Shown here piece after piece: positions 1 through 64,000 of a stretch of DNA of 64,000 nt. The notes beneath the pieces are model-generated. The model searched no databases. It was not told where the DNA came from and saw only the letters and a list, made by a program, of their open reading frames with translations. The stretch spans positions 1 to 64,000 of the forward strand of contig NZ_NFKT01000021.1 in the NCBI RefSeq assembly GCF_002160525.1. The letters are read 5' to 3'. The first letter of the stretch is position 1; every line of letters begins with the position of its first letter. The position numbers and the translations under genes are program-made. The DNA is from Lachnoclostridium sp. An169 (GTDB lineage: Bacteria > Bacillota > Clostridia > Lachnospirales > Lachnospiraceae).

Positions 1-300
1 GCGTATATTTGCAGATGGAGCAGGTACGTTCTCTGGAACCTGTTTCGGTTGTGGTAGGCTCCTTTGTTATCGTCCAATCATCGAAAGTATGGTTGCCCAC
101 TTCAGTTTTATCGCCGCAGGAGCATTCCTTCCAGTGCTGGGTTTCATCCTTCTGCCAGTCGCCGTAGCTGTGCCCATGAACCGGAATCGTCTCTTCCTGC
201 GTATATTTGCAGATGGAGCAGGTACGTTCTCTGGAACCTGTTTCGGTTGTGGTAGGCTCCTTTGTTATCGTCCAATCACCGAAAGTATGGTCGGCTACAG
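1..300 (-). repeat. 198-bp tandem repeat inside the secreted protein gene
   Basis: Bases 1 to about 102 are nearly identical to bases 199 to about 300, a period of 198 bp (66 codons). The unit encodes one Cys/His repeat (a CSICKY block, an HSYGDW block and a CSCGDK block). The array probably continues left of the window. Near-identity at the DNA level points to recent duplication or ongoing gene conversion. Confidence 0.85.
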
Positions 301-1012
301 TATCTTGATTAACTTCTTTGCAGTAGTAGCATACCTTCCAGTGTGTAGTCGAACCGCTACTCCAGTCGTCGGTATAGTAATGTTGGTGTTCCCTGTATCT
401 ATCAATCTGCTCATAGCCGCAGGTAAGGCACCGCCTTTTACATACGTCATACTTCGTATTTACATCATAATAGATCAGCTCCCATTCGCCGAAGTTATGG
501 GGGCTCTTTTCAGTTTCCTCTCCACAGCTGCACTCCTTCCAGTGATTGGTGCCATCATTCTTCCAGCCGCCGAAGCTGTGTTCATGGGGGGGAGTAGGCC
601 CCTCTCCGCCGCCGGTATTGCCGCCGATTGCCCAGTCGCCCCAGGCGTCTCTCTTCCATACGGTATAAGAGCCGTCCGGATCGCCGGTAAGGTAAATCTG
701 TCTGGCCCGTACTTTAAGCGTATACGCATCCTTCGACTGAGTGATATTCTTCGAATCGAAAAATACCCACCTGTCTATCTCAACGCTTTCTGTCTGGAGT
801 ACCTGGCCGTTCAGTACCAGCTGCGCCTCATACTCAAGATACGTGCTGCCTGATGCGTTGGCAGGTTTATCCCACATTACCTGGTTTCCATATCCCGACC
901 AGCGGGGATTTTCCGGCACATATTGCCCCGCCGCCAACACTGTCGCCGGCAGTATTCCTACCACCATGCATAAGAACAGCAGCAGCGCGAGCAAACTCTT
1001 TTTTCGAAGCAT
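1..1012 (-). CDS. Secreted Cys/His-repeat protein, C-terminus beyond window
   Basis: The protein starts MLRKKSLLALLLF with a typical signal peptide ending near VLAAG, so it should be exported. An in-frame ATG lies two codons upstream (1018), but AGGAGG is 7 bases from the ATG at 1012 and only 1 base from the other. After the signal comes a domain of about 100 residues (starting QYVPENPRWSGYGNQV) shared with the next gene. Repeats follow with HEHSFGGW, HWKECSCG and CSICKY motifs, a pattern common in clostridial surface proteins and possibly metal-binding. The coding frame is open to the window edge, so length and any cell-wall anchor are unknown. It is the last visible gene of the leftward kinase/FHA operon. 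The function is not known. Confidence 0.85.
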   Translation of the reverse strand, partial: MLRKKSLLALLLFLCMVVGILPATVLAAGQYVPENPRWSGYGNQVMWDKPANASGSTYLEYEAQLVLNGQVLQTESVEIDRWVFFDSKNITQSKDAYTLKVRARQIYLTGDPDGSYTVWKRDAWGDWAIGGNTGGGEGPTPPHEHSFGGWKNDGTNHWKECSCGEETEKSPHNFGEWELIYYDVNTKYDVCKRRCLTCGYEQIDRYREHQHYYTDDWSSGSTTHWKVCYYCKEVNQDTVADHTFGDWTITKEPTTTETGSRERTCSICKYTQEETIPVHGHSYGDWQKDETQHWKECSCGDKTEVGNHTFDDWTITKEPTTTETGSRERTCSICKYT

Positions 1013-1037
1013 CTTCATTCCTCCTTTACAAATAGAA

Positions 1038-2265
1038 TCAGTTTTTGGTATTTCCGCCGTCCGGTTCGGACGGATCCTTTCCTCCGGCTGGCGGGTTATC
1101 CTGTGCCTTCCGCTTTTTCCTGTATAAGAATACAAGCAGCAGCGCCAGCAGGACAGCCGCCGGTATCGCGGCCAACAGAACAATGTAGACGGCGTTTCCA
1201 TCCTTTTCGTCTCCCGGCAACGGGTCGGGTTGGATGATTGCAGAAACGGAGAAGGGGGTATCGGAACCGAGTACGGCATACCGGCCCGGGCCGCCGGCTT
1301 CAAAGACCAGGCTGCCGTCTTCGGCCTTTGCCTCTATGCGCTCCGGCTCGCCGTCCACCCGCACCGCCTGGTAATGGGCGTAGCCCTCCAGATGGCTGTT
1401 CATCGGGATGCGCACCGTCATGGCGCTGTCTTTGATTTCCACCGGCTCCCCGTTCTGGCGGATGCTGATCTCATACACCGACAGCAGGCCGTCCAGCGCT
1501 TCTTTCAGCTCCGGCTTCTCTTCAAGCAGGCTCTCCGCCTCCATGACGCCGGCGTACAGCTCCACACCCTCCGGAACCGCTTCGGACAGGGAGACGGAAA
1601 CGCCGGTATTTTCATCGGTCAGCTCCGCGATGCCTTCGCCGCCGGAATCCTGCCCGTTATCCGTGGTTTCCCCGGTGGCTGACGTCTGCGCGGCGTCCCT
1701 TGTCTCGGCGTAGCCGCAGACGGTGCAGATGCGGCTCTCTGTATTGCCATCCGCCGTCCATGCGCCGAAGCTGTGATCCGCCGCATCCTTTTTGTCGCCG
1801 CAGGAGCACGCCTGCCAGTGCTGTGCCGCGTCGTGCTTTTGGGTATAGCTGTGCTCATGGGACGGTTCGGCTTCTCCGACGTCCGCCACCATATACTGGC
1901 CGTCCGGGTCGCCCACGATCATGATCCATCTGGCACGCACCCGTATGGTGTACTCCTCCTGCGGCCGCGTCACCACATCGTTTGTGAAAAACAAATAGGT
2001 GTCGATTTCCACTGCCTTGGACTCGACCACATCGTCGCCCAGCAGCAGCTGTGCCTCGTATTCAAAGCTATCGCCGGAGGCCGCTCCTGCCGGCCGGTCC
2101 CACTGCACCTGGTTTTGGTAGCCCGACCAGCGGGGGTTCCCTGGCACATATTCCCCCGCCGCCGAAACAGACAGGGGAAGGGCCGCGATCATCAGGCATA
2201 CCGCCAGCAGCATACTGAAAAGCCATGCGCCTTTTTGCCGCCCCGGCGGTTTTTTCCCTGCGCAT
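1038..2265 (-). CDS. Cys/His-repeat membrane-anchored protein, frameshifted at its start
   Basis: This is a paralog of the preceding secreted protein: a shared N-terminal domain (EYVPGNPRWSGYQNQV), one HEHSYTQKHDAAQHW/CSCGDK/CTVCGY repeat, a long acidic domain, and a C-terminal transmembrane helix followed by YRKKRK. The only start with a good Shine-Dalgarno (GGAGG, 9 bases away) is the ATG at 2265. It is joined to the main frame only if one base is skipped in the A6 run at 2250-2255. That gives MRREKPPGRQKGAWLFSMLL, a normal signal peptide, and 408 codons. Without the skip, the first in-frame ATG lies inside the signal peptide and has no ribosome-binding site. A sequencing error, phase variation or slippage are all possible. 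Confidence 0.75.
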
Positions 2266-2281
2266 ACGCAATCTCCTCCCT

Positions 2282-2899
2282 TTATCGCACCGGAGCGCCC
2301 TGCGAGGAAAGCGGTGCTCCGCATGCTCCGCAGAAGCGGCTTCCGGGCGGTATCTCCGCCCCGCACTGGGGGCATTTGTTTTCCAGCTTCGCCCCGCAGT
2401 TGTTGCAGAATTTGGCGCCGGCCGCACACTGGGTTTTGCAGGCGGGGCAAACCACCATACCCGCGTTCAGTTCCGCCCCGGCGTTTCGCACCACCACCGA
2501 GCGGCCGCCGGAGACGATGCACTGCTCAATCACCTGGAAAATCTCTTCCGGCAGCTTTTTCTGCTTGTAGGCGCCCACACCGGCAGTCACCGCCAGCGGC
2601 CATGCGATAAACCATCCCAGCACGCCAGCGCCGATCTTATCCGACCATTCGCCCTGACCCACGGTGACGTTTAAGTTGTCATCCATTCGGATCATCTGCA
2701 CCGTCGTAGCCATCCTCATGCCGGCAATGGTCTTCCAGCCGTCTTTTTCCTGACGGCCCTGCACCACATAGCCTTCTGTGGTTTCGGCACTCTGTACCTC
2801 CATCCCCTTAGTGGATGAAAGGAACGCCTCTACCGCGTTTGCCACCACCTGGGTACTCATGCCGGCAGGCAGCCGGAATACTCTCGATTCATTTGCCAT
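2282..2899 (-). CDS. Double zinc-ribbon protein
   Basis: A 205-residue protein. Residues 1-130 form an alpha/beta domain with a hydrophobic stretch (GAGVLGWFIAWPLAVTAGVG). Residues 145-195 hold two zinc ribbons: CPACKTQC...CNNCG and CPQCGAEI...CGACG. Such ribbons often mediate protein contacts in signalling proteins. It lies between the 103-residue protein and the secreted Cys/His proteins in one leftward operon, and the two kinases carry a single related ribbon at their N-termini. No enzyme motif is visible. The role as an adaptor of the kinase system is an inference. Confidence 0.8.
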   Translation of the reverse strand: MANESRVFRLPAGMSTQVVANAVEAFLSSTKGMEVQSAETTEGYVVQGRQEKDGWKTIAGMRMATTVQMIRMDDNLNVTVGQGEWSDKIGAGVLGWFIAWPLAVTAGVGAYKQKKLPEEIFQVIEQCIVSGGRSVVVRNAGAELNAGMVVCPACKTQCAAGAKFCNNCGAKLENKCPQCGAEIPPGSRFCGACGAPLSSQGAPVR

Positions 2900-2912
2900 C
2901 TCGTCTTCCTCC

Positions 2913-3224
2913 TCATTCTAAAGCCTGTACCTCATCGATATGCTGCAGTACGCTGTCTGCCAGATAACGTACTGCCAGCTGTTTTTCCTCCTCGCTCAGG
3001 CCGCTTGCCGGACGGAGCATGGAAACATGGAGGATCGATGTGTTGATGGTCTGTTCCGTCACGGCAAAGGCGTACTCACTGGTATGCCCCAGCACCTTCG
3101 CCTCCGCCTTGATATCGCCGACCAGCGCCTGCTCGTATTGGCAGCCCATCCGGTCCAGCACGTCAAAGACGGCGTACACAGCCATGCGGCGGGGACAGTT
3201 GACATTTCTTTTTAGACTCAGCAC
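2913..3224 (-). CDS. Uncharacterised 103-residue protein
   Basis: I do not recognise a family. The protein is soluble, with no signal peptide or membrane segment, and alternates predicted beta strands and helices (start MLSLKRNVNCPRR, C-terminal helix SEEEKQLAVRYLADSVLQHI). It sits 13 bases upstream of the double zinc-ribbon gene and 35 bases downstream of the first kinase on the same strand. It is therefore probably cotranscribed with the phospho-signalling genes, which is the only clue to its role. Confidence 0.7.
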   Translation of the reverse strand: MLSLKRNVNCPRRMAVYAVFDVLDRMGCQYEQALVGDIKAEAKVLGHTSEYAFAVTEQTINTSILHVSMLRPASGLSEEEKQLAVRYLADSVLQHIDEVQALE

Positions 3225-3259
3225 TTTTTTCTCCTTTCCCCCGGAAACGGGTCTGTCAT

Positions 3260-5422
3260 CTATTTCACAGGTCGAATCGTATTGGTCGTGTCCAATATCA
3301 TTCCATTGGTGATAAGAGCCTCCTCAGTATATGCGGATGCCGTAATCGCAAACACATATCCGTCGATTTCTCCGGCGTAAACCTCCGTATAGGCCGTCTG
3401 ACCATCTAAAGTATAGGTATATCTGTCAACAATCCAATCGATTCCGCCAGTTTCATGTTCCCAGCGGCCCTCCTCACGTTTGAGGCCGGGCTGGTTCACC
3501 ATCACTTCTGCTATGCCGTCCAGCCAGACTTCCTTATTAAATTGATCACTCGATGGTCTGCACTGTATTTCTACCTGCACGTTGCCTGCCTCGTTGACCA
3601 TGCGCAGCAGGTTTTCATTGACCACGTTGAAGGTAATCTCTCCGTCGCTCTCCCAGTAGATAAATTGGAACGGAAGCCGTTCATCATAAAACCGCTGACT
3701 GTTGGTGCCTGCGGGACCGCTGCTTTGGAAGGAATCCATTGCTGCGAATATTTCCGCCTGCGCCTTCTCATCCCCCTGAGGATAGGAGCCGATAAGATTG
3801 TAGCAGCCAAACCCATTCTGGCATTCGATGAACGCCGCCAAAAATTCCATGGTTGTGCCTCCGCTTTCGGTAGCAGAAAACTGGATCAAGTAGGTGTCCA
3901 AAGAACTGCCCTCCCGGTAACCCCGGCTGAGGATCTCATGCTTTGTGATATTGGTGCTCTTCAGCAGTCCGATATAATACTGGACATATTTCTCCGCGTT
4001 CTCCTCCACATCAGAAAGGGTATACACCGGAAAACCGGCGGCCTTATCGTAAAATCCCACCTGCAGGGTAGCGCTCCCATCCGATGAAGCAAAAGCTCCG
4101 CTGCCGGACTCTGTTTCTGCATACCCCTGGGGGATCCCCATGGTGATATTCAGATACTCCTGGGCGTAGTCCTGCAAGGCGACATCGTCTACGCCCTCGG
4201 GTTCCTGCACTGTTATATCGAAAGGAGTGCCGGATGGCCCGTCAGAAGAACCCGGCTCTGCTTTCCCGCTGGTCAGCGCACCGATCCCCGCTACTGCTCC
4301 CCAGACGCCCAGACCCAGCACAGCAACGCACAGCACCAGCGCCGTGATCTGTACCCCGATATGGCTCCGCCGGAATCTAGTCCAAAGCCCCGGCTTTCCA
4401 TCGGAACCTGCAGCCGTTTGACCGGATGGCACAGCCATGGTACGGTGATGGAAAGACGCCGGGGTTTTCCCGGTAATCCCTTCAATAAAGGCCTCCATGG
4501 TGGAGAAACGATCCTCCGCTTTTACCGCGAGCGCCTTCATGATCGCCTGTTCCACCTGCGGAGGCAGGGGAACGCCCAGCTCCGAGGGCTTTTTCAGCGT
4601 ATCGTTATGGACCCGCATGATGGAATCCGGCGGCAGCTCCCCGGTCACGCAGCGGTACAGGGTGGCGCCCATGGCGTATACATCCGTCCACGGCCCCTGG
4701 TTCCCCTTACTGGAATACTGCTCCTCCGGCGCGTAGCCATGTTTCAGGATGACCGACACGCTTTTTTCATCCCCAATAGAAAACCGGGCCGCGCCGAAAT
4801 CCAGCAGCTTGCTCTCCCCCTTGGAGGTAATGGAGATGTTGTCCGGGCTGATATCCCGGTGGGTCAGATTCAGGGCATGAACCTGCGTCAACGCCTGCAT
4901 CACCGGCATCAGGATGGTCAGCGCCTGGTCATAGGGAATCTTCCCGCCCTGGGATGCAACGTATGCCTTCAGGCTCATGCCGTCGATATATTCCATCACG
5001 AAATAGGCCGTGTTGTTTTCCTTAAAATAATTCTGCACCGACACGATGTTCGGCGTATTCTGCAGTTTGGCAAGGATCCGCGCTTCCTCTAAAAAGCGCT
5101 CCATGCCGTTTTGATAATCCTCCTGGCCCCGTCCGGTCAGTGCCACGCTGTACTTATCGGAATGCCGGGTAGCAAGACCGGAGGGCATATATTCCTTGAC
5201 GGCTACCTTAATCTCCAGCGTCAGGTCATAGCCCAGATAGGTGATGCCGAACCCGCCCACGCCCAGAACCTTTCCGGTCATGTAGCGGCCGTTCAGCAGC
5301 GTTCCCATGGGCAGCGCCAAAAACGGCTGCTCCTCCTCCGCATTAAACCCGCAGTGGGGGCAGACAGGGGAATCGTCCGGCTTTTCCTGAAAGCAGCCAT
5401 AGCAGATATGTTCCAAGTTCAT
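3260..5422 (-). CDS. Zinc-ribbon Ser/Thr protein kinase with ectodomain (copy 1)
   Basis: A 720-residue Hanks-type kinase. A zinc ribbon comes first (C7, C10, C21, C24), then the kinase domain at about 45-315. It has the glycine loop GVGGFG at 54-59, lysine K76, HRD at 188-190 with asparagine four residues later (ISPDN), DFG at 208-210 and APE at 231-233, so it should be active. A transmembrane helix lies near residue 355-380, followed by about 320 residues outside the cell forming two domains. The layout matches PknB-like receptors, but without PASTA repeats. It is a paralog of the gene at 6709-8970. The start codon overlaps the stop of a small membrane ORF (ATGA). Likely partners are the PP2C phosphatase and FHA proteins upstream in the operon. 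Confidence 0.93.
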   Translation of the reverse strand: MNLEHICYGCFQEKPDDSPVCPHCGFNAEEEQPFLALPMGTLLNGRYMTGKVLGVGGFGITYLGYDLTLEIKVAVKEYMPSGLATRHSDKYSVALTGRGQEDYQNGMERFLEEARILAKLQNTPNIVSVQNYFKENNTAYFVMEYIDGMSLKAYVASQGGKIPYDQALTILMPVMQALTQVHALNLTHRDISPDNISITSKGESKLLDFGAARFSIGDEKSVSVILKHGYAPEEQYSSKGNQGPWTDVYAMGATLYRCVTGELPPDSIMRVHNDTLKKPSELGVPLPPQVEQAIMKALAVKAEDRFSTMEAFIEGITGKTPASFHHRTMAVPSGQTAAGSDGKPGLWTRFRRSHIGVQITALVLCVAVLGLGVWGAVAGIGALTSGKAEPGSSDGPSGTPFDITVQEPEGVDDVALQDYAQEYLNITMGIPQGYAETESGSGAFASSDGSATLQVGFYDKAAGFPVYTLSDVEENAEKYVQYYIGLLKSTNITKHEILSRGYREGSSLDTYLIQFSATESGGTTMEFLAAFIECQNGFGCYNLIGSYPQGDEKAQAEIFAAMDSFQSSGPAGTNSQRFYDERLPFQFIYWESDGEITFNVVNENLLRMVNEAGNVQVEIQCRPSSDQFNKEVWLDGIAEVMVNQPGLKREEGRWEHETGGIDWIVDRYTYTLDGQTAYTEVYAGEIDGYVFAITASAYTEEALITNGMILDTTNTIRPVK

Positions 5423-5553
5423 GTTTCACTCCTCTTCTTTGTACTTGCGCCCCGGCCTTTCACCCGCAACAGCAGAAAAACCACTTCCATCAACGCGATC
5501 ATACCCAGCTCTTCCAGAATGAACGGAAAGACCTTCATCATCTCCTCAATCAA
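5419..5553 (-). CDS. Small membrane protein, 44 residues
   Basis: A short reading frame starting at TTG 5553 (GGGAG 9 bases upstream) or at the ATG pair just after it. It has one hydrophobic helix (GMIALMEVVFLLLRV) and a basic tail. Its TGA overlaps the start of the kinase gene as ATGA, typical of translational coupling. Upstream in the same frame there is a C-S-V-C pair without a usual start codon. It is too short for family assignment. Confidence 0.5.
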   Translation of the reverse strand: MIEEMMKVFPFILEELGMIALMEVVFLLLRVKGRGASTKKRSET

Positions 5554-5630
5554 GGGCTGTTTCTCCCTTTCCTCCAGACAAACCGAACAGAATACGGCCC
5601 CAGCGTCTTGGATCGTCGCAATCTATAACT

Positions 5631-6074
5631 CTAATAAAAATACTCTAATAAAAAACAGGCGATGGGCGTTCCCACAATAAAAAGCCACCCGACGCACAGA
5701 AGGCAGATCTGAGTCATCCGATACATCTTGACATCGGCGGGACAGAAGTATTTTTCCGGATCAGATGGGTCAATGTAAATCTCCACCTCAGTTCCGATCT
5801 TCTTCTGCGCCTGATGATAGGCCAAATCGATGCCGGTGTTTTTTTGATAGACGCAGTCCATATACTCGTATTGGTATATCATAAAATAATGGTAGGAATG
5901 CTTGATCCGAATCCTCAGCGGTTCGATGACGGTCGCTTTTAGAAACACCGTGCAGCCGCTCCCTCTCTGCGTCTTTTTCTTGTAAAAGTGGGCAAGCACG
6001 AAAAATAACGCGTAAAGCGGATATGTTATCGCGCATACAATCAGAATCCACGCAATATCCTCTGCAAAATTCAT
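5631..6074 (-). CDS. DUF3592-like membrane protein, 147 residues
   Basis: Two transmembrane helices (residues about 5-28 and 122-145) flank a beta-rich domain of about 90 residues. That domain contains YQKNTGIDLAYHQAQKKIG and the YIDPSDPEKYFCPAD signature seen in DUF3592-type proteins. The start at 6074 is chosen because AAGGAAGG lies 8 bases upstream; a longer form is possible but lacks this. It is related to the frameshifted gene just upstream and to the gene at 9035-9550, so the operon carries three copies of this fold. Function unknown; placement next to kinases suggests a membrane accessory role. Confidence 0.8.
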   Translation of the reverse strand: MNFAEDIAWILIVCAITYPLYALFFVLAHFYKKKTQRGSGCTVFLKATVIEPLRIRIKHSYHYFMIYQYEYMDCVYQKNTGIDLAYHQAQKKIGTEVEIYIDPSDPEKYFCPADVKMYRMTQICLLCVGWLFIVGTPIACFLLEYFY

Positions 6075-6156
6075 ACGTGCCGCCTTCCTTTCCGCCCGCA
6101 CCAATCTTTTTTAGGGAAACCGCCTGCCGCAGGTTTCGCTGCGGCAGGCACTGAAG

Positions 6157-6703
6157 CTATATTGTTAGCCACATGACTCCAATCATAATCAAAACCGCAA
6201 TGACGAGAAGAGCGACGATCAGGTAGGCAAGGCGCTGCTGAAAGTAACCCTCTTCCTCCTCCAGGCAGTAAAAGCTGGTAGGTTTGACCGGATCGATAAA
6301 AAGTGTAAGCTCCGTTCCCACCTTTTTTCCGGGCCTGTTCCTCCATTGCCGGGACATCACCGATCTGTTCATAGGTCTCTCCCCGATAGGTATACCGGTA
6401 CACGGGATAATAATAGAGTCCCAGCATCGCCGTTTTCACCCCCAGGGAAGCCGTTTTCCCAACGGAGCCGCCTGCACCGCTGAGAAGATGAGCCACGGAA
6501 ACAGCCCCCGCGGCCTTTGCCAGACGATACTTGCTCTTGACATGATAGTTTACTGCGTCCACAATGGCCGCCCGGCATTCCGCCGTGCAGGCGCTCTTTT
6601 TCTCCGCCGTTTTCCTTTTCTTCCTGTAGAACAGCCAGACGGAAACCAGAAGCGTGACAAGGCCGATGCCGCTCAGAACGAGAATTGGAATAAGATCTTC
6701 CAT
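6157..6703 (-). CDS. DUF3592-like membrane protein with an A6 frameshift
   Basis: The start MEDLIPILVLSG at 6703 follows the kinase stop with a GGGTGA site. The first 130 residues and the last 50 lie in different frames that meet at an A6 run on this strand (6323-6328). Removing one A gives ARKKVGTELTLFIDPV, which matches the corresponding segment of the 147-residue paralog (QKKIGTEVEIYIDPSD), and a 181-residue product with an N-terminal helix and a C-terminal helix. As written the gene is broken. A homopolymer error in the sequence or transcriptional slippage would each restore it. Confidence 0.75.
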
Positions 6704-6708
6704 GCAAA

Positions 6709-8970
6709 TCACCCGCTATAAGGCCGGACGGAGGCCATCGCCTGATTATACAGCGCTGTGATCGTGTCCTTGTTGGAATCATTGAACATGCAGCCCACAA
6801 AATAACACTCGCCGTCGATCATAGCCCCCGCATAACTGAAGTTCTTGCCGGCCATCGTAAAATCATAGGCCAGCCATTCCACGCCGCCGGAGCGGAAGGT
6901 ATAAGTTTCGTTATTGGTGCCGCTTAAATCCTTTTGGTATTGCACCACTTGTTCCGGGGTGCTTATGTTAAATTCGGAAGCCCTTCCAACCTCCACGCCA
7001 AAGCCTTCTCCGAGCGGGGCGTCTCTGTCTGCCTGAGTAGGATACAGGTACATCTCATAGACGGTTCCGATACCATTCACATTCAGCGTAGCTTCCAAAT
7101 CCACACCGCCGCCCTGGGCAAGAGACGTATCTACGATGACCTTTACACCGGCTCGCTTTGCACACCACATCTCGTAACTTACTTCCGGCGCACCGTTGCT
7201 CTCAAAGGACTGGATGATGGAATGGATTTCCGCTTCGGCAACCTCATCCCCCTTGGGATAGCTCGTGATGATGAAATAACAGCCGAAATCATACCCCTCC
7301 ACCGCCATAATGACCACTTCGTTGGAGACGCCTTCGCTGTCGGTGCCTTCAAGATAGATTTGATAGGCGCCTGCGCTTCCCACCTGATCGGGTCCGGCAG
7401 CAAGGATCTGATAATCCGAAACTTCAAACAGGTTCTGCATCAGGTTGGCGGCAATAGCTTCTCTCTGGGATTCCACATCGGCAAGGGAGTAGATGGGTCC
7501 GTCAATGTTCCAAAGATAATCCATCATCATACCGCAGCCTTTAGCCTCATTGATAAAAATCGTCTGCTCCTCAACCCTCGTATAATCCGACGGGATCTCA
7601 ATCGTAGCGTTGAGGATGCCAAGATCCTGCGCCACCATTTCCGCTGGAGGTTCTGTAGTAGGCTCTGGGTCTGTTGTCGGTTCCGGATTACTCGTCTGCG
7701 GTTGGCTGATGACAGGCGTATTCCCACCGCCGCCCCCTCCTGTCGGCCTTTTTTCCCCTCCGCCGGAAAGCGTGATAGGAAGGATAATACAAAGGGCGAT
7801 CACCGCCAGCAGCCCGCCGCCGGAAACCCAGGCAACCACCGGATTGGCTTTCATATAGGAAAGGAACCGGGAGAATGCGGATGGCTTTCCCTCCGCGGCG
7901 CCATCTACGCTATAGGAGGTCGACTGATAGGCGGTCTGCCCATAAGCCCCCTGCCCGTAAGCGGTGGCCTGGGTGCGCTGGCTAATGCTGGCCGCCACCT
8001 GATCCTGTACGGAAACGCGCCCGTTCAGCGCCCCGATAAATGCCTCCATGTTGGGGAAACGATCCTCGGTCCTTACCGACAGGGCTTTCATGATGGCGTT
8101 TTCCACATGAGCCGGAATGCGGAATCCCAGCTCCGACGGCCTTTTCATGGTATCCCCATGGATCCGTTCCACCGAATCTGGCGGAAGCTGCCCGGTAATG
8201 CAGCGGTACAGGGTAGCGCCCATGGCGTAAACATCCGTCCACGGTCCCTGATTGCCGTGGCTGGAATACTGTTCCTCCGGCGCGTAGCCATGTTTTAAGA
8301 TGACCGACACGCTCTTGCCGTCCCCCAGTGCGAACCGCGCCGCGCCGAAATCCAGCAGACGGCTTTCGCCTTTGGATGTGATATAGATATTGTCCGGGCT
8401 GATGTCCCGGTGCAGGAGGTTCAGCGCATGCACCTGAACCAGCGCTTCCATGATCGGCTGCAGAATGGCAATCGCCTGGTTATAGGGGATCTTATCCCCG
8501 TTTTTTGCCAGGTAGGCTTTCAGGCTCATACCGTCTATGTACTCCATCACAAAGTATGCGGTGCCGTTCTCTTTGAAATAGTTCTGCACCGATACGATAT
8601 GCGGGGTGTTTTGCAGCTTGGCAAGGATCTTCGCTTCATCCAAAAAGCGCTCCATACCGTACTGGTAATCCTCCTCCACCCGTCCGGTCAGCGCCACACT
8701 ATAGTGGTCCGGATGCCTTGTGGCCAGGGCGGAGGGCATATATTCTTTAATCGCAACCTTGATCTCCAGTGTCAGGTCGTATCCCAGATAGGTGATACCG
8801 AACCCGCCAATGCCAAGCACCTTTCCTACCAGATATCTCCCGTTTAGGATCGTACCCAGGGGCAGCGCAAGATAGGGCTGCTCGTCGTTCTCATTAAATC
8901 CGCATCGGGGGCATGGAATCCCCGGTTCTTTTTCCGCGAAACAGCCATAACAAACACGTTCCGGATTCAT
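6709..8970 (-). CDS. Zinc-ribbon Ser/Thr protein kinase with ectodomain (copy 2)
   Basis: A 753-residue paralog of the kinase at 3260-5422. It has a zinc ribbon at C7, C10, C20 and C23, kinase lysine K75, HRD at 187-189, DFG at 207-209 and an intact APE motif. After the kinase domain comes a linker rich in Q, A and Y, a transmembrane helix (VVAWVSGGGLLAVIALCIIL), a Pro/Thr-rich spacer (repeated TTDPEPTTEPP) and an ectodomain of about 300 residues. Kinase domains of the two copies are very similar while ectodomains differ clearly, which fits two receptors with different inputs feeding one pathway. Confidence 0.93.
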   Translation of the reverse strand: MNPERVCYGCFAEKEPGIPCPRCGFNENDEQPYLALPLGTILNGRYLVGKVLGIGGFGITYLGYDLTLEIKVAIKEYMPSALATRHPDHYSVALTGRVEEDYQYGMERFLDEAKILAKLQNTPHIVSVQNYFKENGTAYFVMEYIDGMSLKAYLAKNGDKIPYNQAIAILQPIMEALVQVHALNLLHRDISPDNIYITSKGESRLLDFGAARFALGDGKSVSVILKHGYAPEEQYSSHGNQGPWTDVYAMGATLYRCITGQLPPDSVERIHGDTMKRPSELGFRIPAHVENAIMKALSVRTEDRFPNMEAFIGALNGRVSVQDQVAASISQRTQATAYGQGAYGQTAYQSTSYSVDGAAEGKPSAFSRFLSYMKANPVVAWVSGGGLLAVIALCIILPITLSGGGEKRPTGGGGGGNTPVISQPQTSNPEPTTDPEPTTEPPAEMVAQDLGILNATIEIPSDYTRVEEQTIFINEAKGCGMMMDYLWNIDGPIYSLADVESQREAIAANLMQNLFEVSDYQILAAGPDQVGSAGAYQIYLEGTDSEGVSNEVVIMAVEGYDFGCYFIITSYPKGDEVAEAEIHSIIQSFESNGAPEVSYEMWCAKRAGVKVIVDTSLAQGGGVDLEATLNVNGIGTVYEMYLYPTQADRDAPLGEGFGVEVGRASEFNISTPEQVVQYQKDLSGTNNETYTFRSGGVEWLAYDFTMAGKNFSYAGAMIDGECYFVGCMFNDSNKDTITALYNQAMASVRPYSG

Positions 8971-9034
8971 TCTCCCACCTCCTCAAGCAATGTATTTTAA
9001 GTATAAAACGATGTATTTTGATAGCAAAATACAG

Positions 9035-9550
9035 TCACTCCTTCCGATTTTTGGACCAGGCATCGTAACACAGATCACCCAGCAGGAGCAATCCCAGCGC
9101 CACCAGAAGCCCGATCCACCCGCCCCAGCCCACTAAAGGAAAAAGTGCAAAGGCAACTCCCAGCACAGACCAGATAAGGGCGCTGATTACACGTTCCCTA
9201 TTCTCAGAGGGGCAGGAAAAGTACCGGGGATTCTTTTCATCCACAAAGAGCACCTCATAACTACCGACTTTGATTTCGTCCTTTTTGGAATACTCTACCC
9301 GGGATACTACCCGATACTCCTGTCCATCCAATGTGTACTGGTAGACCGGATGGTATTTATAGTTGGTAATGAAGAAATCGGTGAAATCGTCGTCTGTCCA
9401 GCTGACGGCCACATCGCAGATGACGGCGTTCACTCTTCTCCGGCAGCGACGCTTTGACCGTACAGTCCGACAGAATGCCAAAATGATTCCGAAGAGAAAC
9501 AAACATACTCCAAAGAACATAATATCCCCCATCGCGTCCGTTGCATTCAT
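9035..9550 (-). CDS. DUF3592-like membrane protein, 171 residues
   Basis: An N-terminal transmembrane helix (residues 9-27), then a beta-rich domain with YKYHPVYQYTLDGQEYRVV and a VLFVDEKNPRYFSCPSENRE signature, then two C-terminal helices. It is a paralog of the genes at 5631 and 6157. Its start overlaps the stop of the 108-residue gene (ATGA). The 64 bases to the following kinase start hold a short AT-rich stretch and a possible internal promoter, but nothing convincing. Confidence 0.8.
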   Translation of the reverse strand: MNATDAMGDIMFFGVCLFLFGIILAFCRTVRSKRRCRRRVNAVICDVAVSWTDDDFTDFFITNYKYHPVYQYTLDGQEYRVVSRVEYSKKDEIKVGSYEVLFVDEKNPRYFSCPSENRERVISALIWSVLGVAFALFPLVGWGGWIGLLVALGLLLLGDLCYDAWSKNRKE

Positions 9551-9873
9551 GCTCCAAACGATTTTATCTCAGCTATGACAAAGAGTTCCTCCGATACCTG
9601 CCGCACCCGGTCGACATGCCGCAAGAGCAGCGCCTCCAGCCATTTTTCTGCATTGGCCGCTTTTAGAAATTCAATCTGTACTTCCAGGGGTTCAATGTAG
9701 AACTCACCTGCATACGCCAGCGCCCCTTCACCTTCCGACAGCGCCGGGAACTCGTGGAGTTCTTTCATTTCACCGTCTGCAGTCAGGTGGAAGACAGCCG
9801 CCAGTTCCCGGCCGGCGGCGTCCTCTCCCCACGCTTCCTGGATTCTTCCGTTTTTTAAACAATACCCTGCCAT
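9547..9873 (-). CDS. Uncharacterised 108-residue protein
   Basis: No family is recognised. It is a soluble acidic protein (MAGYCLKNGRIQEAWG...) with predicted beta strands first and two helices at the end (FLKAANAEKWLEALLLRHVDRV). It sits 6 bases after the protease/FHA gene and overlaps the next gene by 4 bases, so it is translated as part of the same operon. Confidence 0.7.
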   Translation of the reverse strand: MAGYCLKNGRIQEAWGEDAAGRELAAVFHLTADGEMKELHEFPALSEGEGALAYAGEFYIEPLEVQIEFLKAANAEKWLEALLLRHVDRVRQVSEELFVIAEIKSFGA

Positions 9874-9879
9874 AACGGG

Positions 9880-11205
9880 TTACTCCTTGCTCACCACAAA
9901 CCGGTTGGCGTTGTCGCACAGGTAGAAGGTGTCCCCGATCGACAATTTTTCCGCCACATTCGCCGTCAGCTTTTTGCCGTTGCCCAGGAACGTGCCGTAG
10001 GACGATCCCAGATCGGTGATGATAAAGCAGTCTTCATTCGGGTCGTAGACTACCTGGCAGTGCCGCCCGCTGATACCCGGCGTGTTTTTATCGAATACGA
10101 TGTTACAGGTTGCCGGGTCTCGGCCGATGACCACCTTGCCCTTTAACAGGTCAAAGCTCTGGCCAGAGTATTTTCCTGTCACGCCGCGCAGCACAGCCCG
10201 TTTTTCCACAGGGCCGCGGCCGCCTCTTGCAGGCGCTTTTCCAGATCCCATACCTGCGGCAGCGCCGGCAGGTGCCGGAGCCCCCTGTACGCCCTTCTGG
10301 GACGTTACCAGCAGGATGATGCCGCCGATGAGCGCCAGCACGCCGATGGGCAGGAACACATAGGCAAACCAGGGCTGGGTCCAGGAGAGTCCGCCGCCTG
10401 CCATGGTGTATTCGATTCTTTCGCTGTCCAGAGCTTTGATTAATTCCGCAGAGGTAATGGCAAAGTTTACGCCTTCGCTCTTGCCCTGCTCATCCACTGC
10501 GCCGGAAGCGTTGATTCCAATCAAATTTCCCCGTTCATCTACCAACGGGCCGCCGGAATTGCCGTGATTGATATATACATCCATCTGAAACGCGTCGTAG
10601 CTGCTCCATGCCGGCTTAGTGCGCTTGCTGATGATCCCCTTGGTCAGTGTAATGTCATCCTCGTCGTAGGTGTTGAATTGCTGGCTTTGGCTTGCCACGC
10701 CCGGATACCCCAGCGCGAAAGCGGTGTCGCCGACAGCAACATCATCTGCGTCCCTGATGGGAATGGCTTCTCGTTCATCCGTCTTTGACGGCAATCTGAT
10801 AATCGCAATATCCTTCTCATTGGAAGCAGAATAATAGACCACCTCCGCTGTAACATAATCATTTTCCGCTGCAGAGAAGTATACCTGCACGCCTGCCGAA
10901 GATACTTGCTCCGCATATACTTTGGGACCCATATAGCCGTATTCCACCACATGGCCGTTGGTCACAATATATTCCACCGGTTCGCCGGGTTTCCCGATGG
11001 CAAAACCAGTGCCCATGGCACCGGCGGACTGACCATCGGTAAGCTGGAGATAGGAGTACACCATGACGACGCTCTTGCGCGCCTCATAGGGGTCCGTACC
11101 GCCCCCGCCTACCAAGCCCAATACGCCGAACACGCCGGCGGCCAGGCCAATAACCAGCAGCAGGATGGCAACAACCTGCTTGCTCGATGACTTTTTCGCT
11201 TCCAT
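9880..11205 (-). CDS. Membrane trypsin-like protease with cytoplasmic FHA domain
   Basis: A 441-residue protein. An N-terminal transmembrane helix (11-34) leads to an outside S1C/HtrA-like protease domain with the full triad H85 (TNGHVV), D132 (KDIAII) and S217 (GNSGGP). A second helix (about 285-305) returns to the cytoplasm. A Gly/Ala/Pro linker follows, then a C-terminal FHA domain with the IGRDP, SGRH and GSSYGTFLGNG motifs that bind phosphothreonine. There is no PDZ domain. This joins extracellular proteolysis to reading of cytoplasmic Thr phosphorylation. Kinases and a PP2C phosphatase in the same operon are the likely writers and erasers. Confidence 0.92.
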   Translation of the reverse strand: MEAKKSSSKQVVAILLLVIGLAAGVFGVLGLVGGGGTDPYEARKSVVMVYSYLQLTDGQSAGAMGTGFAIGKPGEPVEYIVTNGHVVEYGYMGPKVYAEQVSSAGVQVYFSAAENDYVTAEVVYYSASNEKDIAIIRLPSKTDEREAIPIRDADDVAVGDTAFALGYPGVASQSQQFNTYDEDDITLTKGIISKRTKPAWSSYDAFQMDVYINHGNSGGPLVDERGNLIGINASGAVDEQGKSEGVNFAITSAELIKALDSERIEYTMAGGGLSWTQPWFAYVFLPIGVLALIGGIILLVTSQKGVQGAPAPAGAAAGMGSGKAPARGGRGPVEKRAVLRGVTGKYSGQSFDLLKGKVVIGRDPATCNIVFDKNTPGISGRHCQVVYDPNEDCFIITDLGSSYGTFLGNGKKLTANVAEKLSIGDTFYLCDNANRFVVSKE

Positions 11206-12137
11206 TATGATTCCTCCTCATTTTTCCCATGGTATTTCAATGCGATTGCCGTATAGTTATCCTGGCCCGGCTTTCCGGCGGCCAGGATTTCCTCCTCCAG
11301 CTTGTCGCAGCACGCCTGGGAAGAGAGCGCCATGGCTTCCCGAATCTGCTTCAAGGTCAGTGTATCGCTGACGCCGTCCGAGCAGAGCAGCAGCGCGTCC
11401 TCCGGCTGGAGAAGAAAGGGCATACGGGTATAGTCGCATGTTACTTCTTCTTTTCCTATGTACTCCGAAAGGGCTCCCGCCTGAGGATCTTGAAACGCTT
11501 CCTCCACGGGGAACGCCCCGTCCAGTGCCCTCAAAATCAAATCGTTCTTAAATTCCTGCCGGGCATTTAACCCATAGAGTTTGTTTTCCCTGAGCAGGAA
11601 CAAATCGCTGTCGCCTACGCACCAGAAAGAGAGGCGATTCTCTTTGAGCAGGGCAGCCACCAGGGTAGTTCCCCCGTGCCCGCGAAACTGCTGATAGACT
11701 CTGGCGCTTCGCTGGTATACCCAGCCGGGCACATCGCTGTCATCTGTCCAGGGAAAGATTCCCACCAGCTGGGAGGCGGTTTCCGCAGCGATCATGCCGC
11801 CCTCCGCCATACCGCCCATGCCGTCGCACAGCACAGCAAGCAGCCCGTCTTCCTCATAACGATCCATGCGGGAGATGCCGAAAGCGTCCTGCTGTTCTTC
11901 CCGGCTGCCAACGCCCTGTAGGTTGGCAAGCTCCAGTTCCGGCAGCGGTTCCGGACGTTCCGTAATCGGTTCTTCCACCGCCTGATCACCCCGCTTCTTT
12001 TTCTTCTTCCGCCGTATCAGGAAAAAGGCGAGAATCAGCGCCAATAGAAGCGCTGCGCCCGCCGCAACCGCCATCCAGACGCGGATGACGGTATCCGGAA
12101 ACAGCGGCTGGTTTAACCATGAAAGTACACGCTCCAT
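11205..12137 (-). CDS. Membrane-anchored PP2C-type Ser/Thr phosphatase
   Basis: A 310-residue protein with an N-terminal transmembrane helix (about 20-42), a basic KKKKKR stop-transfer and a PPM/PP2C domain. The metal-binding aspartates are visible in EQQDAFG (D84), LCDGMGG (D105), LCSDGVSDTL and GQDNYTA. It should remove phosphate from Ser/Thr targets of the two kinases. The stop overlaps the start of the protease gene (TAATG). Unlike the usual PrpC-PrkC pair, the phosphatase is itself membrane-bound. Confidence 0.93.
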   Translation of the reverse strand: MERVLSWLNQPLFPDTVIRVWMAVAAGAALLLALILAFFLIRRKKKKKRGDQAVEEPITERPEPLPELELANLQGVGSREEQQDAFGISRMDRYEEDGLLAVLCDGMGGMAEGGMIAAETASQLVGIFPWTDDSDVPGWVYQRSARVYQQFRGHGGTTLVAALLKENRLSFWCVGDSDLFLLRENKLYGLNARQEFKNDLILRALDGAFPVEEAFQDPQAGALSEYIGKEEVTCDYTRMPFLLQPEDALLLCSDGVSDTLTLKQIREAMALSSQACCDKLEEEILAAGKPGQDNYTAIALKYHGKNEEES

Positions 12138-12140
12138 CCT

Positions 12141-12680
12141 TTACTCCTCATTCCACTGGAATTGCTCGCCGCACAGGGGCAGGAAGAGAAGCTGGCTCTT
12201 TCCCACCTCGATCACATCGTAGGCTTTTAAGGGGCGTACCATTTCCACCTGCTCGTCGTTGCAGTAAGTGATGCCCCTGCCCTGGCCGGGAGAAAGGGAA
12301 AAGCTGTTATGCTTGGCGTCATATGTAACCAATGCATGGCTTTCTCTGGATACAGTATCGTCATCCGCCAGGGCCACGTCCATCGCCGCCGCCCTTCCTA
12401 TGAAGTTTCTGCCTGCTACCAGCTTATAATCTGCGCCGCGATGGGGACCGGAAACACAGACCAAGAATCCTACTGCAGGATCAATACCGATCTTCTTTTT
12501 AATAATGCCCACCGTCTTGCCTCTGTCTGCTTCCGGCGCAGCGCCGCCCGGCACAGCAGCCACGGTCTTCCCTACCGTTCCGGCCGCAACCGTCTTGCCG
12601 ACCCCGGCGCCCTCCTGGCAGTAGGGGCAGCTATCGAATCTGGATTCATCGTAAAAATGGCCATTGTCACACTGTCTCAT
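12141..12680 (-). CDS. FHA-domain protein with zinc ribbon and three GKTV sites
   Basis: A 179-residue protein. A short zinc-binding motif comes first (C4, H8, C18, C21), then a flexible segment with the tetrapeptide GKTV three times (T30, T39, T56), then an FHA domain at about 85-170 (FIGR, SRESHA). FHA proteins such as GarA carry threonines near the N-terminus that are phosphorylated by a cognate kinase and then bound by their own FHA domain; the GKTV repeats suggest the same here (inference). It is the first gene of the leftward operon. AGGAGG lies 8 bases before the ATG, and leader element A lies about 100 bases upstream. Confidence 0.88.
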   Translation of the reverse strand: MRQCDNGHFYDESRFDSCPYCQEGAGVGKTVAAGTVGKTVAAVPGGAAPEADRGKTVGIIKKKIGIDPAVGFLVCVSGPHRGADYKLVAGRNFIGRAAAMDVALADDDTVSRESHALVTYDAKHNSFSLSPGQGRGITYCNDEQVEMVRPLKAYDVIEVGKSQLLFLPLCGEQFQWNEE

Positions 12681-12749
12681 AATTGTTTTCCTCCTGATAA
12701 AGAAATCTTAAGGATTATCCAAAACCATCCCTGGTTTTTTGCTGTTCTT

Positions 12750-12830
12750 ACTGTAGCGCCTTTTTCGGGATTTGTGCAGGTCGCTTTAGCGCCAATTTCC
12801 CAAAAATTATGTGGCGCACCTGCGCCAATC
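12750..12830 (-). promoter_or_regulatory. Palindromic leader element, copy A (before FHA operon)
   Basis: In the direction of the FHA operon it reads TTGGCGCAGGTGCGCCA (perfect palindromic core GGCGCAGGTGCGCC nearly), a T-rich gap, TTGGCGC/AAAGCG (small hairpin) and CTGCACA, ending in CTACAGTAA. The two TTGGCGC motifs are 33 bases apart. Copies B and C share it. It could be an operator (three helical turns between half-sites) or an RNA attenuator, since the first hairpin is followed by a T5 run. Confidence 0.7.
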
Positions 12831-12864
12831 CGCATTTTTCGCAGAAATCATGGGGAAATACCGC

Positions 12865-13374
12865 TTATCTCATCAGATCCTGATAGTCTGGGTCTGCCGC
12901 CCGAATCCCCCACACCAATTCCCAAAGCTTTTCATCTTCGGAAAGGACATAGCACCTGCCATCCACCCCTTCGAACCGGCGTTTATCAAACCAGAAACTG
13001 TAGGTATCCCCTTGCGCCGTCACAAATGTAAGCCCCCGGTTATCTGTAGAGACGATGGGTGACTCGGATTCCACCGACACATCCCGCAGCGCCTGCAAGA
13101 CCCCGGCGATCACCGTTTCGTCCCTTGTCTCGTAGTCCGCCGCCGTCTCCGTCCAATGGTGAAAGATCAGTTCCACCGGCAGTTCCTCATGGGGCAGCTC
13201 CAAAAGCTCCCGCTGCCTTTCGGTACAGTAAGCAAAAAGGGAGTCCCCTTGGTATGCCGGGGACGAAGTCTCTGTCGGGGTCGGAGTCTCTGCCGGAAGC
13301 GCAGGATCTGATGCTACACACCCCGCCAGCAAACAGATGGCTGCCAGAAGTGCCGCTGCCCCTCTTTTTTTCAT
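12865..13374 (-). CDS. Lipoprotein, paralog of the one at 16159
   Basis: A 169-residue protein with a lipobox signal (ICLLAGC, Cys at 19), a Pro/Thr spacer, and a domain with FAYCTERQRELLEL, FHHW, SFWFDKRRFEGVDG and CYVLSEDEKLWELV. The same domain order and about half of the residues recur in the lipoprotein at 16159-16608. No known family is recognised. It has its own leader (element B about 130 bases upstream) and is followed by element A, which may also end its transcript. Confidence 0.8.
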   Translation of the reverse strand: MKKRGAAALLAAICLLAGCVASDPALPAETPTPTETSSPAYQGDSLFAYCTERQRELLELPHEELPVELIFHHWTETAADYETRDETVIAGVLQALRDVSVESESPIVSTDNRGLTFVTAQGDTYSFWFDKRRFEGVDGRCYVLSEDEKLWELVWGIRAADPDYQDLMR

Positions 13375-13474
13375 TCGTGCCTCCTTTCTTCTGTCCTGGT
13401 CTCATGAATCGCTTTGCTGCTCGGCCTGTAACGCCAAAGGCGATCCAAACTCTTTTTTGTCCTTTTATGGTTTT

Positions 13475-13556
13475 ACTGTATCGTTTTTTTAAGGATCTGT
13501 GCAGGCCGCTTTCGCGCCAATTTATCAAAAAACGCATGGCGCACCTGCGCCAATCT
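13475..13556 (-). promoter_or_regulatory. Palindromic leader element, copy B (before lipoprotein)
   Basis: Matches copy A over about 80 bases: GATTGGCGCAGGTGCGCCA, a T6 run, AAATTGGCGC, GAAAGCGGCCTGCACA and ACAGTAA. The spacing between the two TTGGCGC motifs is again 33 bases. It faces the lipoprotein start at 13374. Confidence 0.7.
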
Positions 13557-13709
13557 ATTTTTTGTGTGAAAATTCAAAAACACCTTGATTGTGCAAAAGG
13601 GATTGCCGATCATGACAGCGGCCTGTTACATCCTGTAAACTTAAGAAGTGTTACACTCTATACAGGGTGGATGGCCTCGATTTTCCGGCTCCAAAGCTTC
13701 GTTTCTCAA

Positions 13710-13761
13710 AATGGCGCAGGTGCGCCACAGTGTTTTTTTAGTTTGGCGCTAAAGCGGCCTA
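13710..13761 (+). promoter_or_regulatory. Palindromic leader element, copy C (before membrane protein)
   Basis: This copy points rightward: ATGGCGCAGGTGCGCCA, a T7 run, TTTGGCGCTAAAGCGGCCT. The TGGCGC motifs are 32 bases apart. Beyond the second hairpin it no longer resembles A and B. It lies about 135 bases before the ATG at 13894. Confidence 0.7.
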
Positions 13762-13893
13762 TCAAAAACACCGGCTTCCTGCTATGATAAAAAACGAAAA
13801 GTTCGCATGATGGAAGGTCGGCCAAGACACAGAATGTCCAAAAAGCTTCAGCTGGCCTTTTCGGAACGCAGGATCAGAAAGGGGATATATCGT

Positions 13894-14409
13894 ATGTATG
13901 CAAGGTTAAGGCCGTACCATCTCATTGGCGCCATCGGGGGGTTCCTCACTGTTCTCACCGCTATTATCAGCTTGGCAGTTTCCACATCGTACTACATAAG
14001 CGCGGAATGGGTCATTATTGTAAACATGCTGCTCATTGGCTCCAACGGGTTAATCGCAACTTATTTCTTTGGCGCGTTCAGCGCTTCCCGTGACAGTCTC
14101 ATCAAAGTAGGCAGCCTGATCGCGGGGATAGGTCTTGGTTTTAATGTCCTGATCTCAATTCTCCAGATGGCGGGGGTGTACGTTTTTGTTCTGGCTCTTC
14201 TTGGGGCTCTCGTTATGATGGCAGGGGTTGTGATCGCCTGTATCAAATTCATCATGCTCTTCCAGAGAGACGCTTTTGTCGTGGTGTTCTGCGTGTTTAT
14301 TTTCCTGGGGCTTCTGCTGTCTTTATTCTGGACGTGGGCAAGCCTGATAAGCGGCGCTGGGCTGGGTGGCCTGCTGATTTATTTTTACGTCCACAATATC
14401 ACCTACTAG
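13894..14409 (+). CDS. Polytopic membrane protein, 171 residues
   Basis: Starts MYARLRPYHLIGAIGG at 13894, preceded by AAAGGGG at 9 bases; upstream in-frame starts lack a site. It has about five transmembrane helices covering nearly the whole protein and no soluble domain. No family is recognised. It lies downstream of element C and upstream of the MFS/LuxR regulator, on the same strand as both that gene and the second lipoprotein. Confidence 0.75.
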   Translation: MYARLRPYHLIGAIGGFLTVLTAIISLAVSTSYYISAEWVIIVNMLLIGSNGLIATYFFGAFSASRDSLIKVGSLIAGIGLGFNVLISILQMAGVYVFVLALLGALVMMAGVVIACIKFIMLFQRDAFVVVFCVFIFLGLLLSLFWTWASLISGAGLGGLLIYFYVHNITY

Positions 14410-14440
14410 ACAGCTTCTCTCATTCAGGATATTTCCTTGT

Positions 14441-14471
14441 TTACCGCGGCTGCACCGTGTGGCTGCGGTAA
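14441..14471 (+). terminator. Hairpin after the membrane protein gene
   Basis: TTACCGC and GCGGTAA form a stem with a 17-base loop about 30 bases after the stop codon. There is no U-run, so termination is only possible, not certain. Confidence 0.35.
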
Positions 14472-14634
14472 AATGGCATGTGCGGGCGCAAAAAACCGGT
14501 AGTTCCCGGATGCGGAACGCAGCTCCAAAAATATACGGTTTTATCCAGGAGAATCCCTGGTTTAGGTCAAACAGGAAGGATTGTATATTCCGCAAAAACG
14601 TCAGCGAAGAAAAGTCTCTAACCGACCGAAATCG

Positions 14635-14663
14635 TTGAAAATCCATGCCGTTTATAGTATAAT
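14635..14663 (+). promoter_or_regulatory. Sigma-A promoter of the MFS/LuxR regulator
   Basis: TTGAAA (14635-14640), a 17-base spacer and TATAAT (14658-14663), which is close to a perfect consensus. The predicted transcript starts near 14670. Confidence 0.75.
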
Positions 14664-14672
14664 GGTTTATAA

Positions 14673-16139
14673 TTGTACCATTGCGGAGAAAGGGGGTGGA
14701 ATGGGACGTATAGTATAAAGAAAAGCTTCACAAATCCAAAATCCATTTATGCGATTCTGCTGCTTAGTGTTTTTACTTTTCTATTTCTTGGAGCCGAGTA
14801 CCTATATGTAAACATGATCTCGCTTACGGCAGGGGAAGAAAAAACGGTGATTACGCAAAACTACGCGTTAGGAATAAGCGCTGTCGGTTTTTTGCTCTAT
14901 CCGCTGTTTCATCGCCTTTTGAAAAGGCGGGTACAAATCGTTGGACTTTTTATCCTTGCACTAGCAGCGGCAGTATGCACTTTTTTGGTTCAAAAACATG
15001 TTTCTTATTCGTCCACTCTGCTCTCCGGAATGGCATTGTTCCTGTTTCTGGGGATATTGGGAAGCGCGGCCCACTACCTGTTTTTCAAACTGGCGAGGGA
15101 TCGCACCCATCTGGCGCGTATGGTTGGTGTCTCCTATGCCCTTGGGATCTTCCTGCAGTTTCTAAATAACAATCTTGTGGATCTGGAAACTGCGGAAGCC
15201 TTGATACTTTCACTCTTTGCCCTTGTAGCGTTAGCGCTGTTGCTGAAGGCAGAAAGGCTTTGCCGCCAGGAAAACGCAGAAGCGGAAGAACTCCAGTCCC
15301 CCGCCATAGAGGATGATGGGAAGGGAACCCGAAAGAAGATCGCCGCCGGCGGACTCCTTGCACTGCTTGTCATCCTGATGGCATGTATCTTCAGTACGCT
15401 GGACAACGCGGTCACCATGCATCATGCAGCAGGCACTGACATCGGGCAATGGCCGCGGCTTTTGCTGGCGGTAAGCGGCCTTTCTGCCGGCTTTCTTTTT
15501 GATATCCGAAAGCGGAAATTTATGGCCATGATGATGTACTGCGTCATGCTGATGTCCGTCATCTGTGTGGTAGTACTCAAGCTGGGCGGCCCGTTTTTGA
15601 TCGGCCTGATCGTATTTTATCTTTCGGCTGGATTTTTTGTGGTATTCTTCACCACCAGCTTTCTGGATTTTGCCCGCCATATGCCCACGCCAGCGCTGTG
15701 GGCCGGTATGGGGCGCGCCATGAATAACGTGAGCGCCGCTTTGCTTACCAACGCCTCTGTAGCGTTGCTTGTTTCTGACAGCAATGGCATGGCATCCATC
15801 ATTCTGGCACTGGTCCTGTTTGTGGCCGTCAGCGTAGTCATCTATCTTTATACAGCCTGGATGCCGGTTTCATCCGGCACCCCCAAGGATATCCCGACAG
15901 ACCTGGACCCTCAGGAAGCGTTCCGTCTCTTGTCGGAGCTGTTTATCCTTACGCCCAAGGAAACCGAAGTATTTGACAAGCTGGTCAATTCAGAGGAAAG
16001 TATTCAGGAGATTGCAGATGGACTGTATCTATCCCGGCGAACCTGTCAGCGGCATATCGCGGCGATCTATGAGAAAGCAGGTGTAAAATCACGCATGGGA
16101 TTGTACCAGCTCTACATAGAAAAACAGCGCAGGCCATGA
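14673..16139 (+). CDS. MFS-like membrane domain fused to LuxR DNA-binding domain
   Basis: About 488 residues. Twelve or so hydrophobic helices occupy residues 20-400, resembling a transporter fold, and a LuxR-type helix-turn-helix ends the protein (FILTPKETEVFDKLVNSEES, EIADGLYLSRRTCQRHIAAI). Such fusions are known one-component membrane regulators in gut Actinobacteria and Clostridia that sense a ligand through the membrane part. The start is unclear. TTG 14673 lies only 3 bases after the predicted transcript start. The strong AGAAAGGGGGTGG site at 14688-14700 precedes no normal in-frame start; the ATG there leads to a stop after 5 codons. Leader elements A-C are possible targets (inference). 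Confidence 0.85.
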   Translation: MYHCGERGWNGTYSIKKSFTNPKSIYAILLLSVFTFLFLGAEYLYVNMISLTAGEEKTVITQNYALGISAVGFLLYPLFHRLLKRRVQIVGLFILALAAAVCTFLVQKHVSYSSTLLSGMALFLFLGILGSAAHYLFFKLARDRTHLARMVGVSYALGIFLQFLNNNLVDLETAEALILSLFALVALALLLKAERLCRQENAEAEELQSPAIEDDGKGTRKKIAAGGLLALLVILMACIFSTLDNAVTMHHAAGTDIGQWPRLLLAVSGLSAGFLFDIRKRKFMAMMMYCVMLMSVICVVVLKLGGPFLIGLIVFYLSAGFFVVFFTTSFLDFARHMPTPALWAGMGRAMNNVSAALLTNASVALLVSDSNGMASIILALVLFVAVSVVIYLYTAWMPVSSGTPKDIPTDLDPQEAFRLLSELFILTPKETEVFDKLVNSEESIQEIADGLYLSRRTCQRHIAAIYEKAGVKSRMGLYQLYIEKQRRP

Positions 16140-16158
16140 CAGCCAGAAAGGGGTTCGG

Positions 16159-16608
16159 ATGAAGAGGATTAAAATTGCTGTTTTGCTGATTTTATTGTGC
16201 GTACTGGCGGGGTGTTCCCCAAAAGACACATCGCTTCGGGCCTATTGCACCGAAAGCCAGCAGGAATTTCTGGATCAGTCGCTGGAAGAGCTGCCGGTCG
16301 CGCTTACCTATCATCACAACGATAACATCCTGGGACGCTACGAAACGACGGATGAAGAAATCATCTCCGAAATCCTGCAGGCATTACGGGAAACGACCAT
16401 TGTATCCAAAGCTTTCAGCGGCTCTACAGACCGCCGGATCCTGGAGTTTGAGACAGCGGATGGGGATACCTGCCTCTTCTGGTTTGATGAAAACCGGTTC
16501 CATGGCGCCGGCGGAACATCCTATGTGCTTTCCGGCGACGAGGAGATTTGGGATCTGGCGCGGAAAATCCAAGAAACATATCCAGAGTACAGGGAAGCGA
16601 TGGAGTAA
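16159..16608 (+). CDS. Lipoprotein, paralog of the one at 12865
   Basis: 149 residues with a lipobox (LLCVLAGC, Cys at 19) and the domain shared with 12865-13374: RAYCTESQQEFLDQ, YHHNDN, CLFWFDENRFHGAGG, SYVLSGDEEIWDL. The Thr/Pro spacer of the other copy is missing. It starts 20 bases after the MFS/LuxR gene behind AGAAAGGGG, so the two are probably one operon, ended by a strong hairpin. Confidence 0.82.
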   Translation: MKRIKIAVLLILLCVLAGCSPKDTSLRAYCTESQQEFLDQSLEELPVALTYHHNDNILGRYETTDEEIISEILQALRETTIVSKAFSGSTDRRILEFETADGDTCLFWFDENRFHGAGGTSYVLSGDEEIWDLARKIQETYPEYREAME

Positions 16609-16623
16609 AAAAGGCACATCGCA

Positions 16624-16683
16624 AAACCAGGCATTCCTTACTTGTATCCAGCTAAGGCTGTGCAAGCAGGGAATGCCTGGTTT
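16624..16683. terminator. Strong bidirectional terminator
   Basis: AAACCAGGCATTCC and GGAATGCCTGGTTT form a perfect 14-bp stem with further pairing inside the loop (CAGC with GCTG), then TTTATTTATA. It ends the rightward lipoprotein operon and may also end the leftward regulator gene at 16726. Confidence 0.8.
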
Positions 16684-16725
16684 ATTTATACCCATTTTTC
16701 AAACGCAAGGGACTCGGATTTAGCC

Positions 16726-17688
16726 TCATTTATACTCTTCCCCTTCCACAATGGGCATTGTGATGTTTTCCATGGCTTCTCGCATTTTGGGGTGCCGGAT
16801 AACAAAATGAATCGCCGGCGTTTTTTCCTTGGACACGATCGCCCAGCTTCCCTCATGGATAAGAATTTGGATATGGCGGAACGCAGGAGATTTGTTTTCC
16901 TCAATATGGTAGTTTTTATGCATCTGAGAAAAGCGCTTCATCATCTCCAGATGTTCCCGATATTGCTCATAGGTGTAGACGATATCCTCTTCATAAAAAG
17001 CGCCAGCCAAGGATAGCGTCATGGGGTATTGGGCAAACTCATCTTTTGAAAAGTTGGGATACGCTTCAAAGATGGAGTCGTGGGATAGAATTTCTTCCGT
17101 CAATTCCCTTTGAAAAGCAATATGTTCCATGATCCTGATCTGGTTTTTCTCCGAAACACGATTGTCCCTCAAAACCTGAAAGACAAGCTCATCGTCGGCC
17201 GTGTAGAGCGGCAGGGATGACAGGATTGACCGCCTTGTACCTTCTGTTTTTGCATCAAGCTTTAAAAAGGCATCCGCCGTAAATTTTTGAGGATCGGACA
17301 GCTTGCGCTGCCCCTTTCGGATACGGGACAGGTACGAAGGATCGTAGCTCAAAAAACGCGCAAGATCGGATACGCTGACGGACAATGTCTTCAGCAGGGT
17401 ATCAAAATTCAATCTGAGTTTTTCTATCTCGATACCAGGCCCCTGTGCCTGCTCGGAGAGCGCCTGCCGAACCGCTTCCTCTTCCATCTCCCGAATTTTC
17501 TTTTCGGCTGCTATCGCCGCAATCCCCTTGGCTAAATTCTCCAATTGCCTGGAATCTGCTTCCGGCACACGGTCTCCAGAGCGATATCGGCTAATTGTAG
17601 CTGTGGACAGGCCGGAGCGTTCCGCCAGATCCCTGGCGGAGCATCCGGTCCGCTCCATATATCGGTTTAGAACGTCTTTGAACTCCAT
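16726..17688 (-). CDS. Double-HTH (XRE-like) regulator, 320 residues
   Basis: The first Cro/CI-type helix-turn-helix lies at about 14-50 (LAERSGLSTATISRYRSGDR), a coiled-coil stretch at 55-85, and a second HTH at about 105-140 (LARFLSYDPSYLSRIRKG). The remaining 180 residues form a helical domain that probably senses or oligomerises. GGGAGAG lies 5 bases before the ATG. It follows the pilin-like gene on the same strand and may control it. Confidence 0.85.
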   Translation of the reverse strand: MEFKDVLNRYMERTGCSARDLAERSGLSTATISRYRSGDRVPEADSRQLENLAKGIAAIAAEKKIREMEEEAVRQALSEQAQGPGIEIEKLRLNFDTLLKTLSVSVSDLARFLSYDPSYLSRIRKGQRKLSDPQKFTADAFLKLDAKTEGTRRSILSSLPLYTADDELVFQVLRDNRVSEKNQIRIMEHIAFQRELTEEILSHDSIFEAYPNFSKDEFAQYPMTLSLAGAFYEEDIVYTYEQYREHLEMMKRFSQMHKNYHIEENKSPAFRHIQILIHEGSWAIVSKEKTPAIHFVIRHPKMREAMENITMPIVEGEEYK

Positions 17689-17879
17689 AGTAACTCTCCC
17701 ATAACCCTATGTCTCACGTCTTCTCTTTTCCTTGTATTGAGGTATGCATACGCATCGCCGCCCATACAAAACAGCGCCCTGTAATAAGCATCACAAGGCG
17801 CTGTTCCATAGCATAATCCAGTTTTCGGGCAAACAGCGCAAGTATCACGCCGTATACCTTCCTGCGCCAACGCGCCCAA
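17667..17879 (-). CDS. Possible Cys-rich small protein
   Basis: A 70-codon frame starting TTG at 17879, 2 bases after the pilin-like gene and overlapping the regulator start by 22 bases. It contains CAVCPKTGLC and five cysteines in total. No good ribosome-binding site is visible and no family is recognised, so it may be chance. Confidence 0.25.
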   Translation of the reverse strand: MGALAQEGIRRDTCAVCPKTGLCYGTAPCDAYYRALFCMGGDAYAYLNTRKREDVRHRVMGELLWSSKTF

Positions 17880-17881
17880 TA

Positions 17882-18502
17882 TCAGCTTGAGCGCCGTTTT
17901 CCCCTTTTCTGTATGACGACGCTCACCACAAGGCCGGCGATACTTACAAGCGCCAAATACCCATACAGCAATATATTGGATTCATCACCAGTCTTGGGCG
18001 GGTTGGAATCGCGTGGAACGGGCGATGTGCCGTATCGGTTTGTAAACATTGCCTCCGCCAGTTTTTCGTCCGCATCCTCCGAACGGAGCGCAACCATCGC
18101 CGTCAGTCCTGAACCGTCCTGCGCATTTGTCACCGATACTTTCAGATGATAAACCGATGGGTCATAGGCGCATAATGGATTCAAACCCGCTATCTGCTCG
18201 ATGGTATAAGTATAAATGCCCGGCTCCGTGTAGGACATGGAGGGAAAAGACATAAAAGAATTTCCCGAAATTACCATTTCAAAGATTCCATCCACACTTC
18301 CCTCCGGCATTGGATAGGAAGGATCCTCCGCCTCCATTTGAACCACAAATTCCTCCGGAACCGATGGCGCCGCTCCTTCCACCTCCACCTTGACCGGTAT
18401 GGCAACAGATGGCAGGCCGGCAGCTAAAACCGACGGGGCTGCTCCCAATAGAAACAGTATAGCCAGTGCGATTCCGATGACTCCGAATCGTTTCTTCTTC
18501 AT
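17882..18502 (-). CDS. Pilin-like surface protein with sortase signal
   Basis: 206 residues. A signal peptide (MKKKRFGVIGIALAILFLLG) is followed by a domain resembling streptococcal Spy0128/T6-type pilin folds (FVVQMEAEDPSYPMPEG, GIYTYTIEQIAG, YDPSVYHLKVSVTN). A PPKTGD sorting motif, a transmembrane helix and a KRGKRR tail come last. The start overlaps the stop of a cut sortase gene (ATGA), so sortase and substrate were coupled. With the sortase gone, anchoring would need another sortase. Confidence 0.85.
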   Translation of the reverse strand: MKKKRFGVIGIALAILFLLGAAPSVLAAGLPSVAIPVKVEVEGAAPSVPEEFVVQMEAEDPSYPMPEGSVDGIFEMVISGNSFMSFPSMSYTEPGIYTYTIEQIAGLNPLCAYDPSVYHLKVSVTNAQDGSGLTAMVALRSEDADEKLAEAMFTNRYGTSPVPRDSNPPKTGDESNILLYGYLALVSIAGLVVSVVIQKRGKRRSS

Positions 18503-18645
18503 TTTATATTCCTCACATCTTCCCTTACTGTACTCGGTTCCATGAAAGCCAGGATCACAGTTCTTGCGTCGGTAAACTCCGAAGAACAAGTAGTCAACAC
18601 CAGCACCTGCGGGTCTTCCGCTAAAACGCATTCTACGGTATTTGC
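18499..18645 (-). pseudogene. C-terminal remnant of a sortase
   Basis: About 48 codons remain: AEDPQVLVLTTCSSEF followed by TDARTVILAFM. The TLxTC-type catalytic cysteine and the nearby arginine are present, but the N-terminal three quarters are missing. To the right the sequence changes into a permease fragment on the other strand at about 18645. It lies directly upstream of its likely substrate. Confidence 0.75.
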
Positions 18646-18895
18646 AATTACGATTCCGTTTATAATCACTTGTATCCCGCCTTTTGTGGGACGGCTTGAG
18701 GCATTTGCGCGTGTTATGACTTTGTTCCCAGATCAGTTATTGTCCATCAATAAAAATCTGGAGGATTTCAGTCTATATCATATTGGCGGAAATATACTTG
18801 GTAGCGTATCTGTCATTATTCCTTTGTACCTGATTTTGTTCTGCCTAATCTTTCCGATTCTATTTATTGTATATCGGAGGACACAAATTAAATAA
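18645..18895 (+). pseudogene. C-terminal remnant of an ABC-type permease
   Basis: About 83 codons of a membrane protein survive, with two hydrophobic segments (ITIPFIITCIPPF and LGSVSVIIPLYLILFCLIFP) and a basic end. They resemble the last part of an ABC-2 type permease. The apparent start is inside the antisense of the sortase remnant, so there is no real beginning. The stop is directly followed by the ATG of the VanY-like gene. Confidence 0.6.
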
Positions 18896-19582
18896 ATGAG
18901 AGTACGAAGGAAAAAACGAACAAAACGTCTTATTGTATTACTTTCACTGCTACTGCTCGGCATCGTTGGATTTAGAAACATATTACCCAATTTGGGAGAT
19001 GTTTTTCAGTATCATCATGTTGCCAGCGGAGAATATGGTTGGAACTTAATTCTGGTCAATAGAGATAATTACATCCCAGATGACTATACAGTGGAACTGA
19101 CAGAATTGTCAAATGGCCAGAAAGTTGATTCCAGAATCTATCCTTCTCTCCAAGAGATGTTCGATGCTGCCAGAGCAGAAGGTCTTGGACTTTTTGTAGC
19201 TGATGGTTATCGTACCGCAGAAACACAACAGCAGATTTTGGAAGGAAAAATAGAGGCATACAAAAACGAAGGTTATTCTAGCGAAGAAGCTGAGAAGAAA
19301 GCCAAGGAATGGGTTGCTGTTCCCGGAACGAGTGAACATCAATTAGGACTGGCTGTTGACATCAATGCAGATAAATCTCAAAGTACCAGTGAAGAAGTTT
19401 ATGAGTGGCTCTCCAAAAATGCGTATAAGTATGGATTTATACAACGATACCCGGAGGATAAAACGGATATTACCCATACAATTTACGAACCTTGGCATTA
19501 TCGGTATGTCGGAAATGATGCTGCATTTGAAATCTTTTCTCAAAATATTTGTTTAGAGGAATACATTGAAACATTGGAATAG
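18896..19582 (+). CDS. VanY-type D-Ala-D-Ala carboxypeptidase
   Basis: 228 residues. A basic N-terminus and transmembrane helix (10-30) anchor an outside M15B peptidase domain. The zinc ligands and catalytic residue are visible: SEHQLGLAVDI (H148, D155), E198 and H201 in EPWHYRYVG. It should trim the terminal D-Ala from peptidoglycan stem peptides; in vancomycin-resistance clusters such enzymes contribute to glycopeptide tolerance. No vanH/A/X genes are present. The stretch is more AT-rich than both sides, which fits acquisition. Confidence 0.9.
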   Translation: MRVRRKKRTKRLIVLLSLLLLGIVGFRNILPNLGDVFQYHHVASGEYGWNLILVNRDNYIPDDYTVELTELSNGQKVDSRIYPSLQEMFDAARAEGLGLFVADGYRTAETQQQILEGKIEAYKNEGYSSEEAEKKAKEWVAVPGTSEHQLGLAVDINADKSQSTSEEVYEWLSKNAYKYGFIQRYPEDKTDITHTIYEPWHYRYVGNDAAFEIFSQNICLEEYIETLE

Positions 19583-19642
19583 CCTGGGGTAATAAGTCTT
19601 TTAGAAAAAAACATTAAATAAGGTGGTGATATTATTGGGAGA

Positions 19643-20065
19643 ATGATCATTTTGGAGTTGCAAGAGCAAGACTCTAAAGCATTTGAGGAGATCGTTTCCA
19701 TTCTCCAATGCCATCCGGAAATAGAAAAATTCGAGCTAGCCAAGGAGCCGATACTATCCCTCCCAGGTCTGGAGATTTATCCGAGCAAGCGGAAGGTTTT
19801 TCGTGACCGCCAGGAAATTCAGCTCACGACAAAAGAGTATGAAATCCTGTTGCTACTCGTAACTCATAAGGGGTATGTGCTTACTTACAATCAGATTTAT
19901 GAGAAAGTTTGGGGAAATTACCCGTCTGGTAGTGAAAACAACACCATCGGCTTTCACATCTGCAATCTACGGGAGAAGCTGTATGAGGCAACTCCCAATG
20001 CCCCTTTTACCATCCGATCCGTCCGGGAAGTCGGATATTGCTTTGAAATACAAGCAGAGAAATAA
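19643..20065 (+). CDS. Stand-alone OmpR-type winged-helix protein
   Basis: 140 residues. Residues 40-135 form a winged-helix DNA-binding domain (LTTKEYEILLLLVTHKGYVL, QIYEKVWG, IRSVREVGYCFE) as in OmpR/PhoB regulators. The receiver domain is absent; the first 35 residues only partly resemble one. AAGGTGGTGATATT precedes the ATG. Short regulators of this kind are often found in Clostridia conjugative elements. Its partner kinase, if any, is not nearby. Confidence 0.8.
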   Translation: MIILELQEQDSKAFEEIVSILQCHPEIEKFELAKEPILSLPGLEIYPSKRKVFRDRQEIQLTTKEYEILLLLVTHKGYVLTYNQIYEKVWGNYPSGSENNTIGFHICNLREKLYEATPNAPFTIRSVREVGYCFEIQAEK

Positions 20066-20210
20066 GAGTCAGCAGTCTGATCCACTCAGGCTGCTGTTCT
20101 TTCTTCTCTAATTTTTCAAATTAAAAAAATTCTAAAATATCCAAATAATGAAAGAATGATCAACATTCAATATAAATAATATGTAGACACATCTTAAAGC
20201 CATTATGTAT

Positions 20211-20251
20211 GGCAAAAGAAATAGCAGAAAATCTCCCACTTTTCTTTTGCC
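20211..20251. terminator. Possible terminator downstream of the transfer operon
   Basis: GGCAAAAGAA pairs with TTCTTTTGCC across a 21-base loop, 7 bases after the stop of the leftward CHAP gene. No clean U-run follows. The 190 bases between here and 20065 are AT-rich and hold no gene. Confidence 0.4.
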
Positions 20252-20257
20252 GTTCAA

Positions 20258-22060
20258 TCAATATGCCGGCACTCCATATCCCACGATCTTCGCATATCCT
20301 ATCGGATAACTCCGTCTGGCCACTTTATCCCCGCTGTTTCCTTCTATTGTATAAACGGTTCCGTCTACCACACTCTCCACAATCCCTACGTGATCAACAC
20401 TCCCGTCATTTCCCCAGTCAAAGAAAACAAGATCTCCAGATGTGGGAACATAGCTGCCGTCCATGAACTGACCACGGCTCTCAAACCATTCCATGCCTGC
20501 AGAACACAGAGAAAATTTAGGGATAACTCCCGCCTCAATGTATCCACACTGGTCAGCACACCAGCTTACAAAACAGGCACACCATTCCTCCCGTTTTGTA
20601 AATCCGTACCAGCTCCAGTAGGTATCGCCTCCATTTCCTTCCTGCGTCAACGCCACCTGCACGATTGCCTGGCTTCCGGTTCCCGCGGGGATACGCCCAA
20701 ACACATAGTATCGCAGTACATGAGATACATACTCCGTATCCCCGTAACCGCTCCACCCGTTCCGTTCTGCCATCATTTTAGAAAACTCCACCGCATTGGC
20801 ATAGGTGTATCCTCCATAATTCTCTTTCGCCCATGAGATATACCCGTTTCCATAATTATATCCCTGCAGTGCCAGTTTAATATTGTTCATATCCACCGGA
20901 CTTTCCACGCCTGCCTCCCGAAGACAGGCCGCAAGGTTCTGGATACCAACATCAATGGAATACTCCGGATCTGTGATCCCGTTTGGCGTATTGGGATAAC
21001 GGGTATTATACCCGCACTCGGACGCCTGCATGGGATCAGTTCCCTGTCCGCCGCTCTCCTGCATCATAACCGCTTTGATCAGTTCTACATATTCCTCAAT
21101 TCCATACTGTCTGGCATACTGCCGGATCAGTGGCTCATATGCCTCCACCTCTGCGCTGACAGGTGTAACGGTACTGGAATTACTTCCTCCCACCATGCTG
21201 AACAATGCACCAAACAGAATGACGATCAGCAGGATCAGCACCACAATCCAGCCGCCCGCAAGGATAGCGGAAACAAGCGCCTTTGTTGACGCAATGACAG
21301 CTTTCACAGCGACTGACACAGCTTTCGCTGCTGCTTTTGCGGCCTGCGCTGCGGCAATCGCCGCCTGTCTTGCTGTGACTGCTGTCCTCTGTGTAGTCAG
21401 AACCGCTGCTCTTGCTCCCTGGCCTGCAGCTCTGGCAGTAACCTCCGTAGTTCGGATTGCAGTGTATCCTGTTCTCTGTGCTGTTTTGATCGTCCTGCCT
21501 GTGCCTTTCACTGCGGCTTTCCCGGAAGTTTTTATAGAAGCATGAGCTGTTTTGATTGTTTTCTCTCCCCGGTCAATCGTCTTGACCATCTGCTTTGGAA
21601 GTTCCCGGATCTGCTCTCCTTTCTTTCCTGCCCCCCTTCCTCCGGCGGCCTGCCTTCCGGCTGTTCCCCCGGTCTGCGCTCCTGTCCGTTTTTTCATCTG
21701 TTCTTTCGGCTGGTAAGTCTTTTCTGTACCATACGAAAAAGAAGAGGCGGAAGGATTTCCGTTTTTCTCCTGGAAAGCCTCTGCCTCTTTTTCTGCCCTG
21801 CCCTTTTCCCGGACAGCATGGATTACTTTCTTCCCCTGTTTTTCCGCCTGTTGAACCGTTCCACGGGCGGCTCTCTCCCCTTTTTCCATGACCTGATCTT
21901 CGGCATAACCTACGGGATTTCCCTGTTCCTTGACCTGTGTCTGTTCTGCGCTGTCTCTTGTCCGGATATAGGCCCCTTTCATATGCTCCGCCGCTGTCAC
22001 TGTTTTATCCAATACTTTAATATCCTTCTGGACGTGGCGGGTTTTGATCGTTCTTCCCAT
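20258..22060 (-). CDS. Conjugation hydrolase: lysozyme-like and CHAP domains
   Basis: 600 residues, a homolog of Tn916 Orf14-type hydrolases (CD1108-like). Residues 1-230 are basic, coiled and Ala-rich (repeated TGRTIKTAQRT and AARQAAIAAAQAAKAAAKA-like stretches). A transmembrane helix lies at about 265-290. A lysozyme-like domain follows (about 305-440, with IKAVMMQESGGQGTDPMQAS), then a C-terminal CHAP amidase/endopeptidase (catalytic Cys in EWCACFVSWC, His in VDHVGIVE). It opens the wall for the mating channel. It is the last gene of the leftward transfer operon. Confidence 0.92.
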   Translation of the reverse strand: MGRTIKTRHVQKDIKVLDKTVTAAEHMKGAYIRTRDSAEQTQVKEQGNPVGYAEDQVMEKGERAARGTVQQAEKQGKKVIHAVREKGRAEKEAEAFQEKNGNPSASSFSYGTEKTYQPKEQMKKRTGAQTGGTAGRQAAGGRGAGKKGEQIRELPKQMVKTIDRGEKTIKTAHASIKTSGKAAVKGTGRTIKTAQRTGYTAIRTTEVTARAAGQGARAAVLTTQRTAVTARQAAIAAAQAAKAAAKAVSVAVKAVIASTKALVSAILAGGWIVVLILLIVILFGALFSMVGGSNSSTVTPVSAEVEAYEPLIRQYARQYGIEEYVELIKAVMMQESGGQGTDPMQASECGYNTRYPNTPNGITDPEYSIDVGIQNLAACLREAGVESPVDMNNIKLALQGYNYGNGYISWAKENYGGYTYANAVEFSKMMAERNGWSGYGDTEYVSHVLRYYVFGRIPAGTGSQAIVQVALTQEGNGGDTYWSWYGFTKREEWCACFVSWCADQCGYIEAGVIPKFSLCSAGMEWFESRGQFMDGSYVPTSGDLVFFDWGNDGSVDHVGIVESVVDGTVYTIEGNSGDKVARRSYPIGYAKIVGYGVPAY

Positions 22061-22089
22061 CGCCTGCCCTCCTTTCGGATATGGGATTT

Positions 22090-22869
22090 TCAGATCTTCT
22101 TAGCCACAACCACAAGCCTTCCATTGGTATTGGAATATTCGCAGGTGGACAGAGTAAGCAGCTTGTCTCCATATGTGGCGGTCACTCCCGTATCATAAAG
22201 GGCAAGCTCCCTGCACTGCTCCACATAGTCCGTGAACTCTTTCTCCGTCTCTGCATGAGAAAAGAGATAGAACTTGAATCCGGTATCATCATATACCGTG
22301 GTCTTGAATACTGCGATCACTTCGTATTCGGCAGTTTCCGTCAGTGTATCAAAATGGACAATTTTATGCTGCTCATAGAAATCCCGGCCCTCATAGTTCA
22401 TCAGTCCGGCGAACATGGAACCGTTGTTCATGTGGTGTCCGTAGATGATCACGTTGTCGCTGGGTTCCATCGGATCACAATGCTCTGCGATATAGGGAAC
22501 ACCATAGGCGCTGGACTCCTTGTAAAAATTGTGTTTCAGATAATAGTCCGGGTTGTCCGGCGTATACATGACCGGATAGTTAATCTGCGTATCCTCAATC
22601 CTGATCCATCCGGCCATATCATTATTCATGGCAAACAGCTCGGCATACCGCTCTAAAGGAGAGACGACTTCCTGCTCCTCTCCTGCCGGTTCTTCCTCCG
22701 GCGTATCCTCTGTCTGCTCCACGATCTGTGCCAGTTCGGTAAATTCATTCTCCGCTTTCTGTGCGCCCGCATAATGGCTGATCACTTGAAACAGCGACAC
22801 ACCAAAAAGCAGGACGCATACCGCCAGTCCTGCCAGATACCATTTCCCTTTGATCTTCTGATGTTTCAT
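22090..22869 (-). CDS. Class B sortase of the integrative element
   Basis: 259 residues. An N-terminal signal anchor (10-32), an acidic linker (EDTPEEEPAGEEQEVV), and a sortase domain with His in IIYGHHMNNG, Cys243 in TLSTC and Arg251 follow. It probably anchors the element's own surface protein at 44565, which ends in a TPKTGD signal; that gene is on the same strand further upstream. It lies between the wall hydrolase and a coiled-coil gene within the transfer region. Confidence 0.92.
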   Translation of the reverse strand: MKHQKIKGKWYLAGLAVCVLLFGVSLFQVISHYAGAQKAENEFTELAQIVEQTEDTPEEEPAGEEQEVVSPLERYAELFAMNNDMAGWIRIEDTQINYPVMYTPDNPDYYLKHNFYKESSAYGVPYIAEHCDPMEPSDNVIIYGHHMNNGSMFAGLMNYEGRDFYEQHKIVHFDTLTETAEYEVIAVFKTTVYDDTGFKFYLFSHAETEKEFTDYVEQCRELALYDTGVTATYGDKLLTLSTCEYSNTNGRLVVVAKKI

Positions 22870-22947
22870 TCTGCAATTCTCCTCCTTATTCTCTTGCCTG
22901 CTGTTTGACCGGAACCGGCAACTGTGGAACCATTTTCTTCTCCTCTT

Positions 22948-23664
22948 TCAATTTTTCAATTCCCCTTTCACGGATGGTTTCTTGTCCTCCTTCTGCACGA
23001 ACTGTTCCAGACGTTTCCTCACATTGCCCGTGGTCTGCTCCATGCTGGAAAGCCTGCCGCTGATCGTCAAAAATGACTTGCGGATCTTTGCTGTAATCCC
23101 CCTGTCTGTGGCCTGTGGTTCTACTTTCTCCCGTTCTTTCCCTCGGAAAATCCTGCCCACGTTTTTGATATGGCCGCCTGCAGCGTGGAGTTCCCCGCTT
23201 AAGACTTCCATTTTATCCGCCTGCCGGTTCATACTCTCCATCGCTCCGTGAAGTTTTTCCTGTATCCGGGCAAGAACGGACGGGATCTTCATAGCTGATA
23301 CTGCTTTTTGCAGAGCGTCCTTTCCTTTCTCTTTAAACGTCTGCAAAACACTTTTTGCGGACTGGATTAGATTTTTCCGCACCGTATAGAACTGTCCTCC
23401 AACTTCCTGCACTTTACCCTGTGCCTGTTCAGCGATCCGCAGGACGGACGCTTTCACGCCTCCGTCCTGGATCTGGGATAACTGTTCCTTCACATCCCGC
23501 AATTCCTCAAGCACCTGTCCAAACTGGGATTCCATTCCATCCAGATACTTTACAAGGGATTCCACTTCTTTCTGCTCTTTTTTAAGCCCATTTCCTTCCA
23601 ATACCCGGAACAGTTCCACGATCTCCGGCTGTTCCATCAAAGCCGTCTGTCTTGCTGTCTCCAT
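22948..23664 (-). CDS. Coiled-coil protein of the conjugative element
   Basis: 238 residues, almost all helical, with heptad-like stretches (EVESLVKYLDGMESQFGQVL, LSSMEQTTGNVRKRLEQFV), no signal peptide and no membrane segment. It resembles small conserved proteins found next to virB4 and sortase genes in Tn1549-like elements, whose role is unknown. Confidence 0.75.
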   Translation of the reverse strand: METARQTALMEQPEIVELFRVLEGNGLKKEQKEVESLVKYLDGMESQFGQVLEELRDVKEQLSQIQDGGVKASVLRIAEQAQGKVQEVGGQFYTVRKNLIQSAKSVLQTFKEKGKDALQKAVSAMKIPSVLARIQEKLHGAMESMNRQADKMEVLSGELHAAGGHIKNVGRIFRGKEREKVEPQATDRGITAKIRKSFLTISGRLSSMEQTTGNVRKRLEQFVQKEDKKPSVKGELKN

Positions 23665-23676
23665 CTGCGCTCCCTC

Positions 23677-24084
23677 CTATCGTTCTCTCTGTGCGTTCTG
23701 CGGTTTCATGGCAGGCAGTTCCCGGCAGTAATCCGGATATTTCAGCCGGATCGCCTCAAAAAAGTAAGGTGCATACCCGCAGTCAAAAATCTCATACGGA
23801 GTAGACATCTGCTCGTCTCCCTTCTCTGTGTAGCCGTTCCAGAGATTGAAGGCAAGCCTTGTCAGACGGATGGAACCGCCTGTCTGCCATCCTTCATGCA
23901 GGCCCGCTGGTTTGATATGCCCCTGTTTAAAGTCAAAAATCCGCTCCACGTTTCTTCTGGTGGTATCGGAAATCCCCACGCAATAGAAAAACGCCTGATG
24001 ATAACTGTCTGTGTTCCCGGTTCTCTTGAGCATGGAATAAAAGAAATTTTCGTGTTCCTTTGATTCAAATCGAATTGTTTTCAT
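23677..24084 (-). CDS. Conserved element protein, 135 residues
   Basis: Start MKTIRFESKEHENFFYSMLK at 24084, preceded by GGAGGGATCAT. It is soluble and mixed alpha/beta, with FFYCVGISDTTRRNVERIFD and FEAIRLKYPDYCREL. Similar proteins accompany VirB4 in Clostridia conjugative elements, but no function is established. A longer frame reaching into the virB4 gene has no ribosome-binding site. Confidence 0.75.
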   Translation of the reverse strand: MKTIRFESKEHENFFYSMLKRTGNTDSYHQAFFYCVGISDTTRRNVERIFDFKQGHIKPAGLHEGWQTGGSIRLTRLAFNLWNGYTEKGDEQMSTPYEIFDCGYAPYFFEAIRLKYPDYCRELPAMKPQNAQRER

Positions 24085-24152
24085 ATGATCCCTCCATATA
24101 CAAACAGCCTGCGGGAAATTTCTTTCCTCACAGACTGCTAAAAATGATTGTA

Positions 24153-26516
24153 TTATGACTCTGGAATACCGTCTCCCGGACTGCCCCACGTTTTCTCAAA
24201 ATCCTCTGGTTTTGTGGACATCAGCTTGTAGATCTCAGAATTTTTACTCATCTGATTATAGAACGGAACCAGGGCGCTGCCGATCCTCGCAAGGCCATTT
24301 CCGGCTCTGGCATTTGTAATATACTTCATCTGTTCCCCGGAAATATGGAGAAGTTCTGCCAACTGTTCCCGGTCAGAAGCAGACTGATTCAGCATGACAA
24401 TAAATTCCGAGTTGGAGAGCATTGTCCTTGCGGTCAGTGAATCCAGCACATACTCCACGTTCTGCGTCAGACTGGTCGTCCATGCGTTTCTCTTACGGAA
24501 CCGCCGGTAAGCACTGTCGAAAAAATTTGCGCTGTACTTATGCTGCAACAACGTGTGGAACTCGTCCAGAAAGATATGGGTTCTCACACCGTTCTCCCAG
24601 TTCTGGGATACCCGGTTGATCATATGGTCAGTGATCACAAGCTGCCCCAGGTCTTTCATATCTTCCACCATGCCCCGTGTATTAAAGCTGATCAGACGGT
24701 TTTCCGTCTCAATGTTGGTGGGATGGGAAAAGTTGTTCAGCGTACCGTCCGTGAACAGTTCCAACATCAGCGCCAGATCTTTTGCCTCCGGCTCATCCTG
24801 CTCCTGCAGTACCCGGCGCAGTGTGAAAAAGGTCGGGATTTCGTACTGGCGTTTTCTGGAATACACACGCTCCACGCAGCGGTCAAGGATACTCTTTTCT
24901 TTCGGCCCGATAATATAGCGGTCATCCGTGATCCGTTCATACAGGGAGAGGACGAACTGGGATTTATCCACAATCGGGTTTTTATCGCCATAGCCTTTTA
25001 CCATATCCATAGCATTTAAGTGAATATCACTTCCGGCACAGATCGGCAGGCTCACGCCGCCCAGCGCCTGCACCAGAGGTTCATATTCCCCTTCCGGATC
25101 GTAGATCAGCACCTGATCTTTTGACGTTGTGAGAATAATTAACAACACAAATAATTTTGTCAACATGGATTTGCCGCTTCCGGGTACGCCTAAGATAAAA
25201 GCGGACGGATTGAGCAAAAGTCCACGGTTTACCAAGATCAGATTGTGGGAGATCGCATTGATTCCGCAGTAGATCCCGCCTTTGTCCATGACTTCCTGTG
25301 TCCGGAAGGGGATCAGACTGCCAAGGCTTTCTGTGGTCAGCGTCCTCATGCTGTCGATCTTCCTCACACCTATCGGAAGCGCAGTATTCATTCCGTCCAT
25401 CTGCTGAAATTTCAGCACCGCCATCTGGCACATCTTATTTCTGGCCACGGACAGGATCGTGCTGGTATCTGCGTCCAACTGTTTCTTATCCCCGGCCATG
25501 TGCATTAAAGTCACGACAGCCACCATCATCCGCTGATCCCTTGTTGTCAGATCCCGCAGAAATTCCCGGCTCTCCTCCTTCTGCAATTCCATATCATAGG
25601 GAACTGTGGCGGAAAAGTTCTGATTGGCGTTCTGCCGCCTCTGCCAGTTCGTGATATTCGTCTCCACACCCAACAGACGGTTCTGAGCCTCATTGACCGC
25701 CTCGTCTGTAGGGATCGGGATAATATCAATGCTGATCATCATGTTCTGGTTGATGTCGGCAAACTCCGATACCATAGTGTCTGAGATATAAGAAGCGTAA
25801 TCCTTCAGATACAGCACCCGGCCATATCGCTCCCCTACTTTAAAATAATCTTTTTCAAATTCCATTGTGTCCGGGCAGATATGGTCTTTAAAGCTGTGTC
25901 CCAGTTTTGCTGATGTTTTCATATCAAAAGAGAAATGACTTTCCTCTCCGGCCCGGTAGAAACTGTGCAGCACATGAAGTTTTTCCTGTGCGTCCAGTTC
26001 CTCGCACTTAGAACCCAGGTTGCTGAAATGAGAAATCAGCCCGTTTCCGGTACGCAGAAAATAGTTCCTTGCGTCCTCCACGTTCCTCCGGTACACGGAA
26101 ATCGTCACATACAATTCCCGGATCATGCCATTGGCTCCCACGGTCTTTTCCATGAGCATGTCATTGACTTCCTTCCGGTACTTGTCCAGCCCGTCCTCCT
26201 GCATGGGGATAAAGACCGCCTCTTTCAGTTCCTCCTTATTCAGTCTGCGGATAATGATCGTCAGCTTGGTCGTAGCCCCGCAGTCGAAAAAGTTCAGAAT
26301 ACTTGTGTAATCCAGAAACATGGATTTCTTATCTTCCTCGGACGCCACCTCAAAGTTGATGTCCGTAAACCGATACGTCTTCGCATACTTGTTTTTCCCT
26401 ACCAGAAAGATCCCGTCTTTCCAGATGGTCTGGATCGGAATTGCCTGCTGTACGCTCTTCGGGATTTTAAACTTCTCCTTGTCCTGCCGCATGACGGTTT
26501 TTAGTGTTCTTAACAT
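24153..26516 (-). CDS. VirB4-like conjugation ATPase
   Basis: 787 residues, usual size for Gram-positive VirB4/TcpF-type proteins. Walker A is GVPGSGKS at about residue 445 and Walker B is HIFLDEFH at about 650, with the conserved QNVEYVLDS and SASDREQLAELL regions after it. It energises assembly of the transfer channel at the membrane. It overlaps the PrgI gene by 50 bases. The gene appears intact. Confidence 0.95.
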   Translation of the reverse strand: MLRTLKTVMRQDKEKFKIPKSVQQAIPIQTIWKDGIFLVGKNKYAKTYRFTDINFEVASEEDKKSMFLDYTSILNFFDCGATTKLTIIIRRLNKEELKEAVFIPMQEDGLDKYRKEVNDMLMEKTVGANGMIRELYVTISVYRRNVEDARNYFLRTGNGLISHFSNLGSKCEELDAQEKLHVLHSFYRAGEESHFSFDMKTSAKLGHSFKDHICPDTMEFEKDYFKVGERYGRVLYLKDYASYISDTMVSEFADINQNMMISIDIIPIPTDEAVNEAQNRLLGVETNITNWQRRQNANQNFSATVPYDMELQKEESREFLRDLTTRDQRMMVAVVTLMHMAGDKKQLDADTSTILSVARNKMCQMAVLKFQQMDGMNTALPIGVRKIDSMRTLTTESLGSLIPFRTQEVMDKGGIYCGINAISHNLILVNRGLLLNPSAFILGVPGSGKSMLTKLFVLLIILTTSKDQVLIYDPEGEYEPLVQALGGVSLPICAGSDIHLNAMDMVKGYGDKNPIVDKSQFVLSLYERITDDRYIIGPKEKSILDRCVERVYSRKRQYEIPTFFTLRRVLQEQDEPEAKDLALMLELFTDGTLNNFSHPTNIETENRLISFNTRGMVEDMKDLGQLVITDHMINRVSQNWENGVRTHIFLDEFHTLLQHKYSANFFDSAYRRFRKRNAWTTSLTQNVEYVLDSLTARTMLSNSEFIVMLNQSASDREQLAELLHISGEQMKYITNARAGNGLARIGSALVPFYNQMSKNSEIYKLMSTKPEDFEKTWGSPGDGIPES

Positions 26517-26874
26517 GCTTTCCCATCGCCTCCTTTTCCTGCTTTCTAATCTCGTCCTTTGCCAGTTCGTAATACAAATTTTCCGGATGGAATACCAGAT
26601 ATTTCGGCATGAGGATTTCGCTCTTGATCCACACCCACAAAAATTTCTCTGCGGTCATTCCGTGGTATTTGATAAAACCGATAGCCGCAAAGGGCGCCGC
26701 TCCCAACATGCACACCCAACTGACTGTTTCCATTCCCATATGCGAGCGGAGCAAAAAATAAAGGCCCACAGCAACGCCGCAGGCCAGAACCGCACAGATA
26801 AACTGGCGGAGTGACAGGCCAAAATACATGGCCTCCGTATATTCCCGGATTTCCCGGTTGATCTTAATCTCCAA
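26467..26874 (-). CDS. PrgI-family inner-membrane channel protein
   Basis: 135 residues starting at TTG 26874 (GGAGG 7 bases upstream; no ATG fits). Two transmembrane helices (about 20-40 and 45-65) are followed by a cytoplasmic tail ending in a Lys-rich helix. PrgI proteins act like VirB3 and pair with VirB4, whose gene it overlaps. The sequence EIKINREIREYTEAM matches the family start. Confidence 0.88.
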   Translation of the reverse strand: MEIKINREIREYTEAMYFGLSLRQFICAVLACGVAVGLYFLLRSHMGMETVSWVCMLGAAPFAAIGFIKYHGMTAEKFLWVWIKSEILMPKYLVFHPENLYYELAKDEIRKQEKEAMGKHVKNTKNRHAAGQGEV

Positions 26875-26941
26875 ATGATGACCTCCTTCAAAAAAGCATA
26901 AAAAAGAGCAACCGTCTCCGATTGCCCATTTTCTTCCCGGA

Positions 26942-27340
26942 TCAATATTTTTCAATGAACTCGCTCATTGTCATGATTTCCGGATATTCAATTTCTACAA
27001 CCCTTAAATCTTTATCCCCAGTTACCAATACATCTACATTCTCCATGATCGCTGTGGCAAGGATGGGGAAATCCTTGGTATCCCTCACAGAAGGAAATTC
27101 TTCCGCATTTAACTCTTTTGGCGTATAGACCAGCTCAAAGGGTAATTCATAGAAGAACTGTTCCAAAATCTTCTTTCGGTTCGGAAATTTTCTTTCCACT
27201 ACCAATCGAAGTTCTTCCACCACATAATCACAGAGTACGATCCGGTTTCCAAAGCCTACTCTCCGTGCAAAATCACGGGTAACCGCAGATGGGAAAAAGA
27301 TAAGGGAAACCAGAATATTTGTATCCAGCATAACTCTCAT
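26942..27340 (-). CDS. PIN-domain toxin (VapC-like)
   Basis: 132 residues with the acidic PIN residues in MLDTNILVS (D6), a central Glu (VEELRLVVE), DFPILATAI and VTGDKDL. These form a Mg-dependent ribonuclease site. It starts 4 bases after the AbrB-type gene, the usual antitoxin-toxin order. The product should cleave RNA and arrest growth when the antitoxin is lost, which may stabilise the element. Confidence 0.9.
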   Translation of the reverse strand: MRVMLDTNILVSLIFFPSAVTRDFARRVGFGNRIVLCDYVVEELRLVVERKFPNRKKILEQFFYELPFELVYTPKELNAEEFPSVRDTKDFPILATAIMENVDVLVTGDKDLRVVEIEYPEIMTMSEFIEKY

Positions 27341-27343
27341 TGG

Positions 27344-27610
27344 TTATTTCCTCCTGAGTTCTTCCCGGATTTCTTTCATATAATCCTGCATTTCATCCTC
27401 ACTGTTAAAGCCCGCCTCTGCAGCAGCGCCACGAAAACCTTCCTCAACGTGCTGAAAAGCTACATTCGCCGCATTTTCAATATAAAATCTTCCGTTTTCT
27501 TCTAAAATCAACACCTTGTCTCCTGTATTTAAGTGCAGACGATTCCTAACAGATACGGGGATCGTGATCTGGCCTTTGCTTGAAATTTTAGCAATCTCCA
27601 TAGCGCACAC
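27344..27610 (-). CDS. AbrB/SpoVT-type antitoxin
   Basis: 88 residues. The swapped-hairpin AbrB domain lies at about 5-48 (AKISSKGQITIPVSVRNRL, DKVLILEENG) and binds DNA; the C-terminal 40 residues probably wrap the PIN toxin. Together with the following gene it forms a type II toxin-antitoxin pair placed inside the transfer operon, between PrgI and the VirB6-like gene. Confidence 0.9.
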   Translation of the reverse strand: MCAMEIAKISSKGQITIPVSVRNRLHLNTGDKVLILEENGRFYIENAANVAFQHVEEGFRGAAAEAGFNSEDEMQDYMKEIREELRRK

Positions 27611-27772
27611 TCCTTTCTTGGTTTTCTTTACTTTCTTTACCTTTGCTTATAGTATATGCTCTTTCTGCCATTTTTACAAGAGCATTTCAAGAAAAATATA
27701 GGCCATTCGCACATTTGTCTCCCCCTGCTCTTCCTGTTATACTCAAAGAAAAACTGCAAAGGGGGCTTCGAT

Positions 27773-28153
27773 ATGCCATACACTGTTTTTATCTCTCTTG
27801 GTATCTCTGCTATCCTGCTCTTTTTATCTCTGATCTTCCGTCTAGCGGGAAAATTAAGGCTGACTCTGCCACTGCTTTATTTCCTTCTGACCGCTACGGT
27901 TCTGAATCCGTGGGCCGCCGCCCATGAGACGCTTGCATTTGCAATCCTTTATGGACTGCTCGCCCTCTCTGTTATAAGCTGGCTGTTTTCCTTAAGAAAC
28001 ACCATCCGTGACCGGAGATATTATAAAGCGCTGGGAGAAGATATGAGCTGGCAAGTCAGACGGGCCAGAAACAACGGAATCGCTATGGACACCGTATACT
28101 TCGACAGTACCGGGAACATGCGATACAAAGATACCAATGAGGTAGTAAACTAA
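27773..28153 (+). CDS. Small membrane protein on the opposite strand
   Basis: 126 residues starting MPYTVFISLG at 27773, with AAAGGGGG 7 bases upstream. Three transmembrane helices (5-22, 28-48, 54-72) are followed by a charged tail (RNTIRDRRYYKALGEDMSWQ). It is the only rightward gene between 20.1 and 30.6 kb and has its own terminator. The family is unknown. Confidence 0.75.
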   Translation: MPYTVFISLGISAILLFLSLIFRLAGKLRLTLPLLYFLLTATVLNPWAAAHETLAFAILYGLLALSVISWLFSLRNTIRDRRYYKALGEDMSWQVRRARNNGIAMDTVYFDSTGNMRYKDTNEVVN

Positions 28154-28180
28154 AGACACGGGGCTCCGTGTCTTTTTCTT
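28152..28180 (+). terminator. Intrinsic terminator of the small membrane gene
   Basis: A perfect 10-bp stem, AAAGACACGG and CCGTGTCTTT with loop GGCT, overlaps the stop codon and runs into TTTTTCTTA. Confidence 0.85.
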
Positions 28181-28202
28181 ATCCTCCAGCCGCAGCCGGA
28201 TT

Positions 28203-28703
28203 TCATCTCTCCGGCTCTTTCGGCACCCGTTCCGGATGATAGAGAGTCATTACATCCATCATACCGGAAAGCCCTGTCTCTGTTTCGATCTTTTCTTTCG
28301 TTATACGGTTCTGCCTGCAATATTTCAGATATTTCTGCATACCTTTCTCTGTCTCGATTTCATCCTGCCATGCTTCAATGGTACTCCACACATCAAAATG
28401 ACAATCCATACTCATGCCAACGATTTCATAGCCGGATTCCAAAAGTTTAAACAGATCCCGTTCGTAATTAAAGCCCCAAAGCTCACAGGGCTCATCTCGT
28501 GTATAGGGATAAAACTGATAACAAATACATTGCATACCCGCAACCGCAATAATCTGATCTGGATTCGGGTGCTTTCCTTTTGCAAGTACATACATCAGAT
28601 CATAATTATCTGTCTCTCCCCACTCCCTGTTTTCCTGGTAGAACTCTTCCCGTTTCAAAGCACGGTTAGCTGCCCGCCATATTTTTTCTCTGTTGACTGT
28701 CAT
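28203..28703 (-). CDS. Conserved element protein, 166 residues
   Basis: Soluble, mixed alpha/beta (YDLMYVLAKGKHPNPDQII, CYQFYPYTRDEPCELWGFN), with no visible catalytic motif. It lies directly after the VirB6-like gene on the same strand. I do not recognise the family. Confidence 0.7.
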   Translation of the reverse strand: MTVNREKIWRAANRALKREEFYQENREWGETDNYDLMYVLAKGKHPNPDQIIAVAGMQCICYQFYPYTRDEPCELWGFNYERDLFKLLESGYEIVGMSMDCHFDVWSTIEAWQDEIETEKGMQKYLKYCRQNRITKEKIETETGLSGMMDVMTLYHPERVPKEPER

Positions 28704-28719
28704 CGGCTCTCCTCCTTTC

Positions 28720-29556
28720 TTACAGCCCCATCATCTCCCGTACTACACGGTCTGCCATCTTCACAGCGCCTACCAGAACTAGCATGTTAAAGATCAGTTC
28801 CGCTATATAGCTCCACACCATTGTGACTGCCGCTGCCTCCGGATCAACCACTGGCGGGGATGACGCAAACACGGAGAAGATAATGCAGGCCAGTACGATA
28901 ATGGCTCCCTCCAGACACACTGCCGCATAGGATTTTAAAAAGCTCTTTCCCACGTTCTGTGTTGGCTCCCCGGCAAAGGTAGACAGGGGAACCGGAGCTA
29001 TTGCGGTATAGAGATACAGCCGGAAAAACCGCCCGTACACACTCATGATCATAATAAAACTCAAGACCGTGACAAACAGGCCTCCGATCAGTGTGACCGC
29101 CCACAAAGGAATACTCTCAAAAAATCCGCAGTCCTCCACTGCGGTAATAATCTCCTGTGGCAGTACCGTCTCCTGTGCGCTCCCAAATCCGGCAGCGTCC
29201 ATGATGGTGCTGACTATGCCTTGCACAATCTGAAACAGTGCCATCATCAGTTCTAGCCCGTAAGTGACCACGCCTTTCGCCAACGCAAACCGGATGAACA
29301 GTTTCAGTGCGTGTTCCGGCTTTTTCACTTCCGTAAAACTTCCGCAAGTCTTTACTACGCCTACTACGAAAAACAAAACCAGAAGGGCGTATCCGATTGC
29401 CTGCAGCGCACCGTGGATACTGACGATCACGTTCCAGATGTCTCCCCCTTTGAAATTTTCCGGAGACTGGGTAATGATCTGCCAGATTTCCGCTAGTTTG
29501 CTGTTCCATGTGTCCAGGGCGTTCTGAAGGTTCTGAACCACCCAGTTATCACTCAA
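28720..29556 (-). CDS. VirB6/TrbL-like channel protein
   Basis: 278 residues with a TTG start at 29556 (AAGGAGG upstream). Five or six transmembrane helices: about 55-80, 95-120, 150-175, 200-225 and 235-265. The SFLKSYAAVCLEGAIIVLAC segment is typical of the VirB6/TrbL-like proteins of Tn1549-type elements. It forms part of the inner-membrane transfer pore and lies between Maff2 and PrgI as expected. Confidence 0.88.
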   Translation of the reverse strand: MSDNWVVQNLQNALDTWNSKLAEIWQIITQSPENFKGGDIWNVIVSIHGALQAIGYALLVLFFVVGVVKTCGSFTEVKKPEHALKLFIRFALAKGVVTYGLELMMALFQIVQGIVSTIMDAAGFGSAQETVLPQEIITAVEDCGFFESIPLWAVTLIGGLFVTVLSFIMIMSVYGRFFRLYLYTAIAPVPLSTFAGEPTQNVGKSFLKSYAAVCLEGAIIVLACIIFSVFASSPPVVDPEAAAVTMVWSYIAELIFNMLVLVGAVKMADRVVREMMGL

Positions 29557-29625
29557 AACACATTCCTCCTTTCCGGCAGAAACAGGACAGACCGTTTCCG
29601 GCCTGCCCCTCTGCCCGGTTTCTGA

Positions 29626-29850
29626 TTATCTGCTGTCCCGTTCCGGCGGTTTGTTTCGGATTACACCGTAAACATCATCCACATAATATCTTCCCACAAT
29701 AGGGTTGAATATCGCATGGCATTTCACACCGTTGTACTCCGCCAGATAATCATTCTCCCCCAGACGTTCCAGAATGGCTGCCTCCGCAAGCACGTTTTTC
29801 CCGTCTGTTTTCAATGAATGGATATAGCATTCACACGTTTTCATTTTCAT
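29626..29850 (-). CDS. Small conserved element protein, 74 residues
   Basis: Soluble, with YLAEYNGVKCHAIFNPIVG and a YYVDDVYGVI end. Its ATG overlaps the Maff2 stop (TAATG). Proteins of this type lie between Maff2 and the VirB6-like gene in related elements. Function unknown. Confidence 0.75.
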   Translation of the reverse strand: MKMKTCECYIHSLKTDGKNVLAEAAILERLGENDYLAEYNGVKCHAIFNPIVGRYYVDDVYGVIRNKPPERDSR

Positions 29851-30191
29851 TACCCCGTAATCAGTGTTAAGATTTCCCTTGCAAACGTGATGATCACACC
29901 TCCAGCCAGTGTCAAAAATCCATTCGCTCTCTGTGAAGGATCATGGGATTTTAATGACAGGCCGATCTGCACAATACCAAATCCCAGCAGGATCATTCCA
30001 ATGGCACGGATCAGTCCAAAGATAAATTCGGATAGATTATTGATTACGGTCAAAGGATCATCCGCCGCAAATGCAGTTGTGGCTCCCACTGTCATCATCA
30101 GTACCAGCGCCGCATAGATGACCATGAACCGCTTTCCTCTGCGGCTCATGGGAAGTTTCCGGGTTTCTTTTTTCTCATCTCTCTGTTTCAT
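29850..30191 (-). CDS. Maff2-family pilin-like membrane protein
   Basis: 113 residues. The start is MKQRDEKKETRKLP at 30191, with AGGAGG 9 bases upstream. A signal-like helix (about 18-38, ending TTAFAADD) and a second hydrophobic segment (LSEFIFGLIRAIGMILLGFG) are followed by a third. This is the VirB2-like layout seen in Tn1549 elements. It overlaps the end of the coupling-protein remnant by 17 bases. Confidence 0.88.
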   Translation of the reverse strand: MKQRDEKKETRKLPMSRRGKRFMVIYAALVLMMTVGATTAFAADDPLTVINNLSEFIFGLIRAIGMILLGFGIVQIGLSLKSHDPSQRANGFLTLAGGVIITFAREILTLITG

Positions 30192-30507
30192 TGTCTGAGT
30201 CCTCCTCATTCTTACTGAATATTTCCTCTAAATCCTCATCGGATAAGAGTTCATAGCCTTCTGTGTCTGGCGGGGCCTCCGTGATCTCGCCCTCCAGACT
30301 GTCTCCCAACGTAATGCTCGCCACTGCCTGCGTCACTTCTCCGTGCAGGTAGGGTTTTCCCTTCCCGTCCGTGGTCAGAGCAATGTTCGGGTGTTTTAAA
30401 ATATCAAATTTCTCGTCCATAACCGGGCGCTCTCCCCGGATAAAAAGAAGTGCGTAGCGGTTGTCCAGCATACGCACTTCATCCGGTGTCATCAGTTCTT
30501 TGCCACA
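30175..30507 (-). pseudogene. C-terminal remnant of the VirD4 coupling protein
   Basis: About 110 codons remain: GKELMTPDEVRMLDNRYALL and the acidic end LLSDEDLEEIFSKNEEDSD, typical of VirD4/TcpA proteins of this element type. A full protein has about 600 residues with Walker motifs upstream, all missing here. In-frame a stop appears just beyond the junction at about 30507. Without it the transfer channel cannot receive DNA. Confidence 0.85.
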
Positions 30508-30591
30508 ATGTCAAGTGATGAATTAAAAAAAGCTATCAAAGAAATCCTTCTTCGATAGCAGCGTATTCAACATCTATTCACATTTCCTGCC

Positions 30592-30620
30592 TTGTGTTCT
30601 TTGAGCGAATGAAATATAAT
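30592..30620 (+). promoter_or_regulatory. Promoter of the LytTR two-component operon
   Basis: TTGTGT (30592-30597), a 17-base spacer and TATAAT (30615-30620). A small hairpin (CTATC...GATAG, about 30531-30557) lies upstream, close to the coupling-protein junction. No gene is seen between 30508 and 30715. Confidence 0.7.
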
Positions 30621-30715
30621 AAAAAATGTTATCGGAAGTATGAATATAGGCAGTATTTGGCTGTTCCCAACAAATACAGAAACATTAGCAGATTGGCACA
30701 GGAAGAAATGTGGTG

Positions 30716-31441
30716 ATGAATGTGATAAAAATAGCAATATGTGACGATGAAGAAAAAGCCGTCGCCCTGCACGAAAGGATCGTTAAAGCCTGTTTACAGT
30801 CGCAAGGTATCGGCTATGAAATAACAACCTATACCCAAAGTCGCAACCTGCTTTATGACATAACCGATGATGGATTTTTCTATGACTTGATTTTGCTAGA
30901 TATTGAAATGCCGGGGATCAGCGGAATGGAAATCCCGCAGCAGCTTAAAGGCTTTCTTCCGAATGTTAAAATTATCTTTGTGACCTCGCACACAGAATAT
31001 GCGATTGATGCCTTTGAACTGTCCATCTTCCGTTATGTACCGAAAAACAATCTGGAAGTGAAACTGGCAGCCGCCGTGACCGATGCCGCCAGGCTGATTG
31101 AATTGGAGGCCGGTCAAGAGTACACAATCCAAACGGCAAGCCGCATGGAAAAGATACCATATAAAGATATTTTCTATATTCAGCGGGACGGAAAAAACGC
31201 CAGTATTACGTCCAGTGTCGGGCTTGCAAAGGTACGAAAGAGCTTGCAGCAGGTTTTTGACGAGTTGAATACGCCGGAGTTTATCTTTATTGACCGAGGC
31301 TGTATTGTCAACATCATTCAGATTATGAAAATCAGCGATGGGATGGTTGTACTAAAGAATGGCGAGCAGTTACCCATCAGTCGTTCCCACTTACAGGAGG
31401 TCAAGCAGAAAATCAATCAGTTTTGGGGGGCGCATATATGA
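30716..31441 (+). CDS. LytTR-family response regulator (AgrA-like)
   Basis: About 241 residues. The receiver domain (1-120) has the acidic pair in CDDEE and the phosphoacceptor Asp in LILLDIEMPG. The LytTR DNA-binding domain covers about 135-240 (KIPYKDIFYIQRDGKNASI, FIDRGCIVNI, ISRSHLQEVK). It is paired with the GHKL kinase that follows (ATGA overlap) and probably controls the adjacent ABC transporter, as in peptide-sensing and bacteriocin-immunity loci. Confidence 0.92.
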   Translation: MNVIKIAICDDEEKAVALHERIVKACLQSQGIGYEITTYTQSRNLLYDITDDGFFYDLILLDIEMPGISGMEIPQQLKGFLPNVKIIFVTSHTEYAIDAFELSIFRYVPKNNLEVKLAAAVTDAARLIELEAGQEYTIQTASRMEKIPYKDIFYIQRDGKNASITSSVGLAKVRKSLQQVFDELNTPEFIFIDRGCIVNIIQIMKISDGMVVLKNGEQLPISRSHLQEVKQKINQFWGAHI

Positions 31442-32724
31442 TGGAGTATATTTCAGCGATTTCTTACTTTTTCACCAATGAAGTGCGCCTGTTTTTGGGG
31501 CTTTTCCTTGTCGCAAAGGTGATGAACTTCCTGCCAAAAAAAATGTTACTGCTTTTGTCCGCGGCTGGCGGTGTTCTGGTAACAGCTCTGCAAATGGCAG
31601 GATTGCCGACGATTGGTGTTTTGACTGTCGAATTGCTGATAATCACTGCGGTTACATGGTATTGCCTGGGGGACAAATTAAACCTTTGCCTGTTCCTGAT
31701 TTTCTTTTATGAAGTCGGTGTAGGGCTATGGGATTTCCTGCTGCAAGCGGGATTAGGCATTATGTTCCGTTCGGAAAATTTTATCAATCCCAATGCTATG
31801 GAATACCTTGCCGGTATCTGGCTGGTACGCCTTTTAATGCTCATTGGGGCGATCACTCTGGTAAAGCAAGAACATCCAAACGCAGGGACACTTCGGGCTT
31901 TGTCTGTTCTTGTCATTTTGGGAATGTTTGGTGCTGTAACCCTGTCAGAGCAAACCATCCTGCCACTGAACGAAGATCAGGTAGGCACATGGATTATTCT
32001 GTCTATCATATTGCTGTTTGCAATCCTGTTCTACCGTGTCAACCAGCAGCGTGAAATGGAGGCGGAAATTGCAAAACTAAAACAGGAGCAGGCGGAAATC
32101 GTAGAGCGGGATTATCAGGCGTTGCGCCGTACTTATGCGGACAACGCCAAACTGTATCACGATTTGCATAATCATATTGAGGCTATTTACCAGTGCCTTA
32201 TACAAGGTGATACCAAGGAAGCAGTACGGTATTGCGAGGACTTGCGTACCCCTGTCCGGCAAATTTCACAAACTGTTTGGACGGGTGACAAAGCCCTTGA
32301 TTATCTCATCAGCAGTAAAATGGCGTTGGCCGGGCAAGAGCAGATCAAAACAAAGGTCAATATCGAATATCCCCATAATACCAATATCCGCAGCGTGGAC
32401 TTGACAACTATTTTAGGAAATCTGCTGGACAACGCTTTGGAGGCAGCCAAAACAGCCCCGGAGGGCTTACGCTTTCTTAATCTGACGATCCGGCGGATTA
32501 ACGCCATGCTCATTATCAAAGTAGAAAATGGATATGGTGACACGCCCGTACAGGAAAACGGAAAGCTGCTGACTTCTAAAAAGGACAAAGCCTTTCATGG
32601 ATGGGGACTGAAAAGTGTCCAGACAGCGGCGGATCGCTACGATGGAACCATTCGCACCGATTACAAAGACCATGTGTTCCAATCCGTTGTCACCCTGTCT
32701 TTCCAGCCGGTCAAAACAGCATAA
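31438..32724 (+). CDS. GHKL-type sensor histidine kinase (AgrC-like)
   Basis: About 428 residues. Six or seven transmembrane helices (1-200) are followed by a cytoplasmic kinase: the H-box KLYHDLHNHIEAI, the N-box LLDNALEAA and a glycine-rich FHGWGLKSV region. GGGGGG lies 5 bases before the ATG at 31438. The membrane part is likely to sense a peptide or antimicrobial. It forms an operon with the response regulator. Confidence 0.92.
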   Translation: MMEYISAISYFFTNEVRLFLGLFLVAKVMNFLPKKMLLLLSAAGGVLVTALQMAGLPTIGVLTVELLIITAVTWYCLGDKLNLCLFLIFFYEVGVGLWDFLLQAGLGIMFRSENFINPNAMEYLAGIWLVRLLMLIGAITLVKQEHPNAGTLRALSVLVILGMFGAVTLSEQTILPLNEDQVGTWIILSIILLFAILFYRVNQQREMEAEIAKLKQEQAEIVERDYQALRRTYADNAKLYHDLHNHIEAIYQCLIQGDTKEAVRYCEDLRTPVRQISQTVWTGDKALDYLISSKMALAGQEQIKTKVNIEYPHNTNIRSVDLTTILGNLLDNALEAAKTAPEGLRFLNLTIRRINAMLIIKVENGYGDTPVQENGKLLTSKKDKAFHGWGLKSVQTAADRYDGTIRTDYKDHVFQSVVTLSFQPVKTA

Positions 32725-32741
32725 CCCCTGCTTCGACAAAT

Positions 32742-32773
32742 GGTAGGCGGCCAAAAGCTGCCTGCCTTTTTTT
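32742..32773 (+). terminator. Intrinsic terminator after the histidine kinase
   Basis: GGTAGGCGGC pairs with GCTGCCTGCC (10 bp, two G-U pairs, loop CAAAA), followed by seven T. Confidence 0.85.
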
Positions 32774-32887
32774 CGCGGTCAAAAACCTACCATTCGTGGA
32801 CATTCCCGCACACAGGGGGCTTTGGGTGTATGCTTGCATTGTAAACAAGAAACCCAATGACATACAGAAATATAGGAGGTTGTTTGT

Positions 32888-33058
32888 ATGCGTCACTTTT
32901 ATTTTCGTTTGATCCTCGGCATCGTTTTTATCTGTTGTATGATTTACAGCTTTATCACTATGAATATTCCGTTTGCTCTGCTGTATATTTTCCTCGGCGG
33001 CGTATTTTTGTATTCCGCCTATTCCATCTGGAAGAAAGAAAAAGATCATCGGAGGTAA
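32888..33058 (+). CDS. Small membrane protein before the ABC ATPase
   Basis: 56 residues starting MRHFYFRLILGIVFICCMIY, with AGGAGG 8 bases upstream. Two hydrophobic helices are separated by NIPFALLY; the end is basic. Its stop is 5 bases before the ATPase start, and GGAGG inside its last codons serves that gene, so the two are coupled. Its size and place suggest a transporter accessory protein. Confidence 0.7.
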   Translation: MRHFYFRLILGIVFICCMIYSFITMNIPFALLYIFLGGVFLYSAYSIWKKEKDHRR

Positions 33059-33063
33059 GCGAT

Positions 33064-33711
33064 ATGAGCAGCACGACACTTCTTTCCCTCAACAAATTAA
33101 GCGTCTGGTACACTGCTAATCATCCCGTACTTTCAGATTTTTCACTGGATTTGGGGACAAATGAAGTTGTCGGGCTGATCGGGTTGAACGGCGCTGGTAA
33201 GACAACATTTATTAAAACCGTTGCCGGTTTACTGCCGGGCTATCATCAGGACAGCGCAGTATGGGAGGGTCAGCCGTTCGCGTTCCGCGATAAGGCATTC
33301 AAGCGAAGCCGATACATTGTTTTTGCGGAAGATCGGTCTTTTCAGTATTTCACATTCCGGGAATATCTAGCGTATGTGGCTGCGTCTTATGGCGTACCGC
33401 TGCCGGATGTGAGCGGGCTGGCAAAAGGCTTCCACTTTGAGGATTATACCGATGTTCTCTTAAAGGAGCTGTCCACCGGAAATCTGAAAAAAGCCTATCT
33501 AATCACAGCGTTTGCCCTGCGTCCCAAGCTATTGCTTTTGGACGAACCCGTGAACGGGCTGGACTTTCAAAGCACAGAGTTTTTATACCAGCTTATGGGC
33601 GGTTATAAGCAGTATCTGCCACATCATTGGCAGCCCATATTTGTAATGCCTGTTCTTTATATAATCCACATGTTTGAACATATTGTAAAACTTCTTGATA
33701 TTTACCGATGA
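33064..33711 (+). pseudogene. ABC transporter ATPase, C-terminally cut
   Basis: The first 184 codons are a normal ATPase: Walker A GLNGAGKTT, signature LSTGN and Walker B LLLLDEPVNG. After QLMGGYKQY, at about 33614, the frame runs into antisense of another gene (LPHHWQPIF...) and stops at 33711. The H-loop, the last third of the ATPase and the permease gene expected downstream are missing, so no transporter can form. Confidence 0.85.
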
Positions 33712-33943
33712 TTTCAGGCGCAACATGACTGCAAATCACGAACCCTGACTCATTATTTATCCAGTCGGCAAGCTCGTCTTTTCCTTTTTCAATTTCTGCT
33801 TTTACCATATCAAGTAAAATCAGGTTTCCGGAATCCGTCCGCTTAGACAACTCTTTCCAAAATGTAGGAACTAAATCAAAAGCATAATACTGTCTATAAG
33901 GAGTCATAAAGGAATTCGAATCAATCAGAAACTTCTCTACCAT
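33593..33943 (-). pseudogene. DUF4411-type PIN toxin, C-terminally cut
   Basis: The first 110 codons match DUF4411 PIN proteins: FLIDSNSFMTPYRQYYAFD, ILLDMVKAEIEKGKDEL, IWAANDVAD. The last family residues (normally AD plus a hydrophobic strand) are replaced after about 33612 by foreign sequence (TAYNRP). The product may be inactive. Its start overlaps the stop of the ImmA-type gene by 7 bases, so the antitoxin-then-toxin order is preserved. Confidence 0.8.
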
Positions 33944-35100
33944 TCTACACCTCCAAGACGCTGTGCGATCTCAGAAAATGTCTTTCGACTGGTATTAGTC
34001 AAATGATAAGCCTCTGTGTAAGTAGTCCTTCCCATATTAATACTTTCGCAAAGTGCTCTAACAAAACACCCGTCTAATCGAGATCCCATTGTATTGTAAT
34101 AATTCCCACCACTGGTATCTTTGTTTTCTTTCATTTGTTTATACTTTTCAATAGCTGTTTGTACCACTTGGTCATAAGACTTTTGATTAATTTTGCCACA
34201 ATCTATTGCTTTTCTGGCTATAACAATCTCTCCACATCGGAAATATTTTGCCAAATCAGAAATCCTTGTATATACCTCAGTTTTATGTTCACTCCATTTT
34301 TTCAAAAAAATCTCTTTAGATACAATCAACTCTCCTGCCACTGCATTACATAACTGTTCTGTATCACTCACGCCTGTTAGTCGGTTTTGTCTGTCATTAA
34401 ACAAATCGCTTTTTCCAAGCCAAATATGAACTATTTCGTGTAATAAAGAAAATAATTTTGCACCATTAGAATCTGCAGTATTGATAAATATCAGCGGCGC
34501 CCACTCATCCATCATAGCAAATGCCCTAAATTCATTAACATCCAAGGCTCGGTGCGTATTCTTTCCAACAATACCACTCATCATTACCACAACGCCGCAT
34601 ATTTCTAATTGTTCTCTAATATACGCAAATGCCTCCCGCGAATTTTGAACATTCTCATGCAAATTTTTACTTATATTTAAATCTGTACGAATTCTATCTG
34701 CAATCTGATTTACATCAAATTTATCGCTTACACACCCTACTACAGGCAATTTATCAAAGCCCATTTCCTGCCTGTATGCTTTCATCCAGTCCTGAATATT
34801 TTCCATTTCATGAACTGTATCAATTAAATTGCGGCTAGGATTTGCAAGCTGAATACTGTCTACTGTACGATATTCTAATAAACCGATTTCTTCAGTTGGT
34901 GGTGTTTGTAAGAAGAAATATCCTAACGGGATATTGCTTTTTTTACTAAAATCTTCTATCTGATTAAAAGTCGGTGTCTTAGTACCGTTAAGCCATTTTC
35001 TTATATTATTCATTAACTTTTCGCCAAGCTTTTCTTCCTGAGTTTGACTCAATGCCCAATTTATTATTTCCGGGCGAATATTTACATTTACTGTCGGCAT
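33937..35100 (-). CDS. HTH/ImmA-IrrE metallopeptidase, probable antitoxin
   Basis: 387 residues starting MPTVNVNIRPEIINW at 35100 (GGAGGG upstream). The N-terminal HTH lies at about 10-60, and the ImmA/IrrE-like domain carries LLHEIVHIW, the HExxH zinc motif, at about residue 230. A helical C-terminal domain follows. Proteins of this class are usually paired with DUF4411 PIN genes as antitoxin or regulator. This stretch is clearly more AT-rich than the flanking element. Confidence 0.88.
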   Translation of the reverse strand: MPTVNVNIRPEIINWALSQTQEEKLGEKLMNNIRKWLNGTKTPTFNQIEDFSKKSNIPLGYFFLQTPPTEEIGLLEYRTVDSIQLANPSRNLIDTVHEMENIQDWMKAYRQEMGFDKLPVVGCVSDKFDVNQIADRIRTDLNISKNLHENVQNSREAFAYIREQLEICGVVVMMSGIVGKNTHRALDVNEFRAFAMMDEWAPLIFINTADSNGAKLFSLLHEIVHIWLGKSDLFNDRQNRLTGVSDTEQLCNAVAGELIVSKEIFLKKWSEHKTEVYTRISDLAKYFRCGEIVIARKAIDCGKINQKSYDQVVQTAIEKYKQMKENKDTSGGNYYNTMGSRLDGCFVRALCESINMGRTTYTEAYHLTNTSRKTFSEIAQRLGGVEW

Positions 35101-35192
35101 AGTACACCCTCCTTCCATCAAATATTTCTACTGTAATTATAGCAAATTTTTTTTAGATGTGAACCACTTTTTCATGGTATTTTCAGAGTTCC

Positions 35193-35528
35193 TTACACCA
35201 CTCCGATTTCTTTCAGATACGCATATCCGTCCGTATGCCCCCGGAAATAAATCTGACAGCGTTCTATCGTCTCTTTCTCAAACATCCTGCTCATGTATTG
35301 CCTCACAATCTCATGTTCCTTGGCTGTAAGGCTGATAGCTCCGCTCCCTTCTGTCACTTCCAGAATAAACGGATACCTGCTTTCCATCTCTCCCAGTTCC
35401 TGGCACATATCGGCATACTCTTCATCCTGTTTTTTCAAATCCACCATGATCTCGCTGTCGATCTCCATAAAACTGTCTTTAATCCGCTCCACCAAATCAT
35501 AAAAGTCTGTCTTCTCCAAACTGTTCAT
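35193..35528 (-). CDS. Small conserved element protein, 111 residues
   Basis: Acidic, helical N-terminus (MNSLEKTDFYDLVERIKDSF) and a C-terminal helix with an IYFRGHTDGYAYLKEIGV end. Such short proteins cluster downstream of the large helicase in Tn1549-like elements. Function unknown. Confidence 0.75.
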   Translation of the reverse strand: MNSLEKTDFYDLVERIKDSFMEIDSEIMVDLKKQDEEYADMCQELGEMESRYPFILEVTEGSGAISLTAKEHEIVRQYMSRMFEKETIERCQIYFRGHTDGYAYLKEIGVV

Positions 35529-35606
35529 CCTTTCTGCTCTGCTAATCTGCTTTCTTATCTTACTATATCCAGTTTTCTATCTTTCTACAATCCAGTCCGC
35601 TGTTTC

Positions 35607-35750
35607 CTATAAAAGTTCCAGTAGCTGCAGCACTTCTATGGTATGCTGACATCCCATAAGATAAAGCTGTATTCGTTCATAATCTTCCCTGTCTGCGTCC
35701 AGCGCAAGGAATTTTGACAGTGCCTTTGCCTTTTTCACGGAAAGTTTCAT
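35607..35750 (-). CDS. Short element protein, 47 residues
   Basis: The frame MKLSVKKAKALSKFLALDAD runs to QLLELL before a TAG. Its ATG overlaps the TGA of the 65-residue gene (ATGA), which supports coupled translation. It is helical and basic at the start. No family is recognised. Confidence 0.6.
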   Translation of the reverse strand: MKLSVKKAKALSKFLALDADREDYERIQLYLMGCQHTIEVLQLLELL

Positions 35751-35944
35751 CGCTCTTCGATCTTATCCCGGTCAATCAACTTAGAGATAAACGGATATTT
35801 AAATAGTAGTTCGTCACTCTCTTTTAAAATCCGGCTGTATTCCGGAGACAACTTCAACCGATTCTTGCAGGTTTCGCTGATCTCGTCCACCACAGCGCAG
35901 GCCCAGATCGGTAGATCGTAAATATCCACATTCTCTATCTTCAT
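35747..35944 (-). CDS. Short element protein, 65 residues
   Basis: MKIENVDIYDLPIWACAVVD, then a helical region with SPEYSRILKESDELLFKYPF. It is acidic and soluble. It lies 130 bases after the helicase gene and is coupled to the 47-residue gene. Function unknown. Confidence 0.7.
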   Translation of the reverse strand: MKIENVDIYDLPIWACAVVDEISETCKNRLKLSPEYSRILKESDELLFKYPFISKLIDRDKIEER

Positions 35945-36074
35945 AGCCTTCTTTTCCTCCCTTCCCGCCCACTATATCAGAAGTTCTGACCGCTGGCGAT
36001 TGTGCGTTTTCATTGTTTACACATTTGTATCTAAGGCTATGTATTACGGTATCAGTTCCCCGATACCGCATTTC

Positions 36075-39000
36075 TTACCGCACCCAGGCGGCTTTTTCCC
36101 GCTCCGGTTCGATTTCCTCTTCTTCCGGTTCTTCTTCCATAACGATGTGGTCTTTCTTGTCCATATCCAGAAGAGCGTTCAGTTCCCCCAGTCTTGCCAC
36201 CTTTTCTGCCAGTTCCTTTTCCTGCGGGAACTCCTTTTGTGCCTCCACCTTTGCAGTTTCCAACTGAGATTTTACGGTCTCAAGAACTTCCCGGCAGCGT
36301 GAGAGATTGTCCGGCAGCTCATTGATCTTGTTATCCAGTCTTGTGATATTTCCATGAATATCCGTTCCCAGTGGCACTTTATAGGTTCCTTTCCCATGTA
36401 AAGCAATGACAAATTCCTTGCTGGCAGAGGAATAGGACAGCTCCATCGAAAGTCCACGATAAGCCCCCAGTGGCACAGGCTCCGGAGATTTCATGGCTTT
36501 ACAGGCGTCAATGATTGCCTGTCCTGCCTCCTTTTTCTCCGTGTAAGAGTAATCCCCGATCTGCATGACTGGAAAAGTTTCCCGATCCGGCGGCGTATGT
36601 GCTTTAACCTGGGCAATATCTGCCTCATACTGTGTGATCCATGTCTCCTGTTCTTTGATCCGTGCCGGAAGATGTTTTGCCACCTGATCCTCCATCTCAT
36701 ATTTCTGGTTCAGAAAGCTCTGCTTTAAAAGCTGCAGCTTGGATACCTGTATATCCAGATCCATCTTTTCCTTAATATAAGGGTTTCCTGTGGCCAGAGC
36801 CTTGATCTCCGCATAGGACAAAGCCACTTCATCTATGTCCTCCACGCTCCGGGCCGGGTTCTTGGATGTCATGATCTGGCTGATATATTTCTGCTTGTTC
36901 TCAATGGTCTGATAGAGATAAGCGTCAAAAGTTCCCTCTGTCACATACCGGATGATCTCCACTTTCGGGTTCTGATTTCCCTGCCGGATAGTCCTTCCCG
37001 CTCTCTGCTCCAGATCCCGAGGACGCCACGGGCAGTCTAGATCGTGACTGGCTATGATCCGATCCTGCACGTTTGTTCCGGCTCCCATCTTAAACGTACT
37101 TCCCATAAGGATACGGACAGTGCCTCGTCTGACCTTTGAAAAGAGTTTTTTCTTCCGCACATCCGTATTGGCGTCATGGATAAAGGCAATCTCCTCCGGC
37201 GGGATTCCCCTCGCAATCAGCTTATCCCGGATGTCGTTATACACACTGAAAGTACCGTCTGTTTTCGGTGTGGACTGATCACAGAATACCAACTGCGTCA
37301 GCTTTTTATCCTTTCCCTCCTCCCAGTGACGATAGATTTCCTCCACGCAGGCATTGATTTTACTTCCCGGATCATCCGGCAGAAGCGGATTCGCAAGCCT
37401 TTGGTCAAGAGCCAGTTTCCTTCCGTCATTGGTAATCTTGAGCATGTTATCTTCTCTTGGGTTTACTTGGTGGTTTCGTACCTTTTCCGCCCGGTTTCCC
37501 AGTTCCTCCACCATATCCCGCTGTAAATCAGTAGCCTCCACCTTTACTACCCGGTACTCTGCCTCCGGCACCGGAAGATTCAGCATATCTGCTGTCTGGA
37601 TATCTGCCACCTCCTGGAACATTTGCAGAAGTTCCGGCAGGTTATAGAACCGGGCAAACCGTGTCTTTAGACGGTATCCATTCCCCTCCGGCGCAATCTC
37701 CAGTGCGGTCACAGTTTCTCCAAAAGTGGACGCCCATGCGTCAAAATGCTGTAAATTCTTCTCTACCAAAGTGCCATACTGGAGATAGCGCTGCATAGTG
37801 TAAAGTTCCACCATAGAATTGCTGACCGGGGTTCCAGTGGAAAAGATCACGCCTTTCCCTCCCGTAATCTCATCCAGATAGCGGCATTTCATATACATAT
37901 CGGAAGATTTCTGCGCCTCGGTCTGAGCGATTCCGCCTACATTTCTCATCTTGGTGGTCAGATAAAGGTTCTTATAATTATCCGCTTCATCTACAAACAG
38001 ACGGTCAACGCCCAGTTCCTCAAAAGTAATCATGTCGTCTTTCCGGCTCTGGTCATGGAGCCTTTTCAGACGTGTTTCCAGTGATTTCTTTGTCCGCTCC
38101 ATCTGCTTGACCGTAAAGCGACTCCCCTGGATCTTCTTTGCCTCAGCAATCCCCTCCATGATTTCATCAATCTCCTCCTCCAGCATACGCTCCTGCCGCT
38201 CCACACTTAATGGGATCTTCTCGAACTGGGAATGCCCGATGATCACAGCGTCTATATTGCTGATAGCAATTCTCCCACAGAACTTTTTCCTGTTTTTCTT
38301 CTCAAAATCCTTTTTTGTTGCCACCAGAATATTGGCCGCCGGATAGAGCTGCAGCCATTCAGCGGCAAACTGCTCGATGATGTGGTTCGGCACCACGACC
38401 ATAGATTTATTACACAGACCAAGCCGTTTACATTCCATAGCCGCCGCTACCATTGTATAAGTTTTTCCCGCCCCTACCACATAGGCCAGCAGAGTATTCC
38501 CGCCATAGATAATCCGGGCCACTCCGTCCTTCTGGTGTTTCCGCAGAGAAATCTCCGGGTTCATGCCATAGAAATGCAGGTGGCTCCCGTCATACTCCCG
38601 TGGCCGGATAGCGTTGAATCGTTCATTATAATCTGCGGTCAGCCTCTGCCTGCGCTCCGGATCTTTCCAGATCCATTCCTGGAATGCCTGCTTAATCAAG
38701 TCCTGTTTTCCCTGTGCAATGGCGGTTTCCTTTTTATTCAGAACCGGCTTTCTCTTGCCTTCCTCGTCCTCCACATAATCAAACACACGGGTATCCCGCA
38801 GATTTAGCGTATCCTCTATGATCTTATAGGCGTTTACCCGGTTCGTGCCATAGGTATTATTGGCACGGGGATTTCCCCGGTCAATGCTCTTCCCTTCGAT
38901 ATTCCATTCCCCGGTATGCCGGGAGAAATGGACTTTGATCTTCCACTGGGAATAGTTCGGCGTCTGCAAAAGTTCAAACATAAAGTCGGCAATATCCGAC

Positions 39001-42000
39001 TCCGGTATCCATGTAGCTCCCAGACGCACACTGATCTCAGAAGCGGTCAGATCCTTTGGCTGTACTTTTTCCAGTGCCTCCACATTGCTCCGGTACACCT
39101 CGGAGATCTCCGCCGCCCGTTTTGCCTCCCGCAGTTTCTGGCGCACGTTGCCGGAAAGGTATTCGTCCTCGGATACAAACCGGGGATGTTCCAGATCCTC
39201 AGACTCCGGCAGACGGAAGATCACGCCCTGTAATTCCTGTTCCACTTCTTGGGCGCTTTTCCCTGTCAGGGAACACAGATACTCCATATCCACGCAGGCT
39301 TTTTCGGAAAGAGACAACGATAAAGCCTCACTTGCGGTATCCACTCTCGTTACCGTTTCGTGAGGCTTTATCGTTCGCTTTGTGAACATATCCGCTTTCC
39401 GCTCCAGCGTTCCATCCTCCGCCACAATCTCAAGGGAACAGAGAAGGGGATAACTGCTGTCATCAGAAAACACCATACTGTTCGCTCTGGAGTTCAGCAG
39501 GCCATATTTTCTCTGGAACAGATCATACAGATGGTTCAGCTTTTTCTGCTGTTCTTCGATTTCTTCATCCGGATACCCTTCGGTCTGATAGGCGATCAGC
39601 TCTCTGGTACAGTCCCGGATAGCAATCATACCTTTCACACGGTTCTGTGCTGTCACGGATAGTTCCACGGGTTTCATGCGGCTGTTTTCCCGGTAATAGA
39701 TCTTCCCGTCATAAACCGTATAGGAAAAATTCGCCACAGACGGATCAGCCGGGATCGAATGATCCTCTTCCTCCACCAGCTCCTCCACCTCATAATCCGT
39801 GATCTCCGCCTCAAGGTTTTCTACTGCCTGTTCCAGAAGTTCATTTAAGTCCCTGTACGGATAGGGTTTACAAATCAACTGGGGGCCATAAGGCCCGGAC
39901 ACAATCTCCTGCTCGCCCAGTACCATTTCCGGGTGCTGCTGAAAATAGGGATTGATACTGACCACCCGGTGTCGGCTCTCGCCCTGTTCATTTACATGAT
40001 CGTTTTCATAAAGGCGCTCCACTTCCACCCAGTCCGGCAGATCCACATTTAAGTCTCTCGGTGTCTCCCGCTTCTGGAAAAAGAGAATATCCGTGTTAAT
40101 CTCTGTCCCGGCATTGGCAAGAAAAGCATTATTGGGCAGACGGATCGCCCCTAACAGATCGCACCGCTGGGCGATATATCTCCGCACCCGGTCATCCCGC
40201 TTATCCATTGTCCCGCCACTGATCCCGTTGGACGTGATCAATGCAAGCACACCCTTTGGCCTCGTCTTATCGATAGATTTTGCGATAAAATAGTCATGGA
40301 TCAGAAAGTTATACTTATCATATTTCCTGTCCAGCACCTTATAACTTCCAAAAGGTACATTTCCTATGACCACGTCAAAAAAACTGTCTGGCAGATCTGC
40401 GTTCTCAAATCCTTGGGCAACGATAGTGGATTTCTGGTAAAGCTGCTGTGCAATCCGGGCGGAAATGCTATCAATTTCCACGCCATAAACCCTGCAGTCA
40501 GACAGACTCTCCGGCTTTCGTCCGATAAAATTTCCTATTCCGCAGCTTGGCTCCAGAATGTTTCCGGATTTCAGCCCCATGTTCTCCAAAGCCCGATACA
40601 TGGCACTGACCACCACCGGCGGCGTATAAAAGGCAGTCAGCGTAGACTGTCTCGCAGCGGTATATTCTTCCTCCGTCAGAACGGTCTTTAATTCCAGATA
40701 TTCCGTTGACCAGGAAGATTTCGTCTCATCAAAAGCGTCAGACAACCCTCCCCAGCCAACATATCCGGCAAGGATTTCCTGTTCCTTGGGCGTGGCAAAG
40801 CGGTTTTCTTCCTCACACTTCTTCAATAGCTGGATTGCCATGATGTTGGCACGGAACTTTTCTTTTTCAGTTCCCTCCCCTAAATGCTCATCCGTGATCT
40901 GATACTGTCTGCGGCTCTCCTGGGGAATCTCCGGGTGCGGATCAAACCCTCTTACCCTCCCGGCAGGTTTCTTCTGTGTCCATGCCGGGGCCAGATCCTC
41001 CAGAAGTTCTTCCGGTTCCTTTTCAAAAGGATTGTCCTCCGGTTTTATTCCGGTAAATCCGTCCTCCTGCTCCTGCGCCATTTCCTGTGTGGCAGCCGGT
41101 TCCTCCTTGTCTTTTTCGGCTGGTTCCTCTGACGGTTTCCTGCCCGCCTTCAGATGATCATTCGCCGGATTTTCCCGTACCCGGCGGTCAAACACCTCTC
41201 TTGGCATTTCCTCTGTGAAAAGCGGATACATCTGGTCACGCAGAACCACCATCTCATCGGAGATAAAGTCAATGGAATATTCTTTTGTGCCTATTGTGAC
41301 AATCGTATCCACCTGCAGGTCATAAGGCGACTTCATGGCAGGCAAGTCCGCAATCCCGGCTATCAGTGCAGACACTTCGGAATAGTTTTCATCCTCCGTG
41401 TCCATCCCTTCCCGGACACTGATCAGATAGCTGTAAATTTCCTGCACAGACTGGGGATCGGCCAACTGTTCCCGCAGCTGACGCAGAACATCCTCCTGTG
41501 TCTCTCCTGCCTCAATCGTATCCTGGTATTCATACCAGTCATACGCCTGGTAAAATGCGTTGAGACGTCCTGCCAGAACCTCCTCCCGGCTCTGTGCCGG
41601 AACAGGCTCCGGGGGAGCCTGCGTGTTTTCTCTTTCGGCTGGTATGGGAGTAACCAAACGGAATACTCCGTCCCGGTAATCCGTAAGATCTTTATACACC
41701 TGTTGCATGGACGGGTATCGTTGATCGTAATCTGCAGTTCCCGCAAGAACCTCTTCCATCATGGAAAGGATTTCTTTTACCTGTTTGGGATCATCAAGCT
41801 GCGGACGGATCTGGTCTATCGCTCTATGATAATCTGAGCCATACGGATATGGACGTAAAAACGTTTCCGGCTGATTATAAAAAAAGTCGTAAATGTTACC
41901 TGTCAAAATCGTTTTTTCATACTCCGGAATATACTCCAGTTCCTTCTCTGTCATATACCGTCCGACAGCGATCAGCTCATCTATCCTCTTTGCAACCGCC

Positions 42001-43577
42001 GTCCATTTCAGAGTAGTCTCATAATTCTTCCACTGGATGGTATAACCTTTCGCATTTGTATTCTGGTGAAATCTTTCTCCTAAATAATCAGTTACAGATC
42101 CTCCCATACCATATTCCTGCTTTAAAAATTCTGCTTTTTCCTTATTGCTGTGTTCTTGCAGAAAATAGGAGTAAATTCTGTATTTGCCATGTTCAAAGGA
42201 AGAACCGGCCTGCAGGGTATGGTCAATGATTTCCTGTGGCATAGAAAAAGCAGGAGATTCCTCTCCTGCCAGTTCTTCTAATAATGACTGTTGTTCTGCC
42301 ACCGTTGGCTGTGGTTCTGCAGTCGGTTCCTGCCTTTCCTCTTCCGGCTGTGGTTCTTGTCCGGTTAACTGTAGATCAGTTCTCTCATCACGATCTCTTC
42401 CGCTGCCTGCCGGATGTTGTTCATCCACTGTACCCACGCCATCTGGTCTTTCGCTTTCAGTTCCTCTGTCACGCCCCAGGCTGTTTTCATCTGTTCTGTC
42501 AGGACTTCCATCCGCTCCTGTGCCTCTCGCTGCACTTCGTTCAGATGGCGGTTCAGTTCTCCTTTTGTCAGCAGGTTCAGATACATCCCGTACCGGTAAT
42601 TTTTCAGATAAGTTTGACGGAGGGAAGCGTACTTCCCACGGTGTACTTCCGGTTCGTCCGGCACGGTCAGATCCGGAAGAAGATAATCGCCCTGTCTGCT
42701 GTATGTGATCGCTCTCATGTGTAACGCCCCTTTCTGTAATCCGTTCTCTGTTTTCGCTTTCATTATATCGGTCTGTCTCTTTCCCGGCAAAGGTGCGACT
42801 ATTCTTTCTCTCTGCCTTTCTCAGCTTATTGACAGTATCGGAAATCTCGGATAATGCCATTTCCGCCACATCACTGGCCGCAACACCAAACAGATTGACC
42901 ATTTCCGGCGTATTAAAGTCCGTGATATTCCGGAAGTCCTCTGTATCCAGATACAGGTCGGTATCCACGCCGCACCGTACCATGACCATATAAGCAACAC
43001 TGGCCGATAAAAGCTGGCGGGCCTCCACCTCCACGTTGTACTCGTCCACCTCTTCCAGATAGCTGTTCTTTCGTCCTGAGAGCAGATCCGGCAGATAATC
43101 CGCAAGGTTATCTTCTGCCGCAATCTTTGCCGCCTCCAGTATGGTTTCCGCAAATCCTGTCACTGTTTCGTCCACGCTAAAGGCATTGGCAAGGGTTTCT
43201 CTCACATCCGGCTGATATTCTTCTGGCACTTCCCACAATGGCACTGGCCGGAGCAGACGGCGGTAACGTCCTTCCTGCGTATCTGAAACGTCATAATAGT
43301 ATTTCAAGCTCAGTTTCGGGCTGTCCTTGTCAAAAACTGCGATTCCTTTGGAATCCCGCTTTACCCACCGCCCAAACTTCTCATTCCAGACTTTCATAGG
43401 CAGCACTGCGGACGCCTCCGGGCGCTGTGCATAGATTAGAATCTGGTCATCAAAAGGCAGCCGGAAGTTCCTGCAGGCAGAGCGCAGGAAAGACAGCCAG
43501 TTTTCCGGACTGGCAGTTACTTCTTTTACAGTCTCTACATAAAGATCTGTGATCAAGTCATATTTCTTCTTTGCCAT
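36075..43577 (-). CDS. Giant DNA methylase / SNF2-type helicase of the element
   Basis: 2500 residues. Order: an N-terminal domain (1-280); a low-complexity charged region (about 280-450, overprinted by tnpV); further polyvalent-type domains; an N6-adenine methylase near 1000-1090 (EPSCGIGNF, GNVPFGSY in place of NPPF); and an SNF2/DEAD helicase at 1690-2230 (Walker A GAGKT near 1700, DEAD near 1862, QRAGRTIRQGNQNP near 2180). A coiled-coil end completes it. Proteins of this type are carried by many conjugative elements and phages and are thought to protect incoming DNA. No frameshift was found in 7.5 kb. Confidence 0.93.
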   Translation of the reverse strand: MAKKKYDLITDLYVETVKEVTASPENWLSFLRSACRNFRLPFDDQILIYAQRPEASAVLPMKVWNEKFGRWVKRDSKGIAVFDKDSPKLSLKYYYDVSDTQEGRYRRLLRPVPLWEVPEEYQPDVRETLANAFSVDETVTGFAETILEAAKIAAEDNLADYLPDLLSGRKNSYLEEVDEYNVEVEARQLLSASVAYMVMVRCGVDTDLYLDTEDFRNITDFNTPEMVNLFGVAASDVAEMALSEISDTVNKLRKAERKNSRTFAGKETDRYNESENRERITERGVTHESDHIQQTGRLSSSGSDRAGRTGSTPWEVRFPPSNLSEKLPVRDVSEPADKRRTEPPSERSAARGTGADGSPDRTDENSLGRDRGTESERPDGVGTVDEQHPAGSGRDRDERTDLQLTGQEPQPEEERQEPTAEPQPTVAEQQSLLEELAGEESPAFSMPQEIIDHTLQAGSSFEHGKYRIYSYFLQEHSNKEKAEFLKQEYGMGGSVTDYLGERFHQNTNAKGYTIQWKNYETTLKWTAVAKRIDELIAVGRYMTEKELEYIPEYEKTILTGNIYDFFYNQPETFLRPYPYGSDYHRAIDQIRPQLDDPKQVKEILSMMEEVLAGTADYDQRYPSMQQVYKDLTDYRDGVFRLVTPIPAERENTQAPPEPVPAQSREEVLAGRLNAFYQAYDWYEYQDTIEAGETQEDVLRQLREQLADPQSVQEIYSYLISVREGMDTEDENYSEVSALIAGIADLPAMKSPYDLQVDTIVTIGTKEYSIDFISDEMVVLRDQMYPLFTEEMPREVFDRRVRENPANDHLKAGRKPSEEPAEKDKEEPAATQEMAQEQEDGFTGIKPEDNPFEKEPEELLEDLAPAWTQKKPAGRVRGFDPHPEIPQESRRQYQITDEHLGEGTEKEKFRANIMAIQLLKKCEEENRFATPKEQEILAGYVGWGGLSDAFDETKSSWSTEYLELKTVLTEEEYTAARQSTLTAFYTPPVVVSAMYRALENMGLKSGNILEPSCGIGNFIGRKPESLSDCRVYGVEIDSISARIAQQLYQKSTIVAQGFENADLPDSFFDVVIGNVPFGSYKVLDRKYDKYNFLIHDYFIAKSIDKTRPKGVLALITSNGISGGTMDKRDDRVRRYIAQRCDLLGAIRLPNNAFLANAGTEINTDILFFQKRETPRDLNVDLPDWVEVERLYENDHVNEQGESRHRVVSINPYFQQHPEMVLGEQEIVSGPYGPQLICKPYPYRDLNELLEQAVENLEAEITDYEVEELVEEEDHSIPADPSVANFSYTVYDGKIYYRENSRMKPVELSVTAQNRVKGMIAIRDCTRELIAYQTEGYPDEEIEEQQKKLNHLYDLFQRKYGLLNSRANSMVFSDDSSYPLLCSLEIVAEDGTLERKADMFTKRTIKPHETVTRVDTASEALSLSLSEKACVDMEYLCSLTGKSAQEVEQELQGVIFRLPESEDLEHPRFVSEDEYLSGNVRQKLREAKRAAEISEVYRSNVEALEKVQPKDLTASEISVRLGATWIPESDIADFMFELLQTPNYSQWKIKVHFSRHTGEWNIEGKSIDRGNPRANNTYGTNRVNAYKIIEDTLNLRDTRVFDYVEDEEGKRKPVLNKKETAIAQGKQDLIKQAFQEWIWKDPERRQRLTADYNERFNAIRPREYDGSHLHFYGMNPEISLRKHQKDGVARIIYGGNTLLAYVVGAGKTYTMVAAAMECKRLGLCNKSMVVVPNHIIEQFAAEWLQLYPAANILVATKKDFEKKNRKKFCGRIAISNIDAVIIGHSQFEKIPLSVERQERMLEEEIDEIMEGIAEAKKIQGSRFTVKQMERTKKSLETRLKRLHDQSRKDDMITFEELGVDRLFVDEADNYKNLYLTTKMRNVGGIAQTEAQKSSDMYMKCRYLDEITGGKGVIFSTGTPVSNSMVELYTMQRYLQYGTLVEKNLQHFDAWASTFGETVTALEIAPEGNGYRLKTRFARFYNLPELLQMFQEVADIQTADMLNLPVPEAEYRVVKVEATDLQRDMVEELGNRAEKVRNHQVNPREDNMLKITNDGRKLALDQRLANPLLPDDPGSKINACVEEIYRHWEEGKDKKLTQLVFCDQSTPKTDGTFSVYNDIRDKLIARGIPPEEIAFIHDANTDVRKKKLFSKVRRGTVRILMGSTFKMGAGTNVQDRIIASHDLDCPWRPRDLEQRAGRTIRQGNQNPKVEIIRYVTEGTFDAYLYQTIENKQKYISQIMTSKNPARSVEDIDEVALSYAEIKALATGNPYIKEKMDLDIQVSKLQLLKQSFLNQKYEMEDQVAKHLPARIKEQETWITQYEADIAQVKAHTPPDRETFPVMQIGDYSYTEKKEAGQAIIDACKAMKSPEPVPLGAYRGLSMELSYSSASKEFVIALHGKGTYKVPLGTDIHGNITRLDNKINELPDNLSRCREVLETVKSQLETAKVEAQKEFPQEKELAEKVARLGELNALLDMDKKDHIVMEEEPEEEEIEPEREKAAWVR
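42365..42718 (-). CDS. tnpV: TnpV-like protein, overprinted in the helicase gene
   Basis: A 117-residue frame on the same strand as the helicase but in another frame. It starts MRAITYSRQGDYLLPDLTVP at 42718, with AAAGGGG 8 bases upstream, and ends QAAEEIVMRELIYS. This matches the TnpV family (LPDL.. start, RHLNEVQREAQERMEVLTEQ helix). In the same bases the helicase encodes only low-complexity charged sequence. The family conservation and ribosome-binding site indicate that it is a real overlapping gene. Its function in the element is not known. Confidence 0.75.
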   Translation of the reverse strand: MRAITYSRQGDYLLPDLTVPDEPEVHRGKYASLRQTYLKNYRYGMYLNLLTKGELNRHLNEVQREAQERMEVLTEQMKTAWGVTEELKAKDQMAWVQWMNNIRQAAEEIVMRELIYS

Positions 43578-43831
43578 ACATCCCTGCCTCCTTTCCGTTT
43601 TGTCTCACTCATGGGCCGATAACAAATCCCATTCTTTTCCATCTGCTTTGCAAACTGGCGAATATTCTTGCACCTTCCGTCTATTTCCACCTGTTCCTCA
43701 CTGTGATAGCGGCAGAAAGCGCAGGAGCAATCCCCGTTGTCATACTCCAGACGCAGAAAAGAACTGTCCGGAAGAGAAAAAAGTGGGTTTCCCCGGCTGT
43801 CCGTAAAGCAGATCATTTTTTCACTGCTCAT
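43553..43831 (-). CDS. Small Cys-containing element protein, 92 residues
   Basis: Contains CSCAFCRYHSEEQVEIDGRC, a probable metal site, and a basic end. It overlaps the helicase start by 25 bases and its own ATG overlaps the preceding gene (ATGA), so it belongs to the same operon. Function unknown. Confidence 0.75.
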   Translation of the reverse strand: MSSEKMICFTDSRGNPLFSLPDSSFLRLEYDNGDCSCAFCRYHSEEQVEIDGRCKNIRQFAKQMEKNGICYRPMSETKRKGGRDVWQRRNMT

Positions 43832-44046
43832 ATCTCCCCGCCTCCCAAAAATGTTATGAACTTTCCGGCTTTTACTGCTTTCTGGATCTCATTGATCATC
43901 CCGATTTCTGCTACTGTGATCCCCGGCAGAGACAAAATATCATCCATTGTCATATTTAAAACTGCTTTTTCATTGTCAAATCCCGCCTCCATCAGCTTTG
44001 AGAGGGAGCGGACAGCCTTATTGTTGATCTGTGCCAACTTCCACAC
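43828..44046 (-). CDS. Helix-hairpin-helix-like small protein, 72 residues
   Basis: NKAVRSLSKLMEAGFDNEKA is followed by TMDDILSLPGITVAEIGMIN, which resembles a helix-hairpin-helix or UBA-like fold. It may bind DNA or protein. Coupled to the next gene. Known as a conserved small gene of such elements without assigned role. Confidence 0.7.
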   Translation of the reverse strand: MWKLAQINNKAVRSLSKLMEAGFDNEKAVLNMTMDDILSLPGITVAEIGMINEIQKAVKAGKFITFLGGGEI

Positions 44047-44073
44047 CTCCTTTCAGTCCGTTTCTGCTCTTTC

Positions 44074-44412
44074 TCACGCATAGTCCTCATCCTCGCTTTC
44101 TTCCATGACCTTCCTCCCATAAGGCGTAAACGTATACCAGCCCGTCCGGTCAGACTGTCCTTTGTTCCACTCGCCTTTTATGAGGACGCCTGCCCGTTTC
44201 AGCCTTGCAAGGCCCGTGCTGACCATATGTTTTGTCAGATGAGGCATACGGATCAGAAACATTTTCCGGCTGCAGCACATCCAGGTTTCCCCGTCATACC
44301 GGCAGCGTCCATGAAATTCATTCTCTTTTATTTCCGTCCAGATTGCCTCCGCAAGCAAAGCTGCGGCTATCCCATACCGTCTGGCAATCCCAGTATTAAA
44401 CTTCTGTATCAA
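44074..44412 (-). CDS. Winged-helix protein, replication-initiator type
   Basis: 112 residues. MIQKFNTGIARRYGIAAALL and MPHLTKHMVSTGLARLKRAG match the winged-helix fold of small replication or RepA-N-terminal-like proteins found in conjugative elements. A short CCSR stretch is present. It is likely to bind DNA, perhaps at a nearby origin. Confidence 0.75.
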   Translation of the reverse strand: MIQKFNTGIARRYGIAAALLAEAIWTEIKENEFHGRCRYDGETWMCCSRKMFLIRMPHLTKHMVSTGLARLKRAGVLIKGEWNKGQSDRTGWYTFTPYGRKVMEESEDEDYA

Positions 44413-44478
44413 TGGCTTTTCCTCCTTTCGTCCGGTATGTAAAGAGGCGGCTTACCGCCGCCTCCTGTCACGTTCTGT

Positions 44479-44568
44479 CTATTTCTTCCGGTTCCGCAGA
44501 TTCAGCCAGATCAAGGCTCCTGCGATAAATGCCACTAAAATGACCGTGATCCATATCTTTGCGTTCAT
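44479..44568 (-). CDS. 29-residue membrane peptide
   Basis: MNAKIWITVILVAFIAGALI is followed by WLNLRNRKK and a stop. Its ATG overlaps the stop of the large adhesin gene (ATGA). A single helix with a positive-inside end. Short membrane peptides in this position are seen in related elements. Confidence 0.6.
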   Translation of the reverse strand: MNAKIWITVILVAFIAGALIWLNLRNRKK

Positions 44569-47500
44569 GCCTTATCTTCTCCTTTCCTTTTTCTCATTTT
44601 CACTGCTGTCAGAATACCAAAGGCTGCCACGCCTGCTCCGGACAGGGCAGATAACCCGATCCACAGGCCCGGCCTGCTGTCATCTCCGGTCTTCGGTGTC
44701 GTGATCAGTTCCTCCGGGATCTTTTCATTCGTCATAGTGGCCTTTACGATCTGTCCGTCCTCCTTGATCTCAAAGGCGTATTCGGACTCATCAATCTCAT
44801 AGCCTTCCGGCGCATTATACTCCTGATAGGTGTATTTTCCATACCGCAGAGTAAAGATGGCGATCCCGTTCTCATCTGTTACACCTGTGGCGACGATATT
44901 CCCATCCTCGTCCTTAATGCGGAATCCGGCATTTGGAAGAGGTTTCCCGTCTGCAACGTCTGTCTTGGTCAGTTCCAGTTTTCCGGTAATCGGCTGGTTG
45001 ATAAAGCCAACGCCTGCCTCATTTTCCACATCTACGATCTTTCCGTCCTCACTGATCTCAAAGTAATAGGCGTTCTCATCCAGCTTGAAGCCTTCTGGGG
45101 CAGTCTTTTCTTTCACAAAATATCCTCCGTAGAGCAGACCGTCCGTCTGGTAAATGCCCTCTGAGATTTCCGGGATTTCTCCCACAAGTTCATCCTTTTC
45201 GGTCAGTTTCTGGTCTTTGTCCGTATCTGCATACAACTCAAATACAGCGCCCGTCAGCTTGTTCGCCGGATATTCTGCGTCCACTTTTGTCAGACGGACA
45301 CTGCCCTCAATGAGTTTGTTGATCAGCTCCACCTCGATCACTTCCTCATCTTCCGTAACCGATACATAGTGGAGGGCCTCATTCAGCACATATCCTTCCG
45401 GGCTTGCGATCTCCCGGACGATCCATCTGCCAAACGGTACATCCTCAAATGCAAAGGCTCCGTCCTCATCAGAAGTAGTTACCATTAAGGCAGTATCTTC
45501 CGTAAATTCTTCTGCACCTGCGGAAAACAGGCCAATCGTTGCGCCTTCCAGTGCCTCCCCGTCCGTGTCTACTTTCCGTCCGGAGATCTTTCCCCGGATC
45601 AGTTCATTCTCAATGGCATTTCCCTCATTTGCGGAAATATGGACAACAGCGGTATCCTGCCCCTGGTAGGTAAAGTCCACAGGATAGGTTTCTTCTGACA
45701 GAAGATAATGCTGGTCAGTGGCAACTTCTTTCACATAATACTTGCCAAAAGGCAGGTCTGTCTGAAATGCGGCGGTTCCCTCTGTACTGCAGAACACGAT
45801 CTCGATCAGACCGTCCGCCGGAATCACGGAACCGTCCGCTGCTGTCAGATCCTCTGCAGCATACAGGCCAAAGGCCACGTTCTGGATCTCTCCTGCACTT
45901 CCGATCCCAAAGATTTCATCCTGTTCCAGTGTCTTTGTAAGGTCAACCGTCACTTTCTGTCGCTCATTATAGAAAGCGGTGTCCGCCTCTGTTACAGATA
46001 CTTCCTGTCCGGCATATGTCAGCTCCGCCTCATGGGTTTCTGTATTCAGCACCAGACCTTCCGGCGCTGTCTTTTCCACGATCTGATATTTCCCCAGATA
46101 CAATTCTTTTGTCTCTGCCTTGCCTTCCTCATCTGTGGTAATGGTATCCACTACATCCCCGGCGTTTGCCCGCACAGTTCCGTCCGGCGTCACAATGTCC
46201 TCGGCGGCGATCACTTCATATACCGCCCCAGCCTGCCCGGTTACTGCATAAACAGGCGTGTAGATGTTCTCGCCTTCCGCAAGGTTCCCGTCTTTGTCCA
46301 CCACACCGTCTCCAAACACCTGCACAGAGGAGAACTCCTCGCCGGTTTTTGTCACAAGGATCTTGCCTTTCTGCGGCATATCCTCTTTTTCCACCGTGAT
46401 CACGGTCACTCCGCTGTCCTCCCCGGACTGTTCTTCGGATACCGTGAATGGAACCGGCGTACTGTCCAGTACATACCCGTAAGGAGCCTGTACCTCCACT
46501 AATGTGTAATTTCCATAAGGCAGTACCTCCGGTGTAATCAGATAACCGTCACTTCCGGTATAGAAAGTATCCAGCTTTGTGACTTCCGGATAGGTATACT
46601 GCATGGTCACAAGGTTCCCGGATTCGTCATAGATCTGGAACCCGGCTCCCGCAAGGGGGATGGTGTTTCCCGTTTCTGCGTCTTTCTTGACTACTTTGAT
46701 ATAGGATTCAAACAGGCGGTTGTTGATGAGGTAGCGGTAAACTTCTCCGTCACTGCTGATATACACATCAAAGTCTCCGATCATCTCCCGGCCTTCCCAG
46801 CCTTTTGTCTGGTGTACCGTATAAATGCCATAAGGCAGGTCTTTCGTCTCGGCATATCCGTTCTCATCACACACCAGCGTATCCCGCTCGCTGTCCTTTG
46901 CCCTGTCATAGCTGCCTGCACTCTTTAAATACACCTGGAACTCTGCACCTTCCTCCGGTGTTTCGATCTGCGTACTTCCGTCATCCGTGTGCTTGATGAT
47001 AGAAATCCTTCCCTTTATGACCTGCTCATTCACGTCATTGGAAGTATCGTTCAGCTCCACGGTATAAAGAGTTGCCTCTGCTCCCACATGGTAGGAAGTC
47101 TCGTCCAGCAGATACCCTTCGGACGGGCTGATCTCCCGGATTGTCCAGTTATCTCCACACACATAATATTTCGAAGTAAAACTGCCATTGCTGTCCGTGG
47201 TGTAAGTGTCAATCAGTGTATCCCCGTCATAAATCCCGTACACTGCGCCTGCCAGCGTAGCGTCTCCCTGCGGGATTCCTGTCTCCCGGTCTGTCTTTGT
47301 GGCCGTTACCCGGAATTTTTTCAGTACGTTATGGACGGTGGCATTGGTTACTTCGTTCCAGTTGACAGTCACGTTCTGGGCCGCCGGAACCACATAGCGG
47401 TCTGCTGTCTCCACTTCCTCCAGCGTATAGGGCGTATCGCCGGAGATCAGAATATTAGAAAATGTAGCAACACCTGTGCTGTCCGTAACCGCATATTCAT

Positions 47501-48419
47501 CCACCGGGATACCGGAAAGAGAGGTTCCGTAGAGATGGAACTTCATGCCTTCCACCAGACCGTCCTCAGAAGTCTTGGTCACTTTCAAGTCTCCACGCTT
47601 GAGGATATTGGAAAAGTCCACGGTAGCGGTTTCCCCGCCTTTGACCTCCACAGTCTTCGCTTTCTGCGGTTCATATCGGTTCTCTGTCAGCTCTGTTACC
47701 GTGTAAGTTCCCGGCTGAAGGTTCTCCACTTTGATCGTTCCATCCTCCCCGGTTGTCACGGTCTGATCAATCCCGTTGCCCGTGATCTGGAATTGTAATC
47801 CGGCCACCACACCGTCCTCCGATGTTTTCACAATCTGAACGTGGCCATAAGGAATCTTCACATTCAGATATGCCTGCACCGCTGCTGTATTCTCCACGCC
47901 TGTAACCACGTCCTGTAAAGACGGATCTCCATAGGCAATCAGCTTTGCGCTGCTGCTCACTGTGGGGATCTTCTTGTTTGCGGACAACTGCACGTTCCCG
48001 GCAATCGCTTTACTGGATGTGATGGTCAGTGTGTTTCCGGATGTGCTGACTTTCACATCACTGTTGGATGATGTGAAATTGAATTTCGACAGGACTCCAT
48101 TGGTGTCTGTCAGTTTCAGCACATATTGGTTTCCGTCCCATTTCAGTTCCTGCGGAGTGCTGTCTGTACTGCCGGACGCAAAACTGGGGATGGTTCCGTG
48201 GCTGACCATGCCGGAAATAATCTGGTTATACGCCGCTGCCACACCACTGTTCGCTCCGCCTACGCAAAGACTGTTATAGAATTTGGCGTCTGTCTGGGCA
48301 TAGGGGGCGGTGGCATTCCTGCACCCGGTCACGATCTCCCAGATGACCATCTGTGTCGCAAGGACTTTCTCATCTTCCGTGCCGGACAGACTGCCCATAC
48401 TGCCCTGTGCGCCATACAA
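44565..48419 (-). CDS. SpaA-repeat adhesin with sortase signal, N-terminus lost
   Basis: About 1284 codons from TTG 48419; the frame is open upstream to the preceding stop. There are ten SpaA/Cna-B type repeats (start motifs such as VTKTSEDGLVEGMKFHL), each expected to form an isopeptide bond, then TPKTGD, a helix and KMRKRKGEDKA. The first segment contains TQMVIWEIVTG, the glutamine half of a thioester domain, but the half with the reactive Cys and the signal peptide are absent. The AGGAGG at 48487-48492 serves an ATG in another frame that stops after 3 codons. It is therefore probably not secreted. Confidence 0.88.
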   Translation of the reverse strand: MYGAQGSMGSLSGTEDEKVLATQMVIWEIVTGCRNATAPYAQTDAKFYNSLCVGGANSGVAAAYNQIISGMVSHGTIPSFASGSTDSTPQELKWDGNQYVLKLTDTNGVLSKFNFTSSNSDVKVSTSGNTLTITSSKAIAGNVQLSANKKIPTVSSSAKLIAYGDPSLQDVVTGVENTAAVQAYLNVKIPYGHVQIVKTSEDGVVAGLQFQITGNGIDQTVTTGEDGTIKVENLQPGTYTVTELTENRYEPQKAKTVEVKGGETATVDFSNILKRGDLKVTKTSEDGLVEGMKFHLYGTSLSGIPVDEYAVTDSTGVATFSNILISGDTPYTLEEVETADRYVVPAAQNVTVNWNEVTNATVHNVLKKFRVTATKTDRETGIPQGDATLAGAVYGIYDGDTLIDTYTTDSNGSFTSKYYVCGDNWTIREISPSEGYLLDETSYHVGAEATLYTVELNDTSNDVNEQVIKGRISIIKHTDDGSTQIETPEEGAEFQVYLKSAGSYDRAKDSERDTLVCDENGYAETKDLPYGIYTVHQTKGWEGREMIGDFDVYISSDGEVYRYLINNRLFESYIKVVKKDAETGNTIPLAGAGFQIYDESGNLVTMQYTYPEVTKLDTFYTGSDGYLITPEVLPYGNYTLVEVQAPYGYVLDSTPVPFTVSEEQSGEDSGVTVITVEKEDMPQKGKILVTKTGEEFSSVQVFGDGVVDKDGNLAEGENIYTPVYAVTGQAGAVYEVIAAEDIVTPDGTVRANAGDVVDTITTDEEGKAETKELYLGKYQIVEKTAPEGLVLNTETHEAELTYAGQEVSVTEADTAFYNERQKVTVDLTKTLEQDEIFGIGSAGEIQNVAFGLYAAEDLTAADGSVIPADGLIEIVFCSTEGTAAFQTDLPFGKYYVKEVATDQHYLLSEETYPVDFTYQGQDTAVVHISANEGNAIENELIRGKISGRKVDTDGEALEGATIGLFSAGAEEFTEDTALMVTTSDEDGAFAFEDVPFGRWIVREIASPEGYVLNEALHYVSVTEDEEVIEVELINKLIEGSVRLTKVDAEYPANKLTGAVFELYADTDKDQKLTEKDELVGEIPEISEGIYQTDGLLYGGYFVKEKTAPEGFKLDENAYYFEISEDGKIVDVENEAGVGFINQPITGKLELTKTDVADGKPLPNAGFRIKDEDGNIVATGVTDENGIAIFTLRYGKYTYQEYNAPEGYEIDESEYAFEIKEDGQIVKATMTNEKIPEELITTPKTGDDSRPGLWIGLSALSGAGVAAFGILTAVKMRKRKGEDKA

Positions 48420-48545
48420 AAGTGCAAGGTTTACAGCGTCCTGTTTCTCTTTCCATAATTTTGAAATTAAGTTCTCATTAAAACCTCCTAAAAACAGATT
48501 GTCTCTATATCTAAAAATAGTATGGCTATGTATGATTCCCGATTA

Positions 48546-48899
48546 TTAAACGGGAATTTCCTCCTCTTCTGTTTCTAATCTTTTATCCTCAATCACATCA
48601 TAAAAATCAAAAATGAATTCTGAGGCAAAAACTTCCTGTAGCTCTTCCATTTTTTCCAACTGTGTGATTTCCTGCGGCCATTCCATTCCGGCAATGCCAA
48701 ACAATCCTCTCATCATATGGAAAGCCTCGCTGATTCTGCCGGTATCAACCAACGCAGCTATGGCAAAATAAATATCGTCCATATCCGAGATTTTCTGGCT
48801 ATTGGAAAACAGTTTTTCGATCAAGGGCAGTGTATAGGCCCCGGAAATCAGATTTGCAGTGTTTCTTACATCTTTGATCTTGTTGTCATCATTCTTCAT
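48546..48899 (-). CDS. Acidic helical protein, 117 residues
   Basis: Start MKNDDNKIKDVRNTANLISG at 48899 (GAGG 8 bases upstream). All-helical, with a strongly acidic end (ETEEEEIPV). It is the first gene at the right edge of the element. No family is recognised; the iteron-like region follows directly upstream. Confidence 0.7.
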   Translation of the reverse strand: MKNDDNKIKDVRNTANLISGAYTLPLIEKLFSNSQKISDMDDIYFAIAALVDTGRISEAFHMMRGLFGIAGMEWPQEITQLEKMEELQEVFASEFIFDFYDVIEDKRLETEEEEIPV

Positions 48900-48938
48900 T
48901 GACATTTCCTCTCTTTCTTTAAATCTGGCAAAAGCCAT

Positions 48939-49260
48939 ATATTTATAGAACGCAAAAAAGCCGCCTGCTCTCTACTACAAAGAACAAACGGCCTTTTGCA
49001 AAATCTATCCATATTCATTTATTCATAAACAGCGTTTGCCTGTTTTTTCTGCTGATAACTTATGATAATTTGGGGGAAGATACACTCACTCACGTTCAAA
49101 TTTGGGGGATAGCGTTATCCCCCAAAAAGAAATGGCACGCAAACTTCTCCTGTTCATTTCAGAAGAAAGAGGCGAAGTTTCACATGACATTTGGGGGATA
49201 GCCTTCCCCCAACTCTTCCCCCAAAAATCCCCCAAATTTGCCCGTAAAAAGCAATAATTT
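48939..49260. repeat. Iteron-like TTGGGGGA cluster at the element edge
   Basis: Seven copies of TTGGGGGA or its complement lie between 49070 and 49233: three forward (49070, 49102, 49191) and four reverse (49116, 49204, 49216, 49228). One pair forms a perfect 11-bp inverted repeat (TTTGGGGGATA with loop GCGT, 49101-49126). No gene fits here. Candidates are a replication or transfer origin, or arm sites of a recombinase; the choice is an inference. Confidence 0.8.
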
Positions 49261-49290
49261 ATGATACTTTACGGATTCGCTCCGGAACGC

Positions 49291-49339
49291 AGAAAAGCCC
49301 TTGAAAATGCCCATTTTACGGGATTTTCAAGGGCTTTAC
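49291..49339 (-). terminator. Terminator of the rpsB-tsf operon
   Basis: AGCCCTTGAAAAT and ATTTTCAAGGGCT form a 13-bp stem; in the direction of tsf it is followed by TTTTC. The mobile element ends next to it. Confidence 0.85.
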
Positions 49340-49359
49340 GCACCTTTGGTTTTAGGAAA

Positions 49360-50283
49360 TTACATTCCCATCTGCTTTGCAACTTCCTCAGCAAAGTTCT
49401 CTTCTTTCTTCTCGATTCCTTCGCCTGTCTCAAAACGTACGAACTTCGTAACTTTCACATTTGCGCCGTTCTCTTTTGCAACCTTGTCCACATATTTTGC
49501 AACAGTCAGGTCGCTGTCCTGAACGTATACCTGATCAAGCAGGCAGTACTCTTTCATCTCTTTGTTCAGACGTCCGATGATCATCTTCTCGATGATATTG
49601 TCCGGTTTCTCCGGGTTCTCTTTCTTAGCCTGAGCAAGAAGAATCTCTTTCTCGTGATCAAGGAATTCCTGGGAAACCTCATCGCGGGATACATACTTCG
49701 GAGACATAGCTGCAACCTGCATAGCCACATTCTTCAGGCATGCCTTGATCTCGTCGTTTACAACGTCTGTATCAGCAACTACAAGGACACCGATACGTCC
49801 GCCGCCGTGGATGTAGGAAACAACACATCCGTTGTCTGCTGTAACTCTCTCGAATCTTCTGATGTTCAGGTTCTCTCCGATCACTGCGATCTTCTCAACA
49901 AGAGCATCCTTCACAGTCTTGGACGGATCAGCAGCCCATGGCTCAGCCATAAATGCATCCATATCAGCCGGGTTGGAATCTACAACCTGGTTTACAACTG
50001 TCTCAACAAATCCCTGGAACTCATCGTTCTTTGCAACGAAGTCTGTCTCGGAGTTTACTTCCACGATAGCTGCTACCTTGTCATCTTTAACAACGGTCTT
50101 AACAATACCCTCAGCAGCGATTCTTCCTGCCTTCTTCTCAGCCTTTGCCTGTCCGTTCTTTCTCAGGTACTCAACTGCGGCATCCATATCTCCGTTTGTC
50201 TCGGAAAGAGCTTTCTTGCAGTCCATCATTCCTGCGCCTGTCATCTCTCTTAATTCTTTTACCATTCCTGCTGTAATTGCCAT
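49360..50283 (-). CDS. tsf: Elongation factor Ts
   Basis: 307 residues, normal length. The N-terminal UBA-like domain (VKELREMTGAGMMDCKKAL), the core NSETDFVAKN motif that enters EF-Tu, and the dimerisation region are all present. It recycles EF-Tu-GDP to GTP. It is downstream of rpsB, the standard order, with a terminator-like hairpin between the two that may reduce tsf transcription. Confidence 0.98.
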   Translation of the reverse strand: MAITAGMVKELREMTGAGMMDCKKALSETNGDMDAAVEYLRKNGQAKAEKKAGRIAAEGIVKTVVKDDKVAAIVEVNSETDFVAKNDEFQGFVETVVNQVVDSNPADMDAFMAEPWAADPSKTVKDALVEKIAVIGENLNIRRFERVTADNGCVVSYIHGGGRIGVLVVADTDVVNDEIKACLKNVAMQVAAMSPKYVSRDEVSQEFLDHEKEILLAQAKKENPEKPDNIIEKMIIGRLNKEMKEYCLLDQVYVQDSDLTVAKYVDKVAKENGANVKVTKFVRFETGEGIEKKEENFAEEVAKQMGM

Positions 50284-50354
50284 GATAACATTCCTCCATT
50301 TTCATATTTATCTTCCAGGCAGTATACCCCCAGATCAGTCCTGCCTGTTCTCTC

Positions 50355-50392
50355 AAAAAATGCTCCAACCTGCTGTGACAGGCTGAAGCATT
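50355..50392 (-). terminator. Attenuator/terminator between rpsB and tsf
   Basis: AATGCTTCAGCCTG and CAGGTTGGAGCATT form a stem, followed by six T in the direction of transcription. Partial read-through is expected because tsf has no other visible promoter. Confidence 0.75.
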
Positions 50393-50404
50393 ACAATCCG
50401 GATA

Positions 50405-51175
50405 TTACTCTTCTACAGCCTCTTCAGCTACTTCTTCTGCTGCTTCCACTTCCTCAGCAGCATTGTCATCATAATATTCTTCCTCAGCTGTTGCTCCCTG
50501 ATTAGCCTCGATAACAGCGTCTGCCATCTTGGAAACGATCAGTTTAACAGCTCTGATTGCATCGTCATTTCCCGGGATAACGTAATCCAGTTCTTCCGGA
50601 TCACAGTTTGTATCGCAGATACCGATCAGTGTAATGCCAAGAGTATGTGCTTCCTGAACACAGATTCTCTCTTTCTTCGGATCAACAACGAAGATTGCAT
50701 CCGGAAGTCTCTTCATCTCCTTGATTCCGCCAAGGTTCTTCTCGAGCTTCTCCCACTCTTTCTTGATCGCGATAACTTCCTTCTTCGGAAGTACGTCGAA
50801 TGTTCCGTCTTCAGACATAGCCTCGATCTCTTTGAGACGTTTGATACGGCTCTGGATGGTCTTGAAGTTTGTGAGCATACCGCCCAGCCATCTCTCATTT
50901 ACATAGAACATTCCGCAACGCTCTGCCTCTGTTCTGATCGCATCCTGAGCCTGCTTCTTTGTTCCTACGAAAAGGATCGTGCCGCCCTCTGCAGCAATGT
51001 CGGAAACGGCTTTGTATGCATCGTCAACCATTCCTACAGATTTCTGCAGGTCAATGATGTAAATACCATTTCTCTCTGTGTAGATGTACGGAGCCATTTT
51101 CGGGTTCCATCTTCTTGTCTGATGTCCGAAATGAACACCGGCTTCCAGTAACTGTTTCATTGAAATAACGCTCAT
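50405..51175 (-). CDS. rpsB: Ribosomal protein S2
   Basis: 256 residues. Signatures are [33 protein letters not shown] and [20 protein letters not shown]. It ends with an acidic tail ([16 protein letters not shown]), as in many Clostridia. It binds the 30S head. Its leader is about 115 bases long and follows a consensus promoter. Confidence 0.98.
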
Positions 51176-51296
51176 GTTTCTTCCTCCATTTGGTTTTTAA
51201 GCTTCCGCATGTTTTATTTTCCCTGAGACCGTCCGGCTGCTGCCGGCTTAGGCACCGTCATGGAAATCCGCATACGTGTTTTTTTGCAACGTGTGT

Positions 51297-51325
51297 AGTA
51301 TATCACAGAACCCCGGGCATTGCAA
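51297..51325 (-). promoter_or_regulatory. Promoter of rpsB-tsf
   Basis: TTGCAA (51325-51320), 17-base spacer, TATACT (51302-51297), read leftward. Confidence 0.85.
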
Positions 51326-51398
51326 GCAGTTTTTCGCTGTATTTCCCCACATTTTTCCAACATTTCACCAATATTTTTCCGGCTTTTTCCCGACTCGC

Positions 51399-51428
51399 AA
51401 AAGGACTGCCGCATCTCTGCGGCAGTCC
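51399..51428 (-). terminator. Terminator of the NlpC/P60 gene
   Basis: GGACTGCCGCA and TGCGGCAGTCC form a perfect 11-bp stem with a 4-base loop, followed by TTTT leftward. Confidence 0.88.
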
Positions 51429-51480
51429 CGTCACTCACAGGTTCTCTCAATCCTGTGTGCTGTCTTAAATTTTAATTCTT

Positions 51481-52674
51481 CTAAAACCTTATGTAATCCA
51501 CCACGCGGACGGATGTAACTCTTACGGTCATTCCCGGCTTCGGGGCCTCGATCATCTGTCCGTTTCCTATATAGATAGCAACATGTCCCGGTTTCCAACA
51601 GATATCTCCCGGCTGCGGGTTGCTCACCACAGTACCTGCCGCGCGAATATCACCGCTTGTTCTCGGAATGGAGATGCCTGCCTGTCTGTAGCACCACTGC
51701 ACCAGACCGGAACAGTCAAGTCCTACACCCGGTGTGGAGCCGCCCCACACATAGGGAACTCCGATCTGTGAATAAGCAGCGCTTACAATAATCTGTCCTG
51801 CACTCTGATTATAGTCCGGTACGAAATTACTGCTGCCGGAGCTGGAAGAAGAACCGGAACTGCTTCCGCCGGAACTGCCGTTGCTGTTACTATTGCTGCT
51901 TCCGCCGCTGTTGCCGCCGCTTTCTCCCGCCGATTCGTTGCTGCTGTTCGAACTGTTGTTATGGTTCTGCTGCGCTTCCTGCTGACGGCGGGCTTCCTCT
52001 TCCTGTTTCTTTCGCTCTTCTTCCTGTCTCTTTCTCTCTTCTTCAGCCTTCCTTGCCGCCTCTTCCGCCGCTTTTCTCACAGCTTCGTCGATCTGTGCAT
52101 CCAGATCCTCAACCTCAGCGCTCTTCTCCTGGATCGTTGCATCCAGTTCATCCTGCTGCGCTTCAAACTCTGTCTGGGACTGCTGAAGCTGACTCTGCTT
52201 CTCTTTCAGAGAAGTCTGAAGGTCTTCTACCTTCTGAACCGTAGCTGCATATTCCTCAAGCTTTTCCCTGTCATAGTCATGTACCTGCTGGGAATACTCT
52301 GCCTGAGTCAGCATGCTTGACATATCACCTGAAGTAAGTACCTTCTCCATAGTGGCAGTGCCGCTGCCGTTCTCATACATATATTTAATACGAAGCTTCA
52401 TCGCTTCATACTGCTGTTCTTCCTCTTCCTGTGCAACCTTGAGATCCTCCTCTGTCTGAGAGATCTCCTCACCCGTCTCAATCAGCTGATTCTCCAGTTC
52501 TGTGATCTTTGATATGATACTGTTCAGCTGTGACTGCAGGCTGCTCACTTCATTCTGGACCGCCTCTTTCTGATTCTTCAGATCATCGATCTCATCTGCG
52601 AAAACAGGTGTTACCGCAAGTGAGCACGTAAGTGCTGTCGCCAGGAATACACTGCCTACTCTTTTTAATTTCAT
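51481..52674 (-). CDS. Secreted NlpC/P60 peptidoglycan hydrolase with coiled coil
   Basis: 397 residues from MKLKRVGSVFLATALTC at 52674 (AGGTGG upstream). A longer start would lie upstream of the promoter. A signal peptide ends at FADE, then a long coiled coil (30-210) as in CwlO/PcsB proteins, a Ser/Gly/Asn-rich linker, and an NlpC/P60 domain with Cys321 (DCSG), His364 (KPGHVAIY) and a third polar residue. It cuts stem peptides; the coiled coil probably docks to FtsEX. Confidence 0.93.
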   Translation of the reverse strand: MKLKRVGSVFLATALTCSLAVTPVFADEIDDLKNQKEAVQNEVSSLQSQLNSIISKITELENQLIETGEEISQTEEDLKVAQEEEEQQYEAMKLRIKYMYENGSGTATMEKVLTSGDMSSMLTQAEYSQQVHDYDREKLEEYAATVQKVEDLQTSLKEKQSQLQQSQTEFEAQQDELDATIQEKSAEVEDLDAQIDEAVRKAAEEAARKAEEERKRQEEERKKQEEEARRQQEAQQNHNNSSNSSNESAGESGGNSGGSSNSNSNGSSGGSSSGSSSSSGSSNFVPDYNQSAGQIIVSAAYSQIGVPYVWGGSTPGVGLDCSGLVQWCYRQAGISIPRTSGDIRAAGTVVSNPQPGDICWKPGHVAIYIGNGQMIEAPKPGMTVRVTSVRVVDYIRF

Positions 52675-52723
52675 CTTTCCACCTATCCTTATTTTTATAT
52701 CTATGTCCCCACATATATGCATA

Positions 52724-52752
52724 ATCATACACCATCAGACAGTTTTTTTCAA
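52724..52752 (-). promoter_or_regulatory. Promoter of the NlpC/P60 gene
   Basis: TTGAAA, a 17-base spacer and TATGAT, read leftward. The transcript would begin near 52717, after the alternative upstream start. Confidence 0.8.
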
Positions 52753-52939
52753 CAACATTCCATGAAAAATGCATTTTTTCGGGCACAAAAAAGTTCCAAC
52801 TCAATATGTAATAAATTATAATAAATAGTAGCGGAAATTTCAACACATTTTTAACATTTTTGTAATATTTTTATCTGGAAATTTCTTCCTGAGGCAATCC
52901 CAGATTCCGTCTGCTGCTCTGTGTATTGCCCCCTGAGCC

Positions 52940-53004
52940 ATGAAAAAAAGGAAACCACCGGTCGGATCCTGATATACTCCCCTGTCCGGTGATTTCCTTA
53001 TTTT
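52940..53004 (-). terminator. Terminator of gltBD
   Basis: AAGGAAATCACCGG pairs with CCGGTGGTTTCCTT (one mismatch), then seven T leftward. Confidence 0.85.
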
Positions 53005-53066
53005 ATATTCTATGTGATTCCTTACAGTTTTTCATCTGCTTTACACGGAAATAAACTTCATGCCTT

Positions 53067-54566
53067 TTACTGAACAGACAGGTTCGTATATCCCATCAGG
53101 CTTTCATCCACCTCGCGTGCCGCTTCACGTCCTTCCCGGATTGCCCACACTACAAGGGACTGTCCCCGGTGCATATCTCCGGCGGTAAACACGTTCTTTA
53201 CATTTGTGGAATATTTGCCGGAAGCTGTCTTTACATTTGTACGTCCGTCCACTTCCACGCCGAAAGCTTTCGTGACATAATCCTCGCTTCCCAGGAAACC
53301 TGCCGCAATCAGCACCAGATCTGCGGGAACGGTATACTCGCTGCCCGCGATCTCTGTCATAACCGTCCTTCCCGTCTTCTCGTCCTTCTTCGGCTCAAGC
53401 TTTACGAGGACAGCCTTGCAGAGTTTTCCTTTTTTGTCCTTGACAAATTCCTTCACTGTAGTTGTGTAGACTCTCGGATCCTTGCCGAACACCGCGATTG
53501 CCTCCTGCTGGCCGTAATCCGTCTTGCAGATCCTGGGCCACTCCGGCCAGGGGTTGTTCTCCGCTCTCTCATCCGGCGCTTTCGGCATCATCTCCAGCTG
53601 CAGCACGGATTTTGCTCCGTGGCGGATGGATGTTCCCACGCAGTCATTGCCGGTGTCTCCACCGCCGATGACGATGACGTGTTTTCCTTTTGCAGAAATG
53701 TAATCGCCGTCTTTCAGCTCCATATTGTTTGACCAGAGAGCTTTCGTCGTGGACTTCAGGAAATCCACGGCAAAGTAAATTCCCTCTGCCTCACGCCCCG
53801 GAGCCTTGATGTCTCTCGGATTGGATGCGCCGCAGGCAAGTACAACTCTGTCATAGTCCTTGAGAAGCTGTGCCGGCTTTACATCTTTTCCCACATTGCA
53901 GCTGACGCGGAACTCAATTCCTTCTTCTTCCATGATCTTGATCTTCCGGTCAATATACTGTTTCTCCAGCTTCATGTTGGGGATACCGTAGCGGAGCAGT
54001 CCGCCCGGCTTGTCCTCCCGCTCGAAAACAGTCACGGAATGTCCTCTGCTGTTGAGCATATCTGCCACAGTCAGTCCTGCCGGACCGGAACCGATCACCG
54101 CGATCTTCTTTCCCGTGCGGACTTTCGGCGGACGCGCTTTTGCATATCCCGTCTCGTATGCATTCTCAATGATCGCATACTCATTGCTCTTCGTCGCTAC
54201 CGGGTCCTCGTTCAGTCCGCAGGTACATGCATTCTCGCACAGTGCCGGGCATACCCGTGCGGTAAACTCCGGGAAATTGTTTGTCTTTGCGAGGCGGTAA
54301 TACGCCTCCTCCCAGTTTCCGTTATAGATCAGGTCGTTCCACTCCGGCACCAGGTTGTGCAGCGGACACCCGCTGGCCATCCCCATCAGGTTCTGGCCGG
54401 ACTGGCAGAACGGCACGCCGCACGCCATGCACCGTGCCCCCTGGATCTCCTGTTCTTCCTTGGAAAGCGGAGTGTAAAACTCATTGAAGTGCTTTATCCT
54501 CTCAAGAGGCTGCTCCGCCGTCTTGTCCTGTCTTGCATAATCCATAAATCCTGTTGGTTTTCCCAT
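53067..54566 (-). CDS. gltD: Glutamate synthase small subunit
   Basis: 499 residues. The N-terminal Fe-S ligands are visible: C46, C49, C54 and C67, then CPALCENACTCG. An FAD motif (IGSGPAGLTVADML) and an NADPH motif (IGGGDTGNDCVGTSIR) follow. It passes electrons from NADPH to the large subunit. It starts 14 bases after gltB. Confidence 0.97.
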   Translation of the reverse strand: MGKPTGFMDYARQDKTAEQPLERIKHFNEFYTPLSKEEQEIQGARCMACGVPFCQSGQNLMGMASGCPLHNLVPEWNDLIYNGNWEEAYYRLAKTNNFPEFTARVCPALCENACTCGLNEDPVATKSNEYAIIENAYETGYAKARPPKVRTGKKIAVIGSGPAGLTVADMLNSRGHSVTVFEREDKPGGLLRYGIPNMKLEKQYIDRKIKIMEEEGIEFRVSCNVGKDVKPAQLLKDYDRVVLACGASNPRDIKAPGREAEGIYFAVDFLKSTTKALWSNNMELKDGDYISAKGKHVIVIGGGDTGNDCVGTSIRHGAKSVLQLEMMPKAPDERAENNPWPEWPRICKTDYGQQEAIAVFGKDPRVYTTTVKEFVKDKKGKLCKAVLVKLEPKKDEKTGRTVMTEIAGSEYTVPADLVLIAAGFLGSEDYVTKAFGVEVDGRTNVKTASGKYSTNVKNVFTAGDMHRGQSLVVWAIREGREAAREVDESLMGYTNLSVQ

Positions 54567-54580
54567 TTTCGGCCGCCTCC

Positions 54581-57500
54581 TTACTTTCCGCTCTTAATCT
54601 TGTTAAATGCTTCAATCTGTGCCTTTTCCCTGCTTAAGCCCTTCTCTTCCATCTGGATGATGGCTGCCATCATCTTCTCATAATCCTCCGGAATGATCTT
54701 CTTGAATTTCGGCAGGTACTCTGCAAAGTTGTCGAGGATCTTCTTGCCGATCTCGGAGTTTGTATAGGCAACATGCTCCTGGATCATATTTTTCAGTTCC
54801 TGGACATCATACTTGTCCGTTACGCGCTCGATATTTACCATGGCCTTGTTGACCTTCTTGTAAAGAGTGCTGTCCATATCGAGTACATAGGCGATTCCGC
54901 CGCTCATTCCGGCCGCGAAGTTCTTTCCGGTCTGTCCCAGAATCACCACGCATCCGCCGGTCATGTACTCGCAGCCGTGGTCGCCGACGCCTTCCACAAC
55001 TGCGCGGACACCGGAATTTCTCACACAGAAACGCTCTCCCGCAACACCGCCGATAAAGGCCTTGCCGCTTGTCGCTCCGTAGAACGCAACGTTTCCTATT
55101 ATAATATTCTCATCAGACTTGAATTTGATTCCGCTCGGCGGGCATACTACCAGTTTTCCGCCGGAGAGGCCTTTTCCGAAGTAATCGTTGCTGTCGCCGG
55201 TAAGTTCCAGAGTCAGTCCCTTCGGAATGAATGCGCCGAAGCTCTGTCCGCCTGCTCCCTTACACTTGATGACGAAGCTGTCCTCCGGCAGTCCGTCCGG
55301 ATATCTCCTCGTAATCTCTGAACCGAAGATCGTTCCGAAGGTACGGTCCGTATTGGTCACGTCCACCTCCAGGCTTCTCTTCTGTCCTTTCTCCAGAGCC
55401 GGAAGGAGCTGTTTTACAAGAACTCTTTCATCCAGAGTCTTGTTCAGTTCAAAGTCATATACTTTCTTCGGGTTGAAAATCATGCCTTTCTTCTCTTCCG
55501 CATACGGATTGTAGAGCACGCTGGTCAGATCCAGGGATGCCGCGCGGCTGGAAGTCGGAGTATCCTTCACTTTCAGAAGATCGGTTCTTCCAACCAGTTC
55601 ATCCACCGTGCGCACGCCCAGTTTCGCCATATATTCTCTTAATTCTTCCGCGATGAAGCGCATGAAGTTTATCACGTATTCCGGTTTTCCGGTGAAACGT
55701 TTCCGCAGTTCCGGATTCTGGGTGGCTACGCCCACCGGACAGGTATCCAGGTTGCAGACACGCATCATCACGCAGCCCATGGTCACAAGCGGTGCTGTGG
55801 CAAATCCGAACTCTTCTGCTCCGAGCAGGGCAGCGATGGCCACGTCGCGTCCGCTCATCAGCTTGCCGTCCGTCTCGATACGCACGCGCTCGCGCAGACC
55901 GTTCTGAATCAGTGTCTGGTGTGTCTCCGCAAGTCCAAGCTCCCAGGGAAGTCCCGCATTCTGGATGGAACTTCTCGGTGCCGCTCCGGTTCCTCCGTCG
56001 TATCCGGAGATCAGGATGACTCCCGCTCCCGCCTTGGCAACGCCGGCAGCAACCGTTCCCACGCCTGCCTCGGACACAAGTTTTACGGAAATTCTTGCAT
56101 TTTTATTGGCGTTCTTGCAGTCGTAAATGAGCTGTGCCAGGTCCTCGATGGAGTAGATATCGTGGTGCGGCGGCGGTGAGATCAGGCTCACACCCGGCGT
56201 GGAGTGACGGGTCTTTGCAATCCACGGATATACCTTTCCTCCCGGAAGGTGTCCGCCCTCGCCCGGTTTTGCTCCCTGGGCCATCTTGATCTGGATCTCC
56301 TGGGCGCTCACCAGATATCTGCTGGTCACGCCGAAACGTCCGGAAGCCACCTGCTTGATGGCAGAACAGCGGTCTGTGTCAAGGCGTTCAATGTCCTCCC
56401 CGCCCTCACCGGAGTTGGACTTTCCATGGAGACGGTTCATGGCAATAGCCAGCGTCTCGTGGGCTTCCTTGGAAATGGAACCGTAGGACATGGCTCCCGT
56501 CTTGAAACGGGTAACAATGGAATCCACGCTCTCCACTTCCTCCAGAGGCACTCCTTTCTTCGGATAGTTGAAGTCGAGCTGTCCTCTTAAGTTGATCTTC
56601 TCGCCTTCCTCATCCACCATCCTGGTATACTCTTTAAACATCTCGTAATCGCCGCGCCTCGTGGACTGCTGCAGCATGTGAATGGTCTGGGGATTGTAGA
56701 GATGCTCCTCCCCGCCGCTCTTGTATTTGTGCTGTCCCACACTGTCCAGCGTCATATCAACGCCCAGTCCGAGCGGATCAAATGCCTCTGTGTGGAATGC
56801 GGTGTAGTCCTCGGCGATCTCCTCGATGCCGATTCCGCCCACACGGCTCACCGTATCAGTAAAGTAACGGCTGATAAAGTCTTCTTTCAGTCCGATCGCC
56901 TCGAAGATCTTCGCGCCCTGGTAGGACTGGATCGTAGAGATTCCCATCTTTGAGGCAATCTTGATGATTCCGTGAATCACCGCGTTGTTGTAATCGTCTA
57001 CTGCTGCATAGTAATCCTTGTGCAGAAGTCTCGCCTCGATCAGCTGACGGATTGACTCATGCGCCAGATAGGGGTTGATCGCACATGCGCCGTAGCCGAG
57101 CAGCGTGGCAAAGTGGTGTACCTCTCTGGGCTCGCCGCTCTCCAGGATCATGGCAACAGAAGTTCTCTTCTTCGTGCGCACCAGGTGCTGCTGAAGTCCG
57201 GATACCGCCAGAAGGGACGGGATCGCCACATGGTATTCATCCATATCCCTGTCTGTAAGGATCAGGATGTTGGCTCCCTCACGGATCACTCTGTCTACCT
57301 CGATAAACAGATACTCGATCGCCTTCTCAAGGCTTGTGTTCTTATAATAGGTAATCGGGATCTCCGCCACCTTGAATCCGTCCACCTTCATGTTTTTGAT
57401 CTTCAGAAGGTCTGTATTGGTAAGGATCGGGTTGTCCACCCGCAGCATCTTACAATTTTCCTCTTTCTTCTCAAGCAGGTTTCCGTCTTTTCCCACATAG

Positions 57501-59113
57501 ATCGTCGTGGATGTGACAATCTCCTCGCGGATCGCGTCGATAGGCGGGTTTGTCACCTGCGCGAAAAGCTGTTTGAAATATCCGAACAGCGGCTGGCGCT
57601 TTCTCGAGAGCACCGAGAGCGGCGCGTCGATTCCCATGGCAGCGATTCCCTCACCGCCGTTCTGTGCCATGGTAAGGATGGATTCTCTCACATCCTCATA
57701 GGAATATCCGAAAGCTTTCTGAAGCTGGGTACACTCCTCTTTCGTATATTTCGGGATATCCTTGTTGGGGATCTTCAGATCTTTCAGGCGGATCAGGTTG
57801 CGGTCCAGCCATTCCCCGTAAGGCTCCTCGTTTGCATATTTTTCTTTCAGTTCCTCATCGTCGATCACTCTTCCTGCGACAGTGTCCACAAGAAGCATCT
57901 TGCCCGGATGGAGACGTTCTTTTACAAGGATCTTCGTGGGATCGATGTCAAGGACGCCCACCTCGGAAGAGAGGATCAGGTTGTCATCATCTGTAATGTA
58001 GTATCTTGACGGTCTGAGTCCGTTTCTGTCCAGAACCGCTCCCATCACATCTCCGTCGGAGAACAGGATGGACGCCGGTCCGTCCCATGGCTCCATCATG
58101 GTCGCATAATACTGATAGAAATCCTTCTTGTTCTGGGACATACTGCGGTTGTTTACCCATGGCTCCGGAATGGCGATCATCACTGCCAGCGGCAGCTCCA
58201 TACCGCTCATCACCATGAATTCCAGGGCGTTGTCCAGCATCGCGGAGTCGGAACCGGATGTATTGATCGCCGGAAGCACCTTGTGGAGCTCGCCTTTTAA
58301 GCAGCCCGCCTCCATGGTCTCCTCTCTGGCGCGCATCTTGTCCGCATTTCCGCGGATCGTGTTGATCTCACCGTTATGTACGATGAAACGGTTCGGATGC
58401 GCCCTCTGCCAGCTGGGTGCCGTGTTGGTACTGAATCTGGAATGTACCATGGCGATGGCAGACTCAAAATCCTCATCCTGGAGATCTCCGAAGAACTGAC
58501 GGAGCTGCCCTACCAGGAACATTCCCTTATATACAATCGTACGGCTTGAAAGAGAGACAACATAAGTATCGTCGCTGCTCTGCTCAAACACACGTCTTAC
58601 CACATAAAGGCGGCGGTCAAAGGGCAGACCCTTTTCGATCTTCTTCGGCCGCTCGATAAATGCCTGCATAATACAGGGCATGCAGTCCACTGCGGTCTTT
58701 CCGAGGATCTCCGGATGAATCGGCACTTCCCTCCAGCCCAGGAATTTTAACCCTTCCTTCTTGACAATCACTTCGAAAATATTTTTCGCCTGATTGCGCT
58801 TCAGCTCATCCTGAGGAAGGAAAAACATTCCCACGCCGTAGTCTCTCTCCCCGCCCAGTTCAATGCCGAGAGGGGTACAGACTTTTTTGAAAAACCTGTG
58901 GGAAACCTGCAGAAGAATTCCCACACCGTCTCCGGTCTTGCCTTCCGCGTCTTTTCCTGCCCTGTGCTCCAGGTGCTCCACGATCTCGAGAGCGCCCGCG
59001 ACAGTGCTGTGGCTTTTTACGCCTTTTATATTTACAATAGCGCCGATCCCACAGTTATCGTGTTCAAAACTTTCGCGATACAGTCCCTGCGGACTTTTCT
59101 TCTCATCTTTCAT
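54581..59113 (-). CDS. gltB: Glutamate synthase large subunit
   Basis: 1510 residues, usual length. The amidotransferase cysteine is C21 (HDNCGIGA), exposed after removal of the first 20 residues. The central domain, the FMN-binding synthase domain and the 3Fe-4S cysteines (CNLDTCPVGVATQ near residue 1120) follow, and the C-terminal beta-helix (GGVAGERFCVRNSG region) ends it. With GltD it makes two glutamates from glutamine and 2-oxoglutarate. It has its own promoter. Confidence 0.98.
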   Translation of the reverse strand: MKDEKKSPQGLYRESFEHDNCGIGAIVNIKGVKSHSTVAGALEIVEHLEHRAGKDAEGKTGDGVGILLQVSHRFFKKVCTPLGIELGGERDYGVGMFFLPQDELKRNQAKNIFEVIVKKEGLKFLGWREVPIHPEILGKTAVDCMPCIMQAFIERPKKIEKGLPFDRRLYVVRRVFEQSSDDTYVVSLSSRTIVYKGMFLVGQLRQFFGDLQDEDFESAIAMVHSRFSTNTAPSWQRAHPNRFIVHNGEINTIRGNADKMRAREETMEAGCLKGELHKVLPAINTSGSDSAMLDNALEFMVMSGMELPLAVMIAIPEPWVNNRSMSQNKKDFYQYYATMMEPWDGPASILFSDGDVMGAVLDRNGLRPSRYYITDDDNLILSSEVGVLDIDPTKILVKERLHPGKMLLVDTVAGRVIDDEELKEKYANEEPYGEWLDRNLIRLKDLKIPNKDIPKYTKEECTQLQKAFGYSYEDVRESILTMAQNGGEGIAAMGIDAPLSVLSRKRQPLFGYFKQLFAQVTNPPIDAIREEIVTSTTIYVGKDGNLLEKKEENCKMLRVDNPILTNTDLLKIKNMKVDGFKVAEIPITYYKNTSLEKAIEYLFIEVDRVIREGANILILTDRDMDEYHVAIPSLLAVSGLQQHLVRTKKRTSVAMILESGEPREVHHFATLLGYGACAINPYLAHESIRQLIEARLLHKDYYAAVDDYNNAVIHGIIKIASKMGISTIQSYQGAKIFEAIGLKEDFISRYFTDTVSRVGGIGIEEIAEDYTAFHTEAFDPLGLGVDMTLDSVGQHKYKSGGEEHLYNPQTIHMLQQSTRRGDYEMFKEYTRMVDEEGEKINLRGQLDFNYPKKGVPLEEVESVDSIVTRFKTGAMSYGSISKEAHETLAIAMNRLHGKSNSGEGGEDIERLDTDRCSAIKQVASGRFGVTSRYLVSAQEIQIKMAQGAKPGEGGHLPGGKVYPWIAKTRHSTPGVSLISPPPHHDIYSIEDLAQLIYDCKNANKNARISVKLVSEAGVGTVAAGVAKAGAGVILISGYDGGTGAAPRSSIQNAGLPWELGLAETHQTLIQNGLRERVRIETDGKLMSGRDVAIAALLGAEEFGFATAPLVTMGCVMMRVCNLDTCPVGVATQNPELRKRFTGKPEYVINFMRFIAEELREYMAKLGVRTVDELVGRTDLLKVKDTPTSSRAASLDLTSVLYNPYAEEKKGMIFNPKKVYDFELNKTLDERVLVKQLLPALEKGQKRSLEVDVTNTDRTFGTIFGSEITRRYPDGLPEDSFVIKCKGAGGQSFGAFIPKGLTLELTGDSNDYFGKGLSGGKLVVCPPSGIKFKSDENIIIGNVAFYGATSGKAFIGGVAGERFCVRNSGVRAVVEGVGDHGCEYMTGGCVVILGQTGKNFAAGMSGGIAYVLDMDSTLYKKVNKAMVNIERVTDKYDVQELKNMIQEHVAYTNSEIGKKILDNFAEYLPKFKKIIPEDYEKMMAAIIQMEEKGLSREKAQIEAFNKIKSGK

Positions 59114-59149
59114 AGTCGCTGTCCTTTCCTTTCATTTTTTACTTTTACA

Positions 59150-59178
59150 AATATACATGATTTTCTTTTCCCTGTAAA
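59150..59178 (-). promoter_or_regulatory. Promoter of gltBD
   Basis: TTTACA, 17-base spacer, TATATT, read leftward and about 30 bases from the gltB start. Confidence 0.78.
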
Positions 59179-59333
59179 CAGGAAAATCTTTGATATTATC
59201 TGATAATTCGACTTTATTTTAATTTTCTTTTTATTTTCTGATAATTCTAATTCTGAACAAACATTAATAATTTTTCCTGATATTTGTCCTCTTCCCTTTT
59301 ATTTCCAGAAAAAACATCAATTTTCACGCATAG

Positions 59334-59362
59334 AAAAAGCGGCGGATTTTTAATTCCGCCGC
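59334..59362 (-). terminator. Terminator of the argS-AlaX-CPBP operon
   Basis: GCGGCGGA and TCCGCCGC form a stem, followed by TTTTT leftward. Confidence 0.88.
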
Positions 59363-59465
59363 ACTCAATTTAAAATTGTATTTTTATAAGTACAATCTGA
59401 TTTTTCTTCTGTTTCCGCTGTATGCCATCTTCATCCGCTGTATCATCCGTTTATTCGCATACCGC

Positions 59466-60407
59466 TCACATAAAATCGAAAGGACTGCCGTCCTGCTCCT
59501 TTTTCGGCTTTTCCGGCGGGTTCGGATCCCCCCAGTCCCGCATTTTCTGAATCAGGACAAACATCGCCGAACAGATAAACGCGCTGACAATCACCGCTGC
59601 CGCCATCCGTTCCGCGCCGCCTCCCAGCCAGTCGAACACGCCGGTCTCCGTGAACACCACCGAACCGCTGTTCAGCAGGATGTGCAGGAAAACCGGTGCT
59701 TTCACCGAGCCGAACTTCTCATACAGATAGGAGAGAAGGATTCCCAGAAGGAAGCTGTACACAAGCTGTATCATGTTGGTATGCATCAGTGCAAAGAACA
59801 CCGAAGACCAGAGCGCCGAGTAGAAAAACCCCCTGTTTTCCCTGTACCTGCGGAACATCACACCCCGGAACATCATTTCCTCCGCAACCGGCGAAATAAT
59901 GCCAAGACAGATCAGTTCCACCGGGAAGGAAGAACTGTACACCGCCGCCGTCGCGTCCTGGTACTGCGGATCATAAAGGACAAGCTGTACCATTGCCGAC
60001 AGGCATGTCACTCCGATGCATCCGACAATTCCCATAACCGCCACCGGCCAGTATTTCGAGACCGGCGCTTTCTTCCACTGAGGAATGTTGTACGTGACTT
60101 CCAGCTGTCTGTCCTTCCGAAAGAGAATCACCGTCATAATCAGAGTGCCGAGGGCGGCTGCCGCAGTGATCTGTGCCTGGTAACTCATCACCTGCCTCAG
60201 CAGCGTCTCCATCGCCGATACATAGAACTCGGCAAATTCTTTCTGTGAAGAGACACTGCCCGAACTCAGTTCTCTGAGCATATCCGACATCGTCGGGACG
60301 GCGATCACAAGCTCCACCACCACAATCACAGCCATCTGGATCAGCCAGTACCCGAGCAGAGGTCCCGCCAGGGACCAGAATGAACTTTTTCTGCGAATTT
60401 GATTCAT
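59466..60407 (-). CDS. CPBP-family intramembrane metalloprotease
   Basis: 313 residues with about eight transmembrane helices. The family motifs are AEEMMFRGVMFRR (EExxxR) and FFALMHTN (a histidine ligand), with a third conserved polar segment after them. Members process prenylated or bacteriocin-related substrates; the substrate here is unknown. It directly follows the AlaX gene (no gap), suggesting cotranscription. Confidence 0.88.
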   Translation of the reverse strand: MNQIRRKSSFWSLAGPLLGYWLIQMAVIVVVELVIAVPTMSDMLRELSSGSVSSQKEFAEFYVSAMETLLRQVMSYQAQITAAAALGTLIMTVILFRKDRQLEVTYNIPQWKKAPVSKYWPVAVMGIVGCIGVTCLSAMVQLVLYDPQYQDATAAVYSSSFPVELICLGIISPVAEEMMFRGVMFRRYRENRGFFYSALWSSVFFALMHTNMIQLVYSFLLGILLSYLYEKFGSVKAPVFLHILLNSGSVVFTETGVFDWLGGGAERMAAAVIVSAFICSAMFVLIQKMRDWGDPNPPEKPKKEQDGSPFDFM

Positions 60408-61610
60408 CTACAGATTCCCCGCTTTCTCAAGAATCCACTCCCTCATAGCACTGCTCTTTCCATTTGCCGTTCCCTGGACCATCTCCGGCCTGCCTCCGCC
60501 TTTTCCGTCAAACGCAGCATTGAACTCCTTCGCCAGAGCCCGCACATCCGCCTTTCTGCTTCCGATAACATAGCGGTAGCCATCCTCATCGTTTCCGCCG
60601 AATACAGCGCACAGCACCCGGTCCTTTTCAAGCACGGAGTTCATCAGAAGCCGCATGGAATCCATGTTTCCCTCTTCCACGAACTCACAGACAACCGCCG
60701 CATCATCCGAGATATTCTGCGCTTTCATCAGGACTATTTTTTTCTCCTTTTCCCCCAGTTCATATTTCAGGGCAGAACATTCTTCCCTCAGATGAGAAAC
60801 CGCCCCGGCAATCTCATTTTCCTTTGCGCAGAGCATGGCAGAGATCTTTCCTGCCTCCTGCTGCTTCTTTTCATAATCCAGAAGAGCCCGGATACCGCAG
60901 AGCATGGTAACACGGACGCCGCCCTTGTACCTCTGCACATTTGTCAGCTTGATCACGCCGATCTCACCGGTGTACTTCACATGGGGCGCACAGCAGGCGC
61001 AGACATCGTACCCCGGAATCACAACGATCCTGACCTGTCCTTCGATCTCGATCTTGCTCCGGTATTCCATCTTCTCCAGCTCTTCCTCCGTGGGATAAAG
61101 CACCTGCACTTCCAGATTTTCCCAGACCGCCCGGTTCGCCTCCCGCTCAATCCCGAGCAGATCTTTCTCCGTCAGTTCTCCGTTGAAATCCATGGTGCAG
61201 TCTTCACTTCCAAGATGGAACCCTACATTATTATAGCCATATTTCCCATGCACCAGTCCGGAGACGATATGCTCTCCGGTATGCTGCTGCATCTTCATAA
61301 AACGCTCTTCCCAGTCAATCTTCCCTGTCACCTGTTCTCCCATTTCCAGAGGAGCATCTGTAATATGGAAGATATGTCCGTCTTTCTCCCGGACATCCAG
61401 TACACGGGCGCCGCCGAGCACACCTTTGTCGGAATACTGTCCGCCTCCTTCCGGAAAGAAAGCCGTGCGGTCCAGCTCCACCTCGTACTTCCCGGCATCC
61501 CCGCTCTCTGCCTTTTCCCGGCCGTCGTCCTTTCCGCAGGGACGGCAGGCAGTCACCGCCGCCGTAAATTCACGCAGATGACTGTCCCGGTAAAATAATT
61601 TTTCTGTCAT
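60408..61610 (-). CDS. Alanyl-tRNA editing protein (AlaX-L type)
   Basis: 400 residues. The zinc site of the editing domain is HTGEH (H110, H114) and CACCAPH (C206/C207, H210), with FFPEGGGQYSD as in AlaRS. A C-terminal DHHA1-like domain (HLREECSALKYELGEKE, IAGAVS..) follows. There is no aminoacylation domain, so it hydrolyses mischarged Ser- or Gly-tRNA(Ala) in trans. It lies 9 bases after argS. Confidence 0.92.
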   Translation of the reverse strand: MTEKLFYRDSHLREFTAAVTACRPCGKDDGREKAESGDAGKYEVELDRTAFFPEGGGQYSDKGVLGGARVLDVREKDGHIFHITDAPLEMGEQVTGKIDWEERFMKMQQHTGEHIVSGLVHGKYGYNNVGFHLGSEDCTMDFNGELTEKDLLGIEREANRAVWENLEVQVLYPTEEELEKMEYRSKIEIEGQVRIVVIPGYDVCACCAPHVKYTGEIGVIKLTNVQRYKGGVRVTMLCGIRALLDYEKKQQEAGKISAMLCAKENEIAGAVSHLREECSALKYELGEKEKKIVLMKAQNISDDAAVVCEFVEEGNMDSMRLLMNSVLEKDRVLCAVFGGNDEDGYRYVIGSRKADVRALAKEFNAAFDGKGGGRPEMVQGTANGKSSAMREWILEKAGNL

Positions 61611-61619
61611 TTCTTTCTT

Positions 61620-63386
61620 CTACATCCTTTCCGGAGCTTCGAATCCAAGCAGGTCAATACATGTCTCAAGCACGCGCTTTGCGAGAACAAGAAGAGCGAT
61701 ATACCCTGCCTTCTTCTCCTCATCTTCCTCGGAGAGGATCTTTGTCTCGTGATAGAACTTGTTGAACTCATTCGCCAGTTCGTAAATATAGGCGCAGATC
61801 TTGTGGGGCGCTGTCTCGGAATACACCGTGTTAATCACATCGTTGAACTTGAGTACCTGCAGCATCAATGATTTTTCGTATGCATCTGCTGCCGGAGTAA
61901 TGCAGATATTTTCCAGGCTTCCGCCGTTTTCCGTATATTTATTCAGGATCGACTTGATCCGGACAATCGTATACAGAATATACGGTCCTGTATTTCCCTC
62001 AAAGGATGTAAACCGGTCCACATCGAAAATATAGTCCTTGGAAGCCTGGTTCGACAGATCCCCGTACTTGATAGCTGCAAGACCGACAGTCTCCGCGGTC
62101 TTCTTCGCATCCTCTTCCTCCACGGTCCGGTTGTCGATGATCTTCTTGTACATCTCCTCATCGATCTCCCGGATCAGGTTCTCCAGACGCATTACCCCGC
62201 CCTCTCTCGTCTTGAAGGGCTTTCCGTCTTTCCCGTTCATGGTTCCGAATCCGAGGAATTTCAGCTCTGTCTCCGGGCGGACAATCCCCGTCTTCTTCGC
62301 GCAGCGGAACACCTGGATGAAATGGAGCTCCTGCCGCTTGTCCACTACATAGATCACCTCGTCCGGATGATAGTCCTGCTCCCGTTCCACAAGAGTCGCC
62401 AGATCGGTTGTATCATACAGTGCCGCGCCGTCTGACTTGAGGATCATGCAGGGAGGCACTTCCTTATTGTCCGTCTCTTCCTGGACGTCAACCACCAGAG
62501 CGCCCTCATCGTAGCGCGCATAGCCTTCGCTCTTCAGACGTTCCACCATATCCCGGATGTACTGCTGGGCGTCCGCCTCCCCTTTCCAGAGATCGAACTC
62601 CACGTTCAGCTTCTCATAGTTTTTCTTCAGGTCTGTCACCGATACATTCATAATATGGTTCCAGATCGCCCGGTATCCCCGGTATCCATTCTGCAGAAGA
62701 TAGGTAGCATGCAATGCTTCCTCTCTGTAATCTTCGTGTTCTTTCGCGTAGGCACTTGCCGTGGGATAGATCTCTTCCAGCTCGCTGATCGTAAACGGAG
62801 CCTCCTTCGGATACTCACCTTCAAAACTCTCGTCAAAATAGGGCAGGTCCGGCCTGCGCTTTTTCAGCTCGGTGATAATCAGCCCCATCTGGTATCCCCA
62901 GTCTCCCAGGTGAATATCTCCGATCACTTTATTGCCCTTATATCTCATGATGCGCTTGACGCTCTCTCCGATGATCGCCGAGCGCAGATGTCCGACATGG
63001 AGCGGCTTCGCCACATTCGGTCCGCCGTAATCAATGATAACAGTGCGGGGATTCTCCTCTTCCTCCACACCGAGTTTTTCTTCTTTCGCCATGTCATTCA
63101 GATAGCGTGCTACATATTCCGGCGCCAGTTTCAGATTGATAAATCCCGGTTTCACTACCTCCGCCGACTCAAAGCAGGCACTGTCTTTCAGTCCCGCCAC
63201 AACTTCCTCCGCAATCATAAACGGAGCTTTCTTATACTTCTTCGCCCCCGCCATCGCACCATTGCACTGGTACTCGCACAGATCCGGACGGTTGGACAAT
63301 GTCACCTTCGCAAGCTCCTCATCATATCCCGCGCTGCGGAAGGCCTCTCTCATCTCTATGCTGATCAGATCCAGTAATGTCTTCAA
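61620..63386 (-). CDS. argS: Arginyl-tRNA synthetase
   Basis: 588 residues. The HIGH-type motif is HVGHL (in PLHVGHLRSAIIGES) and the KMSKS-like loop is KPFKTREGG. The C-terminal anticodon-binding DALR domain ends with DLLGFEAPERM. The start is TTG at 63386; the ATG 7 bases before it (ATGAAATTTG) is in another frame. It charges tRNA(Arg). Confidence 0.97.
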   Translation of the reverse strand: MKTLLDLISIEMREAFRSAGYDEELAKVTLSNRPDLCEYQCNGAMAGAKKYKKAPFMIAEEVVAGLKDSACFESAEVVKPGFINLKLAPEYVARYLNDMAKEEKLGVEEEENPRTVIIDYGGPNVAKPLHVGHLRSAIIGESVKRIMRYKGNKVIGDIHLGDWGYQMGLIITELKKRRPDLPYFDESFEGEYPKEAPFTISELEEIYPTASAYAKEHEDYREEALHATYLLQNGYRGYRAIWNHIMNVSVTDLKKNYEKLNVEFDLWKGEADAQQYIRDMVERLKSEGYARYDEGALVVDVQEETDNKEVPPCMILKSDGAALYDTTDLATLVEREQDYHPDEVIYVVDKRQELHFIQVFRCAKKTGIVRPETELKFLGFGTMNGKDGKPFKTREGGVMRLENLIREIDEEMYKKIIDNRTVEEEDAKKTAETVGLAAIKYGDLSNQASKDYIFDVDRFTSFEGNTGPYILYTIVRIKSILNKYTENGGSLENICITPAADAYEKSLMLQVLKFNDVINTVYSETAPHKICAYIYELANEFNKFYHETKILSEEDEEKKAGYIALLVLAKRVLETCIDLLGFEAPERM

Positions 63387-63443
63387 ATTTCATTCACTCT
63401 CCTTTGTCTGGAGCGTCCTGTGTATACGGACGCTATCTTAATA

Positions 63444-63472
63444 AGTATAACATGCATGGTTTGCGGCGGCAA
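63444..63472 (-). promoter_or_regulatory. Promoter of argS operon
   Basis: TTGCCG, 17-base spacer, TATACT, read leftward about 60 bases before the argS start. The short leader leaves no room for a T-box. Confidence 0.78.
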
Positions 63473-63482
63473 TGTAAAATTT

Positions 63483-63538
63483 GTACCCTGCCTTAAAAAC
63501 GTGTGAAAAATCATGCAAACGCTTTAAAAGCAGGGTAC
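63483..63538 (-). terminator. Terminator of the hydrogenase gene
   Basis: GTACCCTGC and GCAGGGTAC form a stem with further pairing of TTTTAAA and TTTAAGG, followed leftward by AAATTTTAC. Confidence 0.6.
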
Positions 63539-63584
63539 AGATATATCTTATTTGTTTCCGTATCGGTCTGTCACGCGGAAGAGC

Positions 63585-64000
63585 CTAATTCACAGTCCTC
63601 TTCACATATGTGGTATGCAGGATATGATGTGCCTTCTCGCTTCCCGGATGTCCCAGATACTCGTCATACAGTTTCTTGATGGACGGGTTCTCGTGGGACT
63701 TGCGGACCGACTTCGCCGCATCGTTGTCATACAGCGCTTTCGCCCGGATCGCACGGACGTCCTCAAAGTTTCTCACATCCGCATGCACCTGGGGCTGTCC
63801 GCCGCCGTTTACGCATCCGCCCGGGCAGCACATGATCTCCACGAAGTGGTAATCCGCCTCGCCGGCACGGATCTTATCCATGATCATCTTTGCGTTGCTT
63901 AAGCCCGAAGCCACCGCAACCTTCACATCCATTCCGGCCACATTGTAAGTAGCCTCCTTGATGCCTTCGGTTCCGCGGACCTCCGAGAACTCCACTTTCT
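63585..64000 (-). CDS. [FeFe]-hydrogenase, C-terminal part
   Basis: 138 residues lie inside the window; the gene continues to the right. The H-cluster motif MCCPGGCVNGGGQP provides the ligand that joins the cubane and the 2Fe site. The iron-hydrogenase small domain follows (SVRKSHENPSIKKLYDEYLG, HHILHTTYVKR). It likely belongs to an NADH-dependent or electron-bifurcating hydrogenase making H2 in fermentation. Confidence 0.93.
   Translation of the reverse strand, partial: KVEFSEVRGTEGIKEATYNVAGMDVKVAVASGLSNAKMIMDKIRAGEADYHFVEIMCCPGGCVNGGGQPQVHADVRNFEDVRAIRAKALYDNDAAKSVRKSHENPSIKKLYDEYLGHPGSEKAHHILHTTYVKRTVN

What the first reader, a model, noticed from the sequence alone, without database searches (positions are those of the whole stretch)
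1..12680. Membrane phospho-signalling system joining kinase, phosphatase, FHA and protease to secreted Cys/His-repeat proteins
One leftward run holds two zinc-ribbon receptor kinases, a membrane PP2C, an FHA adaptor, a trypsin-like ectoprotease with a cytoplasmic FHA domain, three DUF3592-like membrane proteins, a double zinc-ribbon protein and secreted repeat proteins. A protease controlled from inside by phosphothreonine binding is unusual. No type VII or type VI secretion genes are in sight. The joint function is an inference from operon order and domains.
Basis: partly seen in the sequence, partly recalled or inferred. Interest (0 to 1): 0.75.

Follow-up and report, generated by a model that had tools for sequence, protein, structure and literature searches.

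The report
Phospho-controlled surface protease, swappable outer domains
Gut Clostridia share a travelling gene cassette in which kinases, a phosphatase and a phospho-reading adaptor sit with a cell-surface protease that carries a phospho-reading tail inside the cell, and its outward-facing parts have been swapped like cassettes while the inside stayed almost unchanged.

Summary
Window 2913-12680 carries a conserved core: ZF-FHA adaptor, membrane PP2C, TM-trypsin-TM-FHA protease, u108, zinc-ribbon kinases KinA/KinB, u103, plus a LuxR-type membrane regulator (14673-16139). Relatives lie in other families too. The FHA tail goes with signalling neighbours: 37 of 41 FHA-tailed trypsins have PP2C and 36 of 41 a kinase nearby, against 0 of 20 untailed ones. 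Relatives also have FHA tails on vWA and polytopic membrane proteins. The adaptor linker repeats a Thr motif, G-K-T-V-[AG]-[LIF], cross-validated (z 9.3, 12.8) and rare elsewhere in these clusters: the likely phospho-hub read by FHA tails. In four cassettes whose other measured segments are 96-100% identical, sharp islands of 60-67% DNA identity fall on the protease ectodomain and both kinases' distal ectodomains: ectodomain swapping. u108 looks like a remnant of a second PP2C. The double zinc ribbon and secreted Cys/His proteins occur in 3 of 9 other core loci, so they are accessory. No phosphorylation or cleavage is shown; substrate and signal are unknown.

The parts
12141..12680 (-). ZF-FHA adaptor, 179 aa; linker Thr motifs at T30, T39, T56
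   Evidence: Pfam; motif; most conserved core protein, mean 89% identity over six relatives against 63-73% for the others (KinB over four)
11205..12137 (-). membrane PP2C phosphatase
   Evidence: Pfam; four catalytic Asp positions kept in 64-67 of 68 aligned PP2Cs
9880..11205 (-). TM-trypsin-TM-FHA protease (441 aa): H85, D132, S217; FHA R362, S379, H382
   Evidence: Pfam; architecture (TM by hydropathy); residues
10391..11111 (-). swapped island: protease ectodomain (about aa 32-271)
   Evidence: 62% and 65% nt identity to L036 and L040 over the ectodomain, 96-97% on both sides; 99.7% to L033
9547..9873 (-). u108: probable C-terminal remnant of a second PP2C, catalytic residues lost
   Evidence: hhalign 96.5% over 58 columns to the PP2C copies downstream of the protease in relatives, control 0.3%; AlphaFold2 pLDDT 76, Foldseek hits mostly PP2C but none significant (best E 0.35)
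9035..9550 (-). DUF3592-like membrane protein (accessory)
   Evidence: Pfam below cut-off; homologue in L033, L036, L040 only
6709..8970 (-). KinA: zinc ribbon-kinase-TM-ectodomain
   Evidence: Pfam; active-site residues
6671..7241 (-). swapped island: KinA distal ectodomain (from about aa 577)
   Evidence: 60-67% nt identity to L033, L036, L040; proximal ectodomain 98.7-99.8%
6071..6712 (-). second DUF3592-like gene, last third in another frame than in L033
5631..6104 (-). third DUF3592-like membrane protein (accessory)
   Evidence: Pfam 21.9 bits, below cut-off
3260..5422 (-). KinB: zinc ribbon-kinase-TM-ectodomain
   Evidence: Pfam
3251..3731 (-). swapped island: KinB distal ectodomain (from about aa 564)
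   Evidence: 64-65% nt identity to L036 and L040, 100% to L033
2913..3224 (-). u103: small conserved protein, helix-grip-like fold predicted
   Evidence: present in 9 of 9 other core loci; AlphaFold2 pLDDT 92; best Foldseek match E 7.6e-4
2282..2899 (-). double zinc-ribbon protein (accessory)
   Evidence: Pfam DZR; L033, L036, L040 only among the core loci
1038..2252 (-). SecL: secreted Cys/His-repeat protein (accessory; start codon uncertain)
2..1015 (-). SecM: secreted Cys/His-repeat protein cut by the contig end (accessory)
14673..16139 (+). LuxR-type membrane regulator, divergent
   Evidence: GerE E 9.9e-8; homologue in 9 of 9 other core loci, divergent in 7; in L038 (30% identity) and L039 (partial) it points the same way as the operon
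12865..13374 (-). lipoprotein-like protein of the cassette (relative at 16159-16608)

Best explanation
A mobile transmembrane phospho-signalling module that controls a surface protease from inside. Proposed steps: (1) the kinases' ectodomains sense an extracellular cue (inferred); (2) their zinc-ribbon-linked kinase domains phosphorylate the tandem G-K-T-V-x-[LIF] threonines of the adaptor linker (inferred; motif shown); (3) the phosphorylated adaptor becomes a multivalent hub read by FHA domains, chiefly the protease tail (in relatives also vWA-TM-FHA and polytopic-TM-FHA proteins), gathering the protease with kinases at the membrane (inferred; FHA tails and intact binding residues shown); (4) the gathered protease cleaves surface or secreted proteins (inferred); (5) PP2C resets the hub (inferred; catalytic residues shown). 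Three outer modules have been exchanged as cassettes while the machinery inside stayed constant (shown in four cassettes), so specificity probably lies outside and is changed by recombination. The mobile version lies beside conjugative-element genes.
For: Synteny of the core in relatives, some in other families. FHA tail against signalling neighbours: PP2C 37 of 41 and STK 36 of 41, against 0 of 20. Several FHA-tailed membrane proteins per cluster in relatives. Thr motif: K at -1 4.0x, V at +1 3.4x, L at +3 4.1x; split-half z 9.3 and 12.8; four fresh adaptors z 5.7; high-scoring Thr 63 of 187 in adaptor linkers (training set) against 2 of 137 in kinase juxtamembrane parts, 12 of 946 in kinase domains, 13 of 1416 in ectodomains, 2 of 86 in the protease linker; a site in 1 of 7 adaptors from loci without a kinase hit against 29 of 29 of the rest. 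Active-site and FHA residues conserved. Ectodomain islands with phylogenetic incongruence. All 7 genomes of 391 with the protease (E<=1e-40) also have the adaptor, which is in 31 of 391.
Against: No biochemistry. The motif was first seen by eye; its kinase is unknown and FHA binding to it is untested. L058 has a kinase cluster but its adaptor has no linker (dropped). L131, L159 and L045 have FHA-tailed trypsins without kinase or PP2C nearby; L187 has adaptor, PP2C, protease and u108 but no kinase nearby. Nine of 33 FHA-tailed trypsins lack an adaptor on the same strand within 10 kb of the fetched region. One high-scoring Thr lies outside the adaptor in the window, in 6071-6712. The window kinases have Ser in place of the usual Lys after HRD, as 46 of 74 relatives do, and activity is untested. 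Protease activity could be constitutive. In one genus (L070, L071, L188) the ectodomain is no more variable than the FHA domain, so swapping is shown only in the mobile subgroup.
Confidence: 0.5

Rival explanations
1. GarA/OdhI-like switch: the adaptor folds onto its own phosphothreonine and mainly controls cytosolic enzymes; the protease FHA tail is only a kinase-docking handle.
For: Same order of parts: a phosphorylatable N-terminal segment before an FHA domain (passages on GarA/OdhI; self-binding is recalled).
Against: The adaptor gene lies within 10 kb of the protease gene in 24 of 33; several motifs rather than one in most linkers; NCBIfam OdhI only 26.4 bits against cut-off 200.
Confidence: 0.2
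2. Outside-in circuit: the protease trims the kinases' ectodomains or the co-encoded secreted proteins, and so sets the kinase signal; the FHA tail docks it to autophosphorylated kinases.
For: Protease and kinase ectodomains are the parts that are swapped.
Against: Their alleles are not strictly paired: L033 has the window's protease and KinB alleles but the other KinA allele; the Thr motif is rare in the kinases.
Confidence: 0.2
3. Defence or toxin-like kinase-phosphatase cargo of a conjugative element, like KKP of Pf prophages.
For: Two kinases and one PP2C; recent transfer; conjugation genes next door.
Against: Kinases lack the cold-shock and FHA fusions of KKP (passages; Pfam); PADLOC matches look like generic kinase or trypsin-domain matches; by eye, L034 and L035 lie among ordinary-looking genes, though mobile genes were not searched for there.
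Confidence: 0.08

Closest known systems
GarA/OdhI with PknG or PknB (Actinobacteria; passages of PMC8546545, and listing)
   Same: Ser/Thr kinase and a small FHA protein with a phosphorylatable flexible segment
   Different: Here a zinc finger precedes a linker with several Thr motifs, and membrane effectors carry FHA tails; OdhI model far below cut-off
Threonine phosphorylation pathway of T6SS (PpkA, PppA, Fha1; listing only, and recalled)
   Same: kinase, PP2C and FHA triad
   Different: Output here is a membrane protease; T6SS genes were not searched genome-wide. A related adaptor and PP2C pair does occur beside VgrG-like and RHS genes in L116
ArnA-ArnB of Sulfolobus (passages of PMC6509490)
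   Same: ArnA is zinc finger plus FHA, with a vWA partner and phosphorylation-dependent binding; relatives here pair ZF-FHA with vWA
   Different: Here the vWA proteins are membrane-bound with their own FHA tails, and a protease is added
HtrA/DegS/MarP membrane serine proteases
   Same: trypsin-fold domain, membrane anchor
   Different: FHA tail in the cytoplasm; the NCBIfam models all score below cut-off
MoxR-vWA and GTPase-centred conflict systems (Kaur 2020, PMC7159879; passages)
   Same: zinc-ribbon kinase, PP2C and vWA neighbours; trypsin domains
   Different: No MoxR, iSTAND or GTPase component noticed in the core; the passages seen do not describe a protease-TM-FHA protein

Membership tests
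Type VII secretion system | WXG100 substrate and EssA in the genome | tested here: not met
   0 matches in the whole genome, 98% complete; control genomes rang
T6SS threonine phosphorylation pathway | kinase, PP2C and FHA protein together | tested here: met
T6SS threonine phosphorylation pathway | T6SS structural genes in the genome | not tested
   no genome-wide search for T6SS genes was made
GarA/OdhI | score over the family cut-off | tested here: not met
   26.4 bits against 200
GarA/OdhI | Thr before the FHA domain, phosphorylated by the cognate kinase | tested here: inconclusive
   motif present; phosphorylation not testable here
HtrA/Do protease | trypsin domain followed by PDZ, score over cut-off | tested here: not met
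   degP 95.3 bits against 416.2; FHA and no PDZ match
PASTA kinase (PknB/Stk1) | PASTA ectodomain, score over cut-off | tested here: not met
   161.4 and 162.9 bits against 450; no PASTA match
KKP kinase-kinase-phosphatase | one kinase with CSD, one with FHA, plus PP2C | tested here: not met
   no CSD or FHA match on either kinase

The most novel reading that the evidence does not exclude
A horizontally moving cell-surface recognition system with interchangeable outer parts: sensor-kinase and protease ectodomains are swapped by recombination on a constant phosphothreonine-hub chassis, so that a strain changes what it senses and cuts outside (a rival, phage, host surface or sibling) without touching the signalling inside.
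Probability: 0.3. Interest if true: 0.86.

Novelty: new variant of a known kind. Interest (0 to 1): 0.72.

Why it matters
The targets usually described for bacterial Ser/Thr kinases are cytosolic (recalled). Here the anatomy points outward: proteases and vWA proteins on the surface carry cytoplasmic phosphothreonine readers, next to an adaptor with a repeated Thr motif found where the kinases are. That gives a concrete, testable inside-out mechanism in common gut Clostridia. The ectodomain cassette swap shows where its specificity probably lies and suggests what selects on it.

Tried and rejected
Type VII link: rejected for this host, although one 4.5 kb contig (L056) has a PPE/WXG100-like ORF beside an FHA-tailed trypsin (PPE 27.0 bits over cut-off 26, WXG100 24.4 below its cut-off 27.3). 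Plasmid, phage and viral-contig origin: no plasmid match, phage records match the trypsin part only (17 records, none covering 80% of the query), no viral-contig relative. Defence system: only generic-looking matches. In-frame stops flagged in some adaptor hits: the ORFs are open in L111, L115 and L117, the regions of three of the flagged genomes; the other flagged ones were not all checked. Thr motif as a general feature of kinases or of the protease linker: rejected. Cross-exchange between KinA and KinB ectodomains: no sign, 13-28% identity. Ectodomains as generally hypervariable: not so within one genus. In one search the KinB row of L034 used a wrong frame and is discarded; one search repeats it. 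Papers: searches listed no paper on a trypsin-TM-FHA protein that I recognised; PMC7159879, PMC6509490, PMC11341870, PMC1262709 and PMC8546545 were seen as passages, all others as listings only. The library lacks most subscription papers.
Full report
What is there. The window starts at a contig end (G000:C14:1) of a 4.85 Mb genome. A leftward run from 12680 to the contig end holds, in order, a ZF-FHA adaptor, a membrane PP2C, a TM-trypsin-TM-FHA protease, a 108-aa protein (u108), a DUF3592-like protein, kinase KinA, two more DUF3592-like genes, kinase KinB, a 103-aa protein (u103), a double zinc-ribbon protein and two secreted Cys/His-repeat proteins. Two DUF3592 matches are below the Pfam cut-off; the gene 6071-6712 has none, its last third being in another frame than the L033 homologue, which scores over the cut-off.

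It is a conserved unit. A scan of the genome collection found eight loci with a close protease relative: Catenibacillus, Massiliimalia, Hominifimenecus, Anaeromassilibacillus (two), Gemmiger and two MAGs. Catenibacillus and Hominifimenecus are Lachnospiraceae, Anaeromassilibacillus is Acutalibacteraceae, Massiliimalia and Gemmiger are Oscillospiraceae; the window's genome is in the same GTDB family as G067, whose matching contig has the coordinates of the Catenibacillus locus L033. In the seven loci long enough to judge (L037, Gemmiger, is a 3.2 kb contig), plus L070 and L071 from a class-wide search, the order adaptor-PP2C-protease-u108-KinA is kept, with a DUF3592 gene between u108 and KinA in some. 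KinB is clear in the first seven; L070 has a second, shorter kinase-like ORF, L071 has one kinase; u103 is in all nine. A LuxR-type membrane regulator has a homologue in all nine; it is divergent in seven, and weaker and codirectional in L038 (30% identity) and L039 (partial). At E<=1e-5, u108, u103 and this regulator hit none of the other 43 regions examined (at E<=1e-3 u108 hits second PP2Cs in L043, L044, L074 and L075). The double zinc ribbon, DUF3592a and SecL hit only L033, L036 and L040 among the nine; L039 has another DUF3592 protein downstream. These are therefore accessory. Three later loci fit with exceptions: L188 has the core with one kinase, L186 ends after KinA and shows no regulator, and L187 has adaptor-PP2C-protease-u108 but no kinase, u103 or regulator nearby.

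It belongs to a larger family. In 52 fetched regions I found 33 trypsin ORFs; all 33 carry a C-terminal FHA domain (most regions were selected by similarity to this protease or adaptor). Of these, 31 have a PP2C gene on the same strand within 10 kb, 30 a kinase and 24 a ZF-FHA adaptor. L045 stands alone; L056 is a 4.5 kb contig. As control, 20 trypsin-domain proteins without an FHA tail, two of them from this genome, have no kinase, PP2C or FHA gene in the fetched region, usually about 10 kb each side: 0 of 20. One search gave three more FHA-tailed ones (two with, one without neighbours), and a phylum-wide search with a 16-sequence profile found 7 of 398 genomes at E<=1e-40, this one and one already seen among them; of the five new regions four have PP2C, kinase and adaptor. 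Together PP2C 37 of 41 and kinase 36 of 41, against 0 of 20 (Fisher p 1.7e-12 and 8.5e-12; the loci are related, so these are not independent trials). In relatives FHA tails also occur on vWA proteins (one confirmed by Pfam, L041; others by D-x-SGS), on polytopic membrane proteins and on kinases, and on a dynamin-like GTPase (L044). In a class-wide sample the protease (E<=1e-40) was in 7 of 391 genomes and the adaptor (E<=1e-15) in 31 of 391, including all 7.

The adaptor is the likely phospho-hub. Between its zinc finger and FHA domain lies a linker. In 36 non-redundant linkers (of 43; two further adaptors, L058 and L117, were dropped because the linker could not be delimited, L058 having none) threonines are preceded by Lys (4.0 times expected) and followed by Val (+1, 3.4x) and Leu (+3, 4.1x). 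The pattern was first noticed by eye, so I tested it by training on one half and scoring the other: z 9.3 and 12.8, no shuffle of 2000 reaching the observed value; four fresh adaptors gave z 5.7. High-scoring threonines are 63 of 187 in adaptor linkers (the training set) and about 1% elsewhere in kinases, PP2Cs and proteases of the same regions. Seven adaptors come from loci where no kinase was hit (L116, L118-L120, L122-L124); L116 among them has VgrG-like and RHS proteins by Pfam and most of the others share its gene order by eye. A site scoring over 1.5 is in 1 of these 7 and in 29 of the 29 others (for L048 and L113 no kinase was seen before the contig ends). A hydrophobic residue at +3 fits FHA preference as I recall it. 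The adaptor is also the most conserved core protein (mean 89% against 63-73%). In the window the sites are T30, T39 and T56.

The parts look active. Each trypsin triad residue is kept in 31 of 33 proteins, FHA-tail Ser and His in 33 of 33, Arg or Lys in 33 of 33; the four PP2C aspartates are kept in 64-67 of 68 and the kinase Lys, HRD Asp and DFG Asp in 69-71 of 74, though 46 of 74, and the window's kinases, have Ser where HRD kinases usually have Lys. u108 matches the C-terminal end of the second PP2C that sits in the same place in relatives (hhalign probability 96.5% over 58 columns, control u103 0.3%) but in that alignment lacks the catalytic Asp residues; Foldseek agrees weakly (best E 0.35, mostly PP2C hits). 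u103 has a confident helix-grip-like model (pLDDT 92) with best Foldseek E 7.6e-4; its role is unknown.

The outer parts are swapped. The cassette of this window is 97.6-97.9% identical in DNA to that of Catenibacillus (L033) and 93-95% to those of two Anaeromassilibacillus strains (L036, L040) over the long aligned stretches. The difference is not spread out. The other segments measured are 96-100% identical, but three fall to 60-67%: the protease ectodomain (island 10391-11111, against L036 and L040), the KinA distal ectodomain (6671-7241, against all three) and the KinB distal ectodomain (3251-3731, against L036 and L040). In protein, the protease ectodomain of the window is 86% identical to that of L034 but 58% to L036, whereas its FHA region is 87% identical to L034 but 96% to L036: one gene with two histories. 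Even L036 and L040 differ (64%) in the protease ectodomain. L033 pairs the window's protease and KinB alleles with the other KinA allele, and its KinA carries a tandem duplication of the ectodomain. SecL splits as KinB does (window with L033; L036 with L040), a lead only, with four cassettes. Smaller islands lie in a kinase linker (all three), in the DUF3592 region (L036; in L040 the island 5591-7241 includes missing sequence) and in the regulator (L036). Within another genus the ectodomain is not more variable than the FHA domain, so the claim is swapping in the mobile group, not general hypervariability.

It moves. Similarity to L033, L036 and L040 stops at window 16750 in all three. There those loci abut a sigma-factor gene (Sigma70 region 4; its link to conjugative elements is recalled), with flanks 99.8% identical between L033 and both others. 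In the window the other side holds a TraG/VirB4-like ATPase, a sortase, a lysozyme-CHAP protein and a SpaA-repeat protein, as in conjugative elements. By eye, L034 and L035 lie among ordinary-looking chromosomal genes. No plasmid, phage or viral contig carries it in the collections searched.

Mechanism. Shown: gene order, domains, intact active sites, the FHA-tail association, the linker motif, the ectodomain islands. Inferred: that the kinases phosphorylate the linker, that FHA tails read it, that this gathers or activates the protease, and that the protease acts on surface or secreted proteins. The main rivals are a GarA-like cytosolic switch and an outside-in circuit; each is given with its test.

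Novelty. Kinase-PP2C-FHA circuits are known (T6SS regulation, GarA/OdhI, ArnA/ArnB). A family of surface proteins with cytoplasmic FHA tails around a multi-site adaptor, with swapped ectodomains, was not found in six searches of the open library, which lacks most subscription papers. I file it as a new variant of a known kind.

Noticed in passing
L116 and, by gene order, L118, L119, L121-L124: A related ZF-FHA adaptor and PP2C pair lies beside contractile-injection-like genes (VgrG-like and RHS by Pfam in L116 only) without a kinase hit; a T6SS-like phospho-control in other Clostridia.
   Followed up: partly
window 20258-48419: Conjugative-element genes: lysozyme-CHAP, sortase, TraG/VirB4-like ATPase, a 2500-aa Eco57I-like protein, a SpaA-repeat surface protein.
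   Followed up: partly
window 6071-6712: DUF3592-like gene whose last third is in another frame than the L033 homologue; frameshift in this copy or in the assembly.
   Followed up: partly
L051-L055: A sister arrangement: FHA-tailed trypsin, PP2C, kinase without zinc ribbon; in several a very large secreted protein follows (Ig-like domains in L053).
   Followed up: partly
L044:13698-18338: Dynamin-like GTPase with an FHA tail (Pfam) and a second GTPase-like ORF next to a trypsin-FHA cluster.
   Followed up: partly
L033:10701-13958: KinA with a tandem duplication of its ectodomain, a likely trace of how ectodomains recombine.
   Followed up: partly
L056:2-367: PPE/WXG100-like ORF near an FHA-tailed trypsin on a short contig; possible link to type VII secretion in a relative.
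   Followed up: partly
L132:9281-13962: Two FHA-tailed trypsin genes flank one PP2C and one kinase.
   Followed up: no
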